From: Halobacteriovorax marinus | GTDB lineage: Bacteria; Bdellovibrionota; Bacteriovoracia; Bacteriovoracales; Bacteriovoracaceae | Direction: 5' to 3' | Length of the DNA: 64,000 nucleotides | Assembly (NCBI GenBank): GCA_002163155.1 | Contig: MAAO01000004.1 | Coordinates: 372,001 to 436,000, forward strand | Shown: positions 1-64,000 of the stretch, one piece after another | Layout: every line of letters starts with the position of its first letter | Position numbering within the stretch: position 1 is the first letter of the stretch | The notes under the pieces: model-generated | Told to the model about the DNA's origin: nothing | Database searches by the model: none | What the model saw: only the letters and a program-made list of their open reading frames with translations | Translations under genes and position numbers: made by a program

Positions 1-1
1 A

Positions 2-394
2 GTAAGTGTCTTAAGTGCACTGGTTTTATTTGCACCCTTTATTCTTTGGGATCACCAGGCATTTATCCAAACAACTCTTACTGACATTCTCAGCTATGAG
101 CCGAGAAGGGATGCCCTTTCTTGGGCGGCTTGGATTTTCCACCATCAGGCAGTGAAAATTCCTACACTTGTCTCTCTCGTTATTTATCTCACTCCAACTA
201 TTTTTGGATGTTACCGCATTTTAAAAACAAAGAGCTGTGAGCTTAGAGAATTAATTCTGTGGTTAGTGGTGAGTTATGGAGCGATTTTTCTTTTTGGAAA
301 ACAGGCGTTTTGCAATTACTATTATCTAATTGCATTCTTGGTGTTAATTTATTCTCTACTTTCTATAAAATCTAATAAAGTTCTCACTTCATAA
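2..394 (+). CDS. C-terminal part of a polytopic membrane protein, probably a GT-C glycosyltransferase (partial)
   Basis: The reading frame is open from the left edge to the stop at 392-394, giving about 130 residues, so the gene begins outside the window. It contains hydrophobic segments near its start, middle and end, separated by a polar loop with a PFILWD motif and an Arg-rich turn (YEPRRDA). This resembles the last loop and helices of DUF2029/GT87-like or related polyprenyl-phosphate-sugar dependent mannosyltransferases, but too little is present to name a family. A GTG at 152 could be mistaken for a start, but it lies inside the continuing frame. The last 11 bases overlap the tail of the convergent GT39-like gene. 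Integral inner-membrane location is inferred from hydrophobicity. Confidence 0.6.
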   Translation, partial: VSVLSALVLFAPFILWDHQAFIQTTLTDILSYEPRRDALSWAAWIFHHQAVKIPTLVSLVIYLTPTIFGCYRILKTKSCELRELILWLVVSYGAIFLFGKQAFCNYYYLIAFLVLIYSLLSIKSNKVLTS

Positions 395-1814
395 GTTCTT
401 TATTGACCCAGACTTTTAGATATTTATTTTTAACATCTTTTAATAAAGTAAAATCTTGATCCAACACCAATTTCAATTCTGGTTTTACTATATCTCTAGT
501 AAAGACAAGTGAATCCATTGATCTTTTCTTTATAAATTCTATGGCCGCTTTTGTTGGAAGCCTGTGAGGGTTTGCACTGTAAACATATGAACTTAGGCCA
601 GAAAGTGCCCAGTAACTATAGCTCTCATCTACAACAAGCCATTCACTGGGAACACTTTTAAGAAGTTTAAACTCCTTAGTCATTTCAAATATTTCTTTAT
701 CTCTTCTCACTTTATTCGTAACACCGAGAGGATAGAGCGGGATAAAAGCAATAATTAAAACTAGTACATGACCTTTTTTGAAGATATCCATTTTGTCTTT
801 TAGTTTAATCATCAGCGGATATGCAGCGATTATTGCAAAAGAAGGATATATAGGAATGAGATAGTGAGAGAATTTAAACTTCATAAGTGATAAAGGGAGA
901 ATATAACTCACAAAACAAATTAGGTTAAATATATAAAACTTTCGATATTCTCTTACTTCACCTTTTTTAAAGAGAAAGAGACTCCAGATAAATAAGAGAC
1001 TTAAGTGAGGAGATTGTTTTAAGAGATGAGTAAAATAGAGGAAGTAGTTAACTTCAACTGTTCCTCTTCCACCAATGGCAGTGGAGAATAATTGAAACTC
1101 TAAGTAGTCTTTAAAGACATCAATATGCCCATTCAAATAGAGCAACCCTGGCCATAAACTAAAAACTATACAGCCTGTAAAGAACGCCAACCAAATATCT
1201 TTCTTTAAAAGAAATCTTAAAGATCTATGTTCAAAAATCTGATGAGCGAAAATTAACGGTAGAAGTAAAACTCCTGAAACACCTTTTAGTAGAAGAGTTA
1301 ACCCCCAAGCAGCGCCACTTAATGTCCATAGTTTACTCGATTTCTTAGTCCACGCTTCAAAGTAAATAAAAAGGGTAAGAGTATAAGAGAAGAGCAAGGC
1401 CTGATCCATATTTGGAAATCGAGACTTCTTCATTAGGCTTGGAATAATCAATAAGAGCAAAGTCGAAAAATAAGCTAACTTCAAATTAAATCTAGATTTT
1501 ATATAATGAAAGAGAATACAAATTGTTGAAAAAACCCATAGCAAACCAAATAAACGTGCCTGCCAAAAGTCTGATCCAACAACCTTAAAGAAAATTCCTT
1601 CAAGGATAAAAAAGAGCGGAGGATGATGAGGAAACTCTCTAAACTCAGTCAGCGACTGAGAAGGAACTAACCAACTATCCCAAGGAAAGTTCTTTCCAAG
1701 TGCTGCATAGAGATAACCATCTTGAAAGAATCCAGATATATTTAGCGCGTGAAAATAAAACACGAAGAGAGTCGCTAAAACTAAGATAAACAAATGGTTC
1801 TTTTTAATATTCAT
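384..1814 (-). CDS. GT39/ArnT-like membrane glycosyltransferase
   Basis: A 476-residue integral membrane protein with about ten or more hydrophobic segments. An Asp in the first periplasmic loop (about residue 32, in QDGYLYAAL) and an HHPPLFF motif (about 63-69) match the PMT_2/GT39 family, whose members move a sugar from a polyprenyl phosphate donor onto a lipid-linked or cell-surface acceptor in the periplasm. The last 100 or so residues are less hydrophobic, like the periplasmic domain of ArnT. It is the last gene of the minus-strand dideoxyhexose run, starting one base after the DUF2079 gene stops. Acceptor and donor cannot be read from sequence. A role in attaching a paratose, tyvelose or other residue is inference from context. 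Confidence 0.8.
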   Translation of the reverse strand: MNIKKNHLFILVLATLFVFYFHALNISGFFQDGYLYAALGKNFPWDSWLVPSQSLTEFREFPHHPPLFFILEGIFFKVVGSDFWQARLFGLLWVFSTICILFHYIKSRFNLKLAYFSTLLLLIIPSLMKKSRFPNMDQALLFSYTLTLFIYFEAWTKKSSKLWTLSGAAWGLTLLLKGVSGVLLLPLIFAHQIFEHRSLRFLLKKDIWLAFFTGCIVFSLWPGLLYLNGHIDVFKDYLEFQLFSTAIGGRGTVEVNYFLYFTHLLKQSPHLSLLFIWSLFLFKKGEVREYRKFYIFNLICFVSYILPLSLMKFKFSHYLIPIYPSFAIIAAYPLMIKLKDKMDIFKKGHVLVLIIAFIPLYPLGVTNKVRRDKEIFEMTKEFKLLKSVPSEWLVVDESYSYWALSGLSSYVYSANPHRLPTKAAIEFIKKRSMDSLVFTRDIVKPELKLVLDQDFTLLKDVKNKYLKVWVNKELMK

Positions 1815-1815
1815 A

Positions 1816-3264
1816 TTAATACACGCTATAGCATTTTCTACTAAACTTTCCTTTCATGAAGAAAAAGTATTGGTCATCTACAATAATCTCACCAGGAAGT
1901 TTTCGGCAATTCTCAATCGCCCTATTAACCTGCTCTTTATTCCATGGATAAGTGTCACCATTAGAGTTTTTTTCAAAGAGAAGATACTCTACTAATTCAG
2001 GAACTATAACCATGGTATCTGGAGGATAAACTTTCAAACCTGGTCTCATTATTCTTTGAATAACTCCTCCAGTTGAAATGAGCCTATCAGCAGTATCTAT
2101 TTCTCTAGTTTTCTCTAAAAGTAAGTGAATTGACTTCGTTTTTTCATCATTCACTACACATTTTTGATTCTTATCAGTGGCCAAGAATTTAATAAACTTG
2201 GTGTAACGTGAAGAAGAGGTAATTAAGAAGAGAAACATTATAAAATATTTAAGTTTTATATTTTTTAATAGGTCCCAAAACTTCTCATCGTAAATTAAAT
2301 AACCTATGAGTACGGCCATAAAAGGAGGGCCATAATGGAAGTGGAATTGTCCTGTGATAAAATGCATTCCAAAAAGGGGAATAAGTAAAAAGACACATGG
2401 GATAAATTTGTTAGACCAATCAATTTTATTTTTTCTAACCAGTAAAACAATGGGAATGATAAAAGGGGCAAAGACTTTGAAGGGAACCTTCCAGTCCATC
2501 TGGGTAAAACTCTTAACTATAAAACCTAGAGGATTAGAAACAACACCTTTTACAATCCACTCTCCATAATCATATACCGGACCTAGAATAAGTGGTCTGA
2601 CTTTCATAACGAAAGCGAGATAGAGAATACTAAAACTAAGAAGTCCTACTCCTAATCTAAAATTCTTTCTATAAAGATAGTAGAGAGAGAGCATGAAGAA
2701 GCTAAAGGGATATGATTCCCTGAAGAGACATGTGATTACAGCGAAAAGAAAAATCCCTTTGTGATTTTCTTTATAAATATAGTAAACAAGCATTAGCCAT
2801 GAAGCCATGGACCAAGTTCCCGGATGAATAGGAAACTCTAAGGCACTCAATATTCCTTTTGAAAAAACCGCGAGAAAGAGAGCAAAGAGAATTTCTTTTT
2901 TAGGTCTCTCTCTAACTGTAAAATAAATAGTAAATAGAAATAGCACATAGTAAGACCATTCCAAGAAAATCATAGAAGTAGGATGATAATCAAAGGCCCA
3001 AACAAAGGGAATTGCCGTAAAAATAATTGGCATGAAGTGATCATTAAAAATCTGAAGTCCTCTTATCGTTAGATAGGGATTCAAGTCGCCACTGGCCATA
3101 TTATAGAATGCTTGTTGATACAGTCCTAGATCATAGGCATGAAAACAATTATTTAAAATTCCTTTAATATTACTAAGTAGAGGAATGAAAATAAAAACAA
3201 GTAGTAGTGCACTTGAAATGAGAATCCATTTCTTATTACTTGTTAGATTTGTTGATAATTTCAC
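1816..3264 (-). CDS. DUF2079-family membrane protein, probable GT-C glycosyltransferase
   Basis: A 482-residue multi-span protein. The first extracytoplasmic loop carries YDLGLYQQAF (about residues 44-53) and NDHFMP (about 74-79), the D-L-G and D-H signatures of the DUF2079 family, which is thought to have a GT-C fold. The start is a GTG at 3262-3264 with a GGGGA ribosome site just upstream, lying inside the end of the preceding reductase gene (29-base overlap), which suggests translational coupling. The C-terminal 120 residues are more polar and probably periplasmic. No substrate has been established for the family that I could apply here. Placement directly after the CDP-dideoxyhexose genes suggests a role in using or modifying that sugar. 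Confidence 0.8.
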   Translation of the reverse strand: MKLSTNLTSNKKWILISSALLLVFIFIPLLSNIKGILNNCFHAYDLGLYQQAFYNMASGDLNPYLTIRGLQIFNDHFMPIIFTAIPFVWAFDYHPTSMIFLEWSYYVLFLFTIYFTVRERPKKEILFALFLAVFSKGILSALEFPIHPGTWSMASWLMLVYYIYKENHKGIFLFAVITCLFRESYPFSFFMLSLYYLYRKNFRLGVGLLSFSILYLAFVMKVRPLILGPVYDYGEWIVKGVVSNPLGFIVKSFTQMDWKVPFKVFAPFIIPIVLLVRKNKIDWSNKFIPCVFLLIPLFGMHFITGQFHFHYGPPFMAVLIGYLIYDEKFWDLLKNIKLKYFIMFLFLITSSSRYTKFIKFLATDKNQKCVVNDEKTKSIHLLLEKTREIDTADRLISTGGVIQRIMRPGLKVYPPDTMVIVPELVEYLLFEKNSNGDTYPWNKEQVNRAIENCRKLPGEIIVDDQYFFFMKGKFSRKCYSVY

Positions 3265-4087
3265 TTATCCCCTCTTCAAATGAATACTTCGGTGACCATC
3301 CAAGACTAGTAAGAATTGAGATATCTGCAACAGAGTGCATAACTTCTGATTCTCTATAAGGAACTTCTCCCCAGTTTAGTATCGTCTTACTACTACCTAT
3401 CGTTTCTTTAATTGATTCGATTAGGTCTTTTAGAATATAAGAATTTCCACTGCCAAGAGGGATGTCTCCAGATAAATTCTCTTTAAGAATTAATCTAAGT
3501 GCTGATAAGAGATCTTTATAATATATGAAATCTCTTACTTGGGTTCCCTCTGTTAAAGGTATTTTCTCCACTCCGTCGCTAATAGACTTAATTAAGAAAT
3601 TTACAAATTTACCGTCATTAGGGCCAAAAAAATGTTCTAACTTCAGGTTTATCAAGTTTAATTCAGGATACTTCTCTCTAAGATCTAAAACAAAGTCATT
3701 CTTTGTTTTAGCATAGGCATTTACCGATGAAGGTAGACTGGTTCCAAAGTTTACAACTTTAGGAGCCTCTTTAAGAGATTTTAAAATCTTCATGGGGAAC
3801 AGACTATTAACTTCGAGCATCTCTTCTGGTGTTTCACCACCTCTTCCATAGCATGTAGCAATATGAAAGAAATAATCGAAATTCATACAAGAGAGTTTTT
3901 CAAAGAGTTCATCATTATAGTCTAAGAAAGTTACATCTTCAGCGATCTTAGAAATCCTAGATAGAGATGAAGTTTTTCTCTTAATTATAACAAGCTCATA
4001 ACCCTGATCATGTAACATGTGAGCAACATGGCTTCCAAGGAAACCAGTTGCACCAGTTAAGAGGGCCTTAGGATTTTGTCCAAGCAA
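3236..4087 (-). CDS. rfbS: NAD(P)-dependent sugar reductase, CDP-paratose (or abequose) synthase-like
   Basis: An extended SDR of 283 residues with a TGATGFLG nucleotide motif near the N-terminus and a YAKTK catalytic Tyr/Lys pair about a third of the way in. In O-antigen loci with rfbF, rfbG and rfbH, the reductase at this position converts CDP-3,6-dideoxy-4-keto-glucose to CDP-paratose (RfbS) or CDP-abequose (RfbJ). Because an RfbE-type 2-epimerase, which acts on CDP-paratose, is also present, RfbS is the better guess, but specificity cannot be read directly. I chose a TTG start at 4085-4087 because AAGGAG lies five to six bases before it. An ATG at 4108 is further upstream and lacks such a site. 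It overlaps rfbG by 20 bases. Confidence 0.75.
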   Translation of the reverse strand: MLGQNPKALLTGATGFLGSHVAHMLHDQGYELVIIKRKTSSLSRISKIAEDVTFLDYNDELFEKLSCMNFDYFFHIATCYGRGGETPEEMLEVNSLFPMKILKSLKEAPKVVNFGTSLPSSVNAYAKTKNDFVLDLREKYPELNLINLKLEHFFGPNDGKFVNFLIKSISDGVEKIPLTEGTQVRDFIYYKDLLSALRLILKENLSGDIPLGSGNSYILKDLIESIKETIGSSKTILNWGEVPYRESEVMHSVADISILTSLGWSPKYSFEEGISEIINKSNK

Positions 4088-5183
4088 GTCCCTTCTCCTT
4101 TGCATCACTGATATAAGTATTTAAGTCTTTCTCAGTTTGAATATCTTTCTCTTCGTAATATTCCTTATACCAAAGAATAGTATACTTAAGAGCAGAATCT
4201 ACATTCCATACTGGAGTCCAACCTAAGTTTCGGTAAGCTTTAGTACAGTCTAGTTTTAAAAGTCCTGCTTCATGAAGAACTACATCAGGTCTTTCAATTT
4301 TATAATCAATTTTATCCCAGTACTTCTTAAGAGTTATGAGAACTTCTTCTACATTAACGTCTTCAGTAACTGAGGGACCAAAGTTATAAGCTTCACCAAA
4401 CTTAGTCTCTTTTTCAATGAGTTTTTGACCAATCATCAAGTAACCAGAGATTGGCTCAAGGACATGTTGCCACGGTCTAGTTGAATAAGGACTTCTAATA
4501 GAAACAGGGTTTCCAGCAATTGAAGCTTCTACGATATCAGGAATAAGTCTATCTAACGCCCAGTCTCCACCACCGATAACATTACCAGCACGAACAGTTG
4601 CCATAAGAACCTGGTGATCTGTTCCATATTTCTCTAAATTAAAATAAGAGTGTCTATAAGAATTAGTCATAATTTCCATGGCAGCTTTTGATGCTGAATA
4701 TGGATCCTTACCACCTAAACGATCATTTTCTCTATAACCCCAATCCCACTCATGATTTTCATAAACCTTATCAGTCGTAATCGTAATAATACTTTCAACT
4801 GATTCAGTCTTTCTACAGGCTTCATAAACACGAAGAGAACCAATGACATTAGTTTCAAAAGTTTCGTCAGGCTCTTTATAAGAAAGACGTACTAGTGGTT
4901 GAGCTGCCATATGAAAGACAACTTCTGGTTTAAAATCAGCAAAAACTTCATCAAGCTTTTCTTGATTTCTAATATCACCTATTACTGACCTAATATTTAG
5001 ATCAATCTTATCAATATGGGCAGGATCACTTGGAGCTGGAGTGGAATAACCACAAACTTCAGCTCCCATTTTAGTTAACCAGTAGCACATCCAAGATCCT
5101 TTAAATCCTGTATGACCTGTGACTAGAACTCTCTTTCCCTTGTAAACTCCAGAAAAAAGGTTTTGGTCTACCAAGTTTTCCAT
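4068..5183 (-). CDS. rfbG: CDP-glucose 4,6-dehydratase
   Basis: A 371-residue extended SDR that removes water from CDP-D-glucose to give CDP-4-keto-6-deoxyglucose, the branch point for 3,6-dideoxyhexoses. The N-terminal motif GHTGFKGSW is characteristic of RfbG rather than of RmlB or Gmd. The STDKVYENHE-type region and the YSASKAAME Tyr-Lys pair are intact. The start chosen is the ATG at 5181-5183, with GGAGAGG six bases upstream. An in-frame ATG seven codons earlier (5204) has no such site. It overlaps the end of rfbF by 16 bases and is followed by the overlapping reductase gene, so rfbF, rfbG and rfbS are probably translated as a coupled unit. Confidence 0.92.
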   Translation of the reverse strand: MENLVDQNLFSGVYKGKRVLVTGHTGFKGSWMCYWLTKMGAEVCGYSTPAPSDPAHIDKIDLNIRSVIGDIRNQEKLDEVFADFKPEVVFHMAAQPLVRLSYKEPDETFETNVIGSLRVYEACRKTESVESIITITTDKVYENHEWDWGYRENDRLGGKDPYSASKAAMEIMTNSYRHSYFNLEKYGTDHQVLMATVRAGNVIGGGDWALDRLIPDIVEASIAGNPVSIRSPYSTRPWQHVLEPISGYLMIGQKLIEKETKFGEAYNFGPSVTEDVNVEEVLITLKKYWDKIDYKIERPDVVLHEAGLLKLDCTKAYRNLGWTPVWNVDSALKYTILWYKEYYEEKDIQTEKDLNTYISDAKEKGLAWTKS

Positions 5184-5941
5184 TTGGCCTCTCCGCTTTC
5201 CCACATTTTTGTAAGAGCTTGCTTATCAGCTAGTGTATCCATACATTTCCAGAATCCGTCATGCTTATAGCTATTTACTTGTCCAGAACTTGCAAGTTTC
5301 TCAAGAGGAGCTCTTTCAAAAATTGTTCTATCTCCGTCTTTAATTTCGTCGAATACTTCCGGCTGGCATACAAAGAACCCACCGTTAATCCAACCAACCT
5401 CACCCTGTGGCTTTTCTTTAAATGCCGTAAGTTGGTCTTTGTCGTCAAACTCAAGAGCACCAAAACGACCATCAGGTTGAACCGCAGTCATTGTACAAGC
5501 TCTACCTGATTCTTTGTGGCTTTCTACTAAAGCTTTAATATCAACATCAGAAACACCGTCACCGTAAGTCAGCATGAATGGCTCGTTACCAACAACCTCT
5601 TGGGCTCTTTTAATTCTTCCACCAGTTAGAGTTCCGTCACCTGTATCAAGACAAGTCACTTTCCAGTTTTCAACATCAGAATTTATGATTTCCATAGAGT
5701 TATTAGCAAGATCAAAAGTTACAGAACTTTGTCTTACAAAGTAATTGGCAAAGTATTCTTTAATACAGTTACCTTTGTAACCACAAAGAATAACGAATTC
5801 ATTGAAACCGTAACTAGAGTAGTGCTTCATGATGTGCCAAAGAATTGGTTTCTCACCAACTTCAACCATAGGCTTTGGTCTAATCCCAGTCTCTTCACTA
5901 ATTCTTGTACCGTAACCACCTGCTAAAATTAAAACTTTCAT
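5168..5941 (-). CDS. rfbF: Glucose-1-phosphate cytidylyltransferase
   Basis: A 257-residue nucleotidyltransferase that makes CDP-D-glucose from CTP and glucose-1-phosphate, the first committed step of the CDP-dideoxyhexose pathway. The N-terminal signature LAGGYGTR (residues 6-13) with RPKPM (Lys23) is that of RfbF. The glycine-rich loop and length match the family exactly, so it should be complete and soluble. It lies 22 bases after rfbE and overlaps rfbG. An AGGAGAATAT site precedes the ATG. Confidence 0.93.
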   Translation of the reverse strand: MKVLILAGGYGTRISEETGIRPKPMVEVGEKPILWHIMKHYSSYGFNEFVILCGYKGNCIKEYFANYFVRQSSVTFDLANNSMEIINSDVENWKVTCLDTGDGTLTGGRIKRAQEVVGNEPFMLTYGDGVSDVDIKALVESHKESGRACTMTAVQPDGRFGALEFDDKDQLTAFKEKPQGEVGWINGGFFVCQPEVFDEIKDGDRTIFERAPLEKLASSGQVNSYKHDGFWKCMDTLADKQALTKMWESGEAKWKTW

Positions 5942-5963
5942 ATATTCTCCTAAATTAATTTCT

Positions 5964-6983
5964 TTAAATTGTTTTTACCCATTCGATCATTCTCTTGAGA
6001 CCTTCAGCTGTTTTAACTTGAGGCTCCCATCCAAAATATTCTTTAGCTTTAGAAACATCGGCTACAAACATTTTTTGATCACTCTCTCTTGGAGCAAGTT
6101 GTGTATAATCAAGTTTAATATCCATTTCACTTTCTAAGTGCTTAAAGAGTTCTAAAATAGATAAACTATTCTCCATTCCTCCACCGATATTAAATGATTG
6201 TCCCTTTGTCTTATCGATATGCTCAACAGCTGCGTAGTAACATTTTACGATATCTTCAGAAAAGAGAACATCACGAACTTGTTTTCCATTTCCTTGGATA
6301 GTAAATGGCTCCGTTAAATTTCCTCGCTGAGTTTCAACAGCGCGAGAAACAAACCAACCAATCCATCCTTGATCAAATGTTGAGAACTGTCTTCCACCAA
6401 AAATAGAAGAGTGTCTAAAGACTACAGTTTTTAACCCAAAACACTTGGCCCAATCTTTCATATATTGATCAGCGGCACCTTTTGAACAACCATAAGGAGT
6501 TGTAAAGTCTAGTCCGATTGATTCTGGTAATCCATTTGGAAATTCAGGAATTGAATACCTAGTTTCACTTTCGTTGTACTCGTAATCTTCTAGGTCTCCA
6601 TAGACTTTATTCGTTGAAGAGTAGACGATAACAGTTTCAGGACAATGATCCTTTACCGCTTCGAGAACATTAAAAGTTCCGCCAACATTTATGTCAAAGT
6701 CAAACCTTGGCCTTTCAAGAGAAGTTGTCATAGCAACCTGTCCGGCTACGTGATAAATCACATCTGGCTTTTCAGTTTTTATACAAAAGTGAACGTCATC
6801 ACGATTTCTGATGTCATTACGGTAAAATTTAAAATCACCTAGAGTTCTAAGCCATTCAAGGTTTTTCTCTGTTCCACTTCGGTAGAGGTTGTCCAAAATA
6901 ACAAGCTCATCACCTCTTTTAAGGACTTCTTCCGCAAGGTTGGACCCAAGGAATCCACATCCACCGGTAATTAGGTATTTCAT
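5964..6983 (-). CDS. rfbE: CDP-paratose 2-epimerase (CDP-tyvelose epimerase)
   Basis: A 339-residue extended SDR. The start (TGGCGFLGSNLA), the HVAGQVAMTTS block, YSSTNKVYGDLE and the YGCSKGAADQYM catalytic region follow the Salmonella and Yersinia RfbE pattern closely over the whole length. RfbE inverts C2 of CDP-paratose, using tightly bound NAD, to give CDP-tyvelose. This is the evidence that the pathway here goes past paratose. The gene overlaps the upstream GT39-like gene by four bases (ATGA), so it is cotranscribed with rfbH and the membrane protein. The full-length match makes this one of the firmest calls in the window. Confidence 0.92.
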   Translation of the reverse strand: MKYLITGGCGFLGSNLAEEVLKRGDELVILDNLYRSGTEKNLEWLRTLGDFKFYRNDIRNRDDVHFCIKTEKPDVIYHVAGQVAMTTSLERPRFDFDINVGGTFNVLEAVKDHCPETVIVYSSTNKVYGDLEDYEYNESETRYSIPEFPNGLPESIGLDFTTPYGCSKGAADQYMKDWAKCFGLKTVVFRHSSIFGGRQFSTFDQGWIGWFVSRAVETQRGNLTEPFTIQGNGKQVRDVLFSEDIVKCYYAAVEHIDKTKGQSFNIGGGMENSLSILELFKHLESEMDIKLDYTQLAPRESDQKMFVADVSKAKEYFGWEPQVKTAEGLKRMIEWVKTI

Positions 6984-8416
6984 TTTAATTCCTTTACTCT
7001 TTCAACCAATCCCATTGGGAAGTAGCTATAAAGTAATTTTTCATTATTTATTATCTGATAATTTTCTAAATTTACAAATTTTAAATCTGCGTTGGCATTA
7101 CAAGTACTTAGTCTTGCACCTAAGAAGTAGTGAACAATGAAATTCCCTCTCCACATACCCATTGTATAACAAGCAGCAATGGTCTTTTTCTGAAAACGGT
7201 TCTCATACTTCTTTTCTAGGTTTGCTAAAAATGTCCCAACAATTCTTTCTTTCTTTTTAAAAATTGTAGGAAATGAGGAACTCACAAGAAGTAAAGTAGA
7301 AGCGAGTGCCGTAAGAGTTATTGCTGTATTTAACTTAGGTCTTACATTCTTAAAGATGAGATTTAGGGAAACCCCAGAAAGTAAGGCAAGCCCACCAAAG
7401 TAAACATTAATATACCAAGGAGCCTTAAAGATAATTATACTAAAACCTAAGAGGTAGCCTAAAGTCATAAGACCACCCACAAGTAGCGCCGGACGGTTTG
7501 CAGTATCTTTTTTAAATAGTGTTAAAAATATTGAGGCCATAGCAATATGGGCCCAAGGGATATGTTTCTTAAATATAAGTTTTAGATAAAAGAGAGGATC
7601 TCCACCAACTTCAGCGATGGCTCCAGCTGTTGGATGATTCATAGTAAAGAGAAGTCTAATTTGATAATAATTTACCCAAAAGGACTCTCCAGTAACAAGG
7701 AAGTACCAAAGATCAATAATTCCCATGATCAAGACAAATCCAACTAGAAACAAGAGAACTGTTTTTAAAAGCTCTTTGGCAGTGTTTTTAAAGATTTTTG
7801 AATTTGCCCATTCAAAGTTTGAAAGAATAGCAAAAGCAAATAAGACTCCAGGAGCTAAGAGACTAATAGGTCCTTTGGCAAGAAAGGCCATGGCACACAT
7901 GACACCAGAAAGAATGGCATTCTTTATATCTCGATCTCTTAAGGACTTAATTCCAAAGTAAATCGAAAATAATGTGAAACACATGAGTCCTGTTTCAAGC
8001 ATAGGATTTCTCCCCTCTTTAATAAATTGAGGGGTGGCCAACAAAGCAAACATGGCAAAGAGACCAAGATTTTTTGATACAAGAGTTTTTCCCAACTTAT
8101 AAACACAAATAAGCGAGCTCAATGAAAGAATGATAATGGGGATAATAACTGTATAACTACTTATTCCAAATGCTCTAATGAATAGGGCCAGGTACATTGG
8201 CATGAAGTGTGGGTTTTCGTAAAAAGCCACTCCATCCTTCCAAGTTAATTGAATCCACTGGAAGAATGGTTTCTCACTCAGCTCTCTAGCAATTGAAGAG
8301 TAAACAGCACCATCAACAGATCTTAAAGTCACACTATCCAGCTGAATGGTTAATATTACCAAACCTAAAAATAGTAGTGACCAAAAAATAGAGTTTTCTT
8401 TTATTTTTTGAAGCAT
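6980..8416 (-). CDS. GT39/ArnT-like membrane glycosyltransferase between rfbH and rfbE
   Basis: A 478-residue protein with about a dozen hydrophobic segments. The first extracytoplasmic loop carries RSVDGAVYS (Asp about residue 35), and NPHFMPMYLA lies about 30 residues further on, as in PMT_2/GT39 enzymes that use polyprenyl-phosphate sugars in the periplasm. The gene starts two bases after rfbH and overlaps rfbE by four bases, so it sits inside the dideoxyhexose biosynthetic operon. That suggests it handles the dideoxyhexose itself, possibly after loading on undecaprenyl phosphate. That role is inference. The C-terminal 90 residues are polar and would be periplasmic. Confidence 0.8.
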   Translation of the reverse strand: MLQKIKENSIFWSLLFLGLVILTIQLDSVTLRSVDGAVYSSIARELSEKPFFQWIQLTWKDGVAFYENPHFMPMYLALFIRAFGISSYTVIIPIIILSLSSLICVYKLGKTLVSKNLGLFAMFALLATPQFIKEGRNPMLETGLMCFTLFSIYFGIKSLRDRDIKNAILSGVMCAMAFLAKGPISLLAPGVLFAFAILSNFEWANSKIFKNTAKELLKTVLLFLVGFVLIMGIIDLWYFLVTGESFWVNYYQIRLLFTMNHPTAGAIAEVGGDPLFYLKLIFKKHIPWAHIAMASIFLTLFKKDTANRPALLVGGLMTLGYLLGFSIIIFKAPWYINVYFGGLALLSGVSLNLIFKNVRPKLNTAITLTALASTLLLVSSSFPTIFKKKERIVGTFLANLEKKYENRFQKKTIAACYTMGMWRGNFIVHYFLGARLSTCNANADLKFVNLENYQIINNEKLLYSYFPMGLVERVKELK

Positions 8417-8418
8417 CT

Positions 8419-9708
8419 CTACGAAAGCTTCTCTCTGATCATCTCAGCGATATAGTCTAAGTGCTCTTCACCAAGACCTGGCCAACATCCAACCCAAAAT
8501 GAACTATTCATAATGAAGTTTGTATTTGGTAAATCACCAATGACTCTTTTTTCAACGCCTTCGTAAAGAGGTTGTTTAACTAAGTTACCTGCAAATAATT
8601 GTCTTGTTCCAATTTTCTTAGACTCTAAGTATTCACAAAGTTCTTGCTTAGAAACTTTTGAATCTTCTTTCACTGAAATAAGAAATCCAAACCAACTCGC
8701 TTCACAACCTTTTGTTGCTTCAGGAAGAATAAGTTTATCTTCAAGACCAACTAGTTTTGATTTTAAATAATCAAAATTAGAGTTTCTCTTATTAATAAAC
8801 TTTTTAACTTTCTTAAGTTGAGAAAGACCTACGGCTGCTTGCATATCAGTTACTTTTAAATTGTAACCAACATGAGTGTAAGTGTATTTGTGATCATACC
8901 CTTTTGGTAGCTCACCTAGTTGCCAATTGAAACGTTTCTTACAAGAATCATCAACACCAGGAGGACACCAACAGTCTCTTCCCCAATCTCTAAATGATTC
9001 TATAATTTTCTTTAATTTAGAATTCGAAGTAAGAACGGCTCCACCTTCTCCCATCGTCATATGGTGAGCAGGATAAAATGAAACAGTCGCGATGTCACCA
9101 AAAGTTCCAGCCATCTTTCCGTTGAACTTAGCACCTAAAGCATCACAAGTGTCTTCGATTAACCATAGGTTATTTTTATCACAAAATTCTTTTACTGCTT
9201 GGACATCAAACATATTTCCAAGAGTGTGGGCCATCATGACAACTTTCGTTTTTTCTGTAAGAGCAAGTTCAAGTTGAGAAACATCAAGTTCATAAGTACC
9301 AAGTTCAACATCAACAAAAACAGGAATACATCCATGCTGAATAATTGGATTTACTGTTGTTGGAAAACCAGCGGCAACAGTAATAACTTCATCACCTGCT
9401 TTAACCTGTCTATCTCCTAACTTTGGAGAAGTAAGAGCAGCGAAGGCCACAAGGTTGGCAGATGAACCAGAATTTACAAGAAGACAAAATTTTTGATCCA
9501 TGAAATCAGCAAATTCTCTTTCAAATTGTTTATGGTATCTACCGGCCGTTAACCACATATCAAGTGAAGCATCGATAAGATATTCCATATCGTCTTCATC
9601 CATAACTTTTCCAGAAGCTGGAATATATGATTCGCCAGGTATAATTTTAATCTTATCTAGCTCTTGTTTAAAAAACTCTCGTGATTTAGCAATAATCTCG
9701 CTGCGCAT
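8419..9708 (-). CDS. rfbH: CDP-4-keto-6-deoxyglucose 3-dehydrase (E1)
   Basis: A 429-residue PMP-dependent enzyme of the aminotransferase fold that carries out C3 deoxygenation of CDP-4-keto-6-deoxyglucose with an iron-sulfur reductase partner. The usual PLP lysine is replaced by His in FYPAHHMTMGEGGA (His about 215), the diagnostic feature of E1. The [2Fe-2S] ligands follow the E1 spacing exactly: Cys188, then 57 residues, Cys246, one residue, Cys248, seven residues, Cys256. The gene leads the minus-strand operon and starts 99 bases from a divergent glycosyltransferase gene. No dedicated E3 reductase (ascD/rfbI-like) is visible in the window, so another ferredoxin reductase must supply electrons. 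Confidence 0.94.
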   Translation of the reverse strand: MRSEIIAKSREFFKQELDKIKIIPGESYIPASGKVMDEDDMEYLIDASLDMWLTAGRYHKQFEREFADFMDQKFCLLVNSGSSANLVAFAALTSPKLGDRQVKAGDEVITVAAGFPTTVNPIIQHGCIPVFVDVELGTYELDVSQLELALTEKTKVVMMAHTLGNMFDVQAVKEFCDKNNLWLIEDTCDALGAKFNGKMAGTFGDIATVSFYPAHHMTMGEGGAVLTSNSKLKKIIESFRDWGRDCWCPPGVDDSCKKRFNWQLGELPKGYDHKYTYTHVGYNLKVTDMQAAVGLSQLKKVKKFINKRNSNFDYLKSKLVGLEDKLILPEATKGCEASWFGFLISVKEDSKVSKQELCEYLESKKIGTRQLFAGNLVKQPLYEGVEKRVIGDLPNTNFIMNSSFWVGCWPGLGEEHLDYIAEMIREKLS

Positions 9709-9807
9709 TTAATAACTCTCTTTGTCATTTTAATTGTTTGAATAGACATTAATCTACCAAAATATTAGTGTATATTTAAGAACAATCTTTAAAATTTGAG
9801 ACAATAA

Positions 9808-10518
9808 ATGGAATTAAAAAAAGATCTTAGTATCGTCCTTCCAGCTTACCTAGAAGAAGAAAATTTGAGGCTATTGCTGCCGAGAATCAACTCAATATGT
9901 AGTGATCTTACAAATAACTATGAGATCTTAATTGTAGATACAGAAGAGCCCATGGATGGAACGCCGCAAGCTTGTGAGAAAAATGGTGCGACTTATTTGA
10001 ATAGGACAGGTGGAAACACATACGGCGCCGCAATAAGAACTGGGGCAGACAATGCAACAGGAAAGAAAATAATTTTCATGGATGCTGATGGCTCTCACCA
10101 CCCTGAATTCATAAAGAAACTCTATGCTGAAAAAGATCAAGCTGACGTGGTAATCGCCTCAAGATATATGAAAGGCGGTCATACAGAAAATAGTCCCGCA
10201 TTAATACTAATGAGTAAAGTAGTGAACTGGGGTTTCGCCTTTGTTCTCAATATCAAATGCAAAGACGTCTCTAATAGTTACCGTTTGTACGATGGTTTTA
10301 AACTCAAGGAACTTGAACTTACGTGTCACAACTTTGATGTTGTGGAAGAAATTCTCTACAAACTCATTAGACTTAACAAAGGTTTTCAAATTAAAGAGAT
10401 ACCTTTTAGCTTTAAACAGAGAATGTTTGGTGAAACAAAGAGAAATCTTCCAAAATTCATCCTTACTTATGTCTTCACACTAGCTAAACTTCGTTTTATG
10501 CCTATTAGAAGAAAATGA
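9808..10518 (+). CDS. GT2 glycosyltransferase, polyprenol-phosphate sugar synthase-like (DPM1-type)
   Basis: A 236-residue soluble GT2 protein. LSIVLPAYLEEENL at the N-terminus, a DADGSHHPE metal-binding DxD block (about 90-98) and a C-terminal KQRMFGETK segment follow the dolichol-phosphate mannosyltransferase (DPM1) pattern, without the C-terminal membrane helices of some bacterial forms. Such enzymes move a sugar from a nucleotide donor onto polyprenyl phosphate. That would supply the lipid-phosphate-sugar donor needed by the GT39 and DUF2079 proteins encoded divergently. This link is inference from gene placement. One oddity is VDTEEPMDGT where DPM1 proteins usually have a VDD-type motif. 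Its stop overlaps the next start by four bases. Confidence 0.78.
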   Translation: MELKKDLSIVLPAYLEEENLRLLLPRINSICSDLTNNYEILIVDTEEPMDGTPQACEKNGATYLNRTGGNTYGAAIRTGADNATGKKIIFMDADGSHHPEFIKKLYAEKDQADVVIASRYMKGGHTENSPALILMSKVVNWGFAFVLNIKCKDVSNSYRLYDGFKLKELELTCHNFDVVEEILYKLIRLNKGFQIKEIPFSFKQRMFGETKRNLPKFILTYVFTLAKLRFMPIRRK

Positions 10519-11564
10519 AAAAGGTCCTGCTTATAACCTCAAGATCGGACACCGGTGGTGGACCCAAACATGTTTTTGAACTCTTAACGTTTTTAAAAAA
10601 CAAAGGTCTTGAGGAAATTACGGTATGTGCTCCATTTGAGAAACCTTATGGAGAAAAATTTCAAGAACTCTCCTCCAACTTTATCCCTATAAAACATAGA
10701 TCATTTTCTCTTATTTCATTTTTTAAAATTCTTCTTTTTTGTAAAGATGAAAATATTCAAGTGATTCACTCTCATGGAAGAGGAGCTGGAATTTATTCAA
10801 AGCTTCTATCTTTTTTTGGATTTAAAATTACTCATACTTTTCATGGTGTGCATGAACCAAAGAATATAAAAGATAGTTTTAAAAATCTCATTGATAGAAT
10901 TTTGAAATACAATATTAATTTAGGGATCTTCGTTTCAGAATCAGAAAAATCATTAGCTAAGAAAATTGGTCTTGCTCCAGATAATAATCAAATCATTTAC
11001 AATGGAATTGATCGAAATATTTTTGATAAAACTAATTCTCCAGAGGAAGATTCAATTATTTTTGGAACTCTTAGTCGATTAGATCCCCAAAAAGGAAATG
11101 ATCTACTCATAGATAATTTTATAAAATTTCATCAAGAATTTAAAAACACTAAACTGCTGATAGCAGGTGGTGGAGAGCAGTTACAAGAATTAGAAAACAA
11201 GATTACAAAGAAAAATGCGCAAGAATATATTACTCTTCTTGGAGAAATTTCTGATCCGCAAGCACTCTTATCAAATATAAACTTCTACGTTTCAAACTCT
11301 AGAGGAGAAGGTCTCCCCTACGCAGTACTTGAGGCCATGGCATCAAAAACGCCATGTATTCTTAGTAATGTTTCAGGACATAATTCTATCTTGTCACCAA
11401 AAGAGCTTTTTGAACTCACTTCAGCTGAAAATTTTGGAGATGTTTACAAATATGTAAATCTTCACAAAGATGAAATCATTGAGAAGAACTTAGCTCTTAT
11501 TGATTCAAAATTTAATCTAGAAAAGAACTTTCAAATGGTGCTAGAGAGTTATTTAGCCCAATAA
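10515..11564 (+). CDS. GT4 family glycosyltransferase
   Basis: A 349-residue GT-B glycosyltransferase. The N-terminal SRSDTGGGPKHVFEL glycine-rich loop, a SHGRGAG segment, and a C-terminal donor-binding half with GGGEQ, SNSRGEGLPYAVLEAMA and a conserved E-x7-E element place it in GT4. It would act on the cytoplasmic face, adding a residue from a nucleotide-sugar to a growing lipid-linked oligosaccharide. It overlaps the DPM1-like gene by four bases (ATGA), so the two form a small operon that ends at a hairpin facing a convergent gene. Donor and acceptor are unknown. Confidence 0.85.
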   Translation: MKKVLLITSRSDTGGGPKHVFELLTFLKNKGLEEITVCAPFEKPYGEKFQELSSNFIPIKHRSFSLISFFKILLFCKDENIQVIHSHGRGAGIYSKLLSFFGFKITHTFHGVHEPKNIKDSFKNLIDRILKYNINLGIFVSESEKSLAKKIGLAPDNNQIIYNGIDRNIFDKTNSPEEDSIIFGTLSRLDPQKGNDLLIDNFIKFHQEFKNTKLLIAGGGEQLQELENKITKKNAQEYITLLGEISDPQALLSNINFYVSNSRGEGLPYAVLEAMASKTPCILSNVSGHNSILSPKELFELTSAENFGDVYKYVNLHKDEIIEKNLALIDSKFNLEKNFQMVLESYLAQ

Positions 11565-11565
11565 A

Positions 11566-11586
11566 AAAGGGCCACTAAGGCCCTTT
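11566..11586 (-). terminator. Rho-independent terminator between convergent genes
   Basis: A perfect 8-base stem (AAAGGGCC paired with GGCCCTTT) with a 5-base loop lies in the 26-base gap between two convergent genes. Read on the minus strand, the stem runs directly into a T-rich tract, which suits termination of the CmcI-like gene. On the plus strand a mixed T-rich tail follows within a few bases, so it may work in both directions. Confidence 0.85.
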
Positions 11587-11590
11587 CAAA

Positions 11591-12355
11591 TTATTTTCTT
11601 TTTAAGTAAGCACTTGGCCAATGAGTAATATTTTTCGTTAGTGTACTCTCATTAAATGGCCATGCCGGTTGCTCAAGTACAAAGTCATCTGACTCTTTTA
11701 AGAAATCATTTACCGCTTCAACAGGATTATCTTGTTTCCAAGAATCAGTTCCTCTTGGAACATCGTAGACATATTCCATTAATCCATCAGTTGCTACTAT
11801 GTAAGAACCTGGTGTTACCATCGAATTATAGGCTTTTAGCTCTTCGTAAACATGACCTTTAAGGTGATTAGAATCAAGAAGAACTAGTACTTTATCACCT
11901 GGCTTGATTTCAGATCTAACTTTTTCCACAATCTCAGGATCAATTGAACTTCCTTCATACATTGTGATGTACGAGTAGAGCTCATGTGCTTCAATTTCTT
12001 TTCTATTATGCTCTCTAATATCGATATCGATACCAACAACTTTTCCTTTCCCCATCGCCTTTAAGATACTTGCATAATAAATAAGTGATCCACCGTGAGC
12101 AATACCAGTTTCAATAACAACATCTGGTTTTACGTTGTAGATAACTTCTTGAATTCTGATCATATCTTCAGGAAGTTGAATAACTGGCCTTCCCATCCAA
12201 GAAAATGAGTAAGGATATTTTTGATTCCAACCTGTTTTTACCCAGTGGTGAGAGATAATTTCAAACGCCTCATCAGAATAGAGATCCATTGTTTTAGAAG
12301 TTCCATTCTCTTCTTGAGTCAGTTTATTTGTTTCAGTATCAAAAGTAATTTTCAT
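11591..12355 (-). CDS. CmcI/cephalosporin hydroxylase-family methyltransferase-like protein
   Basis: About 254 residues with a Rossmann-like core of the CmcI family (PF04989): a VIETGIAHGGSL SAM-binding loop, GKVVGIDIDIR with acidic metal-binding residues, and LLDSNHLKGHV. Family members found in sugar loci (the rhamnosyl O-methyltransferase type) methylate hydroxyls. Despite the family name, hydroxylation is not implied. I place the start at the ATG at 12353-12355, because the open frame further upstream (to 12475) overlaps the preceding gene and lacks family-like sequence. It follows the SDR gene by 25 bases and ends at a strong terminator. A sugar O-methyltransferase is the best guess. Substrate unknown. 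Confidence 0.72.
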   Translation of the reverse strand: MKITFDTETNKLTQEENGTSKTMDLYSDEAFEIISHHWVKTGWNQKYPYSFSWMGRPVIQLPEDMIRIQEVIYNVKPDVVIETGIAHGGSLIYYASILKAMGKGKVVGIDIDIREHNRKEIEAHELYSYITMYEGSSIDPEIVEKVRSEIKPGDKVLVLLDSNHLKGHVYEELKAYNSMVTPGSYIVATDGLMEYVYDVPRGTDSWKQDNPVEAVNDFLKESDDFVLEQPAWPFNESTLTKNITHWPSAYLKRK

Positions 12356-12380
12356 TTCAAGTCCAGTATGTAGTTTGTTG

Positions 12381-13334
12381 TTAGTTAATTTTGTACAGTA
12401 TTTTATAGAAATCAGCAATCTGATCCCAAGCGGAGTCCTCATCCCACTCTGCAGAAAAACTCTCTGCAGCATCATGAATATTCACTCTCTTAATAGGATC
12501 ACTGTATTTCGCATTGTCATTATAAGCAATTGGGCATGAAAATGAGAACCTTTTTTCCATTTCTTTAATAAATCGTATGGCAAAATCTCTTTGAGACTCT
12601 CTATATTGGCTTGGATTATTTTTTTCAAAGCTTAATTCACTCTCCACAACTTCATTTAAGAAATAAGCGTAAGCAATGGCAAGTAAAGAGACATGTATAT
12701 TATCTCTAATATAATCTGGAGTTCTTACAAAAGGTGTTTCAGACTTTCTCCAAGAATTCATTAAGTAGGTAGTAAATCGATCTTCCTCATAGGGCCCAAA
12801 AGGGTTTGGAATAACAAATTTTCCAAGCCTTACACCACTTTTTTCACATGCAGACTTCACAATCTCGAAACATTCATGCTTTGAGGCACCATAAGGAGAG
12901 GAGAAGTCGCCCTCATCAGAAGGGTCTCCTTCACCAATTTCTATGACTGTTCCTGTTAAAATAAAGATGAGATCTCTATTCTTATTCTTGGCCTGCGCTA
13001 ATACTTGATTTATATTGTGAGTGCTTCTCTTTACAGCTTTTTTTGAATCATAATCAGGACTTCTGTAATTAGTATTATCATGGGCATGATGACAGATCGC
13101 ACCAAATAAAACATCCCCATCAATTGCCTCTAGGAATTTATCACTGCCAAATGAGCAATTATAAATGAAATTGCAGTGCTCAGCTAGATTCTCAAGTCTA
13201 GTTTTGCGAATTCCAGAGTAATCTTCAATAGAGCTCTTCGTTAATGTTGCGAAAACAGTATGCCCCGCTTTTCGAAGCTCCTGAACGAACCAATGACCTG
13301 TGAAAGAACTGGCTCCCGTAAATAGAATATTCAT
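12381..13334 (-). CDS. NAD-dependent epimerase/dehydratase-family sugar reductase
   Basis: About 317 residues, extended SDR fold: TGASSFTGHW nucleotide loop at the N-terminus, an ILTGTV strand in place of the usual Ser/Thr segment, and the YGASKHE catalytic pair. It diverges from RmlB, Gmd and GalE patterns and may be a 4-keto reductase or epimerase for a deoxysugar. The start is taken as the ATG at 13332-13334 (eight codons inside the longest frame) because the Rossmann strand begins right there. It is divergent from a GT2 gene (61-base gap) and cotranscribed with the CmcI-like gene. With the RmlC-like and C-methyltransferase genes next door, it could reduce a branched deoxysugar. That role is inference. 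Confidence 0.7.
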   Translation of the reverse strand: MNILFTGASSFTGHWFVQELRKAGHTVFATLTKSSIEDYSGIRKTRLENLAEHCNFIYNCSFGSDKFLEAIDGDVLFGAICHHAHDNTNYRSPDYDSKKAVKRSTHNINQVLAQAKNKNRDLIFILTGTVIEIGEGDPSDEGDFSSPYGASKHECFEIVKSACEKSGVRLGKFVIPNPFGPYEEDRFTTYLMNSWRKSETPFVRTPDYIRDNIHVSLLAIAYAYFLNEVVESELSFEKNNPSQYRESQRDFAIRFIKEMEKRFSFSCPIAYNDNAKYSDPIKRVNIHDAAESFSAEWDEDSAWDQIADFYKILYKIN

Positions 13335-13395
13335 ATCTTTACTATACAAGCAAAACAAAATTAGGCAATATATTACACTTCTAAAGGAATTTCTG

Positions 13396-14265
13396 ATGAA
13401 TCAAATGCCAAAAATTACAATTGGACTCCCTGTATATAATGGAGAAAAAACAATTGCTAAGGCACTCACCCATTTACTGAATCAGACCTACCAAAATTTC
13501 GAGATCATTATTTCAGACAACGCTTCAACTGATAAAACACAAGCTGAAGTAGAAAAATTTACTGATGAGAGAATTTCTTACTTTAAACAAAGTGAGAACT
13601 TGGGCTCAACAGGAAACTTTAATTATGTTCTAAGAAAAGCTTCTGGTGAATTTTTCATGTGGCACAGTCATGATGATTGGATTGATACAGACTACCTTGA
13701 AAAATGTATCAAGAAATTCATGGATAACGAAGATCTCTCTCTCGTAACTGGACAAGCAAAGTATTACGATGGTGATCAATTCATTAGACTCGGCGAGAGA
13801 ACTCAATTTGATCAAAACTCTGCATGTGATCGCGTGAAATCTTATTACACAGTTGTCACTGACAACGGCGTTTTCTACGGAGTAATGCGTCTAGCACATA
13901 TTTCAAAAATAGAGATAAGAAATGTCCTAAGTGGTGACTGGATGATTATTGCAGCTCTTGCTTACGCGGGAAAAATCATTCACTTTGATGAAACTTTTAT
14001 CAATAGAGCTCTCGGTGGAACAAGCCGCTCTTACGCAAACATTATTAAGAGTTTAAAACTCTCTCCACTCTATCATTACTTTCCTTACGCAATCGTATCT
14101 GTTGATGCAGGCTTAGAGGTATTTCGCTGTCAAATCTACGACGATCTAAGTTTCATTAGAAAAACTGTGTTTGCTTGTGAGATTTGCTGGACAATAAATT
14201 ATAGAATTTTCAAACGACGCGCCCTTAAAGTCCTTAAGCGACTAATGCCTGGAAAACTGTCGTGA
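13396..14265 (+). CDS. GT2 family glycosyltransferase
   Basis: About 289 residues. A classic GT2 N-terminus (ITIGLPVYNGEKTI), NFEIIISDNASTDKT and a WHSHDDWID metal-binding region are intact. The start is the ATG at 13396-13398, preceded by AAAGGA. Longer in-frame extensions back to 13300 run into the divergent gene and have no ribosome site. The C-terminal quarter has no membrane helix but is basic, suggesting peripheral association with the cytoplasmic membrane. It heads a plus-strand run continuing with an RmlC-like epimerase, a C-methyltransferase and a polymerase, with a 4-base overlap to the next gene. Its donor is unknown and may be the sugar made by the two following genes. Confidence 0.85.
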   Translation: MNQMPKITIGLPVYNGEKTIAKALTHLLNQTYQNFEIIISDNASTDKTQAEVEKFTDERISYFKQSENLGSTGNFNYVLRKASGEFFMWHSHDDWIDTDYLEKCIKKFMDNEDLSLVTGQAKYYDGDQFIRLGERTQFDQNSACDRVKSYYTVVTDNGVFYGVMRLAHISKIEIRNVLSGDWMIIAALAYAGKIIHFDETFINRALGGTSRSYANIIKSLKLSPLYHYFPYAIVSVDAGLEVFRCQIYDDLSFIRKTVFACEICWTINYRIFKRRALKVLKRLMPGKLS

Positions 14266-14816
14266 AAATAAAAAGTAATGAGCTCATAGAAGATATTAAA
14301 ATTATTGAATTCGATATTCATAAAGATAATAGAGGTCAATTTTCCAGAATTTTTTGTCAAAAAGAATTCGAAGAAGTCGGAATCTTCAAGCCCATTGTTC
14401 AAATGAATCACTCCTTCACTAAGACCAAAGGTTCAGTTCGAGGAATGCACTATCAACTGCCTCCAACTATGGAGTCAAAGTACGTAAGATGTATTTCTGG
14501 AGAAGTTTTTGACGTAGTGATAGATTTAAGAAGAGATTCAAAAACATTTTTAAAGTGGACAAGTATTCATTTAAAAGAAGATCAAGGTCTAATGGTGTAT
14601 ATACCAGAAGGTTTTGCGCACGGATTTCAAACGCTTACCGACAATGCCGAACTAATTTATCTTCATAGTGAATACTATGAACCTAAAGCAGAAAGAGGAA
14701 TTCATCACCTGGATCCTCTTGTTAACATAAAATGGCCCTTAGAGATTACAGATGTATCCGAAAGGGATTTTGACATGCAAAAAATTGATAATAACTTTAA
14801 AGGACTAGAGATATAA
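14262..14816 (+). CDS. rfbC: dTDP-4-dehydrorhamnose 3,5-epimerase-like protein (RmlC family)
   Basis: A 184-residue cupin of the RmlC family. Conserved features are DNRGQFSRIF, SVRGMHYQ with the catalytic His (about residue 63), FAHGFQTL, and a C-terminal HLDPLVNIKWP segment. It begins with GTG at 14262, sharing four bases with the preceding GT2 gene. RmlC epimerizes C3 and C5 of dTDP-4-keto-6-deoxyglucose, and relatives epimerize only one centre in branched-sugar pathways such as mycarose. The neighbouring TylC3-like C-methyltransferase favours the latter, but rmlA and rmlB elsewhere in the window would also let it serve rhamnose synthesis. Confidence 0.82.
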   Translation: MKIKSNELIEDIKIIEFDIHKDNRGQFSRIFCQKEFEEVGIFKPIVQMNHSFTKTKGSVRGMHYQLPPTMESKYVRCISGEVFDVVIDLRRDSKTFLKWTSIHLKEDQGLMVYIPEGFAHGFQTLTDNAELIYLHSEYYEPKAERGIHHLDPLVNIKWPLEITDVSERDFDMQKIDNNFKGLEI

Positions 14817-14818
14817 CT

Positions 14819-16048
14819 ATGGAATGTAGAAACTGTAAAAACACTTTAAAACATAAATTTGCAGACCTTGAGTCTTCTCCCCCTTCAAATTCATTTATAA
14901 GTGAAGAGGGATTGAATGAAGTTGAACATTACTACCCTTTAAAAATATTTGTATGTGAAAAATGTTTCTTAGTTCAAGTTGATGAATACAAGAAAACTGA
15001 AACTATTTTTGATGACTCTTATGCTTACTTCTCTTCTTTCTCAAAGAGTTGGCTAGAGCATGCCAAGAAGTACAGTTACGAAATTAAAGACTACTTAGAT
15101 TTAAATTCAGAAAGTATGGTCATTGAAGTCGCTAGTAATGATGGTTACCTATTAAAAAACTTCAAAGACATGGGGATTCCTTGTTTAGGAGTTGAGCCCA
15201 CAAAGAATACCGCTAAAGTCTCGATGCAAAAAGGAATTGAAACAATTTGTGAATTCTTTGGAGAGGAGCTTGGAAAATACTTAGTAAACCAAAATAAGCA
15301 AGCTGACCTAATTATTGGTAATAACGTCTTGGCCCATGTTCCAGATATTCATGATTTTGTACAAGGTTTTACAGAAACTCTAAAGCCAGAAGGAATTGTG
15401 ACTTTAGAATTTCCTTATCTTGTGAACTTAATTAAGTTGAACCAATTTGATACTATTTACCACGAACATTTCTCATATCTATCAATTACAGCAATTAAAG
15501 ATGTCTTTGGTAAACACGATTTAGAAATATTCAAGATTGATGAACTTGACACTCATGGTGGATCTCTAAGAGTTTACGTAAAAAGAGTAGAATCTAAAAG
15601 GGCGATTACTCCTTCAGTTGGAAAGATCTTGGATCTTGAGAAAGAAGTTGGAATAGACAAGATTGAATTCTATGAAAATTTTCAAGAGAAATGCGATACT
15701 ATAAAATTAGAGCTGCTAGAGTTTCTAATTAGTAAGAAGAAAGAGGGTGCTAAGGTCGCAGCTTATGGAGCTGCAGCGAAAGGGAATACTCTTCTAAATT
15801 ACTGTGGTGTGAAAAAAGACCTTCTTTCTTTTGTCGTTGATGCCTCTCCTTATAAACAAGGAAAATATCTTCCAGGATCTAGAATACCTGTAGTTAATAT
15901 GGATGTTCTTCTAAAAGAAAAACCTGACTACATCATCATTCTTCCGTGGAATTTAAAAACAGAAATTACTGCATTACTAAAAGAAAAGTGCGATTGGAAC
16001 TATAAATTAGTTGTTCCAATTCCTGCTCTTGAGATTTTTGAGGAATAA
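14819..16048 (+). CDS. Nucleotide-sugar C-methyltransferase (TylC3/NovU-like)
   Basis: A 409-residue three-domain protein: an N-terminal zinc-binding domain with two CxxC pairs (Cys3/Cys6 and Cys46/Cys49), a SAM-dependent methyltransferase core (VIEVASNDGYLL), a YHEH motif (about 213-216), and a C-terminal Rossmann-like domain with AAYGAAAKGNT. This arrangement is specific to the sugar C-methyltransferase family acting on dTDP-4-keto-deoxysugars (TylC3, NovU, EvaC). It would put a methyl branch on C3 (or C5) of a 4-keto sugar. It begins two bases after the RmlC-like gene and is followed six bases later by a Wzy candidate. Branched deoxysugars are uncommon in O-antigens, so the family call matters. 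The substrate is inferred. Confidence 0.85.
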   Translation: MECRNCKNTLKHKFADLESSPPSNSFISEEGLNEVEHYYPLKIFVCEKCFLVQVDEYKKTETIFDDSYAYFSSFSKSWLEHAKKYSYEIKDYLDLNSESMVIEVASNDGYLLKNFKDMGIPCLGVEPTKNTAKVSMQKGIETICEFFGEELGKYLVNQNKQADLIIGNNVLAHVPDIHDFVQGFTETLKPEGIVTLEFPYLVNLIKLNQFDTIYHEHFSYLSITAIKDVFGKHDLEIFKIDELDTHGGSLRVYVKRVESKRAITPSVGKILDLEKEVGIDKIEFYENFQEKCDTIKLELLEFLISKKKEGAKVAAYGAAAKGNTLLNYCGVKKDLLSFVVDASPYKQGKYLPGSRIPVVNMDVLLKEKPDYIIILPWNLKTEITALLKEKCDWNYKLVVPIPALEIFEE

Positions 16049-16054
16049 GCAGGT

Positions 16055-17428
16055 ATGCTAAAAAATAATTTAGAGAGAATTTCAAATTTAAATGTAATTC
16101 ACGTAACTTTATTACTATTTCAAATTCTCTCTCTATTCTTTTTAAAATTTAACTTCTTGGCCATTGCGATCTCTCTTCCGGTTATTTTTCTTAGATACCA
16201 CTTCTTTGAAAATTATCAACCGCAGAAGAAGTTGGCATTTTTTATATTGTTATGCTTTATTGAACTTCCTTTTATTTTCTACCCGTCAGCCTATAATATC
16301 TTTGGCGGAATCAGGCCTCATTCATTGTCTGAAATAACAAATCTCTTTATTCTTGGAAATATACTACTCATTCTACATTTTCTAATTAATATAGCTCTCT
16401 CCAGAAGATTTAACTTTTCAGAGAAAAAGAGTTTCAAAGAGTATTGTTTTAAGTTTAGAAACTATAAAATACTTTGGTGGATAGTCTTTATTACAGCATT
16501 TCTCTCCAGCATCATCAGTTTCAAACTTGGAGTTGGGGTCATGGGAAAGAAAGCTCCTGACCTTCCATTTAAAATTGAAAGTATATTGAATCACTTTAGA
16601 AATACTGCCATTCCATTTCTAGCGATAACACTATTAGATATTTTCTATAAGAAGAGGTCTACTCGCTGGGTGATATTAACTGGATTCTTATATTTCTGTT
16701 GGCTTTCATTTGAAACTTATATTAGAGCTTCTAGAGGAGTCTTCTTTGTTTCTGGTATTTCTATAATTATTTGGGCCTTAACTTGTGAACTTATCAACTT
16801 AAAAAAAGCCTCTAAGATTGTCATTCCTCTAGTAACTATCCTAGTTATCATGTACCCATTTATTTCAAGTTATAGAGAACTAAAGATCAAGCAACCACAT
16901 TATTCTGCGGCTGATATTTATAAGGAAGGAATAGTCAAAGTGACGAGCAGTACTACTCCCATTTTCTTCGAACTTTACAATAGAATATTTGGAGCAGGAG
17001 AAGAGGTATTGAAGTTTACACCCTTTCTTAAAAGTACAATATACGGAGGAATCTGGAGCGATATTGTAGAAGTTGGAGGGTCTTCCCACTACCACACTTA
17101 CAAGGTCGACAAAGTAGCAAAGCATGTTGTTCATAGCTCAGGTGTAACAGGATTAGCCGATGGTTTTCTATGTTTAGGCTATATAGGGCTTTTTCTTACG
17201 CTTTTCATTTTTTCAACATCTACTTTCTTTATAGATTTAGGAGCTCTAGGATTTATTACTTCTACAAGCGCTGGAAAATCTATGATTTCCCTATACTTGG
17301 CACTGATTCTATTCTCAGGCCAAGGATTTATAAATATGTTCTTTTACAACATATTATATAATTGTGTCTGGCCTCTACTCTTTCTCTTTACGCATTTATT
17401 AACTAAGAGAATTAAACTATTTATTTAA
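16055..17428 (+). CDS. wzy: O-antigen polymerase-like membrane protein (Wzy candidate 1)
   Basis: A 457-residue protein with about 11-12 hydrophobic segments and a large central extracytoplasmic loop of about 75-90 residues (roughly 275-365), the layout of Wzy or oligosaccharide-repeat polymerases. The sequence has no sharp motif, which is normal for Wzy, so the call rests on topology and context. It closes the plus-strand operon that starts at 13396. Its last 12 bases overlap the tail of the convergent GT4 gene and no hairpin is seen, so transcription may run into the opposing gene. An O-antigen ligase or another multi-span transferase remains possible. Confidence 0.68.
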   Translation: MLKNNLERISNLNVIHVTLLLFQILSLFFLKFNFLAIAISLPVIFLRYHFFENYQPQKKLAFFILLCFIELPFIFYPSAYNIFGGIRPHSLSEITNLFILGNILLILHFLINIALSRRFNFSEKKSFKEYCFKFRNYKILWWIVFITAFLSSIISFKLGVGVMGKKAPDLPFKIESILNHFRNTAIPFLAITLLDIFYKKRSTRWVILTGFLYFCWLSFETYIRASRGVFFVSGISIIIWALTCELINLKKASKIVIPLVTILVIMYPFISSYRELKIKQPHYSAADIYKEGIVKVTSSTTPIFFELYNRIFGAGEEVLKFTPFLKSTIYGGIWSDIVEVGGSSHYHTYKVDKVAKHVVHSSGVTGLADGFLCLGYIGLFLTLFIFSTSTFFIDLGALGFITSTSAGKSMISLYLALILFSGQGFINMFFYNILYNCVWPLLFLFTHLLTKRIKLFI

Positions 17429-18643
17429 ATCACGATATTCGTTTAGATAGTTTATTTTAACTTCACTCCAATCATGTTTTTCTTGGATAGATTTCTTAGC
17501 TTCTCTTCCTATTGACTCTCTTAGTTCAAATTGATCTAAGGTTTCACAAATAACTTCTACCCAAGCGTTAGGATTTCTATAGTCATCCACTTTTAAGCAA
17601 TCTCTACCATCTTCAGAATAGATGGCATTGAAACTCTGAGGGGTGCCTACAACAATTTTTTCTAAATACATGGCCTCTAAGACTTTAGTCTTTACTCCAG
17701 CTCCAAAGAAGATAGGAGATAGAAATATTTTAGACTTTTGGATATAAGGCACGAGACTATCTACAAAACCTGTAACCTCAATTCTCTTATCTGTAATATT
17801 CTTTAATTTCTCAGAAGGATTTCCACCTGCTAAATATAATTTCACATTAGGTTTTTTGTCCCAGAGAAGCGGCATAACTTCTTCAACAAGAAAGTCAGCT
17901 CCATCAATATTAGGACCATAATCAAAATTACCTGTAAATATTAAGGACTCTTCTTCGTAAGCAACACTTTCACTACTAACCATTGAATCGAATTTATGAG
18001 TGTCTACTCCATAGTAAAGACCTCTTAAAATAGCATTCGTTTTAAAATTTTCACGAGCATAGATCTCATCCATTTGAGAGACAAATAAGACTTTTGGAAC
18101 TAGGTTATAATATTTTGTCTCAAACCTCTGGGCCTTAGAAAGCTCCATTTTCCAAATTAATTTCTTTATAAAGTTCTTCTCATTTGCAACTCTAGATTCG
18201 TAGAAGAAAGATAGTGAATCAATAGCGCAAATAACAACCTTACCTCTTAACTTCATCGGAATATGATCGATGAGTGGCACTAAAGCTAAAGACATAATTT
18301 GAATAACATCAAAATCCTCTATCACTTCGAGCATTTTTTCTTTAAGGGAATTCAATGTTTCACTATCTTCAACAATAAAAGGATTCGCTGACAAGAATGA
18401 AGTCGCTTTACTTACAAGACCTTTTCTTGAGGGTTTAATTGATTTCACAGGTAACAAAGTGACATGGGAGAAACTTTCATCATCAAGTGCGACTGAATCA
18501 CCGTACTCGGGATACAAGAAACTAGCTTGTAATCCTGTGTTAGATTTTAAAATATTATAAGTCGTTTTATTCACACCATTCTTATTTTCAGGAATAAATA
18601 TGTCAGGACCTATGAAGAGAACGTTTAGTTTACTTTGCGTCAT
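17417..18643 (-). CDS. GT4 family glycosyltransferase
   Basis: A 408-residue GT-B protein. The C-terminal half has LIFTGNFDYGPNIDGADFL, KLYLAGGNPSEKL and a FFGAGVKTKVLEAMYLEK donor-binding element, the form of GT4 seen in sugar transferases of the Glyco_trans_1_4 type. N-terminal LFIGPDIFIPENKNGVNKTTYNIL is the acceptor-side loop. It is a single-gene unit, divergent from gmd (105-base gap holding a TATAAT at 18691-18696) and convergent with the Wzy candidate. Cytoplasmic, membrane-associated action is assumed. Donor unknown. Confidence 0.84.
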   Translation of the reverse strand: MTQSKLNVLFIGPDIFIPENKNGVNKTTYNILKSNTGLQASFLYPEYGDSVALDDESFSHVTLLPVKSIKPSRKGLVSKATSFLSANPFIVEDSETLNSLKEKMLEVIEDFDVIQIMSLALVPLIDHIPMKLRGKVVICAIDSLSFFYESRVANEKNFIKKLIWKMELSKAQRFETKYYNLVPKVLFVSQMDEIYARENFKTNAILRGLYYGVDTHKFDSMVSSESVAYEEESLIFTGNFDYGPNIDGADFLVEEVMPLLWDKKPNVKLYLAGGNPSEKLKNITDKRIEVTGFVDSLVPYIQKSKIFLSPIFFGAGVKTKVLEAMYLEKIVVGTPQSFNAIYSEDGRDCLKVDDYRNPNAWVEVICETLDQFELRESIGREAKKSIQEKHDWSEVKINYLNEYRDLNK

Positions 18644-18748
18644 ATTGATTTTGTCTTCTTAAATAAAGGTTTATAAAGAGTAGTTCATAGTATAATATTT
18701 GTGTCATCTCAGTCAATTTAACCATATGCACAAACGGGGCGACAACGA

Positions 18749-19759
18749 ATGAAAAAGGCAATAGTTACTGGAATTTCAGGTCAAGATGGAGCTTATTTAG
18801 CAAAAATTCTTCTTGATAAAGGCTATAAAGTTTATGGAGGCCTTAGAAGAACTTCTACATCGAACCTCTGGCGACTTGACCGACTTGGAATTACAAATGA
18901 CATTGAATTAATTTCATTTGAGCTTTTAGAGCAATCAAATATTTTTAAAATGATTCAAAAAATACAGCCTGATGAATTTTACAACTTAGCTGCTCAAAGC
19001 TTTGTTGGTGTTTCATTTGAGCAACCAATGTACACAGCTCATGCCTCAGGTCTTTCAGTACTCAGCATACTTGATGCCATAAAGTCTGTTAGCCCCCATA
19101 CAAAATTCTACCAAGCCTCTACTTCTGAAATGTTTGGAAAAGTGCATGAAGTACCACAAAAAGAGACTACTCCTTTTCACCCAAGAAGTCCCTATGGAGT
19201 TGCGAAACTATACGCACACTGGATTACAAAGAACTACCGAGAGTCATACGATATGTTCGCTTCTTCAGGAATTCTCTTTAATCATGAATCACCTTTTAGA
19301 GGTGAAGAGTTCGTTACAAGAAAAATTACAAATTCATTAGTTAAAATTCATAAAGGACAACAGGAAAAACTAACTCTGGGCAACCTTGATGCCAAAAGAG
19401 ACTGGGGATTCGCTGGAGATTACTGCCAAGGAATTCATAAAATTCTTCAACATAATATTGCAGATGATTTCATTCTCTCTACTGGAAAAACTCACTCGGT
19501 AAGAGACTTTATTGAAAAAGCATGTTTGGTCATAGATACTGAAGTAAGATGGGAAGGAACTGGCGTTGAAACCAAGGGCTTCAACTCTAAGACTAATAAG
19601 CTCATTATCGATATCAGCGAAGACTTCTATAGACCCTGTGAAGTTGATCACCTTTTAGGAGATTCTACTAAAGCAAGAGAGGAATTGAACTGGACGCCTG
19701 AAGTTTCTTTTGAAGGTTTAGTCACAATGATGATGGAAGAAGAGCTTAAGTATTTATAA
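18749..19759 (+). CDS. gmd: GDP-mannose 4,6-dehydratase
   Basis: A 336-residue extended SDR converting GDP-D-mannose to GDP-4-keto-6-deoxymannose, precursor of GDP-fucose, rhamnose, perosamine and colitose. The signature VTGISGQDGAYLAK, the arginine pair in GGLRRTS, YNLAAQSFVGVSFEQP, the STSEMFG active-site block, and FNHESPFRGEEFVTRKIT are all typical of Gmd. It is slightly shorter than most Gmd proteins (usually 345-370). No obvious GDP-sugar reductase (fcl, rmd) or perosamine aminotransferase follows it. One of the unassigned SDRs in the window, or a gene outside it, would have to complete the pathway. It is a lone plus-strand gene ending two bases before a convergent flippase gene. Confidence 0.9.
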   Translation: MKKAIVTGISGQDGAYLAKILLDKGYKVYGGLRRTSTSNLWRLDRLGITNDIELISFELLEQSNIFKMIQKIQPDEFYNLAAQSFVGVSFEQPMYTAHASGLSVLSILDAIKSVSPHTKFYQASTSEMFGKVHEVPQKETTPFHPRSPYGVAKLYAHWITKNYRESYDMFASSGILFNHESPFRGEEFVTRKITNSLVKIHKGQQEKLTLGNLDAKRDWGFAGDYCQGIHKILQHNIADDFILSTGKTHSVRDFIEKACLVIDTEVRWEGTGVETKGFNSKTNKLIIDISEDFYRPCEVDHLLGDSTKAREELNWTPEVSFEGLVTMMMEEELKYL

Positions 19760-19761
19760 AA

Positions 19762-21057
19762 TTACCTATTTTTAGATATTAATTTAAAGATATCTTTTAC
19801 ATTAAATAGAGATAATAAATATAACTTACAGAAAGTTCGGCAGTTCTTATTTGCAAGGGCCATTAAAATATTCGCAATGCAAATTGCTATGATTGAAGCA
19901 AAGATGGCCCCAATAGCTCCAAACTCTGGAATCAACTTTAAATTAATTCCTATATTTAAAACAAAAGCCAATAGAGACACCAGAATAAGTGACTTAATCT
20001 CTCCTTGCACGATCAATACTTTAGTTTGAACCATAGAGAAGTAAAAGAATATCGATAAGAAGCAATAATAAGAAAGAATTTCTCCAGCAAAGAGATACTT
20101 ACTACCGTATAAAAAACCTACTAGCGGCTTACTCACCACAAAGACAGAGACACTAAAAGCTAATGAAATCCACAAAATGACTGTTGATAATCTCATAGAC
20201 TCTTTTTCAAATTTCTCTTTTGACTCACTTGCTGCCATAACAATTTTTGGAAAAAGTATTGATATTATAGACAGAGGAACAAAGCTCCAAAGCTCAATCA
20301 ATTTATTCGCCACTGCATAATTTCCAAGTTGCTCGCTTCCAAGAAAATTTGAAATCATTATTTGATCAGATTTTGCAAACCCCATTAAGAAGAAACTTAT
20401 AAAAACAAGTGGAACCATTTCTTTAAAAAATTGTTTATAAAGTTCTGAGTCGAATTTCCAGACCTTAAATGAGTTCCCATCAATTGAAAATACAATTAAG
20501 TTTGTCACTCCATAGAGGAAAACTTCTATTCCACTAACAACAACAAACCAAACCCAATTTAATTTCAAAAGTATAAATGTGAGTTTAATGATTGAAGTTG
20601 CTAAAAAGGCAAAATTTCTAAAAGTAGAAAGCTTCTTAACATTTCCAATTGAGAGATAGTAATACTCAATAACCTGAAGTGATTTAAACATTTGAAATGT
20701 TGAAAAAATAAGTACACCTATAGCTATCTCCTGAGAGACTTTTAAAAAGAAACAAGCGACTAAATTCATTACAACTAAGCCAATAAGGCCTCCAATTATC
20801 TTTATGCCAATTGCTGTTCCTAATACATCTCCTTTCAATTCACTATTTTCTACGAGAGATTTAACGACAACTTCATCCTGACCCATAATATAAAATGGTG
20901 AGAAAATTAAACCTAGAGATAGAACGTAGGATAGGTCACCATAATGAGAAGGACCTAAATGACGCGCGACCCAAACCCCGAGAACCAGTCCACCTAAAAT
21001 TTTGAAAACATTTTCAAACAATAAAAATAAAATATTTTTAACGACTTCAGATTTCAT
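19762..21057 (-). CDS. wzx: Wzx-type polysaccharide flippase
   Basis: A 431-residue protein with 12 or so hydrophobic segments, typical in length of Wzx/RfbX/MATE-like lipid-linked oligosaccharide flippases. The N-terminal GLVLGVWVARHLGPSHYGDLSYV segment, with Gly-Pro and Tyr-Gly-x-Leu, and the later GFAKSDQIMISNFLGSEQLGNYAVA block are conserved in the Polysacc_synt/PST family. It moves undecaprenyl-diphosphate-linked repeat units to the periplasmic leaflet. It is transcribed alone, opposite gmd and divergent from the WcaJ-like gene across 179 bases. It is the only Wzx seen, although an ABC exporter is present at 59.8 kb. Confidence 0.87.
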   Translation of the reverse strand: MKSEVVKNILFLLFENVFKILGGLVLGVWVARHLGPSHYGDLSYVLSLGLIFSPFYIMGQDEVVVKSLVENSELKGDVLGTAIGIKIIGGLIGLVVMNLVACFFLKVSQEIAIGVLIFSTFQMFKSLQVIEYYYLSIGNVKKLSTFRNFAFLATSIIKLTFILLKLNWVWFVVVSGIEVFLYGVTNLIVFSIDGNSFKVWKFDSELYKQFFKEMVPLVFISFFLMGFAKSDQIMISNFLGSEQLGNYAVANKLIELWSFVPLSIISILFPKIVMAASESKEKFEKESMRLSTVILWISLAFSVSVFVVSKPLVGFLYGSKYLFAGEILSYYCFLSIFFYFSMVQTKVLIVQGEIKSLILVSLLAFVLNIGINLKLIPEFGAIGAIFASIIAICIANILMALANKNCRTFCKLYLLSLFNVKDIFKLISKNR

Positions 21058-21236
21058 AAATTTTTCTTTGATAAAAAAACCTCTAATAAGTAGCTCAAAT
21101 TACGATGATTGCGTTGCAATATATTATAACCAACAAATGCCCAAAGCAATAGCTTCAATCTATGAATAGCACTCATATGAGTTTCCCTCACTCCAAAGAA
21201 GTGGTGAAACGATAAGAAGTTTGATATTTTTAATGG

Positions 21237-22613
21237 ATGTTAAAAGAAAGTGAAAAAACAATTACCAGACTACAGAAGTCCCTAGATATCGTTATAATTA
21301 CAGCGAGTTGGCTTGGAGCCTACGCTCTGAGGTTTAAATACATTCCAAATGCAGAAAGTGGACTCTTCTTGGAGTTTTTCAAAGTTGGCTTAGTCCTGGC
21401 CTTCATTTCATATTTTATTTTTGAAAGATATCAACTCTATACTTCATATCGCTTTAGCTCTCGTTTTGCTGAAATCATGAACTCTATCAAAGCCAATTTT
21501 ACGAGTTTTGTAGCGCTCGTATTCTTTCTCTATTTCTTAAAGCTTGAAAAAATCTCTAGGATTCATCTTGGTGTCTATTTATTCTTGTCATCCTTTGGAC
21601 TCATTTTTGCGAGAATTTTTGTAAGGAAAATTCTTAAGAGTCTTAGAAAAAAAGGAAAGAATTTAAGGCACGTGTTATTAGTTGGTACTGGAGATAATAT
21701 TACTGACTATATTGAGGCCGTAAGAAAATCAAGAGACAGTGGAATTTCATTTCTTGGATGGATAGATAGTAACGGCGCTCATGAAAAATACAATATTCCT
21801 AAAATAGAATTAAGTTATCAAGAATTTATTAAAGAAAAAACTCCTGACAATGTTGTTGTCTCTTATGGGCCTGAGAATTCTAAGAAACTCTCTGACTTCA
21901 TAAAAGAAAATTATAATGATCTCATTTCAATCCAAGTTCTTCCGGACTTATCATACTCGCTTGTTGGGCATAGTATTGAAGATTTTTTAGGAATTCCATT
22001 ACTCACTTTAAATGAGCCCAATGTTTCAATTTTGGAATATTACCTTAAAGCATTTATTGATTTTACTGCTAGTCTCTTAACTATTATTTTGATCTCACCA
22101 CTACTTTTCATTGTAGCGATACTAACAAAGCTCTCTTCTCCTGGACCCATATTTTATTTTCAAGAAAGAGTTGGACTAGGTGGAAAAAAGTTTAAAATGT
22201 GGAAATTTAGATCAATGAGAGTGGCCTCTAATGATGAAGATAAAGTCACCTGGTCATCTAAAGATGATCCAAGAAAAACAAAGTTTGGATCATTGATTAG
22301 ATCAACTAGTATTGATGAGCTTCCTCAACTTTGGAATGTCCTTAAAGGTGATATGTCTCTCATAGGCCCCAGACCGGAAAGGCCATTCTTTGTCGATAAA
22401 TTCAAGAATGAAATTCCAAACTATATGCTCAGACATAAAATGAAAGCTGGTATCACAGGTTGGGCCCAAGTAAATGGTTGGCGTGGAGACACTTCACTAG
22501 AAAAGAGAATTGAGTGTGACATCTATTATATTAAAAACTGGTCAATTCTCTTAGACATAAAAATCGTATTTCTGACAATAATTAAAGGATTTGTTAATAA
22601 GAATGCTTACTAA
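21237..22613 (+). CDS. wcaJ: Undecaprenyl-phosphate sugar phosphotransferase, WcaJ/WbaP-type
   Basis: A 458-residue polyprenyl-phosphate hexose-1-phosphate transferase that starts repeat-unit assembly. It has about four N-terminal membrane helices (residues 15-125), a Rossmann-like cytoplasmic domain (VLLVGTGDN, about 145-230), a further hydrophobic helix (about 265-292), and the catalytic bacterial sugar-transferase domain with FYFQERVGLGGKKFKMWKFRSM, TSIDELPQLWNVLKGDMSLIGPRP and GITGWAQVNGWRG. The DE pair in SIDELPQ carries the catalytic Asp. The family usually transfers glucose-1-P or galactose-1-P, and which one is not predictable here. It is a lone gene with a possible hairpin at its stop, facing rmlA. 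Confidence 0.9.
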   Translation: MLKESEKTITRLQKSLDIVIITASWLGAYALRFKYIPNAESGLFLEFFKVGLVLAFISYFIFERYQLYTSYRFSSRFAEIMNSIKANFTSFVALVFFLYFLKLEKISRIHLGVYLFLSSFGLIFARIFVRKILKSLRKKGKNLRHVLLVGTGDNITDYIEAVRKSRDSGISFLGWIDSNGAHEKYNIPKIELSYQEFIKEKTPDNVVVSYGPENSKKLSDFIKENYNDLISIQVLPDLSYSLVGHSIEDFLGIPLLTLNEPNVSILEYYLKAFIDFTASLLTIILISPLLFIVAILTKLSSPGPIFYFQERVGLGGKKFKMWKFRSMRVASNDEDKVTWSSKDDPRKTKFGSLIRSTSIDELPQLWNVLKGDMSLIGPRPERPFFVDKFKNEIPNYMLRHKMKAGITGWAQVNGWRGDTSLEKRIECDIYYIKNWSILLDIKIVFLTIIKGFVNKNAY

Positions 22614-22625
22614 CTGTAAGTATTC
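22601..22625. terminator. Possible bidirectional hairpin between wcaJ and rmlA
   Basis: Ten-base stem with one G-T pair (GAATGCTTAC with GTAAGTATTC) around a TAACT loop that contains the wcaJ stop codon. The tails on both sides are AT-rich but lack a clear run of T, so termination is plausible but not firm. It lies in the 32-base gap between two convergent genes. Confidence 0.4.
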
Positions 22626-22645
22626 TTATCCAACAGCTTTAGTTA

Positions 22646-23530
22646 CTAAATATCATCCAATAGCTTTTTCAAGTAATCTCGATAAGGAGAATTTGGTAAA
22701 GCATCAGTTAAACTCTCAAGTTCTCTTCTTGAGATAAAATTCATCCTATAAGCAACTTCTTCTAAGCAAGCTATCTTTAAACCTTGTCTCTGCTCAATGG
22801 CAGCAACATAGACAGATGCATCTAAAAGAGAAGCAGGTGTTCCAGTATCTATCCAAGCAACTCCCCTCGTAATGATACTGACTTTAAGTTTTTCAGAATC
22901 AAGATAATTGTTTATAAGATCAACAATTTCAGTTTCACCTCGTGGCGAAGGAGTGAGTTTTTTAGTCTTTTCGATAATAGAGTTATCAAAAATATAAAGT
23001 CCTGGAATAGCATAAGAAGACTTAGGTTGATCTGGTTTTTCTTCAATACTAAGGACTTTGCCATTTTTTGAATTAAATTCAACAACACCATATCTTTCTG
23101 GATCAGAGACACTGTAAGCAAATACACGTGCTTCATCTCTTACATCTCTTTTTTCGTGTGCAGTTAGAGCTTCTCTAAAAAAAGTGAGATCGCCATAGAA
23201 GAGGTTATCGCCAAGCGTCAAGCAAACATCGCCATCACCTATAAACTCCTCACCTAAGGTAAAAGCGTCAGGAATTCCTGTTGGTTTATCTTGGATGACA
23301 TATTCTATATTTATGCCAAGCTTAGCACCATTACCTAGTAACCTTTTGAATTGAGGCTGGTCTTGAGCTGTTGTAATAATGAGAATGTCTTTAATTCCTC
23401 CAAGCATAAGAAAACTTAAAGGATAGTAGATCATTGGCTTGTCATAAATTGGTTGCAATTGCTTGGTTTGAACCGCAGTCATTGGATAGAGCCTCGAACC
23501 CGCTCCCCCTGCTAATATAATCCCTTTCAT
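22646..23530 (-). CDS. rmlA: Glucose-1-phosphate thymidylyltransferase
   Basis: A 294-residue enzyme that makes dTDP-glucose from dTTP and glucose-1-phosphate. It starts MKGIILAGGAGSRLYPMT (signature LAGGxGxRLxP), then KQLQPIYDKPMIYYPLS, EYVIQDKPTGIPDAF, LTLGDNLFYG, and a C-terminal RGVAWIDTGTPASLLDAS, all standard RmlA blocks. Length matches the RmlA family. It is divergent from rmlB across 155 bases, so the two dTDP-glucose genes are neighbours but not in one operon. The product feeds the RmlC- and RmlD-like enzymes and probably the C-methylated sugar branch. Confidence 0.94.
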   Translation of the reverse strand: MKGIILAGGAGSRLYPMTAVQTKQLQPIYDKPMIYYPLSFLMLGGIKDILIITTAQDQPQFKRLLGNGAKLGINIEYVIQDKPTGIPDAFTLGEEFIGDGDVCLTLGDNLFYGDLTFFREALTAHEKRDVRDEARVFAYSVSDPERYGVVEFNSKNGKVLSIEEKPDQPKSSYAIPGLYIFDNSIIEKTKKLTPSPRGETEIVDLINNYLDSEKLKVSIITRGVAWIDTGTPASLLDASVYVAAIEQRQGLKIACLEEVAYRMNFISRRELESLTDALPNSPYRDYLKKLLDDI

Positions 23531-23685
23531 TTTATCCTCTTATTTAGCCGTCATGAATCAATTTTCTTAGTTATTATATACTGCTAAAGATATTTTGCGT
23601 TAATTATAACTAGAAAATATTTGATAAATTGTCAAAAAAATTGCTACTATTCACAATCAAACATTTTACTCTAAAGGCAGTCATA

Positions 23686-24690
23686 ATGGGCAAGAAAACA
23701 GTTCTACTAACAGGATGTGCAGGTTTTATCGGTAGCAATTTTGTAAAAAGAATTTGTACCCGTAAGGCCGTTCAAGAGAGCTATAATTTTGTCATTCTAG
23801 ATGCCCTTACATATGCTGGTCATTATCAAAATATTCAAAATGAAGTTGAACAATTTGAGCATATAACGTTTGTAAAAGGTGATATTAGAAATCAAAACCT
23901 TCTAAATGACCTTTTTTCCGAAACAGAATTTCAGGGGATTATGCATTTTGCAGCAGAGTCTCATGTAGACCGCTCCATAGAGTCTCCAAACATCTTTATC
24001 GAGACTAATGTACTAGGCACATTAAACCTCTTAAATGTTGCCCTGAAAACTTACCAGTCAAAAGGTGATTTTAAATTCCTTCATGTTAGTACTGATGAAG
24101 TTTATGGACAATTAGGCTTAGACGATCCTGCTTTCCACGAAGAAACGCCCATTGATCCCAGCAGTCCCTACAGTTCAAGTAAAGCTTCTTCAGACCTCCT
24201 TGTTAGGTCATATACAAAAACATATGGACTACCAACAATAGTTACAAGATGTTCGAATAATTATGGTGCATTTCAATTCCCTGAAAAGTTTATTCCAGTC
24301 ATTGCTTTAAATGCTTTGAGTGATAAAAGTCTTCCCGTTTATGGAAAAGGTGAAAATATTAGAGACTGGATTCATGTTGAAGATCATGTTGACGGTCTTT
24401 GGTCAGCCTTTGAAAATGGAAAAAGTGGTAGTGTTTACAACTTTGGAGGAAACTCTGAATTTAAAAATATTGATGTAGTGAAAATGATATTAGAAATTCT
24501 AGAAAAACCTGAATCTTTAATTTCATATGTTGAAGATCGTCTTGGTCATGACTTTAGATACGCCATAGACTTTACAAAAACTGCGAATGAACTTCAGTGG
24601 CAACCGAAGAGAACTTTTGAAGAAGGTCTCAAGGAAACTGTTGAATGGTATAAGAATAACACTGAATGGATAAACCAAGTTAAGGGCTAA
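23686..24690 (+). CDS. rmlB: dTDP-glucose 4,6-dehydratase
   Basis: About 334 residues. Motifs: [15 protein letters not shown] (NAD loop), LDALTYAGHYQNI, HFAAESHVDRSI, VSTDEVYGQLG, the YSSSKASSDLLVR catalytic pair, and RCSNNYGAFQFPEKFIP, all diagnostic of RmlB. It converts dTDP-glucose to dTDP-4-keto-6-deoxyglucose. The start chosen is the ATG at 23686-23688 with an AAAGG site upstream. The in-frame extension back to 23629 adds 19 residues that do not fit the family. It is followed after six bases by the CapD-like gene. Confidence 0.94.
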   Translation: MGKKTVLLTGCAGFIGSNFVKRICTRKAVQESYNFVILDALTYAGHYQNIQNEVEQFEHITFVKGDIRNQNLLNDLFSETEFQGIMHFAAESHVDRSIESPNIFIETNVLGTLNLLNVALKTYQSKGDFKFLHVSTDEVYGQLGLDDPAFHEETPIDPSSPYSSSKASSDLLVRSYTKTYGLPTIVTRCSNNYGAFQFPEKFIPVIALNALSDKSLPVYGKGENIRDWIHVEDHVDGLWSAFENGKSGSVYNFGGNSEFKNIDVVKMILEILEKPESLISYVEDRLGHDFRYAIDFTKTANELQWQPKRTFEEGLKETVEWYKNNTEWINQVKG

Positions 24691-24696
24691 AATATT

Positions 24697-26580
24697 ATGT
24701 TTCAAAAGCTTAGTTCAAGTAGAAAATTATTATTAGCAATTAGTTACGACTTTGTAATGACCATTTTTTCTTTTGAGATTGCTCTTCTTTTAAGGATTGG
24801 TGACCTTAGTTTAATTTCACTAAAAAATAACCTTGTCTACTTAACAGTAGTTGGTTGTACTCAAATGCTCATCTTCTTTTCACTTGGTTTCTACAAGGGA
24901 GTCTGGAGATATTCTAGTACTTATGACTTAATAAGATTAATCAAAGGAACAGCGTTAGGATGTGTGACTAGTTTAATAATTCTCTTTATGTACAATCGAC
25001 TTTATGATGTTCCAAGAACGGTTTTTATAACAGACTGGTTATTTCTAATAGTACTTCTTGGAGGTGGTCGTTTAGGTTACAGGGTTTTTAGAGACTCTGT
25101 TAATTTTAAAAATCAAAGCACAACTGCTAGAAAAGTTCTTATCATTGGCGCCGGTTCAAGTGGGGAACAAATCTTTCGTGAGATAAAAAATAATCCATCC
25201 CTAGACTTAAGAGTTATTGGCTTTATAGATGATGATCCTCAATTACAAAACAAAACAATTCATAACTGCCCCATCTTAGGGAAGGTTGAAGAGATCGAGG
25301 AAGTTACTAGGCAATGTGAAGTTGACCTTATTTATATTGCAATTCCCTCTGGCACAAGTGAAGAGATAAATAGAATCTATGAGTATACAAAATCTCTTAA
25401 TATCCCTGCTAAAATATTACCTAAGTTTGGAGATATTATTAATGGAAATATAAAACTCTCCCACTTTAGAAATATTGAAGTTCAAGATATCTTAGGAAGA
25501 AAAGAAGTTAAGCTCGACAATTCATCAATTAAATCTATGCTTAAAGATAAGACTATTTTAATAACTGGTGCCGGTGGTTCTATTGGCTCTGAAATTGTTA
25601 GGCAAGTCGCTATTTTTTCACCATCTAAACTTATCTTAGTCGATAGTTCTGAATTTAATCTCTATCAATTAGAAAAAGACCTTCAAAGTAGCTTTCCAAA
25701 TATAAAGTATTCTATTCATATGTTAGATATTAGAAATGAAGCGGCCCTAAAAAGTGTTTTTACCTTAAAACCTGATGTAATTTTTCATGCCGCCGCCTAC
25801 AAGCATGTTCCCCTTGTTGAATCCAATCCCTATGCGGGAGTTCAAACCAATATTAGAGGAACTCAAATTCTAGCAACTCTTGCTAATAAGTATAATATTA
25901 AGAAATTTGTTCTCATCTCTTCCGACAAAGCAGTTAACCCTACAAATATAATGGGAGCGACAAAGAGAATTGCAGAACTAATATGTCTTAATGAGCAATC
26001 AAAATCAGAAACCACCAAATTTGTAACTGTTCGCTTTGGAAATGTTTTGGGAAGCAGCGGTAGTGTTATCCCATTATTTAAAAAACAAATTGAACAAGGT
26101 GGACCCATAACAGTGACTCACCCTGAAATTAAACGATACTTCATGTCTATTCCAGAAGCTTCACAACTTGTGCTTCAAGCTGGTTCAATTGGTCAAGGTG
26201 GAGAAATCTTTGTTCTTGAAATGGGAGAACCAATTTACATTTTAGATATAGCAAAACAAATGATTTCGCTTTCGGGACACACTGAAAATGAAATTCAAAT
26301 CTCTTTTGTAGGTCTAAGACCAGGTGAAAAGATGTATGAAGAGTTACTGCTGGACGGAGAAACGACACTTCAGACAACTCACCCAATGGTTATGATGGCA
26401 AAAGCTTCTAAGATACCTCCAGTTTTTGAGAAGAAATTAGCAAGTTTGCTGGAACTCGGAGCTGAAGAAGAAGTTTCAAATTTTAAAATAAAAATTAAAG
26501 ATATTATTTCTCAGTATGTTCCTGCAACTTTAAAAGATTCAGTTACAGTTAATTCATCGGTGGAGAATAATCTCCACTAG
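24697..26580 (+). CDS. CapD/FlaA1-type membrane-bound UDP-HexNAc 4,6-dehydratase
   Basis: A 627-residue protein: four N-terminal membrane helices (about 10-115), a Rossmann-like domain (KVLIIGAGSSGEQIFREI, about 147), and a C-terminal extended SDR with ILITGAGGSIGSEIVRQ (about 288), HAAAYKHVPLVE, VLISSDKAVNPTNIMGATKR and GLRPGEKMYEELL. This is the long WbpM/PglF/CapD form that dehydrates UDP-GlcNAc to UDP-4-keto-6-deoxy-GlcNAc for QuiNAc, bacillosamine or related sugars. As in the long forms, the active-site Tyr of classical SDRs is Met (IMGATK). It follows rmlB and ends in a palindromic CTAG that also supplies the stop of the convergent glycosyltransferase gene. Confidence 0.88.
   Translation: MFQKLSSSRKLLLAISYDFVMTIFSFEIALLLRIGDLSLISLKNNLVYLTVVGCTQMLIFFSLGFYKGVWRYSSTYDLIRLIKGTALGCVTSLIILFMYNRLYDVPRTVFITDWLFLIVLLGGGRLGYRVFRDSVNFKNQSTTARKVLIIGAGSSGEQIFREIKNNPSLDLRVIGFIDDDPQLQNKTIHNCPILGKVEEIEEVTRQCEVDLIYIAIPSGTSEEINRIYEYTKSLNIPAKILPKFGDIINGNIKLSHFRNIEVQDILGRKEVKLDNSSIKSMLKDKTILITGAGGSIGSEIVRQVAIFSPSKLILVDSSEFNLYQLEKDLQSSFPNIKYSIHMLDIRNEAALKSVFTLKPDVIFHAAAYKHVPLVESNPYAGVQTNIRGTQILATLANKYNIKKFVLISSDKAVNPTNIMGATKRIAELICLNEQSKSETTKFVTVRFGNVLGSSGSVIPLFKKQIEQGGPITVTHPEIKRYFMSIPEASQLVLQAGSIGQGGEIFVLEMGEPIYILDIAKQMISLSGHTENEIQISFVGLRPGEKMYEELLLDGETTLQTTHPMVMMAKASKIPPVFEKKLASLLELGAEEEVSNFKIKIKDIISQYVPATLKDSVTVNSSVENNLH
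26560..26577. other. Perfect hairpin at a shared convergent stop
   Basis: Seven-base perfect stem (GTGGAGA with TCTCCAC) and an ATAA loop inside the last codons of the CapD-like gene, directly before the CTAG at 26577-26580 that contains both convergent stop codons. No T-run follows on either strand, so it is not a textbook terminator. It may act as an mRNA 3' end structure. Confidence 0.35.
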
Positions 26581-27797
26581 TAAGTTAATGATTCGAAATG
26601 ATTTTCAATTTTTGTAATGACATCTTTTCTTAAAAATTCTTTTCTGTAGGCTTTGTTTGCTTTTGCACCCATGGCCTTTAAGTCTTCTTTACTCATTTGA
26701 GATAGCTTTAAAACTGCATCAGCAAGCTTTTCAGGGCAGGATGCTGGGACAGCAAGACCTGCACCATTCTCTGCAATAACTCGTCCCCCTTCACCATCTA
26801 ACGAAGCGAGAACAGGCTTCCCACTGGCCATATAGGACTGTATTTTTGTAGGAAGCGTAACTGAAAAAAGATCATTACTAACTAAGCTCACAAGTAATGC
26901 TCCTGATTTGGAATAGTAGTAAGGCATAGTTTCCATTGGTTTTTTTCCTAAGAAATATACGGAATCAAGATTCCTTTTCTTAGCTTCACCTTCGGCCCAG
27001 GCCTTATGCGTACCATCACCTAGAAAAACAAAAGCAATATCCTCTCGCTCTTTTAATATTTCTGCGGCCTTTAAAACCGTAGGCATATCTTGAGAGGTTC
27101 CAATATTTCCTGCAAATAAAATGACAAATTTGTCATGTGGAAAATTTTCATCACTATAGGTGTTAGAGCTTAAATCCATGTTTTCAAAAAAACTTTCTGC
27201 CCATTGAGGAACATAGCTCATTTTATCTTCTGAAATCCCCATTTTCTTTATTCGGGGAATAAAGCCTTTTGAAGTCACTATTATTTTATGGTTATTCTTA
27301 TAAACCCATAGAACAATCTTTTTTACTAAACTGAGTGCCCATTTATTTTTAATCGTATTAGTCACAACTAAACTCTCAGGCCAAATATCAGTTACCCAAA
27401 TAACTGCCGCAGCTTTTTTAAACCAGCTAGCAAATACTGCAGGGATTGAAGCAAAGAAAGGAGAGAGTTGATAAGTAAAAACTTTATCAATTTTTCCTCT
27501 AATAATAAATGGAAGTAAAATCGAAGCTGTTATTGGAAATGAAATATAATTGAGTACGAGCTTGTATCCTATCCCTTTTCCTCTAGGCACTAGAGGAACT
27601 CGAATAACTTTTATGCCATCCCAATCTTCTTTATAAGGACCAAGAAAACTATAACCTTTATAAATCGAGCCTTGAGGATAATTTGGCAGCCCTGTTAGAA
27701 CAGTGACTTCGTGCCCTCTATCATGTAGCTCTCTCGCAAGGTCATTAATTTTAAATGTTTCGGGCCAAAAGTATTGAGTTACTATTAAAATTTTCAT
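26577..27797 (-). CDS. wbuB: GT4 glycosyltransferase, WbuB/WcaI-like
   Basis: A 406-residue GT-B protein. The N-terminus KILIVTQYFWPETFKINDLA, followed by TGLPNYPQGSIYKGY, is the hallmark of the WbuB/WcaI group. WbuB of E. coli O26 is assigned as an N-acetyl-L-fucosamine transferase. The C-terminal donor half has FAGNIGTSQDMPTVL, FLGDGTHK and PTKIQSYMASGKPVLASLDGEGG. It is the third gene of a minus-strand trio with the WbjD-like epimerase and the PglC-like transferase, which together suggest assembly starting on a small phosphoglycosyl transferase product. The call as FucNAc transferase is inference by neighbourhood. Confidence 0.78.
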   Translation of the reverse strand: MKILIVTQYFWPETFKINDLARELHDRGHEVTVLTGLPNYPQGSIYKGYSFLGPYKEDWDGIKVIRVPLVPRGKGIGYKLVLNYISFPITASILLPFIIRGKIDKVFTYQLSPFFASIPAVFASWFKKAAAVIWVTDIWPESLVVTNTIKNKWALSLVKKIVLWVYKNNHKIIVTSKGFIPRIKKMGISEDKMSYVPQWAESFFENMDLSSNTYSDENFPHDKFVILFAGNIGTSQDMPTVLKAAEILKEREDIAFVFLGDGTHKAWAEGEAKKRNLDSVYFLGKKPMETMPYYYSKSGALLVSLVSNDLFSVTLPTKIQSYMASGKPVLASLDGEGGRVIAENGAGLAVPASCPEKLADAVLKLSQMSKEDLKAMGAKANKAYRKEFLRKDVITKIENHFESLTY

Positions 27798-27803
27798 TTA
27801 TTC

Positions 27804-28364
27804 CTAATGAGAGACGCTTTTTTGAGAAATAACTTTTTCGAAAGTTAAAAAGAGAATTTTTAAATCAAAGAGGAAGGATCTATTTAGAAGATACTCATGA
27901 TCAAGTTTCACTTTTTCTTGTATCGAAAGCTCATCTCTTCCATTAATTTGAGCCCAACCAGTAAGACCGGGAACCAACTGATCTACACCAATATTTGTTC
28001 TTTGCTCTATAAGGTCATCTTGATTAAAGAGAGCAGGTCTTGGTCCAACAAAGGACATCTTTCCAGTTAAGATACTCCATAACTGGGGAATTTCATCGAG
28101 ACTAAGCTTACGAATGAGTCCTCCTCCTAAAATAAGATAGTCACTTGCTTTAATAAGATGGGTGGCAACTTGGGGAGTATCAATTTTCATAGTCCTGAAT
28201 TTAGGCATTAGAAAGATTACATTTTTCTGGCCTACTCTTTTAGACCAATGGATCACGGACCCACGACTAACCATGAAGATGAATAGACTTACTAGTAGAA
28301 AAAAAAATGAACATGGGATCAATAAAATAATCACAAAAGTAATATCAAAAATACGTTTTAACAT
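27804..28364 (-). CDS. Small phosphoglycosyl transferase (PglC/WcaJ catalytic domain only)
   Basis: A 186-residue monotopic phosphoglycosyl transferase: one N-terminal re-entrant hydrophobic helix (about 5-32), SKRVGQKNVIFLMPKFRTM, LSLDEIPQLW with the catalytic Asp-Glu (about 90-91), and PGLTGWAQINGRDELS. Members such as PglC transfer a sugar-1-phosphate from a UDP-sugar (bacillosamine, QuiNAc, FucNAc type) to undecaprenyl phosphate. It is the second initiating enzyme in the window besides the long WcaJ-type one. It lies six bases upstream of the WbuB-like gene and two bases after the epimerase gene, so all three are one operon. Confidence 0.88.
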   Translation of the reverse strand: MLKRIFDITFVIILLIPCSFFFLLVSLFIFMVSRGSVIHWSKRVGQKNVIFLMPKFRTMKIDTPQVATHLIKASDYLILGGGLIRKLSLDEIPQLWSILTGKMSFVGPRPALFNQDDLIEQRTNIGVDQLVPGLTGWAQINGRDELSIQEKVKLDHEYLLNRSFLFDLKILFLTFEKVISQKSVSH

Positions 28365-28366
28365 TA

Positions 28367-29491
28367 CTACTTATGCCAAACTGTTCTATTAACAAAATCA
28401 GTATAACTATAGATAATTCTAAGAACTTTCTTAGAAACATCAGTAGCATCATAATCTGGAATGTCCATAGTTGGAGTATCTTGATTTTTTACTAACGCTA
28501 TTGATCGAATCACTGCATCTGCATATAGCTCACTCATAATAACAGTTGCTCTATCCATACCCTCGGGTCTCTCATGAGCTTGTCGAATAGTAATGGCCGG
28601 AAATTTTAGAATAGAAGATTCTTCTGTAATTGTACCACTATCTGAAATTGTACAAAACGCAGACTTTTGTAGCTTTATATAATCAAAGAATCCCAATGGC
28701 TTCATAAATTCAATGAGAGAGTTCTTTGCAGTATAATTTAATTTTTCTAACTTAATTCTTGTTCTTGGATGTGTTGAGACAATAATTCTCTTCTTATACT
28801 CTGCTGCCAATTCTTCTAAAGTTTGAAGGAAGTTATTAAAGTTCTCTTCTGAATCAACATTCTCTTCACGGTGCACACTTACAACAAAGTAGTTATCCGC
28901 TTCAAGAGACAGATCATTTAATACATTTGATTCTTCAATATTTGATTTATAATGATCAAAGATTTCAACCATTGGTGAGCCCGTTTTAATAATTGTATCT
29001 GGCGAGATACCTTCATTTAACAGATACCTTCTCGCGTGCTCAGAGTGGACCATATTAATATCACTTAAGTGATCTACAATTTTTCTATTAACTTCCTCTG
29101 GTACCCTTTGATCAAAACAGCGATTCCCTGCTTCCATGTGGAAGATTGGCACTTTTCTTTTTTTAGCGGCTATAATTGCAAGACAAGAATTTGTATCACC
29201 ATAAATGAGAAACGCATCTGGCTTCTCTTTTTCAATAACGACATCAAATTTTGTAATAATATTACCGATTGTTTCCGCTGTAGATGAGCCGACAGCTTCT
29301 AGGAAGTGATCAGGCTTTTTGATTCCAAGGTCTTTGAAAAAAATCTCATTGAGCTCGTAGTCAAAGTTTTGCCCTGAATGAACTAGAACATGCTCTACAT
29401 TTTCCTCAAGTTCCGAGAAAATACGAGAGAGCTTTATAATCTCTGGTCTTGTTCCAACAAGCGTTAAAACCTTTAGTTTACGTCGCGTCAT
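28367..29491 (-). CDS. wbjD: Non-hydrolysing UDP-HexNAc 2-epimerase, WbjD/FnlC-like
   Basis: A 374-residue enzyme of the WecB superfamily: VLTLVGTRPEIIKLSR, YGDTNSCLAIIAAKKR, HMEAGNRCFDQRVPEEVNRK and SDSGTITEESS. The GNRCFDQRVPEE block is typical of the WbjD/CapG/FnlC branch, which makes UDP-N-acetyl-L-fucosamine from the L-talo epimer, rather than of classical WecB. It heads the minus-strand trio with a PglC-like and a WbuB-like enzyme. The matching FnlA/CapE-type dehydratase-5-epimerase is not seen in the window, so the pathway is incomplete here, or a plain UDP-ManNAc-type epimerase function cannot be excluded. Confidence 0.83.
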   Translation of the reverse strand: MTRRKLKVLTLVGTRPEIIKLSRIFSELEENVEHVLVHSGQNFDYELNEIFFKDLGIKKPDHFLEAVGSSTAETIGNIITKFDVVIEKEKPDAFLIYGDTNSCLAIIAAKKRKVPIFHMEAGNRCFDQRVPEEVNRKIVDHLSDINMVHSEHARRYLLNEGISPDTIIKTGSPMVEIFDHYKSNIEESNVLNDLSLEADNYFVVSVHREENVDSEENFNNFLQTLEELAAEYKKRIIVSTHPRTRIKLEKLNYTAKNSLIEFMKPLGFFDYIKLQKSAFCTISDSGTITEESSILKFPAITIRQAHERPEGMDRATVIMSELYADAVIRSIALVKNQDTPTMDIPDYDATDVSKKVLRIIYSYTDFVNRTVWHK

Positions 29492-29640
29492 AAGTCGATC
29501 CTAATCTGTATAAATAACTTTCTAATAATAGACAAGAAAGGCCCCTTTGTCCTCATTTTCATACTAGAATTATTAAACAAATGGCATATCAACTGATATA
29601 AATATAGACCAAATTTAATGCTTAACATTAGGAGAGCTCT

Positions 29641-30510
29641 TTGAAAGTTTTAGTACTAGGTGGCCTTGGAATGCTGGGTCATAGACTCTATTTAACACTT
29701 AAAGAGTCTCATGAAACTCGCTTCACTTTTAGAAAAGCTAAAACAGCCCTAGAATTAAACTTTATTAAAAATGAAGAGGGTAACTTCTACGAGAATATAG
29801 ATCTCTCCAGCATGCAAAATTTAGAGAAAGTTATCACAGACTTTAATCCAGACATGGTAATTAACTGCGTTGGAATAATTCAAAAATCGGTTATTAACAG
29901 CACTCCAGAAATCGCCTATGGAATAAACTCAGTTCTTCCACACAAAATAGCTGCGCTAGGTCTAAAGCATAACTTCAAACTTATTCACATTAGTACAGAC
30001 TGTGTCTTTAGTGGAAAAGAGGGAAATTACACGGAAGAGTCTCCTATAAATCCATCAGGAACATACGGAATAACTAAACAACTTGGAGAGGTTGATTACC
30101 TAGAAAATACTCTAACGATTAGAACTTCAATAATTGGAAGAGAGCTCGGGAATTCTAAAAGCTTAGTTGAGTGGTTCATTAATGAAACTGAAGTTGGTGG
30201 CTACGAAAATGTATTTTACAGCGGACTCCCTACCTACACTCTTTCAAAATTAATTAATGAAGAAATTCTAAATCGTCCAGAATTGAGTGGCATAATAAAT
30301 ATAGGCTCTCATCCAGTCAGTAAATTGGATCTACTTAAATTCATAAATGACGAATTTAATCTAAGTAAAAAAGTTAATAGAACAAAAGGTCCAGACTTAA
30401 ATATGCATCTCAACTGTAGTTCATTTGAGAAAATCACTAAAAAAGAAACACCAAAGTGGGAAGAGCTTACTCAAGATCTACTAATAGCTGATCCTCTTTA
30501 CGATAAATAA
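29641..30510 (+). CDS. RmlD-like SDR reductase, paralogue 1
   Basis: A 289-residue extended SDR: VLVLGGLGMLGHRL nucleotide loop, ISTDCVFSGKEG, the YGITKQLGE Tyr-Lys pair, and TIRTSIIGRE. It begins with a TTG at 29641 with AGGAGAG just upstream. Similar reductases occur as FnlB/WbjC-type enzymes in loci that carry WbjD-like epimerases and WbuB, where they reduce a 4-keto-6-deoxy-HexNAc. Divergent from the WbjD-like gene (149-base gap), it fits that role, but RmlD activity (dTDP-rhamnose) is also possible. Its 3' end overlaps the convergent Wzy candidate by 44 bases. A clear paralogue lies at 31.9 kb. Confidence 0.76.
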   Translation: MKVLVLGGLGMLGHRLYLTLKESHETRFTFRKAKTALELNFIKNEEGNFYENIDLSSMQNLEKVITDFNPDMVINCVGIIQKSVINSTPEIAYGINSVLPHKIAALGLKHNFKLIHISTDCVFSGKEGNYTEESPINPSGTYGITKQLGEVDYLENTLTIRTSIIGRELGNSKSLVEWFINETEVGGYENVFYSGLPTYTLSKLINEEILNRPELSGIINIGSHPVSKLDLLKFINDEFNLSKKVNRTKGPDLNMHLNCSSFEKITKKETPKWEELTQDLLIADPLYDK

Positions 30511-31900
30511 TCATTAGGGTCTTATCTGTAATATAAAATAGCCCTATTGTTATGATGAGAGTCCCAAAGAGTTGATAGCTCTGACTTGGAACGTAACCAA
30601 AGTGGGTAAATCTAAAGGCCACGATTTGAGACAATAAAGAAGTTAAAACAAAGTTTCTTCCAGAGAATGTAATGAAAAAGGATTCAAATCCCCATCCAAT
30701 AAGTCCAACAAAGGTCATGCCTAAGAATACAAACCAAAATTTCCCTGGGTAATAAAGAAAAGCAATAATTCCAGGAATAGAGATGAAGTGATGTTTGCTA
30801 AAATCAACTTCATTATAAGATGATTCTATAAATGTTGAATCATAAACACTTATGGAACCATTTCTCATTTTCTCCTTCAAAGCACTTTTAAAAATTCCCC
30901 AATCTTTTTTTGGATAAGATGCTACAGACAATACACCTTCTGCTCCTACCCAACGATCAATAAAAAGAAGTTTAACTTTCTCATTGGAATCAACAATGGA
31001 TTGAACTGATAATTCTTTTTTTATCTCAACAGGACTGTAAGAAAAAAGTCTTAAAGTATTCACCATGGAAATTGAAATTCCAAAGAGAACAATAAAAGAT
31101 CCAGTCACAAGAAGTAAATATTTAAGACGAATTCTTTTCTTAAGCTCAATAAGTTTACTTAAAACTCCAAACAATCCTGCAGATGAATTTAAAATCATTC
31201 CTCGGCTCAAAATAGAAGTGCTTGATAAGAAGGATTCAAAGATAAAAAGAAGAGTGTTAAAAAGAGGATATTCTTTCTTCTGAATTTCAAAGTGAAGAAA
31301 TAATGCTGCCACCGAAGACAATCCAAACGAAACAAGCCAAGCATAGACTCCATAAATGACAAAAGGTAAGTTTTGAGGAGGAATAGTACCGCGTTGATAA
31401 ATATGAAAATACACATTAGAAGTTGTAATTAATAATACAAAAGTAATATAACAAGTGAGAGTTAATGTTCTATTTTCAAAATAGAACCTTTCTATATGAC
31501 TCAACCCAAAGCTATTGTCTTCCTGTCTACTTTGCGCCGAAAATAACTTTCGCCTAATAAGTGAAAGAGTAATCAAAGGTAAAATCCCACAAATAATAAC
31601 AAGCATGGCTTCATTAAACTGGCCGGGCTCTCCTGAATAGTTTCCAACAGATTCGTTAAACTTTCCTTCATAAAAAATTGTTCTGAATGTAATTTTTAGC
31701 CAAAATCCTAACCAGAAAAACACAGACAAGAACGAATCAAAGAAGATCTTCTTTTTGCTAAATCCGAGAAATAAGTAAAGATTTACAACAAAGGCGAATG
31801 TGAAATATAAAAAAGAATTTCCTGGAACTAAAGAACCACACCACAAGGTGGCAAGAAAAAATATAAAAAAGAGGGTATAAAATATTCGATTAAAGACCAT
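30467..31900 (-). CDS. O-antigen polymerase-like membrane protein (Wzy candidate 2)
   Basis: About 477 residues from the ATG at 31898-31900 (or 497 from a TTG at 31960; neither has a strong ribosome site, so the start is unsure). It has about 12 hydrophobic segments and a long polar loop of about 70-80 residues in the C-terminal half (with DRWVGAEGVLSV), the layout of oligosaccharide-repeat polymerases of the WbbH/Wzy type. It has no strong sequence motif. It follows the second RmlD-like gene with an 11-base overlap (from the ATG), and its tail overlaps the convergent first RmlD-like gene by 44 bases. Two Wzy candidates in one window point to two polymers. Confidence 0.62.
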   Translation of the reverse strand: MVFNRIFYTLFFIFFLATLWCGSLVPGNSFLYFTFAFVVNLYLFLGFSKKKIFFDSFLSVFFWLGFWLKITFRTIFYEGKFNESVGNYSGEPGQFNEAMLVIICGILPLITLSLIRRKLFSAQSRQEDNSFGLSHIERFYFENRTLTLTCYITFVLLITTSNVYFHIYQRGTIPPQNLPFVIYGVYAWLVSFGLSSVAALFLHFEIQKKEYPLFNTLLFIFESFLSSTSILSRGMILNSSAGLFGVLSKLIELKKRIRLKYLLLVTGSFIVLFGISISMVNTLRLFSYSPVEIKKELSVQSIVDSNEKVKLLFIDRWVGAEGVLSVASYPKKDWGIFKSALKEKMRNGSISVYDSTFIESSYNEVDFSKHHFISIPGIIAFLYYPGKFWFVFLGMTFVGLIGWGFESFFITFSGRNFVLTSLLSQIVAFRFTHFGYVPSQSYQLFGTLIITIGLFYITDKTLMIIYRKEDQLLVDLE

Positions 31901-32768
31901 TGTAAAAATCGTTATCAACCATGATATCCTCAACGAGTTCAGTCCATGGTAAATACTCAAATCCTACAGTTTTATTAAAGTGATCAGAGTTTAAACTTCG
32001 ATCAACTTCGAATTCATTATTTACTTCAATCTCTATGTCGAGACCCAACGTATCTTTAAAGGCCTTAAGTAATTCATACTTATTTATTTTTTGACTAGCA
32101 ATGTGGTAAAGCCCGTTTAATTCTTCATTTGGAACAATTTTTTCGAGCAAAATTTTTGCAAGAGTTTTAGCTGGAAATCCTGAAAAAATAGCTTTAGTAA
32201 ATCCGCCAACTTTTCCACCGTTTTGTGACACAAACCATTCAAGTAAGCCATTTGCTTCAAAAACTTCACGACCTACACAAGAAGTTCTAATTGTTACAAC
32301 ATTCTTGTACTGTGTAACTTCACCTAAACTCTTAGTTTTACCGTAAAGATCAGTAGCATTTGCTGAATCATTCTCATCATAAAATCCATCTCTACCGTCA
32401 TAAACACAGTCTGTGCTAAATTGGATCATTCTTGAATTATGTTTTTCACAAATTTCTGCTAACAGATGAGGAAATAGAGAATTTGATTGAATTGTCACAA
32501 TTGGATTTTTAGATTCTTTAAGCTGCTTTATAACCCCTACACAGTTGAGAACAACATCGGGTTTAACTTCACCTATGATAGAGTCAATTTTAGAAATATC
32601 TTTAACATCAACATTACAAAAAGATTGCTGACTATTAATTCCTTCTATATTTGCAAGGGGACCTAGTTCCGGTCTTCTAATTACACCATAAGTTTCATGA
32701 ACTTTACCAAACTCAGCCCACATTCTATGACCAATCATTCCTGACGCACCAAGTATTAGTACTTTCAC
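31890..32768 (-). CDS. RmlD-like SDR reductase, paralogue 2
   Basis: A 292-residue extended SDR starting with GTG at 32766-32768, preceded by a GGAG site. Motifs: VLILGASGMIGHRM, FSTDCVYDGRDG, YGKTKSLGEV, TIRTSCVGRE and LLEWFVS. It aligns along its whole length with the 29.6 kb reductase, so the two are paralogues or distant duplicates lying in inverted orientation around the second Wzy candidate. Reduction of a 4-keto-6-deoxy nucleotide sugar is the family role. Which sugar each serves is not visible. It is followed by the overlapping Wzy candidate gene. Confidence 0.76.
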   Translation of the reverse strand: MKVLILGASGMIGHRMWAEFGKVHETYGVIRRPELGPLANIEGINSQQSFCNVDVKDISKIDSIIGEVKPDVVLNCVGVIKQLKESKNPIVTIQSNSLFPHLLAEICEKHNSRMIQFSTDCVYDGRDGFYDENDSANATDLYGKTKSLGEVTQYKNVVTIRTSCVGREVFEANGLLEWFVSQNGGKVGGFTKAIFSGFPAKTLAKILLEKIVPNEELNGLYHIASQKINKYELLKAFKDTLGLDIEIEVNNEFEVDRSLNSDHFNKTVGFEYLPWTELVEDIMVDNDFYNGL

Positions 32769-32854
32769 AAAAACTCCATTCTTACTAATAATTCGAGCTT
32801 ATTATGTCACTAATTGGCAATCATTCGCAAAAAAATATTTATACAATTTAAAGA

Positions 32855-33577
32855 CTATTTTGCGAGGACCATTAAAGAGAAACCTCCCAAGATACGCGCC
32901 GCAAGATCAGGGCTTAATGCAAAGAGGATCTTTCTTGGAAACTTTAGTAAATTGGCTTTCCAACCTCTATTTGGTAACTCAAGAGAACCTGAAGTATAAA
33001 AATAATCAAGAATCTCATAACCTGTATCCTCCAAAAGAGCTAAAGCCAATTCTTTAGTATAGTAGTGAATATGACCTACACTCTTCCGAGTTTCTAAAAT
33101 TGGCTTCATACGCAGAAGCGACTGAACAGAAAGATCGAGGGGAATATGAAAAATTTTATACTCGGCCTTGGTGCCCATATTTCGTAGAAATGTAAAATTA
33201 TCTTCAATGTGCTCAAAAACATCAATGGCCATTAATAACTCATACTTTTTCGAATCAGCTTCCATTAAATCTTTATTATAGAATTTTATTTTTTCTGTCT
33301 CTTTCGTTTTTGCAAGGCTATAGGCATCTTCAGAGATGTCATAACCATCTAAACATTTAATATCACTCATCTTAACTGCTAAGTTACGAAGAACTTCTCC
33401 AGCTCCACAACCAACCTCAACAACACTACTTGGTTTTAATTTATTATTTTTGAGAATTTTTAAAATATTTGAGGCTTTCCAGACAGAATCTTCCATATGC
33501 CAAGAGGGGTTTGAATCTAGGTATTTTCCATCGTTATAGATATCACGCATTTTTTTCTCACTAAAATTACTATTCAT
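32855..33577 (-). CDS. Class I SAM-dependent methyltransferase
   Basis: About 240 residues from the ATG at 33575-33577. Motif I is VVEVGCGAGEVLRNL, followed by LDGYDISEDAY (motif II acidic residue), and LLMAIDVFEHIED (motif IV), the usual order of the Methyltransf_11/23 group. The C-terminal third (GHIHYYTKELALALLEDTGYE) resembles sugar- or lipid-acting methyltransferases of polysaccharide loci. It is 86 bases upstream of the second RmlD-like gene and divergent from a GT4 gene. O- or N-methylation of a glycan residue is likely but unproven. Confidence 0.8.
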   Translation of the reverse strand: MNSNFSEKKMRDIYNDGKYLDSNPSWHMEDSVWKASNILKILKNNKLKPSSVVEVGCGAGEVLRNLAVKMSDIKCLDGYDISEDAYSLAKTKETEKIKFYNKDLMEADSKKYELLMAIDVFEHIEDNFTFLRNMGTKAEYKIFHIPLDLSVQSLLRMKPILETRKSVGHIHYYTKELALALLEDTGYEILDYFYTSGSLELPNRGWKANLLKFPRKILFALSPDLAARILGGFSLMVLAK

Positions 33578-33697
33578 TATTAACATAACAGCTGAATCGA
33601 ACAATTTACAATGATATCATCGCAAGACTTGTTTACATATTGTATAACAATGAGAGTTTTTATAAAATACATTCAAAAAACACGACAAGAGTAAACT

Positions 33698-34843
33698 TTG
33701 AAAAAAATGACTAAACTAGTTATAAATGCCCAATCTGCACATTTAGGTGGAGGCATTACTTATTTGATAAATTTACTAGAAAAAACAAAGAACTTTCAAG
33801 TAGTTCTCCTTGTTAACAATAACAATATAGATAAGTTTACAATTTTTGAAAAATTTGAAAATATCGAATTCCATAAAAGCAGATTTGCTGGAAAATCTCT
33901 AGTTCACCGATCTCTTTGGGAGAATTTCTATCTTCCATTTTACTTAAAAACATCCAAAGCTGATCTCCTGTACTCTGTTTCTGGAATTCTTCCCAAGTTT
34001 TATATTCCGAGAACTTGTAAAACTGCTGTTATCTGTCAAAATATGATTCCATTTTGTCCGGAAGAGTTAAACAGATTTGACTCATTTTTCACAAGACTCA
34101 AATTTCATATTATAAAATTCTCACAAATAATTTCTTTTAAAAAAGCCAACCTGGTTATTTTCATTTCAGAATTTGCGTATACTACTATTGCTCAGAAAAT
34201 CTTAAAGAATAAGGTTAAATCTTCCACAATTATCCCTCACGGATTACCTGATATTTTCATACCAAAAAAAGTTACAGACTTAAAAAATCCTCACCAATTT
34301 GAATACGTTATTTATGTATCAAGTATGTTTGAATACAAAGCTCAACTAGAGCTCATCGATGCATGGATTCTTTTAAAGAAAATGAGAGAAACAAATGAAA
34401 AGCTTATTTTGATTGGTCATAATGAAACAAGCTATGGAAATAAAGTAAAAGCTAAGATCAAGGCCAATAATCTAGAAGATGAAATACTTCTAAAGGGTCA
34501 TATTGAATATACTAAGCTTCCTCACTACTATCAAAATGCGAAGCTTAATATCTTCTCTTCTAGTTGTGAGAATTGCCCCAATATACTTTTAGAAGCTCTT
34601 GCGTCTGGAGCTGCAACTCTATGCTCAAACTTTTCTCCAATGCCAGAGTTTGCTGAGAATGCTGTTCAATATTTTAACCCGTATAATATTACTGAAACTG
34701 CTGAAAAGATTGCAACCCTTTTAGAAAATAAAAAACAACGTGAAGAATTATCTTTTAAGGCCTTAGATATATCTAAAAAATATAAGTGGACCACGGCTAG
34801 AGATAAAACGTTTCAAGCTTTCCAAGAAATTATTGAAGTTTGA
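33698..34843 (+). CDS. GT4 family glycosyltransferase
   Basis: A 381-residue GT-B protein with the GT4 mannosyltransferase-like pattern: AQSAHLGGGITYLINLL, CQNMIPFCPEE, and donor-binding VIYVSSMFEYKAQLELI, LIGHNETSYG, NIFSSSCENCPNILLEALASG. The start is TTG at 33698 (AAGAG upstream), with an in-frame ATG at 33707 as the alternative. The two differ by three residues. It is a single-gene unit that is convergent with, and overlaps by 14 bases, the next glycosyltransferase gene. Donor unknown. Confidence 0.85.
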   Translation: MKKMTKLVINAQSAHLGGGITYLINLLEKTKNFQVVLLVNNNNIDKFTIFEKFENIEFHKSRFAGKSLVHRSLWENFYLPFYLKTSKADLLYSVSGILPKFYIPRTCKTAVICQNMIPFCPEELNRFDSFFTRLKFHIIKFSQIISFKKANLVIFISEFAYTTIAQKILKNKVKSSTIIPHGLPDIFIPKKVTDLKNPHQFEYVIYVSSMFEYKAQLELIDAWILLKKMRETNEKLILIGHNETSYGNKVKAKIKANNLEDEILLKGHIEYTKLPHYYQNAKLNIFSSSCENCPNILLEALASGAATLCSNFSPMPEFAENAVQYFNPYNITETAEKIATLLENKKQREELSFKALDISKKYKWTTARDKTFQAFQEIIEV

Positions 34844-35735
34844 TACGGATCAATTTTAAAGATAACAAAAGTAAACCTACTAATGCCTTTAATTTTACAC
34901 TTAATATATTTGAACCCAGAGAAGAAATATAGGCTCTACCTGCTTCTTTAAACATATTTAACTTATGAAAGATTCTTGCGCTAGTATAAGAAATATTCGC
35001 TTCCGCGAACCTTTGTTTTCTTAAGTTCAAATGCTCTTTGTATCTATAGTAGATGATTTTATGGACATCTATTATTTTGATCGATGATTCAGATAAGTTT
35101 TGTCCCGGCTCTAATCGATACTGCCCTAGAATTTTTTCAATATATAAAAATTTTGAGGAAAGACGAGATACCTTGATCCACAGGTCAAGATCTTCACCAG
35201 CAATAAAAGATTTATCTTCTTCTATATAGCCGGCTCTTTCAATGAGTTCTTTTTTCACCATTGCACCTGAGTTAGCAATGGCATTTCCATTTACAATAAG
35301 ATCAGTAAAACAATCACCAGATAACTTCCTAGTATTTACTATTCCTCTGGACTCTCGTTTATTATTTATAATTTCTAATTGATGGTAGATGACATCTTGA
35401 TTTTCAAAATAAGTAGATACCTCTTCAAGTTTATTATCTGACCAAGAATCATCATGATCTAAAAATGCAATCCACTCACCGCGAGCCTTCTTAATTCCAG
35501 CATTTCGAGGTTTCGCAGGCCCTCCTGAATTTTGATTATGTACAAAAACAATATCTAGTCTATCTAGATAGCCTTCTACTAATTCAATTGTATTGTCCGT
35601 CGATCCATCATCACTTAGAATAACTTCAAAGTTTTTGTACTTTTGATTAACCAATGAATTCATTGTATCTAAGATCATCTCTCCAGGGTTATAAGATGGA
35701 ATGATAATTGAAATTTTTGGATTTTCGACTTTCAC
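34830..35735 (-). CDS. GT2 family glycosyltransferase
   Basis: A 301-residue GT2 protein starting with GTG at 35733-35735. It has ISIIIPSYNPGEMILDTMNSL, FEVILSDDGSTDNT, WIAFLDHDDSW (DxD-type metal site), and GEDLDLWIKVSRL, the ED base motif of inverting GT2 enzymes. A hydrophobic segment near the C-terminus may attach it to the membrane. It starts two bases after the cupin gene, so it is the last gene of a three-gene operon (SDR, cupin, GT2) and may transfer the sugar those two enzymes make. Confidence 0.86.
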   Translation of the reverse strand: MKVENPKISIIIPSYNPGEMILDTMNSLVNQKYKNFEVILSDDGSTDNTIELVEGYLDRLDIVFVHNQNSGGPAKPRNAGIKKARGEWIAFLDHDDSWSDNKLEEVSTYFENQDVIYHQLEIINNKRESRGIVNTRKLSGDCFTDLIVNGNAIANSGAMVKKELIERAGYIEEDKSFIAGEDLDLWIKVSRLSSKFLYIEKILGQYRLEPGQNLSESSIKIIDVHKIIYYRYKEHLNLRKQRFAEANISYTSARIFHKLNMFKEAGRAYISSLGSNILSVKLKALVGLLLLSLKLIRIKLQ

Positions 35736-35737
35736 AT

Positions 35738-36181
35738 CTAAGCCTTAAAGTCGTAGTCTTCAAATTCTACATCCCAATCATCTTGATCATCCGGATGCCA
35801 AGAAGGTGAAGGCATATTTAAAATATAGGCATCTGTATCACCAATATTTACGAGGGCCGAAGGAATTCCAGCAGGAACCTGAACAGTGGAGAACCCATGA
35901 TTTTCTCCAGAAAATTTCTCAGTATATGAACCATCTTCATTTCTTATGACTATTTTCACATTCCCTTTTATACACGTAAACAATCCCCATCTTTTCTTAT
36001 GGAGATGAGGACCTTTTACATCACCGGGAGTAGAAACCGTTAGGTACACCTGCTGTGGCCATTGAGCTTCATCTACAAAACCTTCGTGAACATTTAATAT
36101 TGGAACTAAGAAACCATTCTCCTTTCCACTATTTGTAGTTGTGATTATTTTTGGATTTTCTTTCGTTTTATATTCACTCAT
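35738..36181 (-). CDS. Cupin-fold sugar isomerase/epimerase-like protein (RmlC/FdtA-related)
   Basis: A 147-residue single cupin domain with KGPHLHKKRWGLFTCIKGNVKIVIRN and VQVPAGIPSALVNIGD, the two cupin motifs, and a C-terminal PSPSWHPDDQDDWDVEF tail that is common in WxcM/RmlC-related proteins next to sugar genes. Family relatives isomerize or epimerize 4-keto-6-deoxy nucleotide sugars. The HLHKKRWG motif gives candidate catalytic or binding histidines. It overlaps the upstream SDR gene by four bases and leads into a GT2 gene two bases later. A sugar-nucleotide epimerase acting with that SDR is inferred. Exact chemistry is not. Confidence 0.7.
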   Translation of the reverse strand: MSEYKTKENPKIITTTNSGKENGFLVPILNVHEGFVDEAQWPQQVYLTVSTPGDVKGPHLHKKRWGLFTCIKGNVKIVIRNEDGSYTEKFSGENHGFSTVQVPAGIPSALVNIGDTDAYILNMPSPSWHPDDQDDWDVEFEDYDFKA

Positions 36182-37068
36182 TTTGTCATCCTAGATATTG
36201 TTTCTTTTATTCCATCTTCTAATCTTGTAAATTTGTATCCAATCGTATCTTTTATTTTCTTGTTTAAGAAGCTCGTATTTGGTGCCCTTGCAGCTAAGCT
36301 AGGAAAAGCATCGGAAGAACACTCCTCTAAATTACTTTCACAGTTCTCAAGAGACTTCTTTATGATCTGTCCTAGCTCAAATCTATTTACAACTTCATCA
36401 CCAGAAATATTAAAGACTCCTGTATAATTGTCCGCAATAAGTTGAGTCGAAACTCTTATTAGATCCTCGATATAAAGAAGATTTCCATACACATCATTAA
36501 CTAATTTCATATCTTTGTTCTGAGAAAGAAAATGAATAATTAATGTAGCAGGGTTATTTCTATGAAACTCTTTTTTAGGACCATAGATCGTCATCGGCCT
36601 AATCAATAGAAAATCATTAGACTTTTCTAGAATAAATTTATCCGCTTCTGCTTTGACTTTTCCATAGCAATTCTTTGGTTCCATTACTGAATTTTCTGAA
36701 TAGAGTGGATCGTCACCATCATAGACAGCATTTGAAGAAAGGTGAACTAACTTTATTTTTTTAAAGTTTGTTAGTTCAACTAATTTTTTTACGTGAGTAT
36801 AATTTAATATCCTAGCTTGGTCTTGATCACGCTCACACTCATCGACAATTCCCATACAAATACAGTTAATGACAATATCAATTTTTTCTTTGTCTAAAAG
36901 ACTAGAGATGAAACTCATGTCAATGGAGTTTCCAACTATATTTTTTACTCCAATGACCTCTTCTTGAGCGCTACGAGATACTCCAAATACAGAATTTTTT
37001 AATCCCAGCTCTAAACCAAGAAAAAAGGCAACATAACTATTTGAGCCCAAGATTAGTATTCTTTTCAC
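36178..37068 (-). CDS. RmlD/epimerase-like SDR with an atypical nucleotide loop
   Basis: A 296-residue extended SDR. The Rossmann loop reads ILGSNSYVAFFLG, so the usual second and third glycines are Ser and Ala, while the LSSNAVYDG strand and YGKVKAEADK catalytic pair are normal, as is RPMTIYGPKKEF. It resembles the RmlD and NAD-dependent epimerase families and may reduce the 4-keto sugar handled by the overlapping cupin gene. It starts the SDR-cupin-GT2 operon. Whether the altered loop changes cofactor preference is unknown. Confidence 0.7.
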   Translation of the reverse strand: MKRILILGSNSYVAFFLGLELGLKNSVFGVSRSAQEEVIGVKNIVGNSIDMSFISSLLDKEKIDIVINCICMGIVDECERDQDQARILNYTHVKKLVELTNFKKIKLVHLSSNAVYDGDDPLYSENSVMEPKNCYGKVKAEADKFILEKSNDFLLIRPMTIYGPKKEFHRNNPATLIIHFLSQNKDMKLVNDVYGNLLYIEDLIRVSTQLIADNYTGVFNISGDEVVNRFELGQIIKKSLENCESNLEECSSDAFPSLAARAPNTSFLNKKIKDTIGYKFTRLEDGIKETISRMTK

Positions 37069-37151
37069 TTATTCACCTTCAAATTTTAATATAATTAGAT
37101 TAATTAATATTACTAAAGTATTCATATATAGGGTAGTTAGAATCAAGTAAA

Positions 37152-38360
37152 TTAAGAGTTAATGATTTTCAAGTAATTGTCACACATTGTTTTTGAGCTA
37201 AAATATTCTTTAAACCTATTATATCCATTAATTCCCATAGTCGTGGCAAGCTCTTTATTCTTCAATAATTTTGTTATTTTATCTGCAAGCATAACTTCAT
37301 CCCCGGCCCTCACAACAAAACCAGTTTCTCCATCTACTACTATTTCTTTCATGCCACCAAAGTCTGTACATATGACAGCTTTCTTTTGCCTCATTGCTTC
37401 GAGAATTACCATTCCAAAACTCTCATAAGCAATCGATGGTACTACCAGAAAATCAATTCTATTCAAGAATATATCTACATCATTGTGAAAACCTAAAAAA
37501 TGTACTGGATTTTTACAATCAATACTCTTTTCCTTTAAAATTTTTAAGAAACTCTTCTCCCCTGGCCCTAAAAGAGCTAGTTCACAAGGTTCATTAATTC
37601 TTTTAAAGCCATCAAGTAAAAAGAGAGTTCCTTTGTGATAATTAACAGCACCTACAAAGCCAATTGCAGGAAACTTTGGAGAATAGTCTAATGTGATAGA
37701 AACATTTACACTTTCTTCAATTGAGATTCCATTATAAATTCTTTTTAAGGGAATATTAAATACACTAGTTTCCAATACATCTTTTACACTATCTGAAACT
37801 GTCATTATTTCTGTAGCACTCCACTTGACAAGCCTAGCCTCTAGTTTCCTATATGTGTTAACAATCAAGCTTAAAGATCTTGGTGATTGAGCAGGATGGC
37901 TATGAATAATTAAACATCTATTTTTAACTTTTAAAATCTTCGCTGCAATCAAAATCCATCGCGAGATAGGACTTCCAGGCCACCCACCATTATGACTAAT
38001 AATTGATTTAGTATTACACTTTTTAAGAGTGACAATTAGACTTACAATAATCAAAGGTAAAAAGATAAAATTAAGGCAATGTCCTAAAACATAAAATACT
38101 TTTGTGAATAAACTGTATTTTAGAAAAGGCGAAAAGAAATGGTTCATGATCGTACTTGGCAAAGGATATGAAAGTTCTTCGAACTTCATATTTTTATATA
38201 GTTTGGAAGTTTTTTCTAACTCCTCTTTACACCAATGCTCTTTATTAACCAAAGTAGTAACTCTAGAAATATTGGAAATCTCTTTTCCTAAAGTTTCAAA
38301 AACTAAATACATTCCTTTAGTTATTTTTTGATATTCATCTGTAAAAAGAACAATAGACAT
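37152..38360 (-). CDS. GT4 family glycosyltransferase
   Basis: A 402-residue GT-B protein whose ATG follows an AGGAG site. Its C-terminal donor half is well conserved: AIGFVGAVNYHKGTLFLLDGF, ALLGPGEKS, HFLGFHNDVD, VVPSIAYESFGMVILEAMRQKKAVIC. The N-terminal half has one hydrophobic segment (about 85-108) that may bind the membrane. It lies 57 bases downstream of the LIC12162-type gene at the end of the long legionaminic-acid run on the same strand, with no terminator seen between, so it may be the last gene of that operon or separately transcribed. Confidence 0.84.
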   Translation of the reverse strand: MSIVLFTDEYQKITKGMYLVFETLGKEISNISRVTTLVNKEHWCKEELEKTSKLYKNMKFEELSYPLPSTIMNHFFSPFLKYSLFTKVFYVLGHCLNFIFLPLIIVSLIVTLKKCNTKSIISHNGGWPGSPISRWILIAAKILKVKNRCLIIHSHPAQSPRSLSLIVNTYRKLEARLVKWSATEIMTVSDSVKDVLETSVFNIPLKRIYNGISIEESVNVSITLDYSPKFPAIGFVGAVNYHKGTLFLLDGFKRINEPCELALLGPGEKSFLKILKEKSIDCKNPVHFLGFHNDVDIFLNRIDFLVVPSIAYESFGMVILEAMRQKKAVICTDFGGMKEIVVDGETGFVVRAGDEVMLADKITKLLKNKELATTMGINGYNRFKEYFSSKTMCDNYLKIINS

Positions 38361-38417
38361 GTCGTCTCCTGTGACAAAAGATATTAATGATTCTATTTTC
38401 TATATAACATAGATATA

Positions 38418-40199
38418 TCACACGTTCTCACGACTAAGGTTTAATAAAATATTACCTAGTTTTCGATGAGGGTTTTTCTGAATTCTAGCATATTTGTTAC
38501 AAAATTCTTTTCTTGCATTTTGAACACTTTCACTTTGCCACCAGTTATCCACATCATCCCAAATATTATTTATATGTTCCGCTGCATTTTCAGAATTTAT
38601 AAAGAGAATCTTACAGTCCATTAATAATTTATAATCTATTAGCACCTCATCCAACAAGTGATCTAATCCATCATTCCAACAGGCTACAGTTGGAAGATTC
38701 ATTGCTAAAGTTTCTAGAATTCCTGTTGAATCATAACCATGATAAATAAGCCTTGCTTCTCGAGTCAACTCTCTAATTCCCTTAGTACCAAAATCTAAGT
38801 TAACATCATTAAATTCATCTACCCATCTCTTATCCGCCTCTGAACCAGTATAATTAAACATGCTATGAAGCCTTACGATTGAATTAGACTGAATACTTAA
38901 TTTGAGATTCCTATAAAAACTAAATTGTCCAACTAGATAAGAATTTAGAAACTCATCGTGAACATCGTAGAACGTTTCTCTATGAAACATTGGTCTTTGA
39001 ATGATTAACAGATTACCTCTTTTATTGATCTTGAATTTTGACGAGGCATCAATTTTAAAAATAAACCCAGGGACACATTTAGTAAGCTTGTCCTCCCAGC
39101 CCCAAGTAATAAAGGCATCACACGTTCTTCTCTCTGGAACATCTTTATTTCCCCAAAACCAATGGGTTCCATAATTACTACCATGCTGGCCTGTATAGTA
39201 CTTAATACCTTTTTCAACACACAGAGCAGTATAAATTTTAAAAACATCATCTGTGTCAAAATTATTCGATGTAAAAATAAACTTGGGATTCTTGGGCCAA
39301 GAACTTAATTTGATACTTTCTATAATTTCATAAAAGTCTTCTATATAAGACCTAGGAATTAAAAATTTTATATTGTAACGAAGAAAATTTTCAAAATCAC
39401 TACTAATTTTATCTTCAAAATTAATATTATCTCTAAGTTTAGTATTTAATTTATTGCTTTTATAACTAAGACTTTTCCATAGTTGAGGAATCTGTTTAAG
39501 AAAAAAACTAAGTTTTAAATCATTTTTTTTTGTCAAATAACTGCTTAAAATAAAAGCATCTCGATCTTTAGAAAATTTACTTAAGATAAATGTAAAAAAA
39601 TTAGAAACTTTTTGTTTAATGTTATCTTTTCCATTTACCAAGTTTTCTTTTTCTTCTACAACTTTTTTTAAATCTATATTTATAACATCTACATTCTTAG
39701 GTTTTATGAACCTAAGAATATTGGCATAATAAGAATGATTCCATTCATCTTTGTTACTATTTAACACAAATGTATAGGAGTCTTTATTTACCAAACTGTA
39801 TGAACTTTCTTGAGGAGTATAAAAAGAAAACAAGTCTTCTCTTTCAACTACTTTTTTCAATGTATGATAGCGGTTGTAGCTAATATTAACGTATCGATTC
39901 AACCAGTGGCCTATGATTATTTCCCATGAACGATCACCTAAAGATATTTTATGTATTTCTGATAGTTTTAAGATTAAATCTTTGAAGAGGCTTTCTTCTA
40001 TCGGTTTCAGTAAAGCATATATTCGTTTTTGTTCTGAAGTTGTTCTCAAAAGTGGAGAAATAATCTCATCCTCTTTTTTCATTTTTTTTTCTAACTTTCT
40101 ATCTATGCACCAAAGTCCGAGAAAAACTCTCTTCTTACTATTCCCCCAAAACTTCTTATCCTTTGAGGTTACTATTACTGTATTCATTCTTGCTCGCAA
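38418..40199 (-). CDS. LIC12162-family surface carbohydrate transferase
   Basis: A 593-residue protein with the layout of the LIC12162 family (TIGR04331): FLGLWC near the N-terminus (26-31), RSWEIIIGHWLNRYVN (about 95-112) with NRYHTL, and a later QHGSNYGTHWFWG (about 336) with a Pro-rich end. I take the TTG at 40197-40199 as start because AGGAG lies eight bases upstream. An ATG four codons in has only a weak site. The family occurs in Leptospira O-antigen loci and has no settled biochemistry. Its place directly after a CMP-legionaminic acid operon and before a GT4 makes it a candidate nonulosonate transferase. That is inference. The region is noticeably richer in A+T than its neighbours. Confidence 0.75.
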   Translation of the reverse strand: MRARMNTVIVTSKDKKFWGNSKKRVFLGLWCIDRKLEKKMKKEDEIISPLLRTTSEQKRIYALLKPIEESLFKDLILKLSEIHKISLGDRSWEIIIGHWLNRYVNISYNRYHTLKKVVEREDLFSFYTPQESSYSLVNKDSYTFVLNSNKDEWNHSYYANILRFIKPKNVDVINIDLKKVVEEKENLVNGKDNIKQKVSNFFTFILSKFSKDRDAFILSSYLTKKNDLKLSFFLKQIPQLWKSLSYKSNKLNTKLRDNINFEDKISSDFENFLRYNIKFLIPRSYIEDFYEIIESIKLSSWPKNPKFIFTSNNFDTDDVFKIYTALCVEKGIKYYTGQHGSNYGTHWFWGNKDVPERRTCDAFITWGWEDKLTKCVPGFIFKIDASSKFKINKRGNLLIIQRPMFHRETFYDVHDEFLNSYLVGQFSFYRNLKLSIQSNSIVRLHSMFNYTGSEADKRWVDEFNDVNLDFGTKGIRELTREARLIYHGYDSTGILETLAMNLPTVACWNDGLDHLLDEVLIDYKLLMDCKILFINSENAAEHINNIWDDVDNWWQSESVQNARKEFCNKYARIQKNPHRKLGNILLNLSRENV

Positions 40200-40229
40200 T
40201 TAAAAAACTCCTTTATGCATAATTATATT

Positions 40230-41369
40230 TTAATTACCAAGTTCATTTTTTAAGATATTTTTCAAAATTTTATTTCCAGGATCAAAACTCATCACCTTTT
40301 TAAAATTATTTTTATCCAACAACAATTTCCATTCATCATCATTTATCTTAAACAATCTTTCTAGAATAGCCTCATATCTTTGAAGACAAGGTATATTTGT
40401 CCAAAAGTCTCCATATTCCCCAGGGTCATCTGGCCATGCATAACTCCAACCTGGAATTTTATAAATATTTGACCTCACACTAAAGAATGCTGTTTTAGTT
40501 CCCCTAGCAGCAGCCTCGTAACCTAAAGTCGAATCTACAGTTACCGTAACTTCTGAAGCTTTTAATGCTCTATAGCTAGAAAGTTCATTTTCAAAAGTTA
40601 AAAAGTTAACTTTTTCTCCAAGAATTGATTCAAAGTACAGTCTCTCAAGTTCAAGATTTTCCAGATTGTCAAGATTCCTTGGTATTACAAAAAGTCGCTT
40701 ATTATTTTTTTTAGAGAAATCGCGCATAAATGAAAGTATTGGTTTTTCAATATTTGAAAAAAAATCGTTATTATTGTAGGTTTTGTTTTTTGTAACAAAA
40801 TTTATATTAGGGCTCCATTGAGATATGTAAGTGAGAGAATTTTTAATCTTTGGTAAATTCATTTCAGAGATTTGGTTATTTTTAAAATTACCTATTGGAA
40901 ATACGTCACCCTTTAAATATTTTTTAAATTCATATCCGACAATTTCACCAAAAGTTAACATGTAATCAACTTCAAAATTTTCACAATTAGATCTATCTAG
41001 TAAGTCAAAAATATCTGTGTAATAACCTCTTACTCCATTTTGAAGAAAAATAGTTTTACAACTTGTGTTACTTTTTAATTTATAAAAATCTTTATTATTA
41101 TCCTGAAGAGTAATGATTAATTTGGGAGACACTTTAGAAATATAATTATTATAATAATTTTCTTTCAAATTTCCTTTTTGAAAGAAACTTTTAAATAGAA
41201 TCGGTAGGTTGTACTCTTCTCCTCGAATATTTAAAAAACTAGGGTTGTACAAGTTTAAATGAGTCATCAATAAGTGACTATTAAACTTATCAAAAACAAG
41301 GATATTACTTTTACTAGGAGAACGAAAAACATATTTAGATTTTAAGAATCTTTTTATCTTTGATAGCAA
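40230..41369 (-). CDS. LA_1612-like surface carbohydrate biosynthesis protein
   Basis: A 379-residue protein rich in Lys and Asn that looks like the surface carbohydrate group TIGR04396 (LA_1612-like): KLIITLQDNNKDFYKL, IFLQNGVRGYYTD, DYMLTFGEIVGYEF, and TVDSTLGYEAAARGTKTAFFS near the C-terminus, the last resembling the donor site of CDP-glycerol or capsule GT-B transferases. TTG start at 41367-41369 with GGGAGG six bases upstream. It starts one base after the legF stop, so it is cotranscribed with the legionaminic acid genes. Probably a glycosyltransferase. Substrate unproven. Confidence 0.7.
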   Translation of the reverse strand: MLSKIKRFLKSKYVFRSPSKSNILVFDKFNSHLLMTHLNLYNPSFLNIRGEEYNLPILFKSFFQKGNLKENYYNNYISKVSPKLIITLQDNNKDFYKLKSNTSCKTIFLQNGVRGYYTDIFDLLDRSNCENFEVDYMLTFGEIVGYEFKKYLKGDVFPIGNFKNNQISEMNLPKIKNSLTYISQWSPNINFVTKNKTYNNNDFFSNIEKPILSFMRDFSKKNNKRLFVIPRNLDNLENLELERLYFESILGEKVNFLTFENELSSYRALKASEVTVTVDSTLGYEAAARGTKTAFFSVRSNIYKIPGWSYAWPDDPGEYGDFWTNIPCLQRYEAILERLFKINDDEWKLLLDKNNFKKVMSFDPGNKILKNILKNELGN

Positions 41370-41370
41370 G

Positions 41371-42057
41371 TTAGACCTCCCCTACAATAATAGACTCTGC
41401 ATAACTCCAATCACGAGGTAAATCTATATCAATACTTTCTTTATCATTCATAATTAGAGGATTTACTACTTCAGCGTAAAAGCTTCTCTTTTCCCTAAAA
41501 TGCTCAACCCCGACAAGATAAAAAGCTCCATTCACAGTATAAGAAGGATCAAGATCTTGAGAGCGCGTTTTTAATCGACCTAATCCAAACATGGGAGAAA
41601 GAAAGTCACCATCTTTTTTAAAACACCAGTAAGGATGATCAATTGTTCTTGAAAATCCTATTACTGGAATCTCTGGATTACTTTTAAAAAGGTCTATTCC
41701 TCTTTTTATACTTTCATCTGTCCTAAAAGGAGAGGTGGGCTGTAGCAACATGAGTGAATCAACTTTTCCATGTTCATTTTCGAACCAGTCAAGAGCATGC
41801 AAACAAACATCAACAGAAGAAGCTGTGTCCGAAGAAAGTTCTCTCGGTCTTAGCCAAGGAGCCATCACCCCATATTGTTTACAAATATTTAATATTTTTT
41901 CATCGTCTGTAGAAATAAGAATCTTTTCTACTCCATCAACTTTTAAAACAGTATCGAGGGTCCACTGAATAAGGGTTTTACCGCCAAGTTCTTTAGTATT
42001 CTTGCCAGGAATTCTTTTGGATCCTTTTCTTGCTGGTATAATCACTAATATTTTCAT
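41371..42057 (-). CDS. legF: CMP-legionaminic acid synthetase-like cytidylyltransferase
   Basis: A 228-residue NeuA-family enzyme: VIIPARKGSKRIPGKNTKELGGKTLIQWT at the N-terminus (quoted in parts: PARKGSKRIPGKN is the CTP-binding loop), LLQPTSPFRTDESI, and a C-terminal IDIDLPRDW. It activates a nonulosonic acid with CTP to CMP-Leg. Specificity for legionaminic acid is inferred from the neighbouring legBCGIH set. The start is the ATG at 42055-42057, which shares four bases with the hisH stop. A longer in-frame extension (to 42123) would overlap hisH by 70 bases. Confidence 0.85.
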   Translation of the reverse strand: MKILVIIPARKGSKRIPGKNTKELGGKTLIQWTLDTVLKVDGVEKILISTDDEKILNICKQYGVMAPWLRPRELSSDTASSVDVCLHALDWFENEHGKVDSLMLLQPTSPFRTDESIKRGIDLFKSNPEIPVIGFSRTIDHPYWCFKKDGDFLSPMFGLGRLKTRSQDLDPSYTVNGAFYLVGVEHFREKRSFYAEVVNPLIMNDKESIDIDLPRDWSYAESIIVGEV

Positions 42058-42698
42058 AAGTCCAAAAACCTTTGAAGTACTTTTAGCCCAAAATCTCCAC
42101 TCTTTTCTGGATGAAATTGGCACCCCATTATATTTTTACATTGTACAACGGAGCTAATTTGAATATCTTGATAAGTAGAAAAGGATATTAAGTTATCTTT
42201 ATTCTTTGGAATGGCCATAAATGAATGTACAAAGTACATTTCATCACCTTTATTGTTATTCTTAAGAATAGTATCTTCCCAAGAAATGGACTCACTTCTA
42301 TCTAGAGAATTCCAGCCAATATGAGGTATTTTCACTAATTTGCCATCTTTATTAGTTGTTGGAATCTTAACTATTTTCCCTTCAATAAGACCTAATCCAT
42401 TTGTTAAGCCAAACTCTTCACTTTCGTCAAAAAGCATTTGCATTCCAAGACATATTCCAAGAAGAGGTATTCCTTTCTCAGCAACTTTTTTAACAACAGT
42501 ATCTAATCCAGTCTTTTCAAGTTCCTTCATACCGTTTGAAAAAGCTCCTACTCCAGGAAGAATGACTCTCTCTGATGAAAGAATAACATCTGGATTTGAG
42601 GACACTACCACTTCCGCACCAAAATACTCAATTCCTCTTTTTACACTAAGAAGGTTTCCAACTCCATAATCAATTATTGTTACATTATTTGTTTTCAT
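42054..42698 (-). CDS. hisH: HisH-like glutamine amidotransferase for sugar amidation
   Basis: About 214 residues of class I glutamine amidotransferase: VTIIDYGVGNLLSVKRGIEYFG, ILPGVGAFSNGMKEL, the catalytic nucleophile in GICLGMQMLF, and GCQFHPEKSGDFG with the His-Glu pair. It supplies ammonia to its partner HisF. In polysaccharide loci such HisH-HisF pairs work with a WbpG/PtmG ATP-dependent enzyme to form an acetamidino group on a sugar, rather than in histidine synthesis. The start is uncertain between the ATG at 42698 and a TTG at 42713. It overlaps hisF by 14 bases (ATG choice) and legF by four. Confidence 0.85.
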   Translation of the reverse strand: MKTNNVTIIDYGVGNLLSVKRGIEYFGAEVVVSSNPDVILSSERVILPGVGAFSNGMKELEKTGLDTVVKKVAEKGIPLLGICLGMQMLFDESEEFGLTNGLGLIEGKIVKIPTTNKDGKLVKIPHIGWNSLDRSESISWEDTILKNNNKGDEMYFVHSFMAIPKNKDNLISFSTYQDIQISSVVQCKNIMGCQFHPEKSGDFGLKVLQRFLDL

Positions 42699-43455
42699 TA
42701 CATCTAACTTCAATATTTACGTTTTTTGCAAATTCTCTCAATTCAGGAAATGTCGTTTTCTTGTAATGAAGTACGCTGGCAAAGGCAACGGCATCAGCAC
42801 CACCTATTTTAACAACATCTTCTAAGTGTATATTTTTTCCCATTCCGCCACATGCAATAATGGGAACATTAACGACCTCAGAGATAACTTTGACTAAATT
42901 TATGTCAAACCCTTTCTTCGTGCCTTCCTTATCAATAGAAGTTAACATAACTTCTCCAGCACCAAGGGTCACAGCTTTCTTTACCCACTCAGACACATCT
43001 AATCCGGTTGGCTCTCGTCCATTATCAACATACGCTTCCCACTTTCCTTCTTCTTTAAACTTTGCTTCAACAGAAAGGACCATACATTGACTTCCAAACT
43101 TTTCAGCGACTTCTGAAATTAGTTCAGGACGAGAAATTGCTGCAGTATTAATAGCAACTTTATCTGCTCCACATCTTAAAATATGATTAACGTCTTCAAT
43201 ACTTCTTATTCCCCCACCAACAGTAATGGGAATAAAAACATCTTTTGTAACATTTTCAACGATTTCTCCAAGAGAATTTCTTCCATATAGACTAGCAACA
43301 GCATCCATATAAATAAGTTCATCAGCTCCCTGCAGATAATAGTCTTTTGCAAAATTATGAGGACAACCAATAACTCTTACCCCTTCAAGGTTGATTCCCT
43401 TAATAAGATTAGGTCCTTTAATATCTAGTCGAGCAATTAGCCTTATCTTTCTCAT
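42685..43455 (-). CDS. hisF: HisF-like partner of the sugar amidotransferase
   Basis: A 256-residue TIM barrel of the HisF family: RLIARLDIKGPNLIKG (Asp11 equivalent present), ITVGGGIRSIEDVNHILRCGADKVAINTAA, REPTGLDVSEW, IIACGGMG. Histidine-biosynthetic HisF has a second catalytic Asp (about residue 130). Here the matching strand reads LSVEAKF, with Glu, as in HisF homologues of lipopolysaccharide loci that only channel ammonia. This fits a WbpG-HisH-HisF complex. It lies between the amidotransferase-like gene and hisH within a tight operon. Confidence 0.85.
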   Translation of the reverse strand: MRKIRLIARLDIKGPNLIKGINLEGVRVIGCPHNFAKDYYLQGADELIYMDAVASLYGRNSLGEIVENVTKDVFIPITVGGGIRSIEDVNHILRCGADKVAINTAAISRPELISEVAEKFGSQCMVLSVEAKFKEEGKWEAYVDNGREPTGLDVSEWVKKAVTLGAGEVMLTSIDKEGTKKGFDINLVKVISEVVNVPIIACGGMGKNIHLEDVVKIGGADAVAFASVLHYKKTTFPELREFAKNVNIEVRCNENK

Positions 43456-43462
43456 TCAATAC

Positions 43463-44620
43463 CTACTGATCGTAAACAGCACTATTAAGCTTCCACTCTC
43501 CGCTTTCTTTTGTCCAAATATGTGGCGATCGCCAACTATCTATAACATCATGAAATTCCTCTTTGGTAATTGAGCAAAAGTCCAAGAATTCTTGATAATA
43601 CTTCTGAGGAAACTCTCCGTCATACCGTTTAACAAGAGCACACCCTTCTTCACGAGTTATTTTTTCGTCTCGAATCTCGTGCGCAGTATCTGAAGTAGTT
43701 CGCCCTATTCCAAATTTTATGTAGGCGAGATAGTAATGATATCCATCAAATCTATCATCTAGACTCGCATACTTTGAATAAGTTCCTTCATTTCTTTCAG
43801 GATTGGGTACAAAGTCAACATTGTCAGTTGCATAATAGAAATTCTCTTGAGGATCCCAATTCTTATAATATCCAAAGAAATGAATCGATGTTTTATTATC
43901 TACAATATCTTTATAATCAGGGGCCATAAAGGGTTTTAAGTCTGACATAGAAACTCCATGTTCAGTCCAAAACTCAGGAGGTAACCCAGAAAAATAATGC
44001 TCATCATGGTCTGCGATATCTCTATCGGGCCTAAGAGCATTTTTCATATCCCCACCATACTCGACCTCACCATTCTCACCATACATGATTAAAGGGACTT
44101 TATATTTAACAGAGATATGAAGAGGAAAGTTTGTCTGACCGTAAATAAAAGGTTGAAACGGATCTCCAATATGCTTAAAAGATAATTCAGTTAACTTCCT
44201 AGTAACTTTTGGATTTGGTGTTCCTAAAATATGATCAAATCCAGATGCTATAAAGTTATCAAGATTCTCTCTTCCAATTTCAGTACTTTTCAAAGGTGAC
44301 CAAGTAACCGTTAAGGGATTCATTCCATATTTATATTTTAATTGATGAGCTACAAAACTTCCATCTTTACCACCACTACAGGGAACTATTACGTCAAAAT
44401 CACCATTATCTTTCCTATATTTATCACATAGATCCATCAACTCTTTTTCTCTCTGAGTCCAATCTATTTCACTTCTTTTGAATTTAGAAAAAGTACAAGC
44501 CGAACAAACTCCATTTTCATCAAAAGTTATTCTTGGCCTCTGATTTGATATTGTACATTTTTTACAAAACGTAATTTCCGTAGGTAAGCTATATCTAGCT
44601 TGAACATCCTTTCTTTCCAT
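43463..44620 (-). CDS. ptmG: N-acetyl sugar amidotransferase (WbpG/PtmG-type)
   Basis: A 385-residue protein of the WbpG/PseA/PtmG family (TIGR03573): two CxxC pairs at the N-terminus (FCKKC and CSAC, a metal site), then a PP-loop ATPase domain with VIVPCSGGKDGSFVAHQL. It uses ATP and ammonia from HisH-HisF to turn a 5-acetamido group into an acetamidino group. In Campylobacter the legionaminic acid branch uses PtmG in this way. Its position between ptmE and hisF in the leg operon suggests the product is an acetamidino-legionaminic acid. The ATG follows an AGGA site. Substrate assignment is inference from the operon. Confidence 0.87.
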   Translation of the reverse strand: MERKDVQARYSLPTEITFCKKCTISNQRPRITFDENGVCSACTFSKFKRSEIDWTQREKELMDLCDKYRKDNGDFDVIVPCSGGKDGSFVAHQLKYKYGMNPLTVTWSPLKSTEIGRENLDNFIASGFDHILGTPNPKVTRKLTELSFKHIGDPFQPFIYGQTNFPLHISVKYKVPLIMYGENGEVEYGGDMKNALRPDRDIADHDEHYFSGLPPEFWTEHGVSMSDLKPFMAPDYKDIVDNKTSIHFFGYYKNWDPQENFYYATDNVDFVPNPERNEGTYSKYASLDDRFDGYHYYLAYIKFGIGRTTSDTAHEIRDEKITREEGCALVKRYDGEFPQKYYQEFLDFCSITKEEFHDVIDSWRSPHIWTKESGEWKLNSAVYDQ

Positions 44621-44677
44621 TTCTATATCCTGTTTTTTAAGAAAAATTTATTATGTATGTCATAATTCATAAAGTTA

Positions 44678-45736
44678 TTACTCTTTTCTAATATTCTTTC
44701 TAGCCTTATCTAAATCAGCTGGTCTTCCAACATCGAGCCAAGGCTCATGCATTGGATAGACAATTGTTCGCATTCCATTATTCTGTAGCTTAGTAAATAA
44801 TGCAGGCATATCATAACGCTTCCCTGGCTCCAAAAGAGATAAGGAACTTGGCTCTAGTACATAAACTCCAGCGTTAATATGACTTCTAGTAATTGGTTTT
44901 TCCTCAAAGCCTATAATATCAACTCCTTTTATTTTAACTACACCAAAAGGGTGCTGCCACTCATGATGTCTAACGGCCATGGTTGCTTTCGCGTCATTAC
45001 GCTCATGAAAGTCAACCATCTCGCTATAGCGAACCTCACAAAGTACATCTCCATTTGTTACAATAAAAGGCACATTAGGTTTTGCACTTAATAAGCTTAA
45101 AGCACCAGCAGTTCCAAGAGGTTCAACCTCCTTCACATACTCAATATTAATATCCCAACTAGATCCATCTCCAAAATAAGACTCAATCATTTCACCACAG
45201 TAATGTAGAGAAATGACAAAATTCTTAAACCCGTCAGACTTTGCTTTTAAAATTATATGCTCCAACATTGGTTTCCCATGAATTTCCAACATTGGTTTTG
45301 GACAATTTTCCGTAAGAGGAAGCAATCTCGTCCCCTTTCCGCCGGCCATAATTACAATTATATTTTCTCGCTCAGCTGTGGAGAAAAGTTCCTCCCATAA
45401 ATGTAGGCCCATAACTTTCCTATTCTCATCTACAATAGGCAATTGATGTAGGCGATTACCCCGCATTAATTCTAATGCTGTTTCCCTTGGAAGATTGGCG
45501 GGTACAACAATTGGTCTCTTATGAATTATAGCTTCAATTGGTGTATCCATATTGTAGCCTTTTAGGAGTCCTCTTCTAATGTCTCCATCTGTCAAAGTAC
45601 CAATCAAGCAAGTACTTTTATCAACACATAAAATTATTTGAAGGCAAGATTTATCCATATTTTTAATTGCCTCTCTAATTGTTGCCCCAGGAGACAACAA
45701 TGATTCTTTCCAAGACTTAGATAAATTGTTTTCCAT
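44678..45736 (-). CDS. ptmE: CBS-domain sugar-1-phosphate guanylyltransferase (PtmE-like)
   Basis: About 352 residues: two N-terminal CBS modules (about 10-120, with GTLTDGDIRRGLLKG and LHQLPIVDENRKVMG), then a nucleotidyltransferase domain with VIMAGGKGTRLLPLTENCPKPML (LAGGxGTRL-type loop), VTNGDVL and a closing WLDVGRPADLDKA. PtmE of the Campylobacter legionaminic pathway activates glucosamine-1-phosphate with GTP, giving the GDP route to legionaminic acid. The CBS pair suggests allosteric control by an adenine nucleotide. The start is the ATG at 45736 (a TTG four codons earlier is possible). The enzymes that make GlcN-1-P (PtmF, PtmA, PgmL type) are not seen in the window. Confidence 0.85.
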   Translation of the reverse strand: MENNLSKSWKESLLSPGATIREAIKNMDKSCLQIILCVDKSTCLIGTLTDGDIRRGLLKGYNMDTPIEAIIHKRPIVVPANLPRETALELMRGNRLHQLPIVDENRKVMGLHLWEELFSTAERENIIVIMAGGKGTRLLPLTENCPKPMLEIHGKPMLEHIILKAKSDGFKNFVISLHYCGEMIESYFGDGSSWDINIEYVKEVEPLGTAGALSLLSAKPNVPFIVTNGDVLCEVRYSEMVDFHERNDAKATMAVRHHEWQHPFGVVKIKGVDIIGFEEKPITRSHINAGVYVLEPSSLSLLEPGKRYDMPALFTKLQNNGMRTIVYPMHEPWLDVGRPADLDKARKNIRKE

Positions 45737-45756
45737 AATATTTTCCAACTTTTAAT

Positions 45757-46332
45757 TTATTTTGCAGGTATTCCCATAACCATTTTACCATCTGCAACAT
45801 CTGTTACAACAACTGCTCCTGCTGCAATTAAACAATTTTTCCCAATTTTTATATTTTGTATAATTCGTGCCCCCATTCCAATAAATGAGCCTTCGCCAAT
45901 CGAGACACTTCCCGAAATAACTGCACCAGGAGCAATATGAACATGTGAACCAATCATACAATCATGGTCTACAATTGCTCCTGTATTAATAAGTACGTTT
46001 TCACCAATCACTACTCCTCGTTGAATAATAGCTCCAGCAAAAAATTGAACACCTTCCCCAAACTGAACTTCTCTAGAAACTATCGCACTTGGATGTATTA
46101 AATTTTTAAAGAAATATCCAGCATTCTTGTACTTAGAAAAAATTTTCTTCCTAAGTACAGTATTTCGAACTCCGCCAACACCATTAATCACAGAGGTATT
46201 TTTTTTAAACTCTTTTATGAGCAATTCATCGTTCTCAACCTTACCCTGAACATTATCTCCATTCAAAAGAACTATGTCCTCGACTACCTTTGAATGTCCT
46301 CCAGCTCCTAAAATATATAAATATTCAATCAT
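45757..46332 (-). CDS. legH: PglD-like sugar N-acetyltransferase (LegH-type)
   Basis: A 191-residue protein: an N-terminal Rossmann-like domain (YILGAGGHSKVVED) and a C-terminal left-handed beta-helix of hexapeptide repeats (about 85-185). The catalytic His of PglD is matched by VDHDC (His about 123), with GSHVHIAPGAV after it. It acetylates the C4 amino group of a GDP- or UDP-4-amino-4,6-dideoxy-GlcNAc, the step after LegC. It overlaps legI by four bases and precedes ptmE by 20. Confidence 0.87.
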   Translation of the reverse strand: MIEYLYILGAGGHSKVVEDIVLLNGDNVQGKVENDELLIKEFKKNTSVINGVGGVRNTVLRKKIFSKYKNAGYFFKNLIHPSAIVSREVQFGEGVQFFAGAIIQRGVVIGENVLINTGAIVDHDCMIGSHVHIAPGAVISGSVSIGEGSFIGMGARIIQNIKIGKNCLIAAGAVVVTDVADGKMVMGIPAK

Positions 46333-47405
46333 AGCTCTACCATATCATTTTCTTTAAAACTTCTATTCGCTTTTTCCCCAAGGCAGCTCCAAAATTCGAT
46401 AGGCTTCATCCCACCCTCAGGCCTCTTAAAGGTCAAATTATCTTTACTGAAAAAATCACCTTTTTTTATTTCTCTTGAAGCAACAATAGATTTACGAGCA
46501 ACGACTTTATTTTTAAGTTCTGCCTGGGTAGCTTTCTTTACAAAAGAACCCAAAGACTCTTCAATATCTCTAATATTAGAAACCATTTCTTTTAACTCTA
46601 TTGGCTCCAAAGAAGCTCTATGATCTGGACCAGGCATTTCTCTATCTAATGTAAAATGCTTTTCGATTACGCTTGCCCCTAAGCTAACTGCTCCAATTGC
46701 AACATGAATCCCCATAGTATGATCAGAATATCCCGTCCTTAAATCAAATTCCTCTCTAAGAGTTTTCATTGCATTCAAGTTTACATCACACATTTCTGTT
46801 GGATATTGAGTAGTACAATGTAAAAGAGTTACGTTTTCTTTCAACTTTGCTCTTCCTTCATTACATGAGAAAGCCTTTTTAAAATTATGAATATTCACTA
46901 CCTCTTTCTTTAAATAACCAAACGCTAAGACCCCAAGGGCCTCCCGCACTTCTTCAATAGTTGCCATTCCTGTAGAGATTATAACTTTTTGACCTAGCCG
47001 AGCTATTTCCAGCAAGAATGGAGAATTAGTTAGATCTCCCGAAGAAACTTTTATAAAAGGAAGAGAAAATTCTCTTATGAGCATGTGAAGTGAATCAACA
47101 TCAAAGGGTGTAGAAAGAAAACGAATACCTCTAGAGTTACAATAATCGAATAGCTCTTGATGCTCTGAGTAGTTTAATTCAAGTCTCTTTAACATCTCAA
47201 ATTGAGATTCTACCTTACCTGTGTTTTCCTTTTGATACTCAGCCATTGAAGCGTCTTTCACGACAAGCTTATTCGCTTTAAATGTTTGAAACTTAACAGC
47301 ATCAACTCCAGAATCTACAGCAACATCTATCAACTTCTTAGCTAAATCGATGGAACCATTATGATTGACACCTGCTTCAGCAATAATAAAAACACTATGA
47401 CTCAT
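46329..47405 (-). CDS. legI: NeuB-like N,N'-diacetyllegionaminic acid synthase
   Basis: About 358 residues from the ATG at 47403-47405, which has GAGAGG just upstream (an ATG five codons earlier lacks a site). It comprises a NeuB TIM barrel (FIIAEAGVNHNGS, DAVKFQTF, LHCTTQYPT, GYSDHTMG, EKHFTLDREMPGPDH) and a C-terminal SAF/antifreeze-like domain (about 295-358, starting VARKSIVASREIKKG). It condenses the 2,4-diacetamido-mannose analogue with phosphoenolpyruvate. It is a full-length family member, unlike the second NeuB-like gene at 59.1 kb. Overlaps legG by 11 bases. Confidence 0.9.
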   Translation of the reverse strand: MSHSVFIIAEAGVNHNGSIDLAKKLIDVAVDSGVDAVKFQTFKANKLVVKDASMAEYQKENTGKVESQFEMLKRLELNYSEHQELFDYCNSRGIRFLSTPFDVDSLHMLIREFSLPFIKVSSGDLTNSPFLLEIARLGQKVIISTGMATIEEVREALGVLAFGYLKKEVVNIHNFKKAFSCNEGRAKLKENVTLLHCTTQYPTEMCDVNLNAMKTLREEFDLRTGYSDHTMGIHVAIGAVSLGASVIEKHFTLDREMPGPDHRASLEPIELKEMVSNIRDIEESLGSFVKKATQAELKNKVVARKSIVASREIKKGDFFSKDNLTFKRPEGGMKPIEFWSCLGEKANRSFKENDMVEL

Positions 47406-48564
47406 AATTCCTCTCAACATGATAAAATTTCTTTTTTAAACAGTTTTCTTTTAAAGGAAATTTTTTTAAAATTTCAATTATCAGCGAAGAACTATTTCCA
47501 TTGCCATAAGGAGTTTCAATTTTTGAGCAATCTAGATCCATCGCTATTTTTATATTATTCAATATATGATTTTTTAAAGGTGATGAATTTAATATAGATT
47601 TAGATTGCAATCTTCCGCCCTGTCGATCACCTATATTCACTGTCGCAACTCCCATACTAGGAGCCTCGTAAATCCCACTAGACGAATTGCCAAGAACAAG
47701 ATCCACTTTAGACATGACACTTAAGTATCTGAGCTGTCCCAACGAAAAATAAGCAAAAGAACTAGGATTTTTTTCAACAAACTCATCAATCATTTCACCA
47801 ATAAGCCTTCCTCCTGCATCAGAGTTAGACTTTGTAAATATAATCCCAAACTCGTCCCCTAACTCTTCAAGAGCATTTAACAACTCCTTAAAGTCTTCCT
47901 TATAAGAATTATTTTCTAATGTTACAGGGTGGTAGGTTACGAGAATGTTCTGTTTCTTAAAAGTGAGTTTTAAATCATTTTCAATTTTTTTTAATGAAAG
48001 AAGTTTAAGATTCTTTATATAATCAACTCCAGTACTTCCGACATTAAATACTCTTTCGGGCTCCTCTCCCAATTGAACAACTCTTTGTCTTGAAACTTCA
48101 TTTGAAGTGAAGTGTAAGTAAGACATTTTAGTCATGCCATGCCTAAAAGCTTCATCCTGGGCTCCTTCAGTAGTATCTCCACCAAACATGTGAGCGACAA
48201 CCTTATTACTGACAAATGCTGCCTGTGTAACTGCAAACATTTCATAGCGGTCCCCTAAGACCAGTACAATATCAGGACTGAGTTCATTAAAGGTATTTGA
48301 GAATCCTATAAGGGTATGACCCATTGATTTAATCACCGCAACATTAGAGTCACCAGACTCTATGATCTCTATCTTTTTATCAATTTTAAATCCATCACTC
48401 TCTATGAGTTTATATGTATGACCAAAGCTACCTGAGAGGTGAGTTCCTGTAACAATCAACTGTAACTCAAGATCTGGATCATCTTGAATCTTTTTCATTG
48501 GCCAATAAAGAAGTCCATAATCCGCTCGACTACTTGTAACAACACAAATTTTTCTTTTAATCAT
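47395..48564 (-). CDS. legG: Hydrolysing NDP-HexNAc 2-epimerase (NeuC/LegG-type)
   Basis: A 389-residue member of the hydrolysing 2-epimerase family: CVVTSSRADYGLLYWPM (the SRADYG signature of NeuC/LegG), VLVLGDRYEMFAVTQAA, HMFGGDTTEGAQDEAFRHGMTKMS, and GNSSSGIYEAPSMGV. It removes the nucleotide and inverts C2, giving 2,4-diacetamido-2,4,6-trideoxymannose for LegI. It directly follows legC (one-base overlap, TAATG), so the order legB-legC-legG-legI matches the reaction order. Confidence 0.9.
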   Translation of the reverse strand: MIKRKICVVTSSRADYGLLYWPMKKIQDDPDLELQLIVTGTHLSGSFGHTYKLIESDGFKIDKKIEIIESGDSNVAVIKSMGHTLIGFSNTFNELSPDIVLVLGDRYEMFAVTQAAFVSNKVVAHMFGGDTTEGAQDEAFRHGMTKMSYLHFTSNEVSRQRVVQLGEEPERVFNVGSTGVDYIKNLKLLSLKKIENDLKLTFKKQNILVTYHPVTLENNSYKEDFKELLNALEELGDEFGIIFTKSNSDAGGRLIGEMIDEFVEKNPSSFAYFSLGQLRYLSVMSKVDLVLGNSSSGIYEAPSMGVATVNIGDRQGGRLQSKSILNSSPLKNHILNNIKIAMDLDCSKIETPYGNGNSSSLIIEILKKFPLKENCLKKKFYHVERNYES

Positions 48565-49739
48565 TAAATTTCTCCAAGATAAGGACTACTTGGAATATTT
48601 ATAATTGCTTTTTCTAGATATTTAGCACAACTCAGATCCTCCATTTGAGGACAACTAACGTAAGGACTTAAACTTGAAATAAGCTTCCACGCTGGACGAG
48701 TCATTAAATTATCTGCGTTAGTTAGCTTTAAAATTTCATCCCTGATACCCAAGAAATCTTCTTTTAAGATTAAGGTATTCAACCAATAATTACTCTTTGT
48801 CCCTTCATTTTCATTGAAAAAGTAAACATAAGGATTATTTTCAAATGCTCTCTGATATAAGCTTGCAAGATTTCTTTTCTTCTCAATAAAACTAGGTAAG
48901 ACCTCTAACTGCGCACACCCTAATGCCGCATTTAAATTTGGTAATCTATAGTTAAAACCCACCTCATCGTGAATAAATTCCCACGGATGACTAACTTTAC
49001 TCGTTTTAGTGATATGCTTCAACCTATCAGCTAAGACTGAATCATTAGTTAAAATTGCACCTCCACCACCCGTTGTAATAATTTTATTGCCATTAAAGCT
49101 AAGAACTGCAAGCTCTCCAAAACATCCCGTATGTTTTCCCTCATAGTAACTTCCAAGAGACTCGGCGGCATCCTCAATGAGTTTAATATGAAATTCTTTG
49201 CAGACTTTCACTAACTCATTTATTTTTACAGGATGACCAAATGTATGCATCGCCATTAGAGCGCTAATTCTGCGTTTGGTTTTTTTATTATAACATTCGA
49301 AATTTTTAATCTCTGTATTATCTTTTAAATAGGCCCTTAACTTTTGAGGATCAACACCCATTGTTTCTTTTTCACTATCAACAAAGTGCGGAAAGGCGCC
49401 GCAATAACGAACAGAGTTTGCTGTTGCTACAAACGTAAAAGCTGGAACTAAAACTTCATCATTTTCCTTAACACCAAGAACTACCATTGCAGCATGTAGC
49501 CCAGCGGTTCCATTCACAACCGCAATTGCATGTTTTATTCCAGTAAATTTCTCAAGTCCTCTCTCAAAGTCCTCAACATAACTTCCTACTGATGAAACCC
49601 ATCCTGTATCTATGCAATCTTTTACGTAATCAAGCTCATTCGCCCTAAAGGATGGCTCATGTAAAGGCACGAAACCATCACGATTTCCCACAACACTTCT
49701 TATTATTTTTAATACCTCTTCGGCAGGATTTTTAGACAT
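48564..49739 (-). CDS. legC: PLP-dependent sugar aminotransferase (LegC-type)
   Basis: A 391-residue DegT/DnrJ/EryC1 aminotransferase. HAIAVVNGTAGLHAAMVVLGV, AHTFGHP-like loop, EDAAESLGS, and VLSFNGNKIITTGGGGAIL with the PLP lysine (NGNKIIT) are intact. The N-terminal FVPLHEPSFRANE and length match LegC rather than PseC or PglE. It adds the C4 amino group after LegB. It overlaps legB by eight bases and legG by one, consistent with coupled translation. Confidence 0.88.
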   Translation of the reverse strand: MSKNPAEEVLKIIRSVVGNRDGFVPLHEPSFRANELDYVKDCIDTGWVSSVGSYVEDFERGLEKFTGIKHAIAVVNGTAGLHAAMVVLGVKENDEVLVPAFTFVATANSVRYCGAFPHFVDSEKETMGVDPQKLRAYLKDNTEIKNFECYNKKTKRRISALMAMHTFGHPVKINELVKVCKEFHIKLIEDAAESLGSYYEGKHTGCFGELAVLSFNGNKIITTGGGGAILTNDSVLADRLKHITKTSKVSHPWEFIHDEVGFNYRLPNLNAALGCAQLEVLPSFIEKKRNLASLYQRAFENNPYVYFFNENEGTKSNYWLNTLILKEDFLGIRDEILKLTNADNLMTRPAWKLISSLSPYVSCPQMEDLSCAKYLEKAIINIPSSPYLGEI

Positions 49740-50727
49740 TGTAAATATCAGCCTTATATTTATTTAAATTTTCTAATCTACAAAACCATTCGACAGTCTC
49801 AAGAAGACCTCTCTTGAATCCATCTCTTCCGCCATATGAAGGCTCCCAACCAATTAATTCTTTTGCTTTTTTATTTTCAGCCCACAATCTATTTACTTCA
49901 CTTTTTTCAGGGCGCTTTCTTTGCTCATCAGATTCAATTATAATTTTCTTATTCATAACTTCCGAAATAATTTCAACAGTATCTCCAATAGAGACTTCAA
50001 AATTACTTCCAATATTTATAATTTCTCCATTCGATTTGTCAGAGTTCCCTACCGATATAAACCCATCAACTGTATCTTTCACAAAATTAAAATCTCTAGT
50101 AGGACTTAAGGAGCCTAACTTAATGGTACTCATGCCGCTCGCAATCTGAGTAATAACTGTTGGAATAATTGCCCTTGCTGACTGCCTTGGCCCATATGTA
50201 TTAAAAGGGCGAATAATAGATACGGGAGTGTCAAAAGAATTATAGAAGGACATTGCAATTTGATCTGCCCCTATTTTTGAAGCAGAATATGGAGACTGAC
50301 CCTGCAATGGATGCTCCTCCGTAATTGGGACGAATTGAGCTGTTCCATACACTTCACTTGTTGATGTGTGCACAACTTTACTTATTCCCAAGTCTCTTGC
50401 TGCCTGAACCACATTTAAAGTACCTTTAACATTTGTATCAATATAAGTGTCTGGTGAATGATATGAGTAGGGTATAGCAATTAAGGCCGCTAAATGATAA
50501 ACCATTTCACAATCTTTCATTGCTGACCTAACGCCATTCGGGTCTCTTATGTCACCCATAAATATTTCAAACTTTCCTTTTACATCTTCTGAGCAATGAT
50601 CTAGCCAACCCCATGTACCAAAGGAGTTATATAATACAAAAGCCCTTACCTCGTGTCCTTGCCTTACTAGCTCTTCCGTCAAATGTGATCCAATAAATCC
50701 ATCCGCTCCTGTAACCAATATTTTCAT
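49732..50727 (-). CDS. legB: NDP-GlcNAc 4,6-dehydratase (LegB-type)
   Basis: A 331-residue extended SDR: ILVTGADGFIGSHLTEELV, HLAALIAIPYSYHSPD, STSEVYGTAQ, the YSASKIGADQI Tyr-Lys pair, and RPFNTYGPRQSARA. The ADGFIGSHLTE and IPYSYHSP motifs are characteristic of LegB (GDP-GlcNAc or UDP-GlcNAc dehydratase of legionaminic acid synthesis). It is the first gene of the run and has a GGGGAG site. The 295-base region upstream holds a degenerate direct repeat and separates it from a divergent methyltransferase gene. Confidence 0.9.
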   Translation of the reverse strand: MKILVTGADGFIGSHLTEELVRQGHEVRAFVLYNSFGTWGWLDHCSEDVKGKFEIFMGDIRDPNGVRSAMKDCEMVYHLAALIAIPYSYHSPDTYIDTNVKGTLNVVQAARDLGISKVVHTSTSEVYGTAQFVPITEEHPLQGQSPYSASKIGADQIAMSFYNSFDTPVSIIRPFNTYGPRQSARAIIPTVITQIASGMSTIKLGSLSPTRDFNFVKDTVDGFISVGNSDKSNGEIINIGSNFEVSIGDTVEIISEVMNKKIIIESDEQRKRPEKSEVNRLWAENKKAKELIGWEPSYGGRDGFKRGLLETVEWFCRLENLNKYKADIYNV

Positions 50728-50845
50728 TCAAGGACTCCCCTTTTACTTTTCTCACTGTCATTATCCTGTTAACTAAATTCAGAAGAATTAGTGGATAAGA
50801 ATACATATATCTTGTACCAATTTGTTAAGCACTGAGCAAACAATT

Positions 50846-50940
50846 CTAAAAATGAGCGGTGCACAAGCCTTTCATTATAATTTCTCCAGAAAAAGCTAGA
50901 TTGACAGGATGCTAAAAGCGCAGCGCACCATCCTTTCATT
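50846..50940. repeat. Degenerate 30-base direct repeat in the divergent promoter region
   Basis: Two copies (about 50846-50876 and 50912-50940) share the order CTAAAA, AGCG or CAGC, GCAC and then CCTTTCATT. The right half is closest: GCACAAGCCTTTCATT versus GCACCATCCTTTCATT, 14 of 16 identical. A TATAAT sequence follows each copy (50876-50881 and 50946-50951). The pair lies between legB and a divergent methyltransferase gene and may be a regulator-binding or promoter duplication. No function is known. Confidence 0.5.
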
Positions 50941-51022
50941 CTTGCTATAATTGCGAAAAACCAATGTTCATGGTAGATTTTCTTGAATTTTTCAATAAAA
51001 AATATTACCGAGGGAGATTTTT

Positions 51023-51952
51023 GTGACAACAGAATCACACACAACACACGAATTAAAAACGAGAGAAATTTATCAAAAACAACATGAGCGTCTTGCAACA
51101 GACGACGCAGCAATTGCCCGAATCAAGGGAATTTATGATGATGAGACTTTTGGTGTTGATCCCACTTGGTACGAGGGTAAAGAAGCTCTAGACATTGGAT
51201 GTGGAAATGTTGGAGCCCTTATAGCAAAACTCACAGAGCTAAAGGTAAAAAAATCTTACGGTATTGATATTGCGACAGACTGGATGGACTCTTTGACAGC
51301 TTCTCTTGAGGGGCAAAATATTGGAAAAGAAAAATATGAGCTAAGCACCGGAAACCACCTTTCAATTCCTTTTGAAGATAATCGCTTCGACATGGTTTTT
51401 TCCAATGGAATCCTAATTCACCTACCGACATTAGAAGATATTAAAGCTGGTTTCAAAGAAGCCTCTCGAGTTTGCAAGAAAGACGGATACTTTTTTGCAT
51501 CATTCGGTCCTTGCCAGGGCTTAGTTCAAGGAGCGATCTTTCCAGCGATTAGAAAATATTATAGAGAAAATAAAGAATTTGCAGCTTTTATAGACAACAT
51601 CAATCCTGAAACAATTCATGAGTCTATCGACAAAATTACGAAAGACGCAAAGAAATTCGCTGACCAGGACTTCGACCAACAGTGGATGAAGTCTCTATTT
51701 GGCGTAGACTTTTGTGTCTTCCTTCAAAACTATATTCAGGCTCCATCATGGCTCTCTAATGAGTGTACTCCGGAATTTGTAGAAAAGATGTTTGAGGAAA
51801 ATGGATATAAAAACGTTAAGCGTTTAAGCCATTTCTGTAAAAGAACAGACGTAAGAAAGTATTTTGCACCTCTTCACTTTGACATGGAACATCCAATGTC
51901 TAAAGTTCTGTATGGTGAGGGTTACGTACAGTATGTAGGTCAAAAGATTTAA
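51023..51952 (+). CDS. Class I SAM-dependent methyltransferase
   Basis: A 309-residue methyltransferase with ALDIGCGNVGALIAKL (motif I), YGIDIATDW (motif II), FDMVFSNGILIHLP (motif IV) and KDGYFFASFGP. The N-terminal 50 residues and the C-terminal 130 residues are not typical of the core and may hold substrate-binding parts. Start is GTG at 51023 with GGGAG upstream. It is a single-gene unit ending at a strong terminator, between the leg operon and a PhyH-like gene. A role in methylating a glycan is likely from context only. Confidence 0.78.
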   Translation: MTTESHTTHELKTREIYQKQHERLATDDAAIARIKGIYDDETFGVDPTWYEGKEALDIGCGNVGALIAKLTELKVKKSYGIDIATDWMDSLTASLEGQNIGKEKYELSTGNHLSIPFEDNRFDMVFSNGILIHLPTLEDIKAGFKEASRVCKKDGYFFASFGPCQGLVQGAIFPAIRKYYRENKEFAAFIDNINPETIHESIDKITKDAKKFADQDFDQQWMKSLFGVDFCVFLQNYIQAPSWLSNECTPEFVEKMFEENGYKNVKRLSHFCKRTDVRKYFAPLHFDMEHPMSKVLYGEGYVQYVGQKI

Positions 51953-51964
51953 AACCATTTTAAT

Positions 51965-51995
51965 GATGCCTCTAAATTGAAGAGGCATCTTTTTT
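51965..51995 (+). terminator. Rho-independent terminator after the methyltransferase gene
   Basis: Perfect 9-base stem (GATGCCTCT with AGAGGCATC), 7-base loop, then six T. It starts 12 bases after the plus-strand stop. The gene on the other strand ends at 52029, so the hairpin also lies in the path of that convergent transcript, although the minus-strand tail is less T-rich. Confidence 0.9.
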
Positions 51996-52028
51996 ATCCT
52001 ATTTAGTTTTTACATCCTAATTGCGTCA

Positions 52029-52967
52029 TTAAGCGATGCTTCTTTTAAGTTTTTTAAAAAAATTATATAATATTTTCCCATAAAATATGGAACTTCTAAT
52101 AATTGAAATACTTAGAAACAATCGAATCCTATCTAAAATACTTACTCTACCAGTAAAATTTTCTATCTCCATGGAGTAAGGTATTTCAGGACAGCTTTGA
52201 GAACTTACAACCCTACAATCTCCATTTTTAAGATGTTCTAGATTATAGTTTGGATTGACCGCTTTCTCTAATTCAGTCCCATCATACTTTTCTAAAAACT
52301 CATCTGGCCATTTAACGTAAGGCTTTTCATATGAGAAAACTCCTCCTACAGGGAAAAATCCCATCAATATTACTTCATTGCAAAGCTCTGAATCATTTTT
52401 AAGTCTTCCGTGCCAAGTTCTATTCAAGAAAAAACAAATATCTCCAGTTTTAGCCTCTAATTTTGTAAATAAAAAGCTTAATACTTGAGTCAGTACTGCA
52501 GGGATAAGGATATTATATTTTTTAATTAATTTTTTCACTATGTGTGAACCCTTTAAAAAGACAGTTCCACCTTTTCCCGCAGGGTTCTCCGATAAAACAA
52601 TTGCCATGTTGAACTGCCCTGGTCCATCTTGATGGACATCGAGTCCGGGGTCTCCTGGGAATGACATTCTATACTCGATCTGCCATAATTTATATTCCTC
52701 ACCTAACACATCATTTAAAAGGGCCTTGATTTTTGGGTGAGATATGATTTTCTCTAAATATGGAATTGATTTTTCATTATGAATTGGTAATGCCCTAAAG
52801 CCTGAACTTCCATCCTTCTCGTGCAAGAAATCGTTGTGAGTCTGATCAAAGTTTGAAAGTGTTTCGACACAAACTCTCTTTAATTCTAGTTTTTCTTCAC
52901 TTGTTAAAAACTCTCCCCCTAGATTTGTAAAACCCATTTTTTTTATCTGTCTAAAAGAATTTGACAT
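52029..52967 (-). CDS. Phytanoyl-CoA dioxygenase (PhyH)-family oxygenase
   Basis: About 312 residues. An HxD...H iron-binding set is visible: DVHQDGPGQFN (His-x-Asp) and RTWHGRLKN (distal His) about 85 residues later, with GDICFF before the second, as in non-haem Fe(II)/2-oxoglutarate oxygenases of the PhyH family. YRMSFPGDPGLD is the usual strand before the first ligand. PhyH members in surface polysaccharide loci probably hydroxylate a sugar or lipid part. The exact substrate is unknown. The start is the second ATG (52965-52967), five bases from a GGGGAG site. It lies downstream of the FkbM gene on the same strand after a 140-base gap. Confidence 0.78.
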   Translation of the reverse strand: MSNSFRQIKKMGFTNLGGEFLTSEEKLELKRVCVETLSNFDQTHNDFLHEKDGSSGFRALPIHNEKSIPYLEKIISHPKIKALLNDVLGEEYKLWQIEYRMSFPGDPGLDVHQDGPGQFNMAIVLSENPAGKGGTVFLKGSHIVKKLIKKYNILIPAVLTQVLSFLFTKLEAKTGDICFFLNRTWHGRLKNDSELCNEVILMGFFPVGGVFSYEKPYVKWPDEFLEKYDGTELEKAVNPNYNLEHLKNGDCRVVSSQSCPEIPYSMEIENFTGRVSILDRIRLFLSISIIRSSIFYGKILYNFFKKLKRSIA

Positions 52968-53107
52968 CATTTCTCCCCTACTAAGTAAAATAAAACAAAT
53001 ATAAATACCTATAAAGAAATCCCTAAATTAAAAAGTAAAGGTAATATAGAAAATCTTTATCACTCTTTACAAGAATATCAATTAGATTCCTGCACAGGCT
53101 TACTAAA

Positions 53108-54148
53108 TCACTTTCGCAATTTGGACCAAACTCCTGACGTATGATAAAGAAATCGACCATTGACATTATTATAATCAGTACCCCATCCATATGTTTTTGT
53201 GTTGTACGAAAGCATGTCACCAAGGTGATGAAAAAGTTTTCCCAAAAAGTTCATAAACCTATTTTTGAAAAAAATCTTTTGCCATATGGGTCGACTACTT
53301 AAAGATTTAAGAGCTTGAGTTATAAATTCTATCTCAGATTTACTTAACGGAGTTTTAGGATGATGAACAAATTCAAGTGCAACATCGAAAAATCCATAAA
53401 GAGAGAGCATTGTAACTAATTTTATGAGTTGTTCTTTTATCTTGTCATTGGAATCAAACTCAAGAGAGTAAAATGATTCTATATTACGAAAATAGATAGC
53501 ATCTGCAAAAACAATTTGCCCTCTTCTCGAAAGTTCTTTAGACATACTAGTACGATTGGCCCAATAACGATTCAGATCATACAACTCGAATCCTTTTTCC
53601 ATTACGAAGGAATCTACATTTCTAAACAATGGCTGGTTTTCGTATATTTGAACAAACTCAACTTCAAGTTCTAGCCCTAGGACATTGTCCATTAAATCTT
53701 CTGCCCCCTTCAAAATGCTTAACTCAGCACCCTGAGTATCAATTTTAATAAAGTCAGGAGCTATTTTATTTTCGTTATAAACATTCTTCAGCGTAGTGCT
53801 TTCAAGTAAAATTTCCTTCTCTACATTCCAGTTCTCACTAAAAAAGAACTTCTCTATTATTTTTTTATTGGGTTTAAAAATAGAAGAACATCCTTCTTCT
53901 TTTGTAAGATAGAGCTTCTTTGTTTCAACTTTATCAGAAAGCATAAAAGGTAAATATGTAAGATTACTGTCGGAGTTTTTATCATTTAACTCTTTACAGG
54001 CCTCTTTATCTGCATCAAAACCATAATATTGAACCTTATTTGATAGCTGATCCCATGGCCTTTGAATTCCCCAACGACAACCAACATCAAATAAATTTAT
54101 ATTTAAGTTTGGAACTAAATTAATTATAGATTCTAAAGATTTTTTCAA
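53108..54148 (-). CDS. FkbM-family methyltransferase
   Basis: A 346-residue protein with a Rossmann methyltransferase core: INLFDVGCRWGIQ (motif I), YYGFDADKEACK, and the FkbM signature DFIKIDTQGAELSILKGAED followed by ELEVEFVQIYENQPLF. FkbM members O-methylate sugars or other hydroxyls. The start is TTG at 54146-54148 with GGGAG six bases upstream. The C-terminal third is extended and of unknown role. It is transcribed divergently from the TviC-like gene and probably with the PhyH-like gene. Confidence 0.85.
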   Translation of the reverse strand: MKKSLESIINLVPNLNINLFDVGCRWGIQRPWDQLSNKVQYYGFDADKEACKELNDKNSDSNLTYLPFMLSDKVETKKLYLTKEEGCSSIFKPNKKIIEKFFFSENWNVEKEILLESTTLKNVYNENKIAPDFIKIDTQGAELSILKGAEDLMDNVLGLELEVEFVQIYENQPLFRNVDSFVMEKGFELYDLNRYWANRTSMSKELSRRGQIVFADAIYFRNIESFYSLEFDSNDKIKEQLIKLVTMLSLYGFFDVALEFVHHPKTPLSKSEIEFITQALKSLSSRPIWQKIFFKNRFMNFLGKLFHHLGDMLSYNTKTYGWGTDYNNVNGRFLYHTSGVWSKLRK

Positions 54149-54403
54149 TTATTTCTCCCTAAATTTAGAAATTGAATAATTTTCTATAAAAGTTATATTA
54201 TTCTACGACTGAACAATATCATTCAATTTTAACAATATTGTCATTCCTACTTTCTTTCGTATAGTCGAATGTTGGACATAACGCAGCACCAAATACCCAT
54301 ATCAAAAACAAGAAGCGCCCCGCTAGTACACAAGAAGCCCACTATAGCTTTCTTAACCATTTCTTGATAGGTTCTTTCTGCAACAATTAAAGGGTACTTC
54401 ACA

Positions 54404-55420
54404 ATGAGATTTGATGAGTTAAAAGAGCAGATGTTTTCCACACCTGAGACCTGGCTACTTACTGGCTGCGCTGGATTCATTGGCTCCAACCTTTTACAAT
54501 TTCTCCTACTCCATAACCAAAAAGTTATAGGTTTAGATAATTTCTCTACAGGAAAAATCTCCAATTTAGAAGAAGTTAAAAATTATGTTTCCATTGGTCA
54601 ATGGGAGAATTTCAATCTTATTAAAGGTGACATTAGAAGCGAAGAAACTTGTAAATTGGCCCTCAAGGGAGTTGATCGAGTTCTACACCAAGCAGCATTA
54701 GGATCGGTCCCCCGATCACTAAAAGACCCACTCACTACAAATCAGGTGAATATAACTGGTTTTTTAAATATGCTAAACTCCTCAAAAGATCAGCAAGTTA
54801 AAAGTTTTGTTTATGCTGCATCAAGCTCGACTTATGGGGACCATCCAGGTCTTCCAAAAATTGAAGATAAAATTGGGAAACCCCTGTCCCCTTATGCTGT
54901 TACAAAATTTGTTAACGAAATTTATGCAGATGTTTATCAAAAATCTTATGGCTTTAGTGCTACGGGACTTCGCTATTTCAATGTTTTTGGAAGTAGACAG
55001 GATCCAGATGGTGCCTATGCTGCAGTCATTCCAAAATGGGTATCAGCAATCATAGGTGGTGAAGATATCTTCATAAATGGGGACGGTGAAACCAGCAGAG
55101 ATTTTTGTTATATAGAAAATGTCGTACAGGCCAATATTCTTGCTTCATTTGCCTCAGAAGATGCAAAAGGAGAAGTTTATAATGTAGCCCTTGGAGACAG
55201 AACAACTCTCAACCAGCTCTTCCAAATGCTTACTGAAATTCTCAAGAAACATAATGTAGGATACCCAAAAGATATTATTTTTAGAGATTTTCGAGCTGGA
55301 GATGTAAAACATTCTCAAGCAGATATTTCAAAAGCTAAAAATCTACTCGGCTACTCACCTTTATTTAAAATCAAAGAAGGTCTTGAGCAAAGCATGGAAT
55401 GGTACTTAAACAATGACTAA
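54404..55420 (+). CDS. tviC: UDP-GlcNAc/GlcNAcA C4-epimerase, TviC/WbpP-like
   Basis: A 338-residue extended [76 protein letters not shown], and [23 protein letters not shown]. The AALGSVPRS block is typical of the TviC/WbpP group that interconverts UDP-GlcNAc(A) and UDP-GalNAc(A), as in Vi antigen synthesis. It overlaps the following tviB-like gene by eight bases. It starts a six-gene plus-strand operon. The 255-base upstream region shows no other gene I can support. Confidence 0.88.
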
Positions 55421-56666
55421 AATAGCAATTATAGGCTTAGGCTACGTAGGACTTCCTCTAGCAATCGAATTTTCAAAAAAATTTGAGACTTACGGTTTCG
55501 ACATTTATGAAAAACGAATTAACCAACTTAAAGATGGACTCGATAGTACTTTTGAAATTGATGAAGAAACTTTAAAGAGTACAGAGTTAACATTATCTAA
55601 CTCTCCTCAGGACATTAAAGACTGCAATATTTATATTGTTACTGTCCCTACTCCAATTGATGACTTTAAAAAACCCGACCTAAGTCCATTAATATCTGCT
55701 ACAAAACTAGTAGGTGGCCTCTTAAAAAAAGGTGATATTGTTATCTACGAATCAACTGTCTACCCAGGTTGTACCGAGGAAGATTGTGTACCAGTCTTAG
55801 AATTGGAAAGTGGTCTAGAATTCAATAAAGACTTTTCTTGTGGTTACTCTCCTGAGCGAATGAATCCGGGAGACAAAGAACATACTGTAACAAAAATTAT
55901 AAAAGTAACTTCAGGCTCAAATGAAGAGACTGCCCAAAAGGTTGATAAACTTTACAAAAGTATCGTTACAGCAGGTACTCACTTAGCTTCTTCAATCAGA
56001 GTTGCTGAAGCTTCTAAAATCATTGAAAACACTCAAAGAGATATTAATATCGCCTTCATAAACGAATTAGCGATGATTTTTAATAAAATGGAGATTGATA
56101 CTTTAGAAGTGCTGGAAGCTGCAGCAACAAAGTGGAACTTTCTTCATTTTAAACCTGGTCTCGTTGGAGGTCACTGTATCGGCGTTGATCCTTATTACCT
56201 CACTCAAAAGGCGGAATCAATTGGTCTACATCCTGAAATGATTTTATCAGGACGTAGAATAAATGACTCAATGGGAAGTTATATTGCCCAGCAAGCAGTT
56301 AAAAAGATGCTCAAGAAAGGGTTACCTGTCTCAGGTGCCAAAATAGTCATCATGGGTGTTACCTTCAAGGAGAACTGCCCAGATATTCGAAATTCAAAAG
56401 TTATTGATATAATAGCCGAATTACAAGAATTCAATTGCAATGTAACTATATGTGACCCTTGGGTTAGCGAAAAAATTGTGAGCTCGAAGATTAAAAATGT
56501 AAATTACCTCAAAATAGATGAGCTCAGTGACTTTGACGCGGTCATTTTCGCTGTGGGACACAAAGAGTTCCTTTCACTTGATCCAAAAAAGCTAACAAAT
56601 TCAAGCGGAATAGTTTATGATGTCAAAGGTATTTTCCCTCGGGAAATGTCTGATATTAGGTTATAA
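55413..56666 (+). CDS. tviB: UDP-N-acetyl-hexosamine 6-dehydrogenase (TviB/WbpO-like)
   Basis: A 417-residue nucleotide-sugar dehydrogenase: [19 protein letters not shown] (NAD loop), [46 protein letters not shown], and the active-site [15 protein letters not shown] with the catalytic Cys. It oxidizes UDP-HexNAc at C6 to the uronic acid in two NAD-linked steps. With the TviC-like epimerase it would yield UDP-GalNAcA, as in Salmonella Vi antigen. It starts inside the end of tviC and is followed after 53 bases by the fusion gene. Confidence 0.9.
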
Positions 56667-56719
56667 AAAGGCTTTTTTTGAGCCATGGAAATATATTTTC
56701 AATTCTAAAAGGATGAGAG

Positions 56720-58453
56720 ATGAGCAATAAAAAGTATAAGATTCTTGCTGTAATACAGGCCCGTGGTGGTTCAAAAGGTATTCCAAAAAAGAACATTTAC
56801 CCTTTAAACGGTCACCCTCTTATGACTTACACTATTGCAGCTGCTCTAAAATCTGAGCTCGTTACTGATCTATATGTATCATCAGACAGTGAAGAGATTG
56901 CACAAGTTGGACGAAACTACGGAGCTAAAGCCCCTTTCTTAAGACCCGACCACCTAGCTGGAGATAAAGTAACATCTGTAGACTCTCTCCACTGGGCATG
57001 TGATGAAATTGAAAAAATTAATGACACTGTTTATGATTACGTTGTCGAACTTCCAGCCGTTTCCCCTCTAAGAACTCATATTGATATTGATCAAGCTCTT
57101 CAAAAACTTATCGACACAAAAGCTGACTCTATTATCTCCATGGCAGATACTGGTGAGAAGCACCCTATTAGACTCAAAAGAATCATAGATGATCAAATTT
57201 TAAATTTCACAGAAGAATATCCTGAACCCGCTGCAGGTTCAAGACGACAAGACTTAAAACCAATTTCTTATATTAGAAATGGTGCGATCTATGCAATGAC
57301 TAGAGACTGCCTAGTTAAAGAACACAGTAGACATGGGAAAGACAGTCGTCCTTTCATTATGTCACCTGAAAGATCAGTAAATATTGATGAAACTATGGAT
57401 CTACTCATTGCAGAGGCCATGATGAAAAATGGTTTCTGTGACAACCTCCCAATAAAACTCCAAACAAGCACTATAAACAAAGTGCACAACGATAAAGAAA
57501 ACACTCTTCTAGTAACAACAAACACTTCTTTTTTACCAACAATTTGTTCACAAATTGAAAAAGAATTTAATGTTATCTATGCCGAAAATGCAACGATTGA
57601 AGAAGTTACAAAGCTTCTCCCAGAAGTAGATGGTTGGATTTGCAGTCCTTGCCCTAAGTATCAGATAAACGAAGAGCTACTTTCAAATGCAAAAAATCTT
57701 AAGATATTAGCGAGCCCAAGCACAGGCTCTAATCATGTTGATAAATCATATTGTGAAAAAAATGATATTTCATTCTTTTGCTTAAAAGGAACTGATTTTG
57801 TCTCTTCAATCACTGCCTCTTCAGAATTTACTTTTGCACTTGTACTAGAAGCAACTAGGAAAATTGGAAAATCTACCCAACTAGCAGAACAAGGCTACTG
57901 GAGAGAAATTGAAAATGATCTACGCGGAATTGAACTTGCGGGAAAAACTCTTGGAATAATTGGCTACGGACGTATAGGTTCAAATAATGCACGATTTGCC
58001 AACGCATTCAAAATGAACGTTATATCTTTTGATCCAAATGTAGAAATAAAAGAAGATTATGTAACTCAAGCTAAGTCTCATACAGAAGTATTAGAGAGTG
58101 CAGATATTGTAATGACATGTGTCCACCTAGATGACTCTACAAGAGAAATGGTTGATGCCTCTTGGTTCTCAAAAATGAAAGATGGAGTTTACTATATAAA
58201 CTCCTCTAGAGGTGAAGTTGTTAATGAGAAAGACCTACTTGAAGCCTTAGAGTCTGGAAAAATTAAATCAGCTGCAGTAGATGTTATCTCAAATGAAATG
58301 ACTTCTATAAAAAAAGAACATGCAATGATTAAGTATGCTGCTAAACACGACAATCTCTCAATTACACCACACATCGCAGGCTTAACAGTGGACTCAGAAA
58401 GAAAGGCTGCTGAAATAACACTTAATGCGGTTACTAAAGCGTTGAATAAATAG
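56720..58453 (+). CDS. Fused CMP-sugar cytidylyltransferase and D-2-hydroxyacid dehydrogenase
   Basis: A 577-residue two-domain protein. Residues about 1-235 are NeuA-like (AVIQARGGSKGIPKKN, LYVSSDSEEIA, RNGAIYAMTRD, VNIDETMDLLIAE). After a short linker, residues about 255-577 are a D-isomer-specific 2-hydroxyacid dehydrogenase: ILASPSTGSNHVD, GIIGYGRIGSNNA (NAD loop, about 412), NSSRGEVVNEKDLLEAL (catalytic Arg about 496), a Glu about 525, and SITPHIAGLT (catalytic His about 550). All three catalytic positions look present. I see no stop or frameshift, so it is a real fusion. It implies that a 2-keto or 2-hydroxy acid step is tied to CMP activation. Its own ribosome site (AAGGATGAGAG) is good. 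Confidence 0.88.
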   Translation: MSNKKYKILAVIQARGGSKGIPKKNIYPLNGHPLMTYTIAAALKSELVTDLYVSSDSEEIAQVGRNYGAKAPFLRPDHLAGDKVTSVDSLHWACDEIEKINDTVYDYVVELPAVSPLRTHIDIDQALQKLIDTKADSIISMADTGEKHPIRLKRIIDDQILNFTEEYPEPAAGSRRQDLKPISYIRNGAIYAMTRDCLVKEHSRHGKDSRPFIMSPERSVNIDETMDLLIAEAMMKNGFCDNLPIKLQTSTINKVHNDKENTLLVTTNTSFLPTICSQIEKEFNVIYAENATIEEVTKLLPEVDGWICSPCPKYQINEELLSNAKNLKILASPSTGSNHVDKSYCEKNDISFFCLKGTDFVSSITASSEFTFALVLEATRKIGKSTQLAEQGYWREIENDLRGIELAGKTLGIIGYGRIGSNNARFANAFKMNVISFDPNVEIKEDYVTQAKSHTEVLESADIVMTCVHLDDSTREMVDASWFSKMKDGVYYINSSRGEVVNEKDLLEALESGKIKSAAVDVISNEMTSIKKEHAMIKYAAKHDNLSITPHIAGLTVDSERKAAEITLNAVTKALNK

Positions 58454-58460
58454 GAAGAGA

Positions 58461-59135
58461 ATGGAAACTGATCTTGAATATATACCAGACATTTCAGTAA
58501 TAGTTTGCAGCTATAATCATGCGAAGTGGATCGAAAGGTGCCTTAGAAGCATCACTCATCAAATCCACATCAATAAGAGTGATTATGAAATCATCCTTGT
58601 TGATGATGGAAGTGAAGATGATACTTGCGAAGTTCTCAGTAACATTGAAGATATTAAAAACCTAAGAATTATTCAAAACAAACAAAATTTAGGACTTCCA
58701 AAGTCTCTAAACCTAGCAATCAGAAAAGCAAGGGGACGCTATATCATCAGAGTTGACTCTGATGATTATATTGCAAGAGAGACTCTGTATTTTATGAAAT
58801 TTTTCATGGATAAAAACCGTCACTATCAAGCGGTTGCCTGTGATTATCAATTCGTTTCATCTGAAGAGATTCCAGGGGAAAGAAAAGACGCCATGAAAGA
58901 AGAGATAGCCTGTGGAATTATGTACAGAAAAGAATGTCTTTTCGACATTGGATTATACAGTGAAGAGTTCAGAATGCGCGAAGGTCACGAACTAAGAACT
59001 CGTTTCCTAAGTAAGTACACTATGGCACACCTACCTATTCCATTTTACAAATATAGAGATCATGAAAATAATAGGACCAAAAACTTAGAAGAAGTCTCAA
59101 AATTTGATGAAAAATTAAACAATCAAGGAAAGTAA
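58461..59135 (+). CDS. GT2 family glycosyltransferase (short)
   Basis: A 224-residue GT2 protein: [51 protein letters not shown] (metal-binding DxD), and a [12 protein letters not shown] segment in place of the ED base motif. It lacks the C-terminal helices often found in this family. It sits seven bases after the fusion gene and one base before the short neuB-like gene, so it probably transfers the sugar the two make, but GT2 enzymes seldom use CMP donors, so this is open. Confidence 0.84.
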
Positions 59136-59136
59136 T

Positions 59137-59823
59137 ATGATTTTTATCGCAGAAATTGGAATGAACCACAACGGCAACTTTGGACTAATTTACGAATTAG
59201 TAAAGCAAGCTAAGCATGCAGGTGCTGACATTGCTAAATTTCAACTTGGTTGGAGAGACAAAGAGGGCGAGATAAATTGTATTACTCCTGAAATTATTGA
59301 ATTAATAAATAAATGCTGCGATCACTTAGAAATAGAACCTATGTTTTCTATTATAAGTGAATCTGCATGGGAAACTGCAAAGAATATAGACTTTAAAAGA
59401 TGGAAGATAGCCTCAAGAACAGTTAAGGAAAACCCTGACTACGTTAGGGAAATTATTAATACCGGAAAAGAAACTATAATTTCGCTTGGAATGTGGGAAA
59501 GCAATGAATTGCCATATGGCACACCCGAAAATGTAAAATACCTGTGGTGTAAGTCTGCGTACCCAGCTCTTCCATGGGATCTAACAGATCTTCCAAAAGA
59601 CTTTAGTAACTCTCCTTATGCTGGCTATAGTGACCATTCAGTAGGAATTGAAGTCCCACTCTTAGCAATTTCAAGAGGTGCAAAAATTATTGAAAAGCAT
59701 TTCACCTTAGATAAGTCTGATACAACGATTAGAGATCATGCTTTATCAGCCACCCCTGACGAATTCTTAGAAATGGTTAAGATTGGGCGTGCAATGGAAA
59801 AAGCCCTTAATCTTGGGATATGA
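59137..59823 (+). CDS. Short NeuB-like acid-sugar synthase lacking the SAF domain
   Basis: A 228-residue NeuB-type TIM barrel: [36 protein letters not shown] (about 163-170) and [10 protein letters not shown] with a following RDHALS. Complete NeuB/LegI proteins are about 335-360 residues with a C-terminal SAF domain. Here that domain is absent and several barrel loops are shorter, and the usual HCTT-type His strand reads [10 protein letters not shown]. It may still catalyse an aldol-type condensation with phosphoenolpyruvate but on another substrate. It has an AAGGA site, sits one base after the GT2 gene, and is followed nine bases later by the ABC exporter gene. Confidence 0.82.
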
Positions 59824-59832
59824 GCCTAGAAA

Positions 59833-61536
59833 TTGAAAAGTATAAAATCTTTTACTTATGAAATAACTACAATACTTTTAGCTTTAAATATTAAAACTAA
59901 ACGTATTGTAGCAACTCTCATTCCTTATTATTTTTTCGCAATCCTAAATGCTTCTTTTGAGGCTGTTGGAATTGTCTTATTAATAAACGTATTTACCGGA
60001 AATACAGAATCTAGCCAAAAGAGTCTTCTAATTGATCACCTCAATAGTCTTCTTCAAAGACTTGGGATCGGGAACTCTCTAGAAGAAATGCTTCCTATCT
60101 TAATTGGAATTTACGTTATAAATTTTTCACTTCGATTTTCTACCACCTTTTTTGATGGATATTTAAACTCTAAGATTAGAGAAAAATTGCAAACTGCTAT
60201 TTTTTCTAAATTCATTACAAGTAAATGGGAAGCTTCAAGAGACTTAAGAATTGGTGAGTCAGTTGGAACTAATACTACAGAGGCTGCTTGTGTCGTCAAA
60301 ATACTTACCTCTATAATAGTAACTTTATATTTCCTATTCGGAGCAATCTCCACTTTATCCTTAGCTACCTACACAAGTCCTCAGACAACAATTATGCTGA
60401 TATCAGTCGGCTTTCCATTATTTATTTGTTTAAAATATCTCATTAAAATCCAGGCTGGCTTTTCAAAAAAACTGACAATTAATCGAAACAAGTTCTCAGC
60501 TGACATCACAGATAGACTTAATGGACTCTTACAAATTCATGCAGACAAAGACTATTCGTACCATCTAAGGAAAGGTTTAAGAACACAAAGTACTATAACT
60601 ACAAATGAAATTAAAATTAGTGCTACACAGGCAATTATTGGGTCGTTTAGTATATTAATGCCCTTATGTATCCTAAGTTCCCTCTACGCTATTGTACTTT
60701 TCCTTGGAAAAGAATCATTACCTCAACTTTCAACCCTAGCAAGTGTTGGGGTACTAGCAATGAGAAGCTCAACTTTAATAAATGCAGCAATTGGAAACTT
60801 TGGGAATATATCTCGCCTATCGGGAAGCATTTCTCCTATTGTCAATTCCCTACGCCTGCCGCAGTCAAATAAAAAAGAGAAAGTTATCGATAAGATTAAG
60901 TCTATCTCACTTGATAACATTTCGTTTTCATTTGGAAGCAAAACGATATTAAAAAACTTAAACTTAACTATAAAAAAAGGGCATCCACTTATCCTAGGAG
61001 GAAGGTCCGGAAAAGGTAAAACGACATTGGCAAATATTATAGCTGGTCTCTACGAACCACAGTCTGGTGACATCAATTACTACACAATAAACACTCAAAA
61101 ATATTCTTCTACTCAGTATTCTTTAAATATTGGCTATGTTACTCAAGACATCTATCTCTTTGAAGGTGATGTAAAATCAAACTTAACTATGGGTAAAGAT
61201 ATTTCAGATGAAGAAATCAAGTCAAAATTACAGCTAGTAGACGCTTTAGACTTTGTAAATGAAGCTGGAGGACTAGAAGCTGAAATGAAGGAAGCCGGAA
61301 AATCTCTTTCAGGAGGACAAAAAAGAAGACTTGGAATAGCGAGAGTTCTTTTAACAAATTGCCAAGTTTTGATTTTTGACGAGGTAACTGCAGGGCTTGA
61401 TCAAAAAAACAAAAATGTTGTTCTAGATTTAATTAAACAAATTTGTGAAGATTACGCAGTCGTTATTATTTCTCACGATGAGATATCGTTGCCTAATCAA
61501 AACTATTTTAATGTCGAAAATTACTCTACTTCCTAA
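59833..61536 (+). CDS. ABC exporter, PglK/MsbA-like half transporter
   Basis: A 567-residue half-transporter: an N-terminal membrane domain of about six helices (about 20-320) and a nucleotide-binding domain with Walker A GGRSGKGKTT (about 389-398), signature LSGGQKRR (about 490), Walker B VLIFDEVTAGLD (about 512-523) and a His switch IISHDE. Short half-transporters at the end of glycan operons flip lipid-linked oligosaccharides (PglK) or lipid A (MsbA). Here the former is likelier. The start is a TTG at 59833 with only a weak upstream site. It overlaps the convergent DUF4910 gene by 11 bases. Confidence 0.84.
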   Translation: MKSIKSFTYEITTILLALNIKTKRIVATLIPYYFFAILNASFEAVGIVLLINVFTGNTESSQKSLLIDHLNSLLQRLGIGNSLEEMLPILIGIYVINFSLRFSTTFFDGYLNSKIREKLQTAIFSKFITSKWEASRDLRIGESVGTNTTEAACVVKILTSIIVTLYFLFGAISTLSLATYTSPQTTIMLISVGFPLFICLKYLIKIQAGFSKKLTINRNKFSADITDRLNGLLQIHADKDYSYHLRKGLRTQSTITTNEIKISATQAIIGSFSILMPLCILSSLYAIVLFLGKESLPQLSTLASVGVLAMRSSTLINAAIGNFGNISRLSGSISPIVNSLRLPQSNKKEKVIDKIKSISLDNISFSFGSKTILKNLNLTIKKGHPLILGGRSGKGKTTLANIIAGLYEPQSGDINYYTINTQKYSSTQYSLNIGYVTQDIYLFEGDVKSNLTMGKDISDEEIKSKLQLVDALDFVNEAGGLEAEMKEAGKSLSGGQKRRLGIARVLLTNCQVLIFDEVTAGLDQKNKNVVLDLIKQICEDYAVVIISHDEISLPNQNYFNVENYSTS

Positions 61537-62812
61537 AAACTTCTATTAAAGATTTTTCTTCCAGTCTCTTAAGAATATCAATAAGACTCCATGCCGGAAC
61601 TTTAAGTTTCTCAGCAATCTCTAAAAGGCTTCTCTTACCATTCGAATAAGCTAAAAAATTCCAAATAAGCTTTGTTTCAATCGACTTCTTTTGAGCTCCC
61701 ATGGATGGGTATAAGCCATACTTACTTAACTGAAACTCACATTTTGTTTTTGCTCTTGGATAAAGATTATTTTCTAAAATGATAATACAATGCTTAAATA
61801 GCTCATAACTTTCCTCAAGACCTTTCGCCGAAATAAAGTCAAGATCATCTTTAGAAGTATGATATTCGGGGTAATTTTTATACTTTGAGCGCATTATTGA
61901 GGCCATAGGAATATCAACTCCTGGGCTACAAAATTGCCTCTCATCACTTCCACGCTCCAAAAAGCTATACTCTGTATAAGAAGGTGCAAGGTTCTTTAAA
62001 ACGTGTCTTGCAACATTATCAGGCAAGCTATCTTCTTCTATTGAGGGTAAAAAAGAATAGGCTCTTACGTCTCCAACACAGTTCACATTAAAAGCAGCAA
62101 TTGTGTTCTTCTGGAGATCTTCAAGATTCTTTGAAATATAACAAATAGAGCCAATCGTTTCTGGAATAAAAATAAATCGGTAACTATAATGTCTCTTTGG
62201 TAAGTTAGTAATCCAACTCGCTAAAGCCGTTGCGACAGAAGGACCAGAACATTCATTATTTCCCATAGAAGGGTGGCAAACATAAGTAGAGAACAGTACT
62301 TCTTCAGAAGATTCACCCTGAATAAATAATTCTCCGTAATTAAGAACACCATTCTCTAACTTACTATCGATAACGACCTTATAAGAGCCTTCTTTTAAAT
62401 TCTCTAAAACGTTGTGAGATAAACAAAATCCCCATGTTTCTTTGTAATAAGATGTTACGTAAGGAATGGCGTCAGGCAGATCTGGTAAAGAATATAAATG
62501 TTTTTTTAATTCCTCAAGACTTAATTCCACATCCATGGGAATAGAATAACTTACAATATGGAGGTTATTATCCTTAAGGTTTGCAATCTTATTTCCATCA
62601 GGACCAATAATAAAGGCATCATTAATAGACCATTCCTTTGGAATATTCCAATCAAAACACTTTGTCCCTGTGGCGACTTCTTCAATTTTCAATTTTGGAA
62701 GATATTCTTGTAAAATAGCTAAAGTTTCTCTAACTCCTGGACCTGTTATGCTTCTACAGATTCCAAACAGCCTTTCAGCTAATGAATATATTTCTTTTCC
62801 ATTTAAACTCAT
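61526..62812 (-). CDS. DUF4910 (M28-like) protein with C-terminal winged helix
   Basis: A 428-residue protein matching DUF4910: an aminopeptidase-like alpha/beta domain (about 1-350) with likely metal ligands His180 (YVCHPSMGNNECSG), Glu218 (IPETIGS) and His318 (YPEYHTSKDD), plus ERGSDERQF (about 287-294), then a winged-helix tail (about 360-428, with LLEIAEKLKVP). Members recur in polysaccharide loci and have no assigned function that I can apply. An amide or ester hydrolase acting on a sugar is one guess. It is transcribed alone, opposite the ABC exporter. Confidence 0.78.
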   Translation of the reverse strand: MSLNGKEIYSLAERLFGICRSITGPGVRETLAILQEYLPKLKIEEVATGTKCFDWNIPKEWSINDAFIIGPDGNKIANLKDNNLHIVSYSIPMDVELSLEELKKHLYSLPDLPDAIPYVTSYYKETWGFCLSHNVLENLKEGSYKVVIDSKLENGVLNYGELFIQGESSEEVLFSTYVCHPSMGNNECSGPSVATALASWITNLPKRHYSYRFIFIPETIGSICYISKNLEDLQKNTIAAFNVNCVGDVRAYSFLPSIEEDSLPDNVARHVLKNLAPSYTEYSFLERGSDERQFCSPGVDIPMASIMRSKYKNYPEYHTSKDDLDFISAKGLEESYELFKHCIIILENNLYPRAKTKCEFQLSKYGLYPSMGAQKKSIETKLIWNFLAYSNGKRSLLEIAEKLKVPAWSLIDILKRLEEKSLIEVFRK

Positions 62813-62926
62813 AATTTATGTTACTAATATATTCCTTAAAATTACAGTTAAATCTCGTGTCTCATTTTCATCTTGTAACCCACCAAAGTACTTATCAATT
62901 AACTTAAGTTGTATTAATATGTTTAA

Positions 62927-64000
62927 ATGGATGAATCATACCAAACTCTCGTAGCTGATACTGCATTTATTGAACCTAAACAAGTTGAAGAATATAATTT
63001 CATTAATGTTTTTCCAATGAAAAAAGGAGATGAAGCCTATAGGGCCTCTCTTGACGAAATACTTTACAGGTCTAAGCTTCAATCAAAATTTTACAAGAAA
63101 GTCGAACCAAAGTTATTAAAGATATTTACAAAGCTTAACCCTTATCCTGCTAAGCAAAACTTTAATTTCGTACACTTTACTCTTGTAACACTAACAACAT
63201 TTTTTTGCGATAGAACCTTGAGAGTCATTGAAAGAACAAATCAAACTTCAAAAGAAAAACTTAGATATTTAAAAATCAAGGAAATAGATACCATAGAATT
63301 TGTAAGTGGTTATACACAATCATGGAAGTTTAACCAAAATCTTGTGATGAGAATATCTTCATCTTTAGGAATTAAACCTATTACATCAAAGAATGACTTC
63401 GTCTTACCAGAAAATCCTTCACTACATATTCAAAAAAATCTATTATTTTTACCAAGCAGTAATAAAGTTACTCAATATATTTATAGAATAATAAATAAGA
63501 TCTTTTCATTTATTCAAACTAAAATGAGTTCTCACAATAAAATTCAACCAATGGGCCTACATGATAGCTACCATTTCACCCAGAAAGGATTTTATGGGCT
63601 ATTTGGATTTTTTAAAAATCCTATAAAATTGAAATTCACACATAAAATAAAAGATTTTAAACTTAGAAATTTATTAAAAAAGGAAATCTCTGAACATTGC
63701 TTTGAAGAATTTAGAGAAATTTTAACTCAGAATTCTCCAGAACTTGATAAAATCTCTTTAGATAATCTGACAAAGGAATTCATTAATCTTTTTGTTGACT
63801 GGTTTCCGACTTCATTACTAGAGGCCTCAGAAAATAATATAAAAGAAGCCTTATCATCAATATCTTCGAAAAAAATCAAGGCTGTAATAGGAAATGACTC
63901 ATATTCGGACCAAGGCATGTTCATAAGCGTAGCGGCTCAAAGATTAGGAAAACCTTCAATTGGAATACAACATGGAGGGCATGTTGGTTACATTGAAGAC
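62927..64000 (+). CDS. Surface carbohydrate transferase-like protein, distantly LIC12162-like (partial)
   Basis: The reading frame is open from an ATG at 62927 (directly after an in-frame TAA) to the right edge, 358 codons, so the 3' end lies outside. No membrane helix. An N-terminal region (about 75-105, FNFVHFTLVTLTTFFCDRTL) and a late IGIQHGGHVGYIED end mirror the order of the LIC12162-type protein at 38.4 kb (GHWLNRY...NRY, then GQHGSNYG), so the two are probably remote relatives. The ribosome site is weak. It lies downstream of the second acid-sugar module, as its relative lies downstream of the leg operon, so a role as transferase is plausible. Confidence 0.6.
   Translation, partial: MDESYQTLVADTAFIEPKQVEEYNFINVFPMKKGDEAYRASLDEILYRSKLQSKFYKKVEPKLLKIFTKLNPYPAKQNFNFVHFTLVTLTTFFCDRTLRVIERTNQTSKEKLRYLKIKEIDTIEFVSGYTQSWKFNQNLVMRISSSLGIKPITSKNDFVLPENPSLHIQKNLLFLPSSNKVTQYIYRIINKIFSFIQTKMSSHNKIQPMGLHDSYHFTQKGFYGLFGFFKNPIKLKFTHKIKDFKLRNLLKKEISEHCFEEFREILTQNSPELDKISLDNLTKEFINLFVDWFPTSLLEASENNIKEALSSISSKKIKAVIGNDSYSDQGMFISVAAQRLGKPSIGIQHGGHVGYIED

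Follow-up and report, generated by a model that had tools for sequence, protein, structure and literature searches.

A NeuA-dehydrogenase fusion and a SAF-less NeuB in Halobacteriovorax marinus, with relatives in SAR11 bacteria and marine phages

Genes of the cassette and its surroundings

The window is a stretch of 64,000 nucleotides from Halobacteriovorax marinus (contig MAAO01000004.1, positions 372,001 to 436,000), and its own numbering is used here. Three uninterrupted open reading frames on the + strand, at 56720-58453, 58461-59135 and 59137-59823, are separated by intergenic gaps of 7 and 1 bp and form the cassette under study. The cassette and its flanks contain the following features.

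54404..55420, + strand: TviC-like NAD-dependent sugar epimerase (NF011728, 467 bits, cut-off 760)
55413..56666, + strand: TviB-like nucleotide-sugar dehydrogenase of the UDP-GlcNAc 6-dehydrogenase type (NF011729, 538 bits, cut-off 592)
56720..57439, + strand: NeuA-like CMP-transferase domain (PF02348, 2.3e-19), spanning roughly residues 1-240 of a 577-aa fusion
57440..58453, + strand: D-2-hydroxyacid dehydrogenase (DH) domain, about residues 241-577 of the fusion including the linker (PF02826, 1.3e-48; PF00389, 3.8e-9)
58461..59135, + strand: short family-2 glycosyltransferase (GT2), 224 aa, with a VDSDD motif (PF00535, 1.6e-29)
59137..59823, + strand: SAF-less NeuB, 228 aa, a condensing enzyme by family (PF03102; predicted TIM barrel)
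59833..61536, + strand: PglK/MsbA-like ABC exporter, starting 9 bp after the short NeuB gene
61526..62812, - strand: DUF4910/DUF2172/HTH_47 protein (PF16254, 3.7e-100), a recurring neighbour of short NeuBs
62927..64000, + strand: LIC12162-like transferase, 616 aa, a candidate glycosyltransferase that continues to about window position 64777

The TviC-like and TviB-like genes overlap by 8 bp and lie directly upstream of the fusion on the same strand. Judged solely by spacing, the genes from the epimerase through the ABC exporter probably constitute a six-gene operon. The DUF4910/DUF2172/HTH_47 protein type has been described (PMC4000134). The full LIC12162-like protein scores 109 bits against TIGR04331, below the cut-off of 225. 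Rfam gave no match in 50000-64000, no HAD phosphatase was found by Pfam among eight proteins tested around the cassette, and no dedicated dehydratase, aminotransferase or acetyltransferase of the legionaminic or pseudaminic type is encoded within 54404-62812.

A preliminary description of this DNA had noted that no 2-epimerase, dehydratase or aminotransferase adjoins the cassette. That is correct, but the TviC-like epimerase and TviB-like dehydrogenase genes stand directly upstream, and with these UDP-GlcNAc dehydrogenase- and epimerase-like genes in place the simpler starting aldehyde that it suggested is not established. A UDP-GlcNAc dehydrogenase-like gene accompanies the SAR11 fusions described below as well as that of the window; since O-antigen loci often contain genes of this kind, we do not deduce the substrate from their presence.

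The window also holds a complete legionaminic acid set, as had been stated, with its own synthase and CMP-synthetase. Its roles were assigned by eye from the sequences, and three members are placed as follows.

41371-42123: NeuA of the legionaminic set
46329-47420: LegI
49732-50727: LegB-like protein

An aminotransferase, a NeuC-like protein and a WbpG/PseA-like amidotransferase with HisH/HisF also belong to it. Just outside the window lies a complete pseudaminic acid set, likewise assigned by eye. The locus therefore has three NeuB/NeuA systems, one more than first described; the cassette is the third, a dedicated module that stands apart from the legionaminic and pseudaminic sets.

Domains and catalytic residues

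Fusion protein. The fusion is a single 577-aa reading frame in which Pfam finds CTP_transf_3 (PF02348, residues 10-142), 2-Hacid_dh (279-575) and 2-Hacid_dh_C (372-553), so that the union of a NeuA-like domain with a complete dehydrogenase stands as previously reported. The 2-Hacid_dh match is split, as is usual for D-2-hydroxyacid dehydrogenases. The NeuA-like domain (70.5 bits to PF02348, cut-off 22.6) carries an ARGGSKG motif at its N-terminus and the motifs ARGGSKGIPKKN, KHPIR, SRRQDL and NID, and its PDB matches are the CMP-Neu5Ac synthetases 6ifd and 1eyr. It shares the ARGGSKG motif and the cytidylyltransferase domain with PseF and NeuA, but differs from them in being fused to a dehydrogenase, in scoring 133.8 bits against the PseF model, under the equivalog cut-off of 205.7, and in its metal motif, which is N221-I-D223 in all six known fusions instead of the D-I-D that would conform to the D-x-D of CMP-nonulosonate synthetases. 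By family and motifs the domain would transfer CMP to an ulosonic acid.

The DH domain has a GYGRIG NAD motif and a catalytic Arg/Glu/His triad (R497, E526 and H551), both kept in 6/6 fusions; its top PDB match is 2ekl. With dehydrogenases of the SerA, GhrB and VanH types it has in common both domains, GxGxxG, the triad and the Asp after the second Rossmann strand that marks the NAD type. It is unlike them in its PSTG-x-x-H motif, its NeuB and NeuA gene neighbours and its own clade in the DH tree. Against the SerA equivalog model it scores 166 bits (cut-off 454), and in the alignment to 2ekl and the family alignment the substrate-loop arginines of SerA (RSxT and RAG) are replaced by CSPCP/VNPGT and PSTG. 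Because both arginines are replaced, 3-phosphoglycerate is an unlikely substrate; their loss and the separate clade rule out a SerA-type dehydrogenase. An AlphaFold model of the fusion, made from six sequences, has moderate confidence (mean pLDDT 72, pTM 0.45), and no argument is built on it.

Short NeuB. The PF03102 NeuB domain is matched at 117.8 bits (cut-off 22.1) and SAF is absent, so the preliminary account of a GT2 followed by a 228-residue SAF-less NeuB is confirmed. Scores fall under the NCBIfam equivalog cut-offs of both N-acetylneuraminate synthase TIGR03569 (131.6 against 399.65 bits) and PseI TIGR03586 (96.1 against 340.25 bits).

The active-site residues of Neisseria NeuB (NmNeuB) have been listed (PMC6795526), and the short NeuB could be aligned to NmNeuB over its full length. 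Residues E6, K34, Q36, K90, S116, Y142, S165, H167, E186 and H188, assigned to phosphoenolpyruvate (PEP) and metal, align to NmNeuB and are conserved. The equivalents of Glu25, Gln55, Lys129, Tyr186, Ser213, His215, Glu234 and His236 are invariant in 27/27 short NeuBs, as are the Lys and Ser that align with Lys53 and Ser154. Lys53, Ser154 and His236 are our additions to the published list, as are the metal-binding roles. A dead enzyme, the result that had been named as damaging to the original proposal, is ruled out, since the PEP and metal residues are kept.

Arg314 of the SAF domain is essential in Neisseria NeuB (PMC6795526); it is missing here together with that domain, and the protein ends after the barrel. 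At a position linked to C2 specificity, Neu and Leg synthases have Gly, whereas Pse synthases have Phe (PMC7371886); at this position (Gly133) the window protein (R94) and most short NeuBs have Arg, and in the window protein the adjoining Glu134 is replaced by Thr. The loop tied to C4-C6 specificity (PMC7371886) is much shortened in the short NeuBs of the window, L050, L051 and L052. The absent Arg314, the Gly to R94 change and the short loop fall where these two studies place sugar specificity.

AlphaFold predicts a confident barrel (pLDDT 93.3), for which the nearest fold is 6ncs, a 285-residue NeuB chain of Leptospira borgpetersenii (TM-score 0.84), and NmNeuB 1xuu gives 0.82. The protein thus shares the TIM barrel and the PEP and metal residues of the NeuB/SpsE/PseI family, and differs from it in its length of 228 aa, the missing SAF domain and Arg314, the Thr and Arg substitutions and the shortened loop. 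SAF-less NeuBs form a wider family, of which it represents a single lineage.

Relatives in bacteria and phages

Fusions. Six related fusions are known, in this genome and in five SAR11-family genomes, and they form a single clade (support 99/97). An assembly or annotation artefact is thereby ruled out, and so is a fusion confined to a single genome, which would have spoken against the earlier proposal. SAR11 Pelagibacteraceae loci whose short NeuBs are 55-59% identical emerged when genomes were scanned with an alignment of short NeuBs. Among 297 SAR11-family genomes searched, two more fusions (L233 and L234) turned up beyond the one in the genome of L051; L052 and L054 hold the others, and among loci L050-L129 a DH of the module kind occurs in L051, L052 and L054 only.

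The order fusion-GT2-short NeuB is identical in L051, L052 and L233, where the short NeuB accordingly lies two genes on from the fusion as in the window; L234, an exception to the expectation that a short NeuB lies close by, has a long NeuB in its place and an HMGL-like aldolase adjoining the fusion. Genes of the L051 and L052 cassettes have 4-bp overlaps. The window GT2 is 55-58% identical to its counterparts in L051, L052 and L233, the same loci in which a LIC12162-family protein is encoded directly upstream of the fusion. The TviB-like upstream dehydrogenase shows 45-52% identity in SAR11 loci, and L052, L233 and L234 have ABC-transporter-like genes close to the fusion, of limited similarity to the window exporter.

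Within the phylum of the window, 291 genomes yielded the fusion in the window genome only. Adjacent separate NeuA and DH genes are found in G146, and in G063 (L226) a DH gene lies beside a short NeuB, with an SpsF-like CTP-transferase instead of the NeuA type. The module is thus rare and patchy in the phylum. The window fusion is 49.8% identical to that of L233, and this closeness to a SAR11 protein points to horizontal transfer.

Separate genes. The operon of separate genes is the commoner arrangement and the fusion the rarer. SAF-less NeuB, NeuA, DH and mostly GT2 are encoded as separate genes by some 20 lineages of uncultured phages and by other bacteria, such as L225, L235 and L236, where the order is NeuB-GT2-NeuA-DH (the GT2 of L225 was assigned by eye).

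Viral sequences gave no match when one fusion protein served as query; a four-row alignment of fusions led to marine phage contigs L133-L146, where short NeuB, NeuA, DH and GT2 are consecutive or nearly consecutive genes and the ends of NeuA and DH overlap in many. When DH served as the only query, a SAF-less NeuB of 300 aa or less lay within five genes in 45 of 48 viral loci; the two scans share contigs, so the 48 loci are not all new, and dereplication at 90% identity does not alter the picture. The three exceptions are L265 (NeuB of 331 aa), L242 (the piece begins with the DH gene) and L284 (a short fragment match). Control dehydrogenases of the SerA type had no NeuB in their stretches, a weak control given that these stretches are short (about 3.8 kb). 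Phage status follows the IMG/VR assignment; proteins of L281 and L283 resemble, by eye, a T4-type tail sheath and tube, and there are PHROG matches in other loci, some of them weak. A plasmid or cultured-phage origin was rejected: neither plasmid nor INPHARED records reach 80% coverage of the fusion, and no cultured phage matches the short NeuB at 1e-10.

Nearly all of the 46 dereplicated module rows in the DH tree fall in one clade (98/94), with SerA-like DHs outside it. Taken together with L010 and L148, which are long branches at the base, the module DHs have support of 98/81; the divergent second DH copy of L236 falls elsewhere. At the thresholds used, NeuA is missing from the phage group L267-L283. 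In one phage group a fusion of a HAD phosphatase and an NTP-transferase is close to NeuB.

Proposed pathway and alternatives

Enzyme roles. We think it probable that the module, with the three genes of the cassette as its core, makes and CMP-activates an acidic sugar distinct from neuraminic, legionaminic and pseudaminic acid by the steps given here; its product is most likely a non-standard 3-deoxy-2-ulosonic acid in CMP-activated form. Going by its fold and kept PEP and metal residues, the short NeuB would condense phosphoenolpyruvate with an aldehyde sugar to a 3-deoxy-2-keto acid, which the NeuA domain, by its family and motifs, would couple to CMP. DH is expected to carry out an NAD-dependent oxidation or reduction at a carbon beside a carboxylate of a pathway intermediate, before or with CMP activation, and the fusion would hand the intermediate on directly. 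Simple reduction of the NeuB product at C2 ahead of the CMP step cannot be what DH does, because the anomeric centre would be lost and the usual CMP-glycoside would be out of reach; redox chemistry beside another carboxylate, or at an earlier stage, is therefore favoured. A transferase (GT2 and/or the LIC12162 type, or a GT29 type in some phages) would add the sugar to a surface glycan and the ABC transporter would export the glycan; in phages the sugar is perhaps placed on the virion.

The pathway is supported by the cassette order, the unfused operons, the presence of NeuB near DH, the DH clade and the kept catalytic residues. The gene fusion and conserved order support a coupling of DH to CMP activation, so that the separate acid-sugar pathway first suggested for this cassette, with a dehydrogenase tied to activation, gains from the fusion clade and the unfused operons. 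Against the pathway count the N-I-D in place of D-I-D in the NeuA domain and the fact that we know of no GT2 that uses CMP donors, and against universality of its parts the SpsF-like protein of L226, the lack of NeuA in L267-L283 and the long NeuB of L234.

Alternatives. The chemistry of the DH family, 2-keto acid to D-2-hydroxy acid, would also suit an enzyme that makes a small D-2-hydroxy acid such as D-lactate or D-glycerate as an acyl or ether substituent, while NeuB and NeuA make an ordinary nonulosonic acid; hydroxyacyl groups are found on bacterial nonulosonic acids. We regard this as unlikely, for it leaves the fusion to NeuA unexplained, the loci inspected have no acyltransferase or acid-activating enzyme as a constant neighbour, and the replaced RSxT and RAG arginines speak against 3-phosphoglycerate. 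A KDN-like or Kdo-like pathway, with the short NeuB acting on a plain or phosphorylated aldose and PEP and with DH as a secondary tailoring enzyme, draws on the missing Arg314 for N-acetyl binding, on a core without epimerase or aminotransferase, on KDO8P synthase, which has the same fold and also lacks a SAF domain (PMC6795526), and on the HAD-phosphatase fusion of the one phage group. Around the window cassette, however, none of eight proteins tested is a HAD phosphatase, and in the DH-led scan NeuB accompanies DH at almost all loci, so DH does not look secondary there; we regard this pathway, too, as unlikely.

It is harder still to see the cassette as a degenerate or auxiliary copy of the legionaminic or pseudaminic pathway. 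Both sets are present in the same locus and could supply aldehydes, but the module occurs in SAR11 and phages mostly without a complete legionaminic set in the inspected stretches, its catalytic residues are intact and conserved, and its substrate loop and C2-specificity position are unlike those of Leg and Pse synthases. We consider such a copy very unlikely.

Related systems and implications. The Kdo8N pathway, in which the dehydrogenase KdnB and the aminotransferase KdnA act with a CMP synthetase, resembles our proposal in that a dehydrogenase tailors the acid sugar before CMP activation; it differs from the module in that KdnB comes from another dehydrogenase family and there is no NeuB and no fusion. 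The Bacteroides KDN pathway shares a NeuB-type synthase and a CMP synthetase with the module, acts on an unmodified sugar phosphate, and differs in having a HAD phosphatase and no dehydrogenase. A literature search of limited extent did not find the combination of DH, NeuA and NeuB described.

If the proposed pathway is right, it adds to the sialic-type acid sugars (Neu, Leg, Pse, KDN and Kdo) a further branch, made by a minimal, testable enzyme set that also occurs in uncultured marine phages, and it raises the question of why phages encode the synthesis of an acidic sugar. The six fusions and conserved operons also offer a handle, in three small and probably soluble proteins, on a sugar of SAR11-family surfaces. 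More tentatively, and with the odds somewhat against it, the product may represent a new class of CMP-activated 3-deoxy-ulosonic acids, built by a SAF-less NeuB from an aldehyde not of the N-acetylmannose type, tailored by a dedicated DH and used by marine bacteria and tailed phages to decorate surfaces, possibly virions, with GT2 as the first CMP-sugar user of its family.

Several phage loci have a GT29 sialyltransferase-like gene within about 1.6 kb of DH, and this nearness would fit a CMP-sugar. The HMGL-like aldolases, that of L234 and another near the module in phage L253, where it forms a fusion with a cytidylyltransferase, fit as another possible route to 2-keto-3-deoxy acids, on the theme of three-carbon addition followed by CMP activation. 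HpcH/HpaI aldolases, a weaker link, occur some 6 kb from DH in L142 and L144.

Related short-NeuB and long-NeuB gene sets

At loci L054, L055, L056, L057 and L059 a short NeuB is preceded, immediately or at a short distance, by an asparagine-synthase-like gene, and this arrangement is a second kind of short-NeuB cassette. At L056, L057 and L059 a GT2-type gene and an SpsF-like gene follow, the GT2-type gene of L059 bearing a CMP-transferase-like domain at its C-terminal end. D-2-hydroxyacid dehydrogenase (DH) occurs in these cassettes only at L054, as the fusion; L055, L056, L057 and L059 are without it. At a further locus (L050:1096-6222), what comes after the short NeuB is a radical SAM/SPASM protein, a fusion of NeuB with a cytidylyltransferase, and a protein of GT2 type.

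A cousin of the module with a long NeuB is found in G038, a relative in the same phylum, where NeuA, 2-hydroxyacid dehydrogenase and NeuB-family genes are adjacent (L010:456-3182) and the NeuB-family protein has 346 aa.

Neighbouring genes in phages and in the window

The window encodes a protein of the DUF4910 family, for which a part in modified sugar synthesis has been suggested (PMC4000134):

61526-62812, DUF4910 protein

The family is repeatedly found beside short NeuBs in phages (L019-L028, L135, L136, L142, L144) and also in bacteria (L058, L059).

In two phage contigs a phosphonate cassette adjoins short NeuB and LicD-like genes (L020:9294-11001 and L023:9902-12678):

Both contigs, PEP mutase and split phosphonopyruvate decarboxylase
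L023, additionally iron alcohol dehydrogenase and a cytidylyltransferase-like gene

In one phage an HMGL-like aldolase and a cytidylyltransferase are joined in a single gene (L253:11005-12759), which lies roughly 3 kb away from a module of DH and short NeuB. Phage GT29 sialyltransferase-like proteins exceeding the Pfam cut-off are encoded near the module at L135:7586-8218 and L259:6428-7204.

Pseudaminic acid genes beyond the window

Just downstream of the window, in L130, lies an apparently complete pseudaminic acid set, its genes read by eye:

L130:8724-17517, PseB, PseC, PseF, PseG, PseI, PseA-like, HisH/HisF
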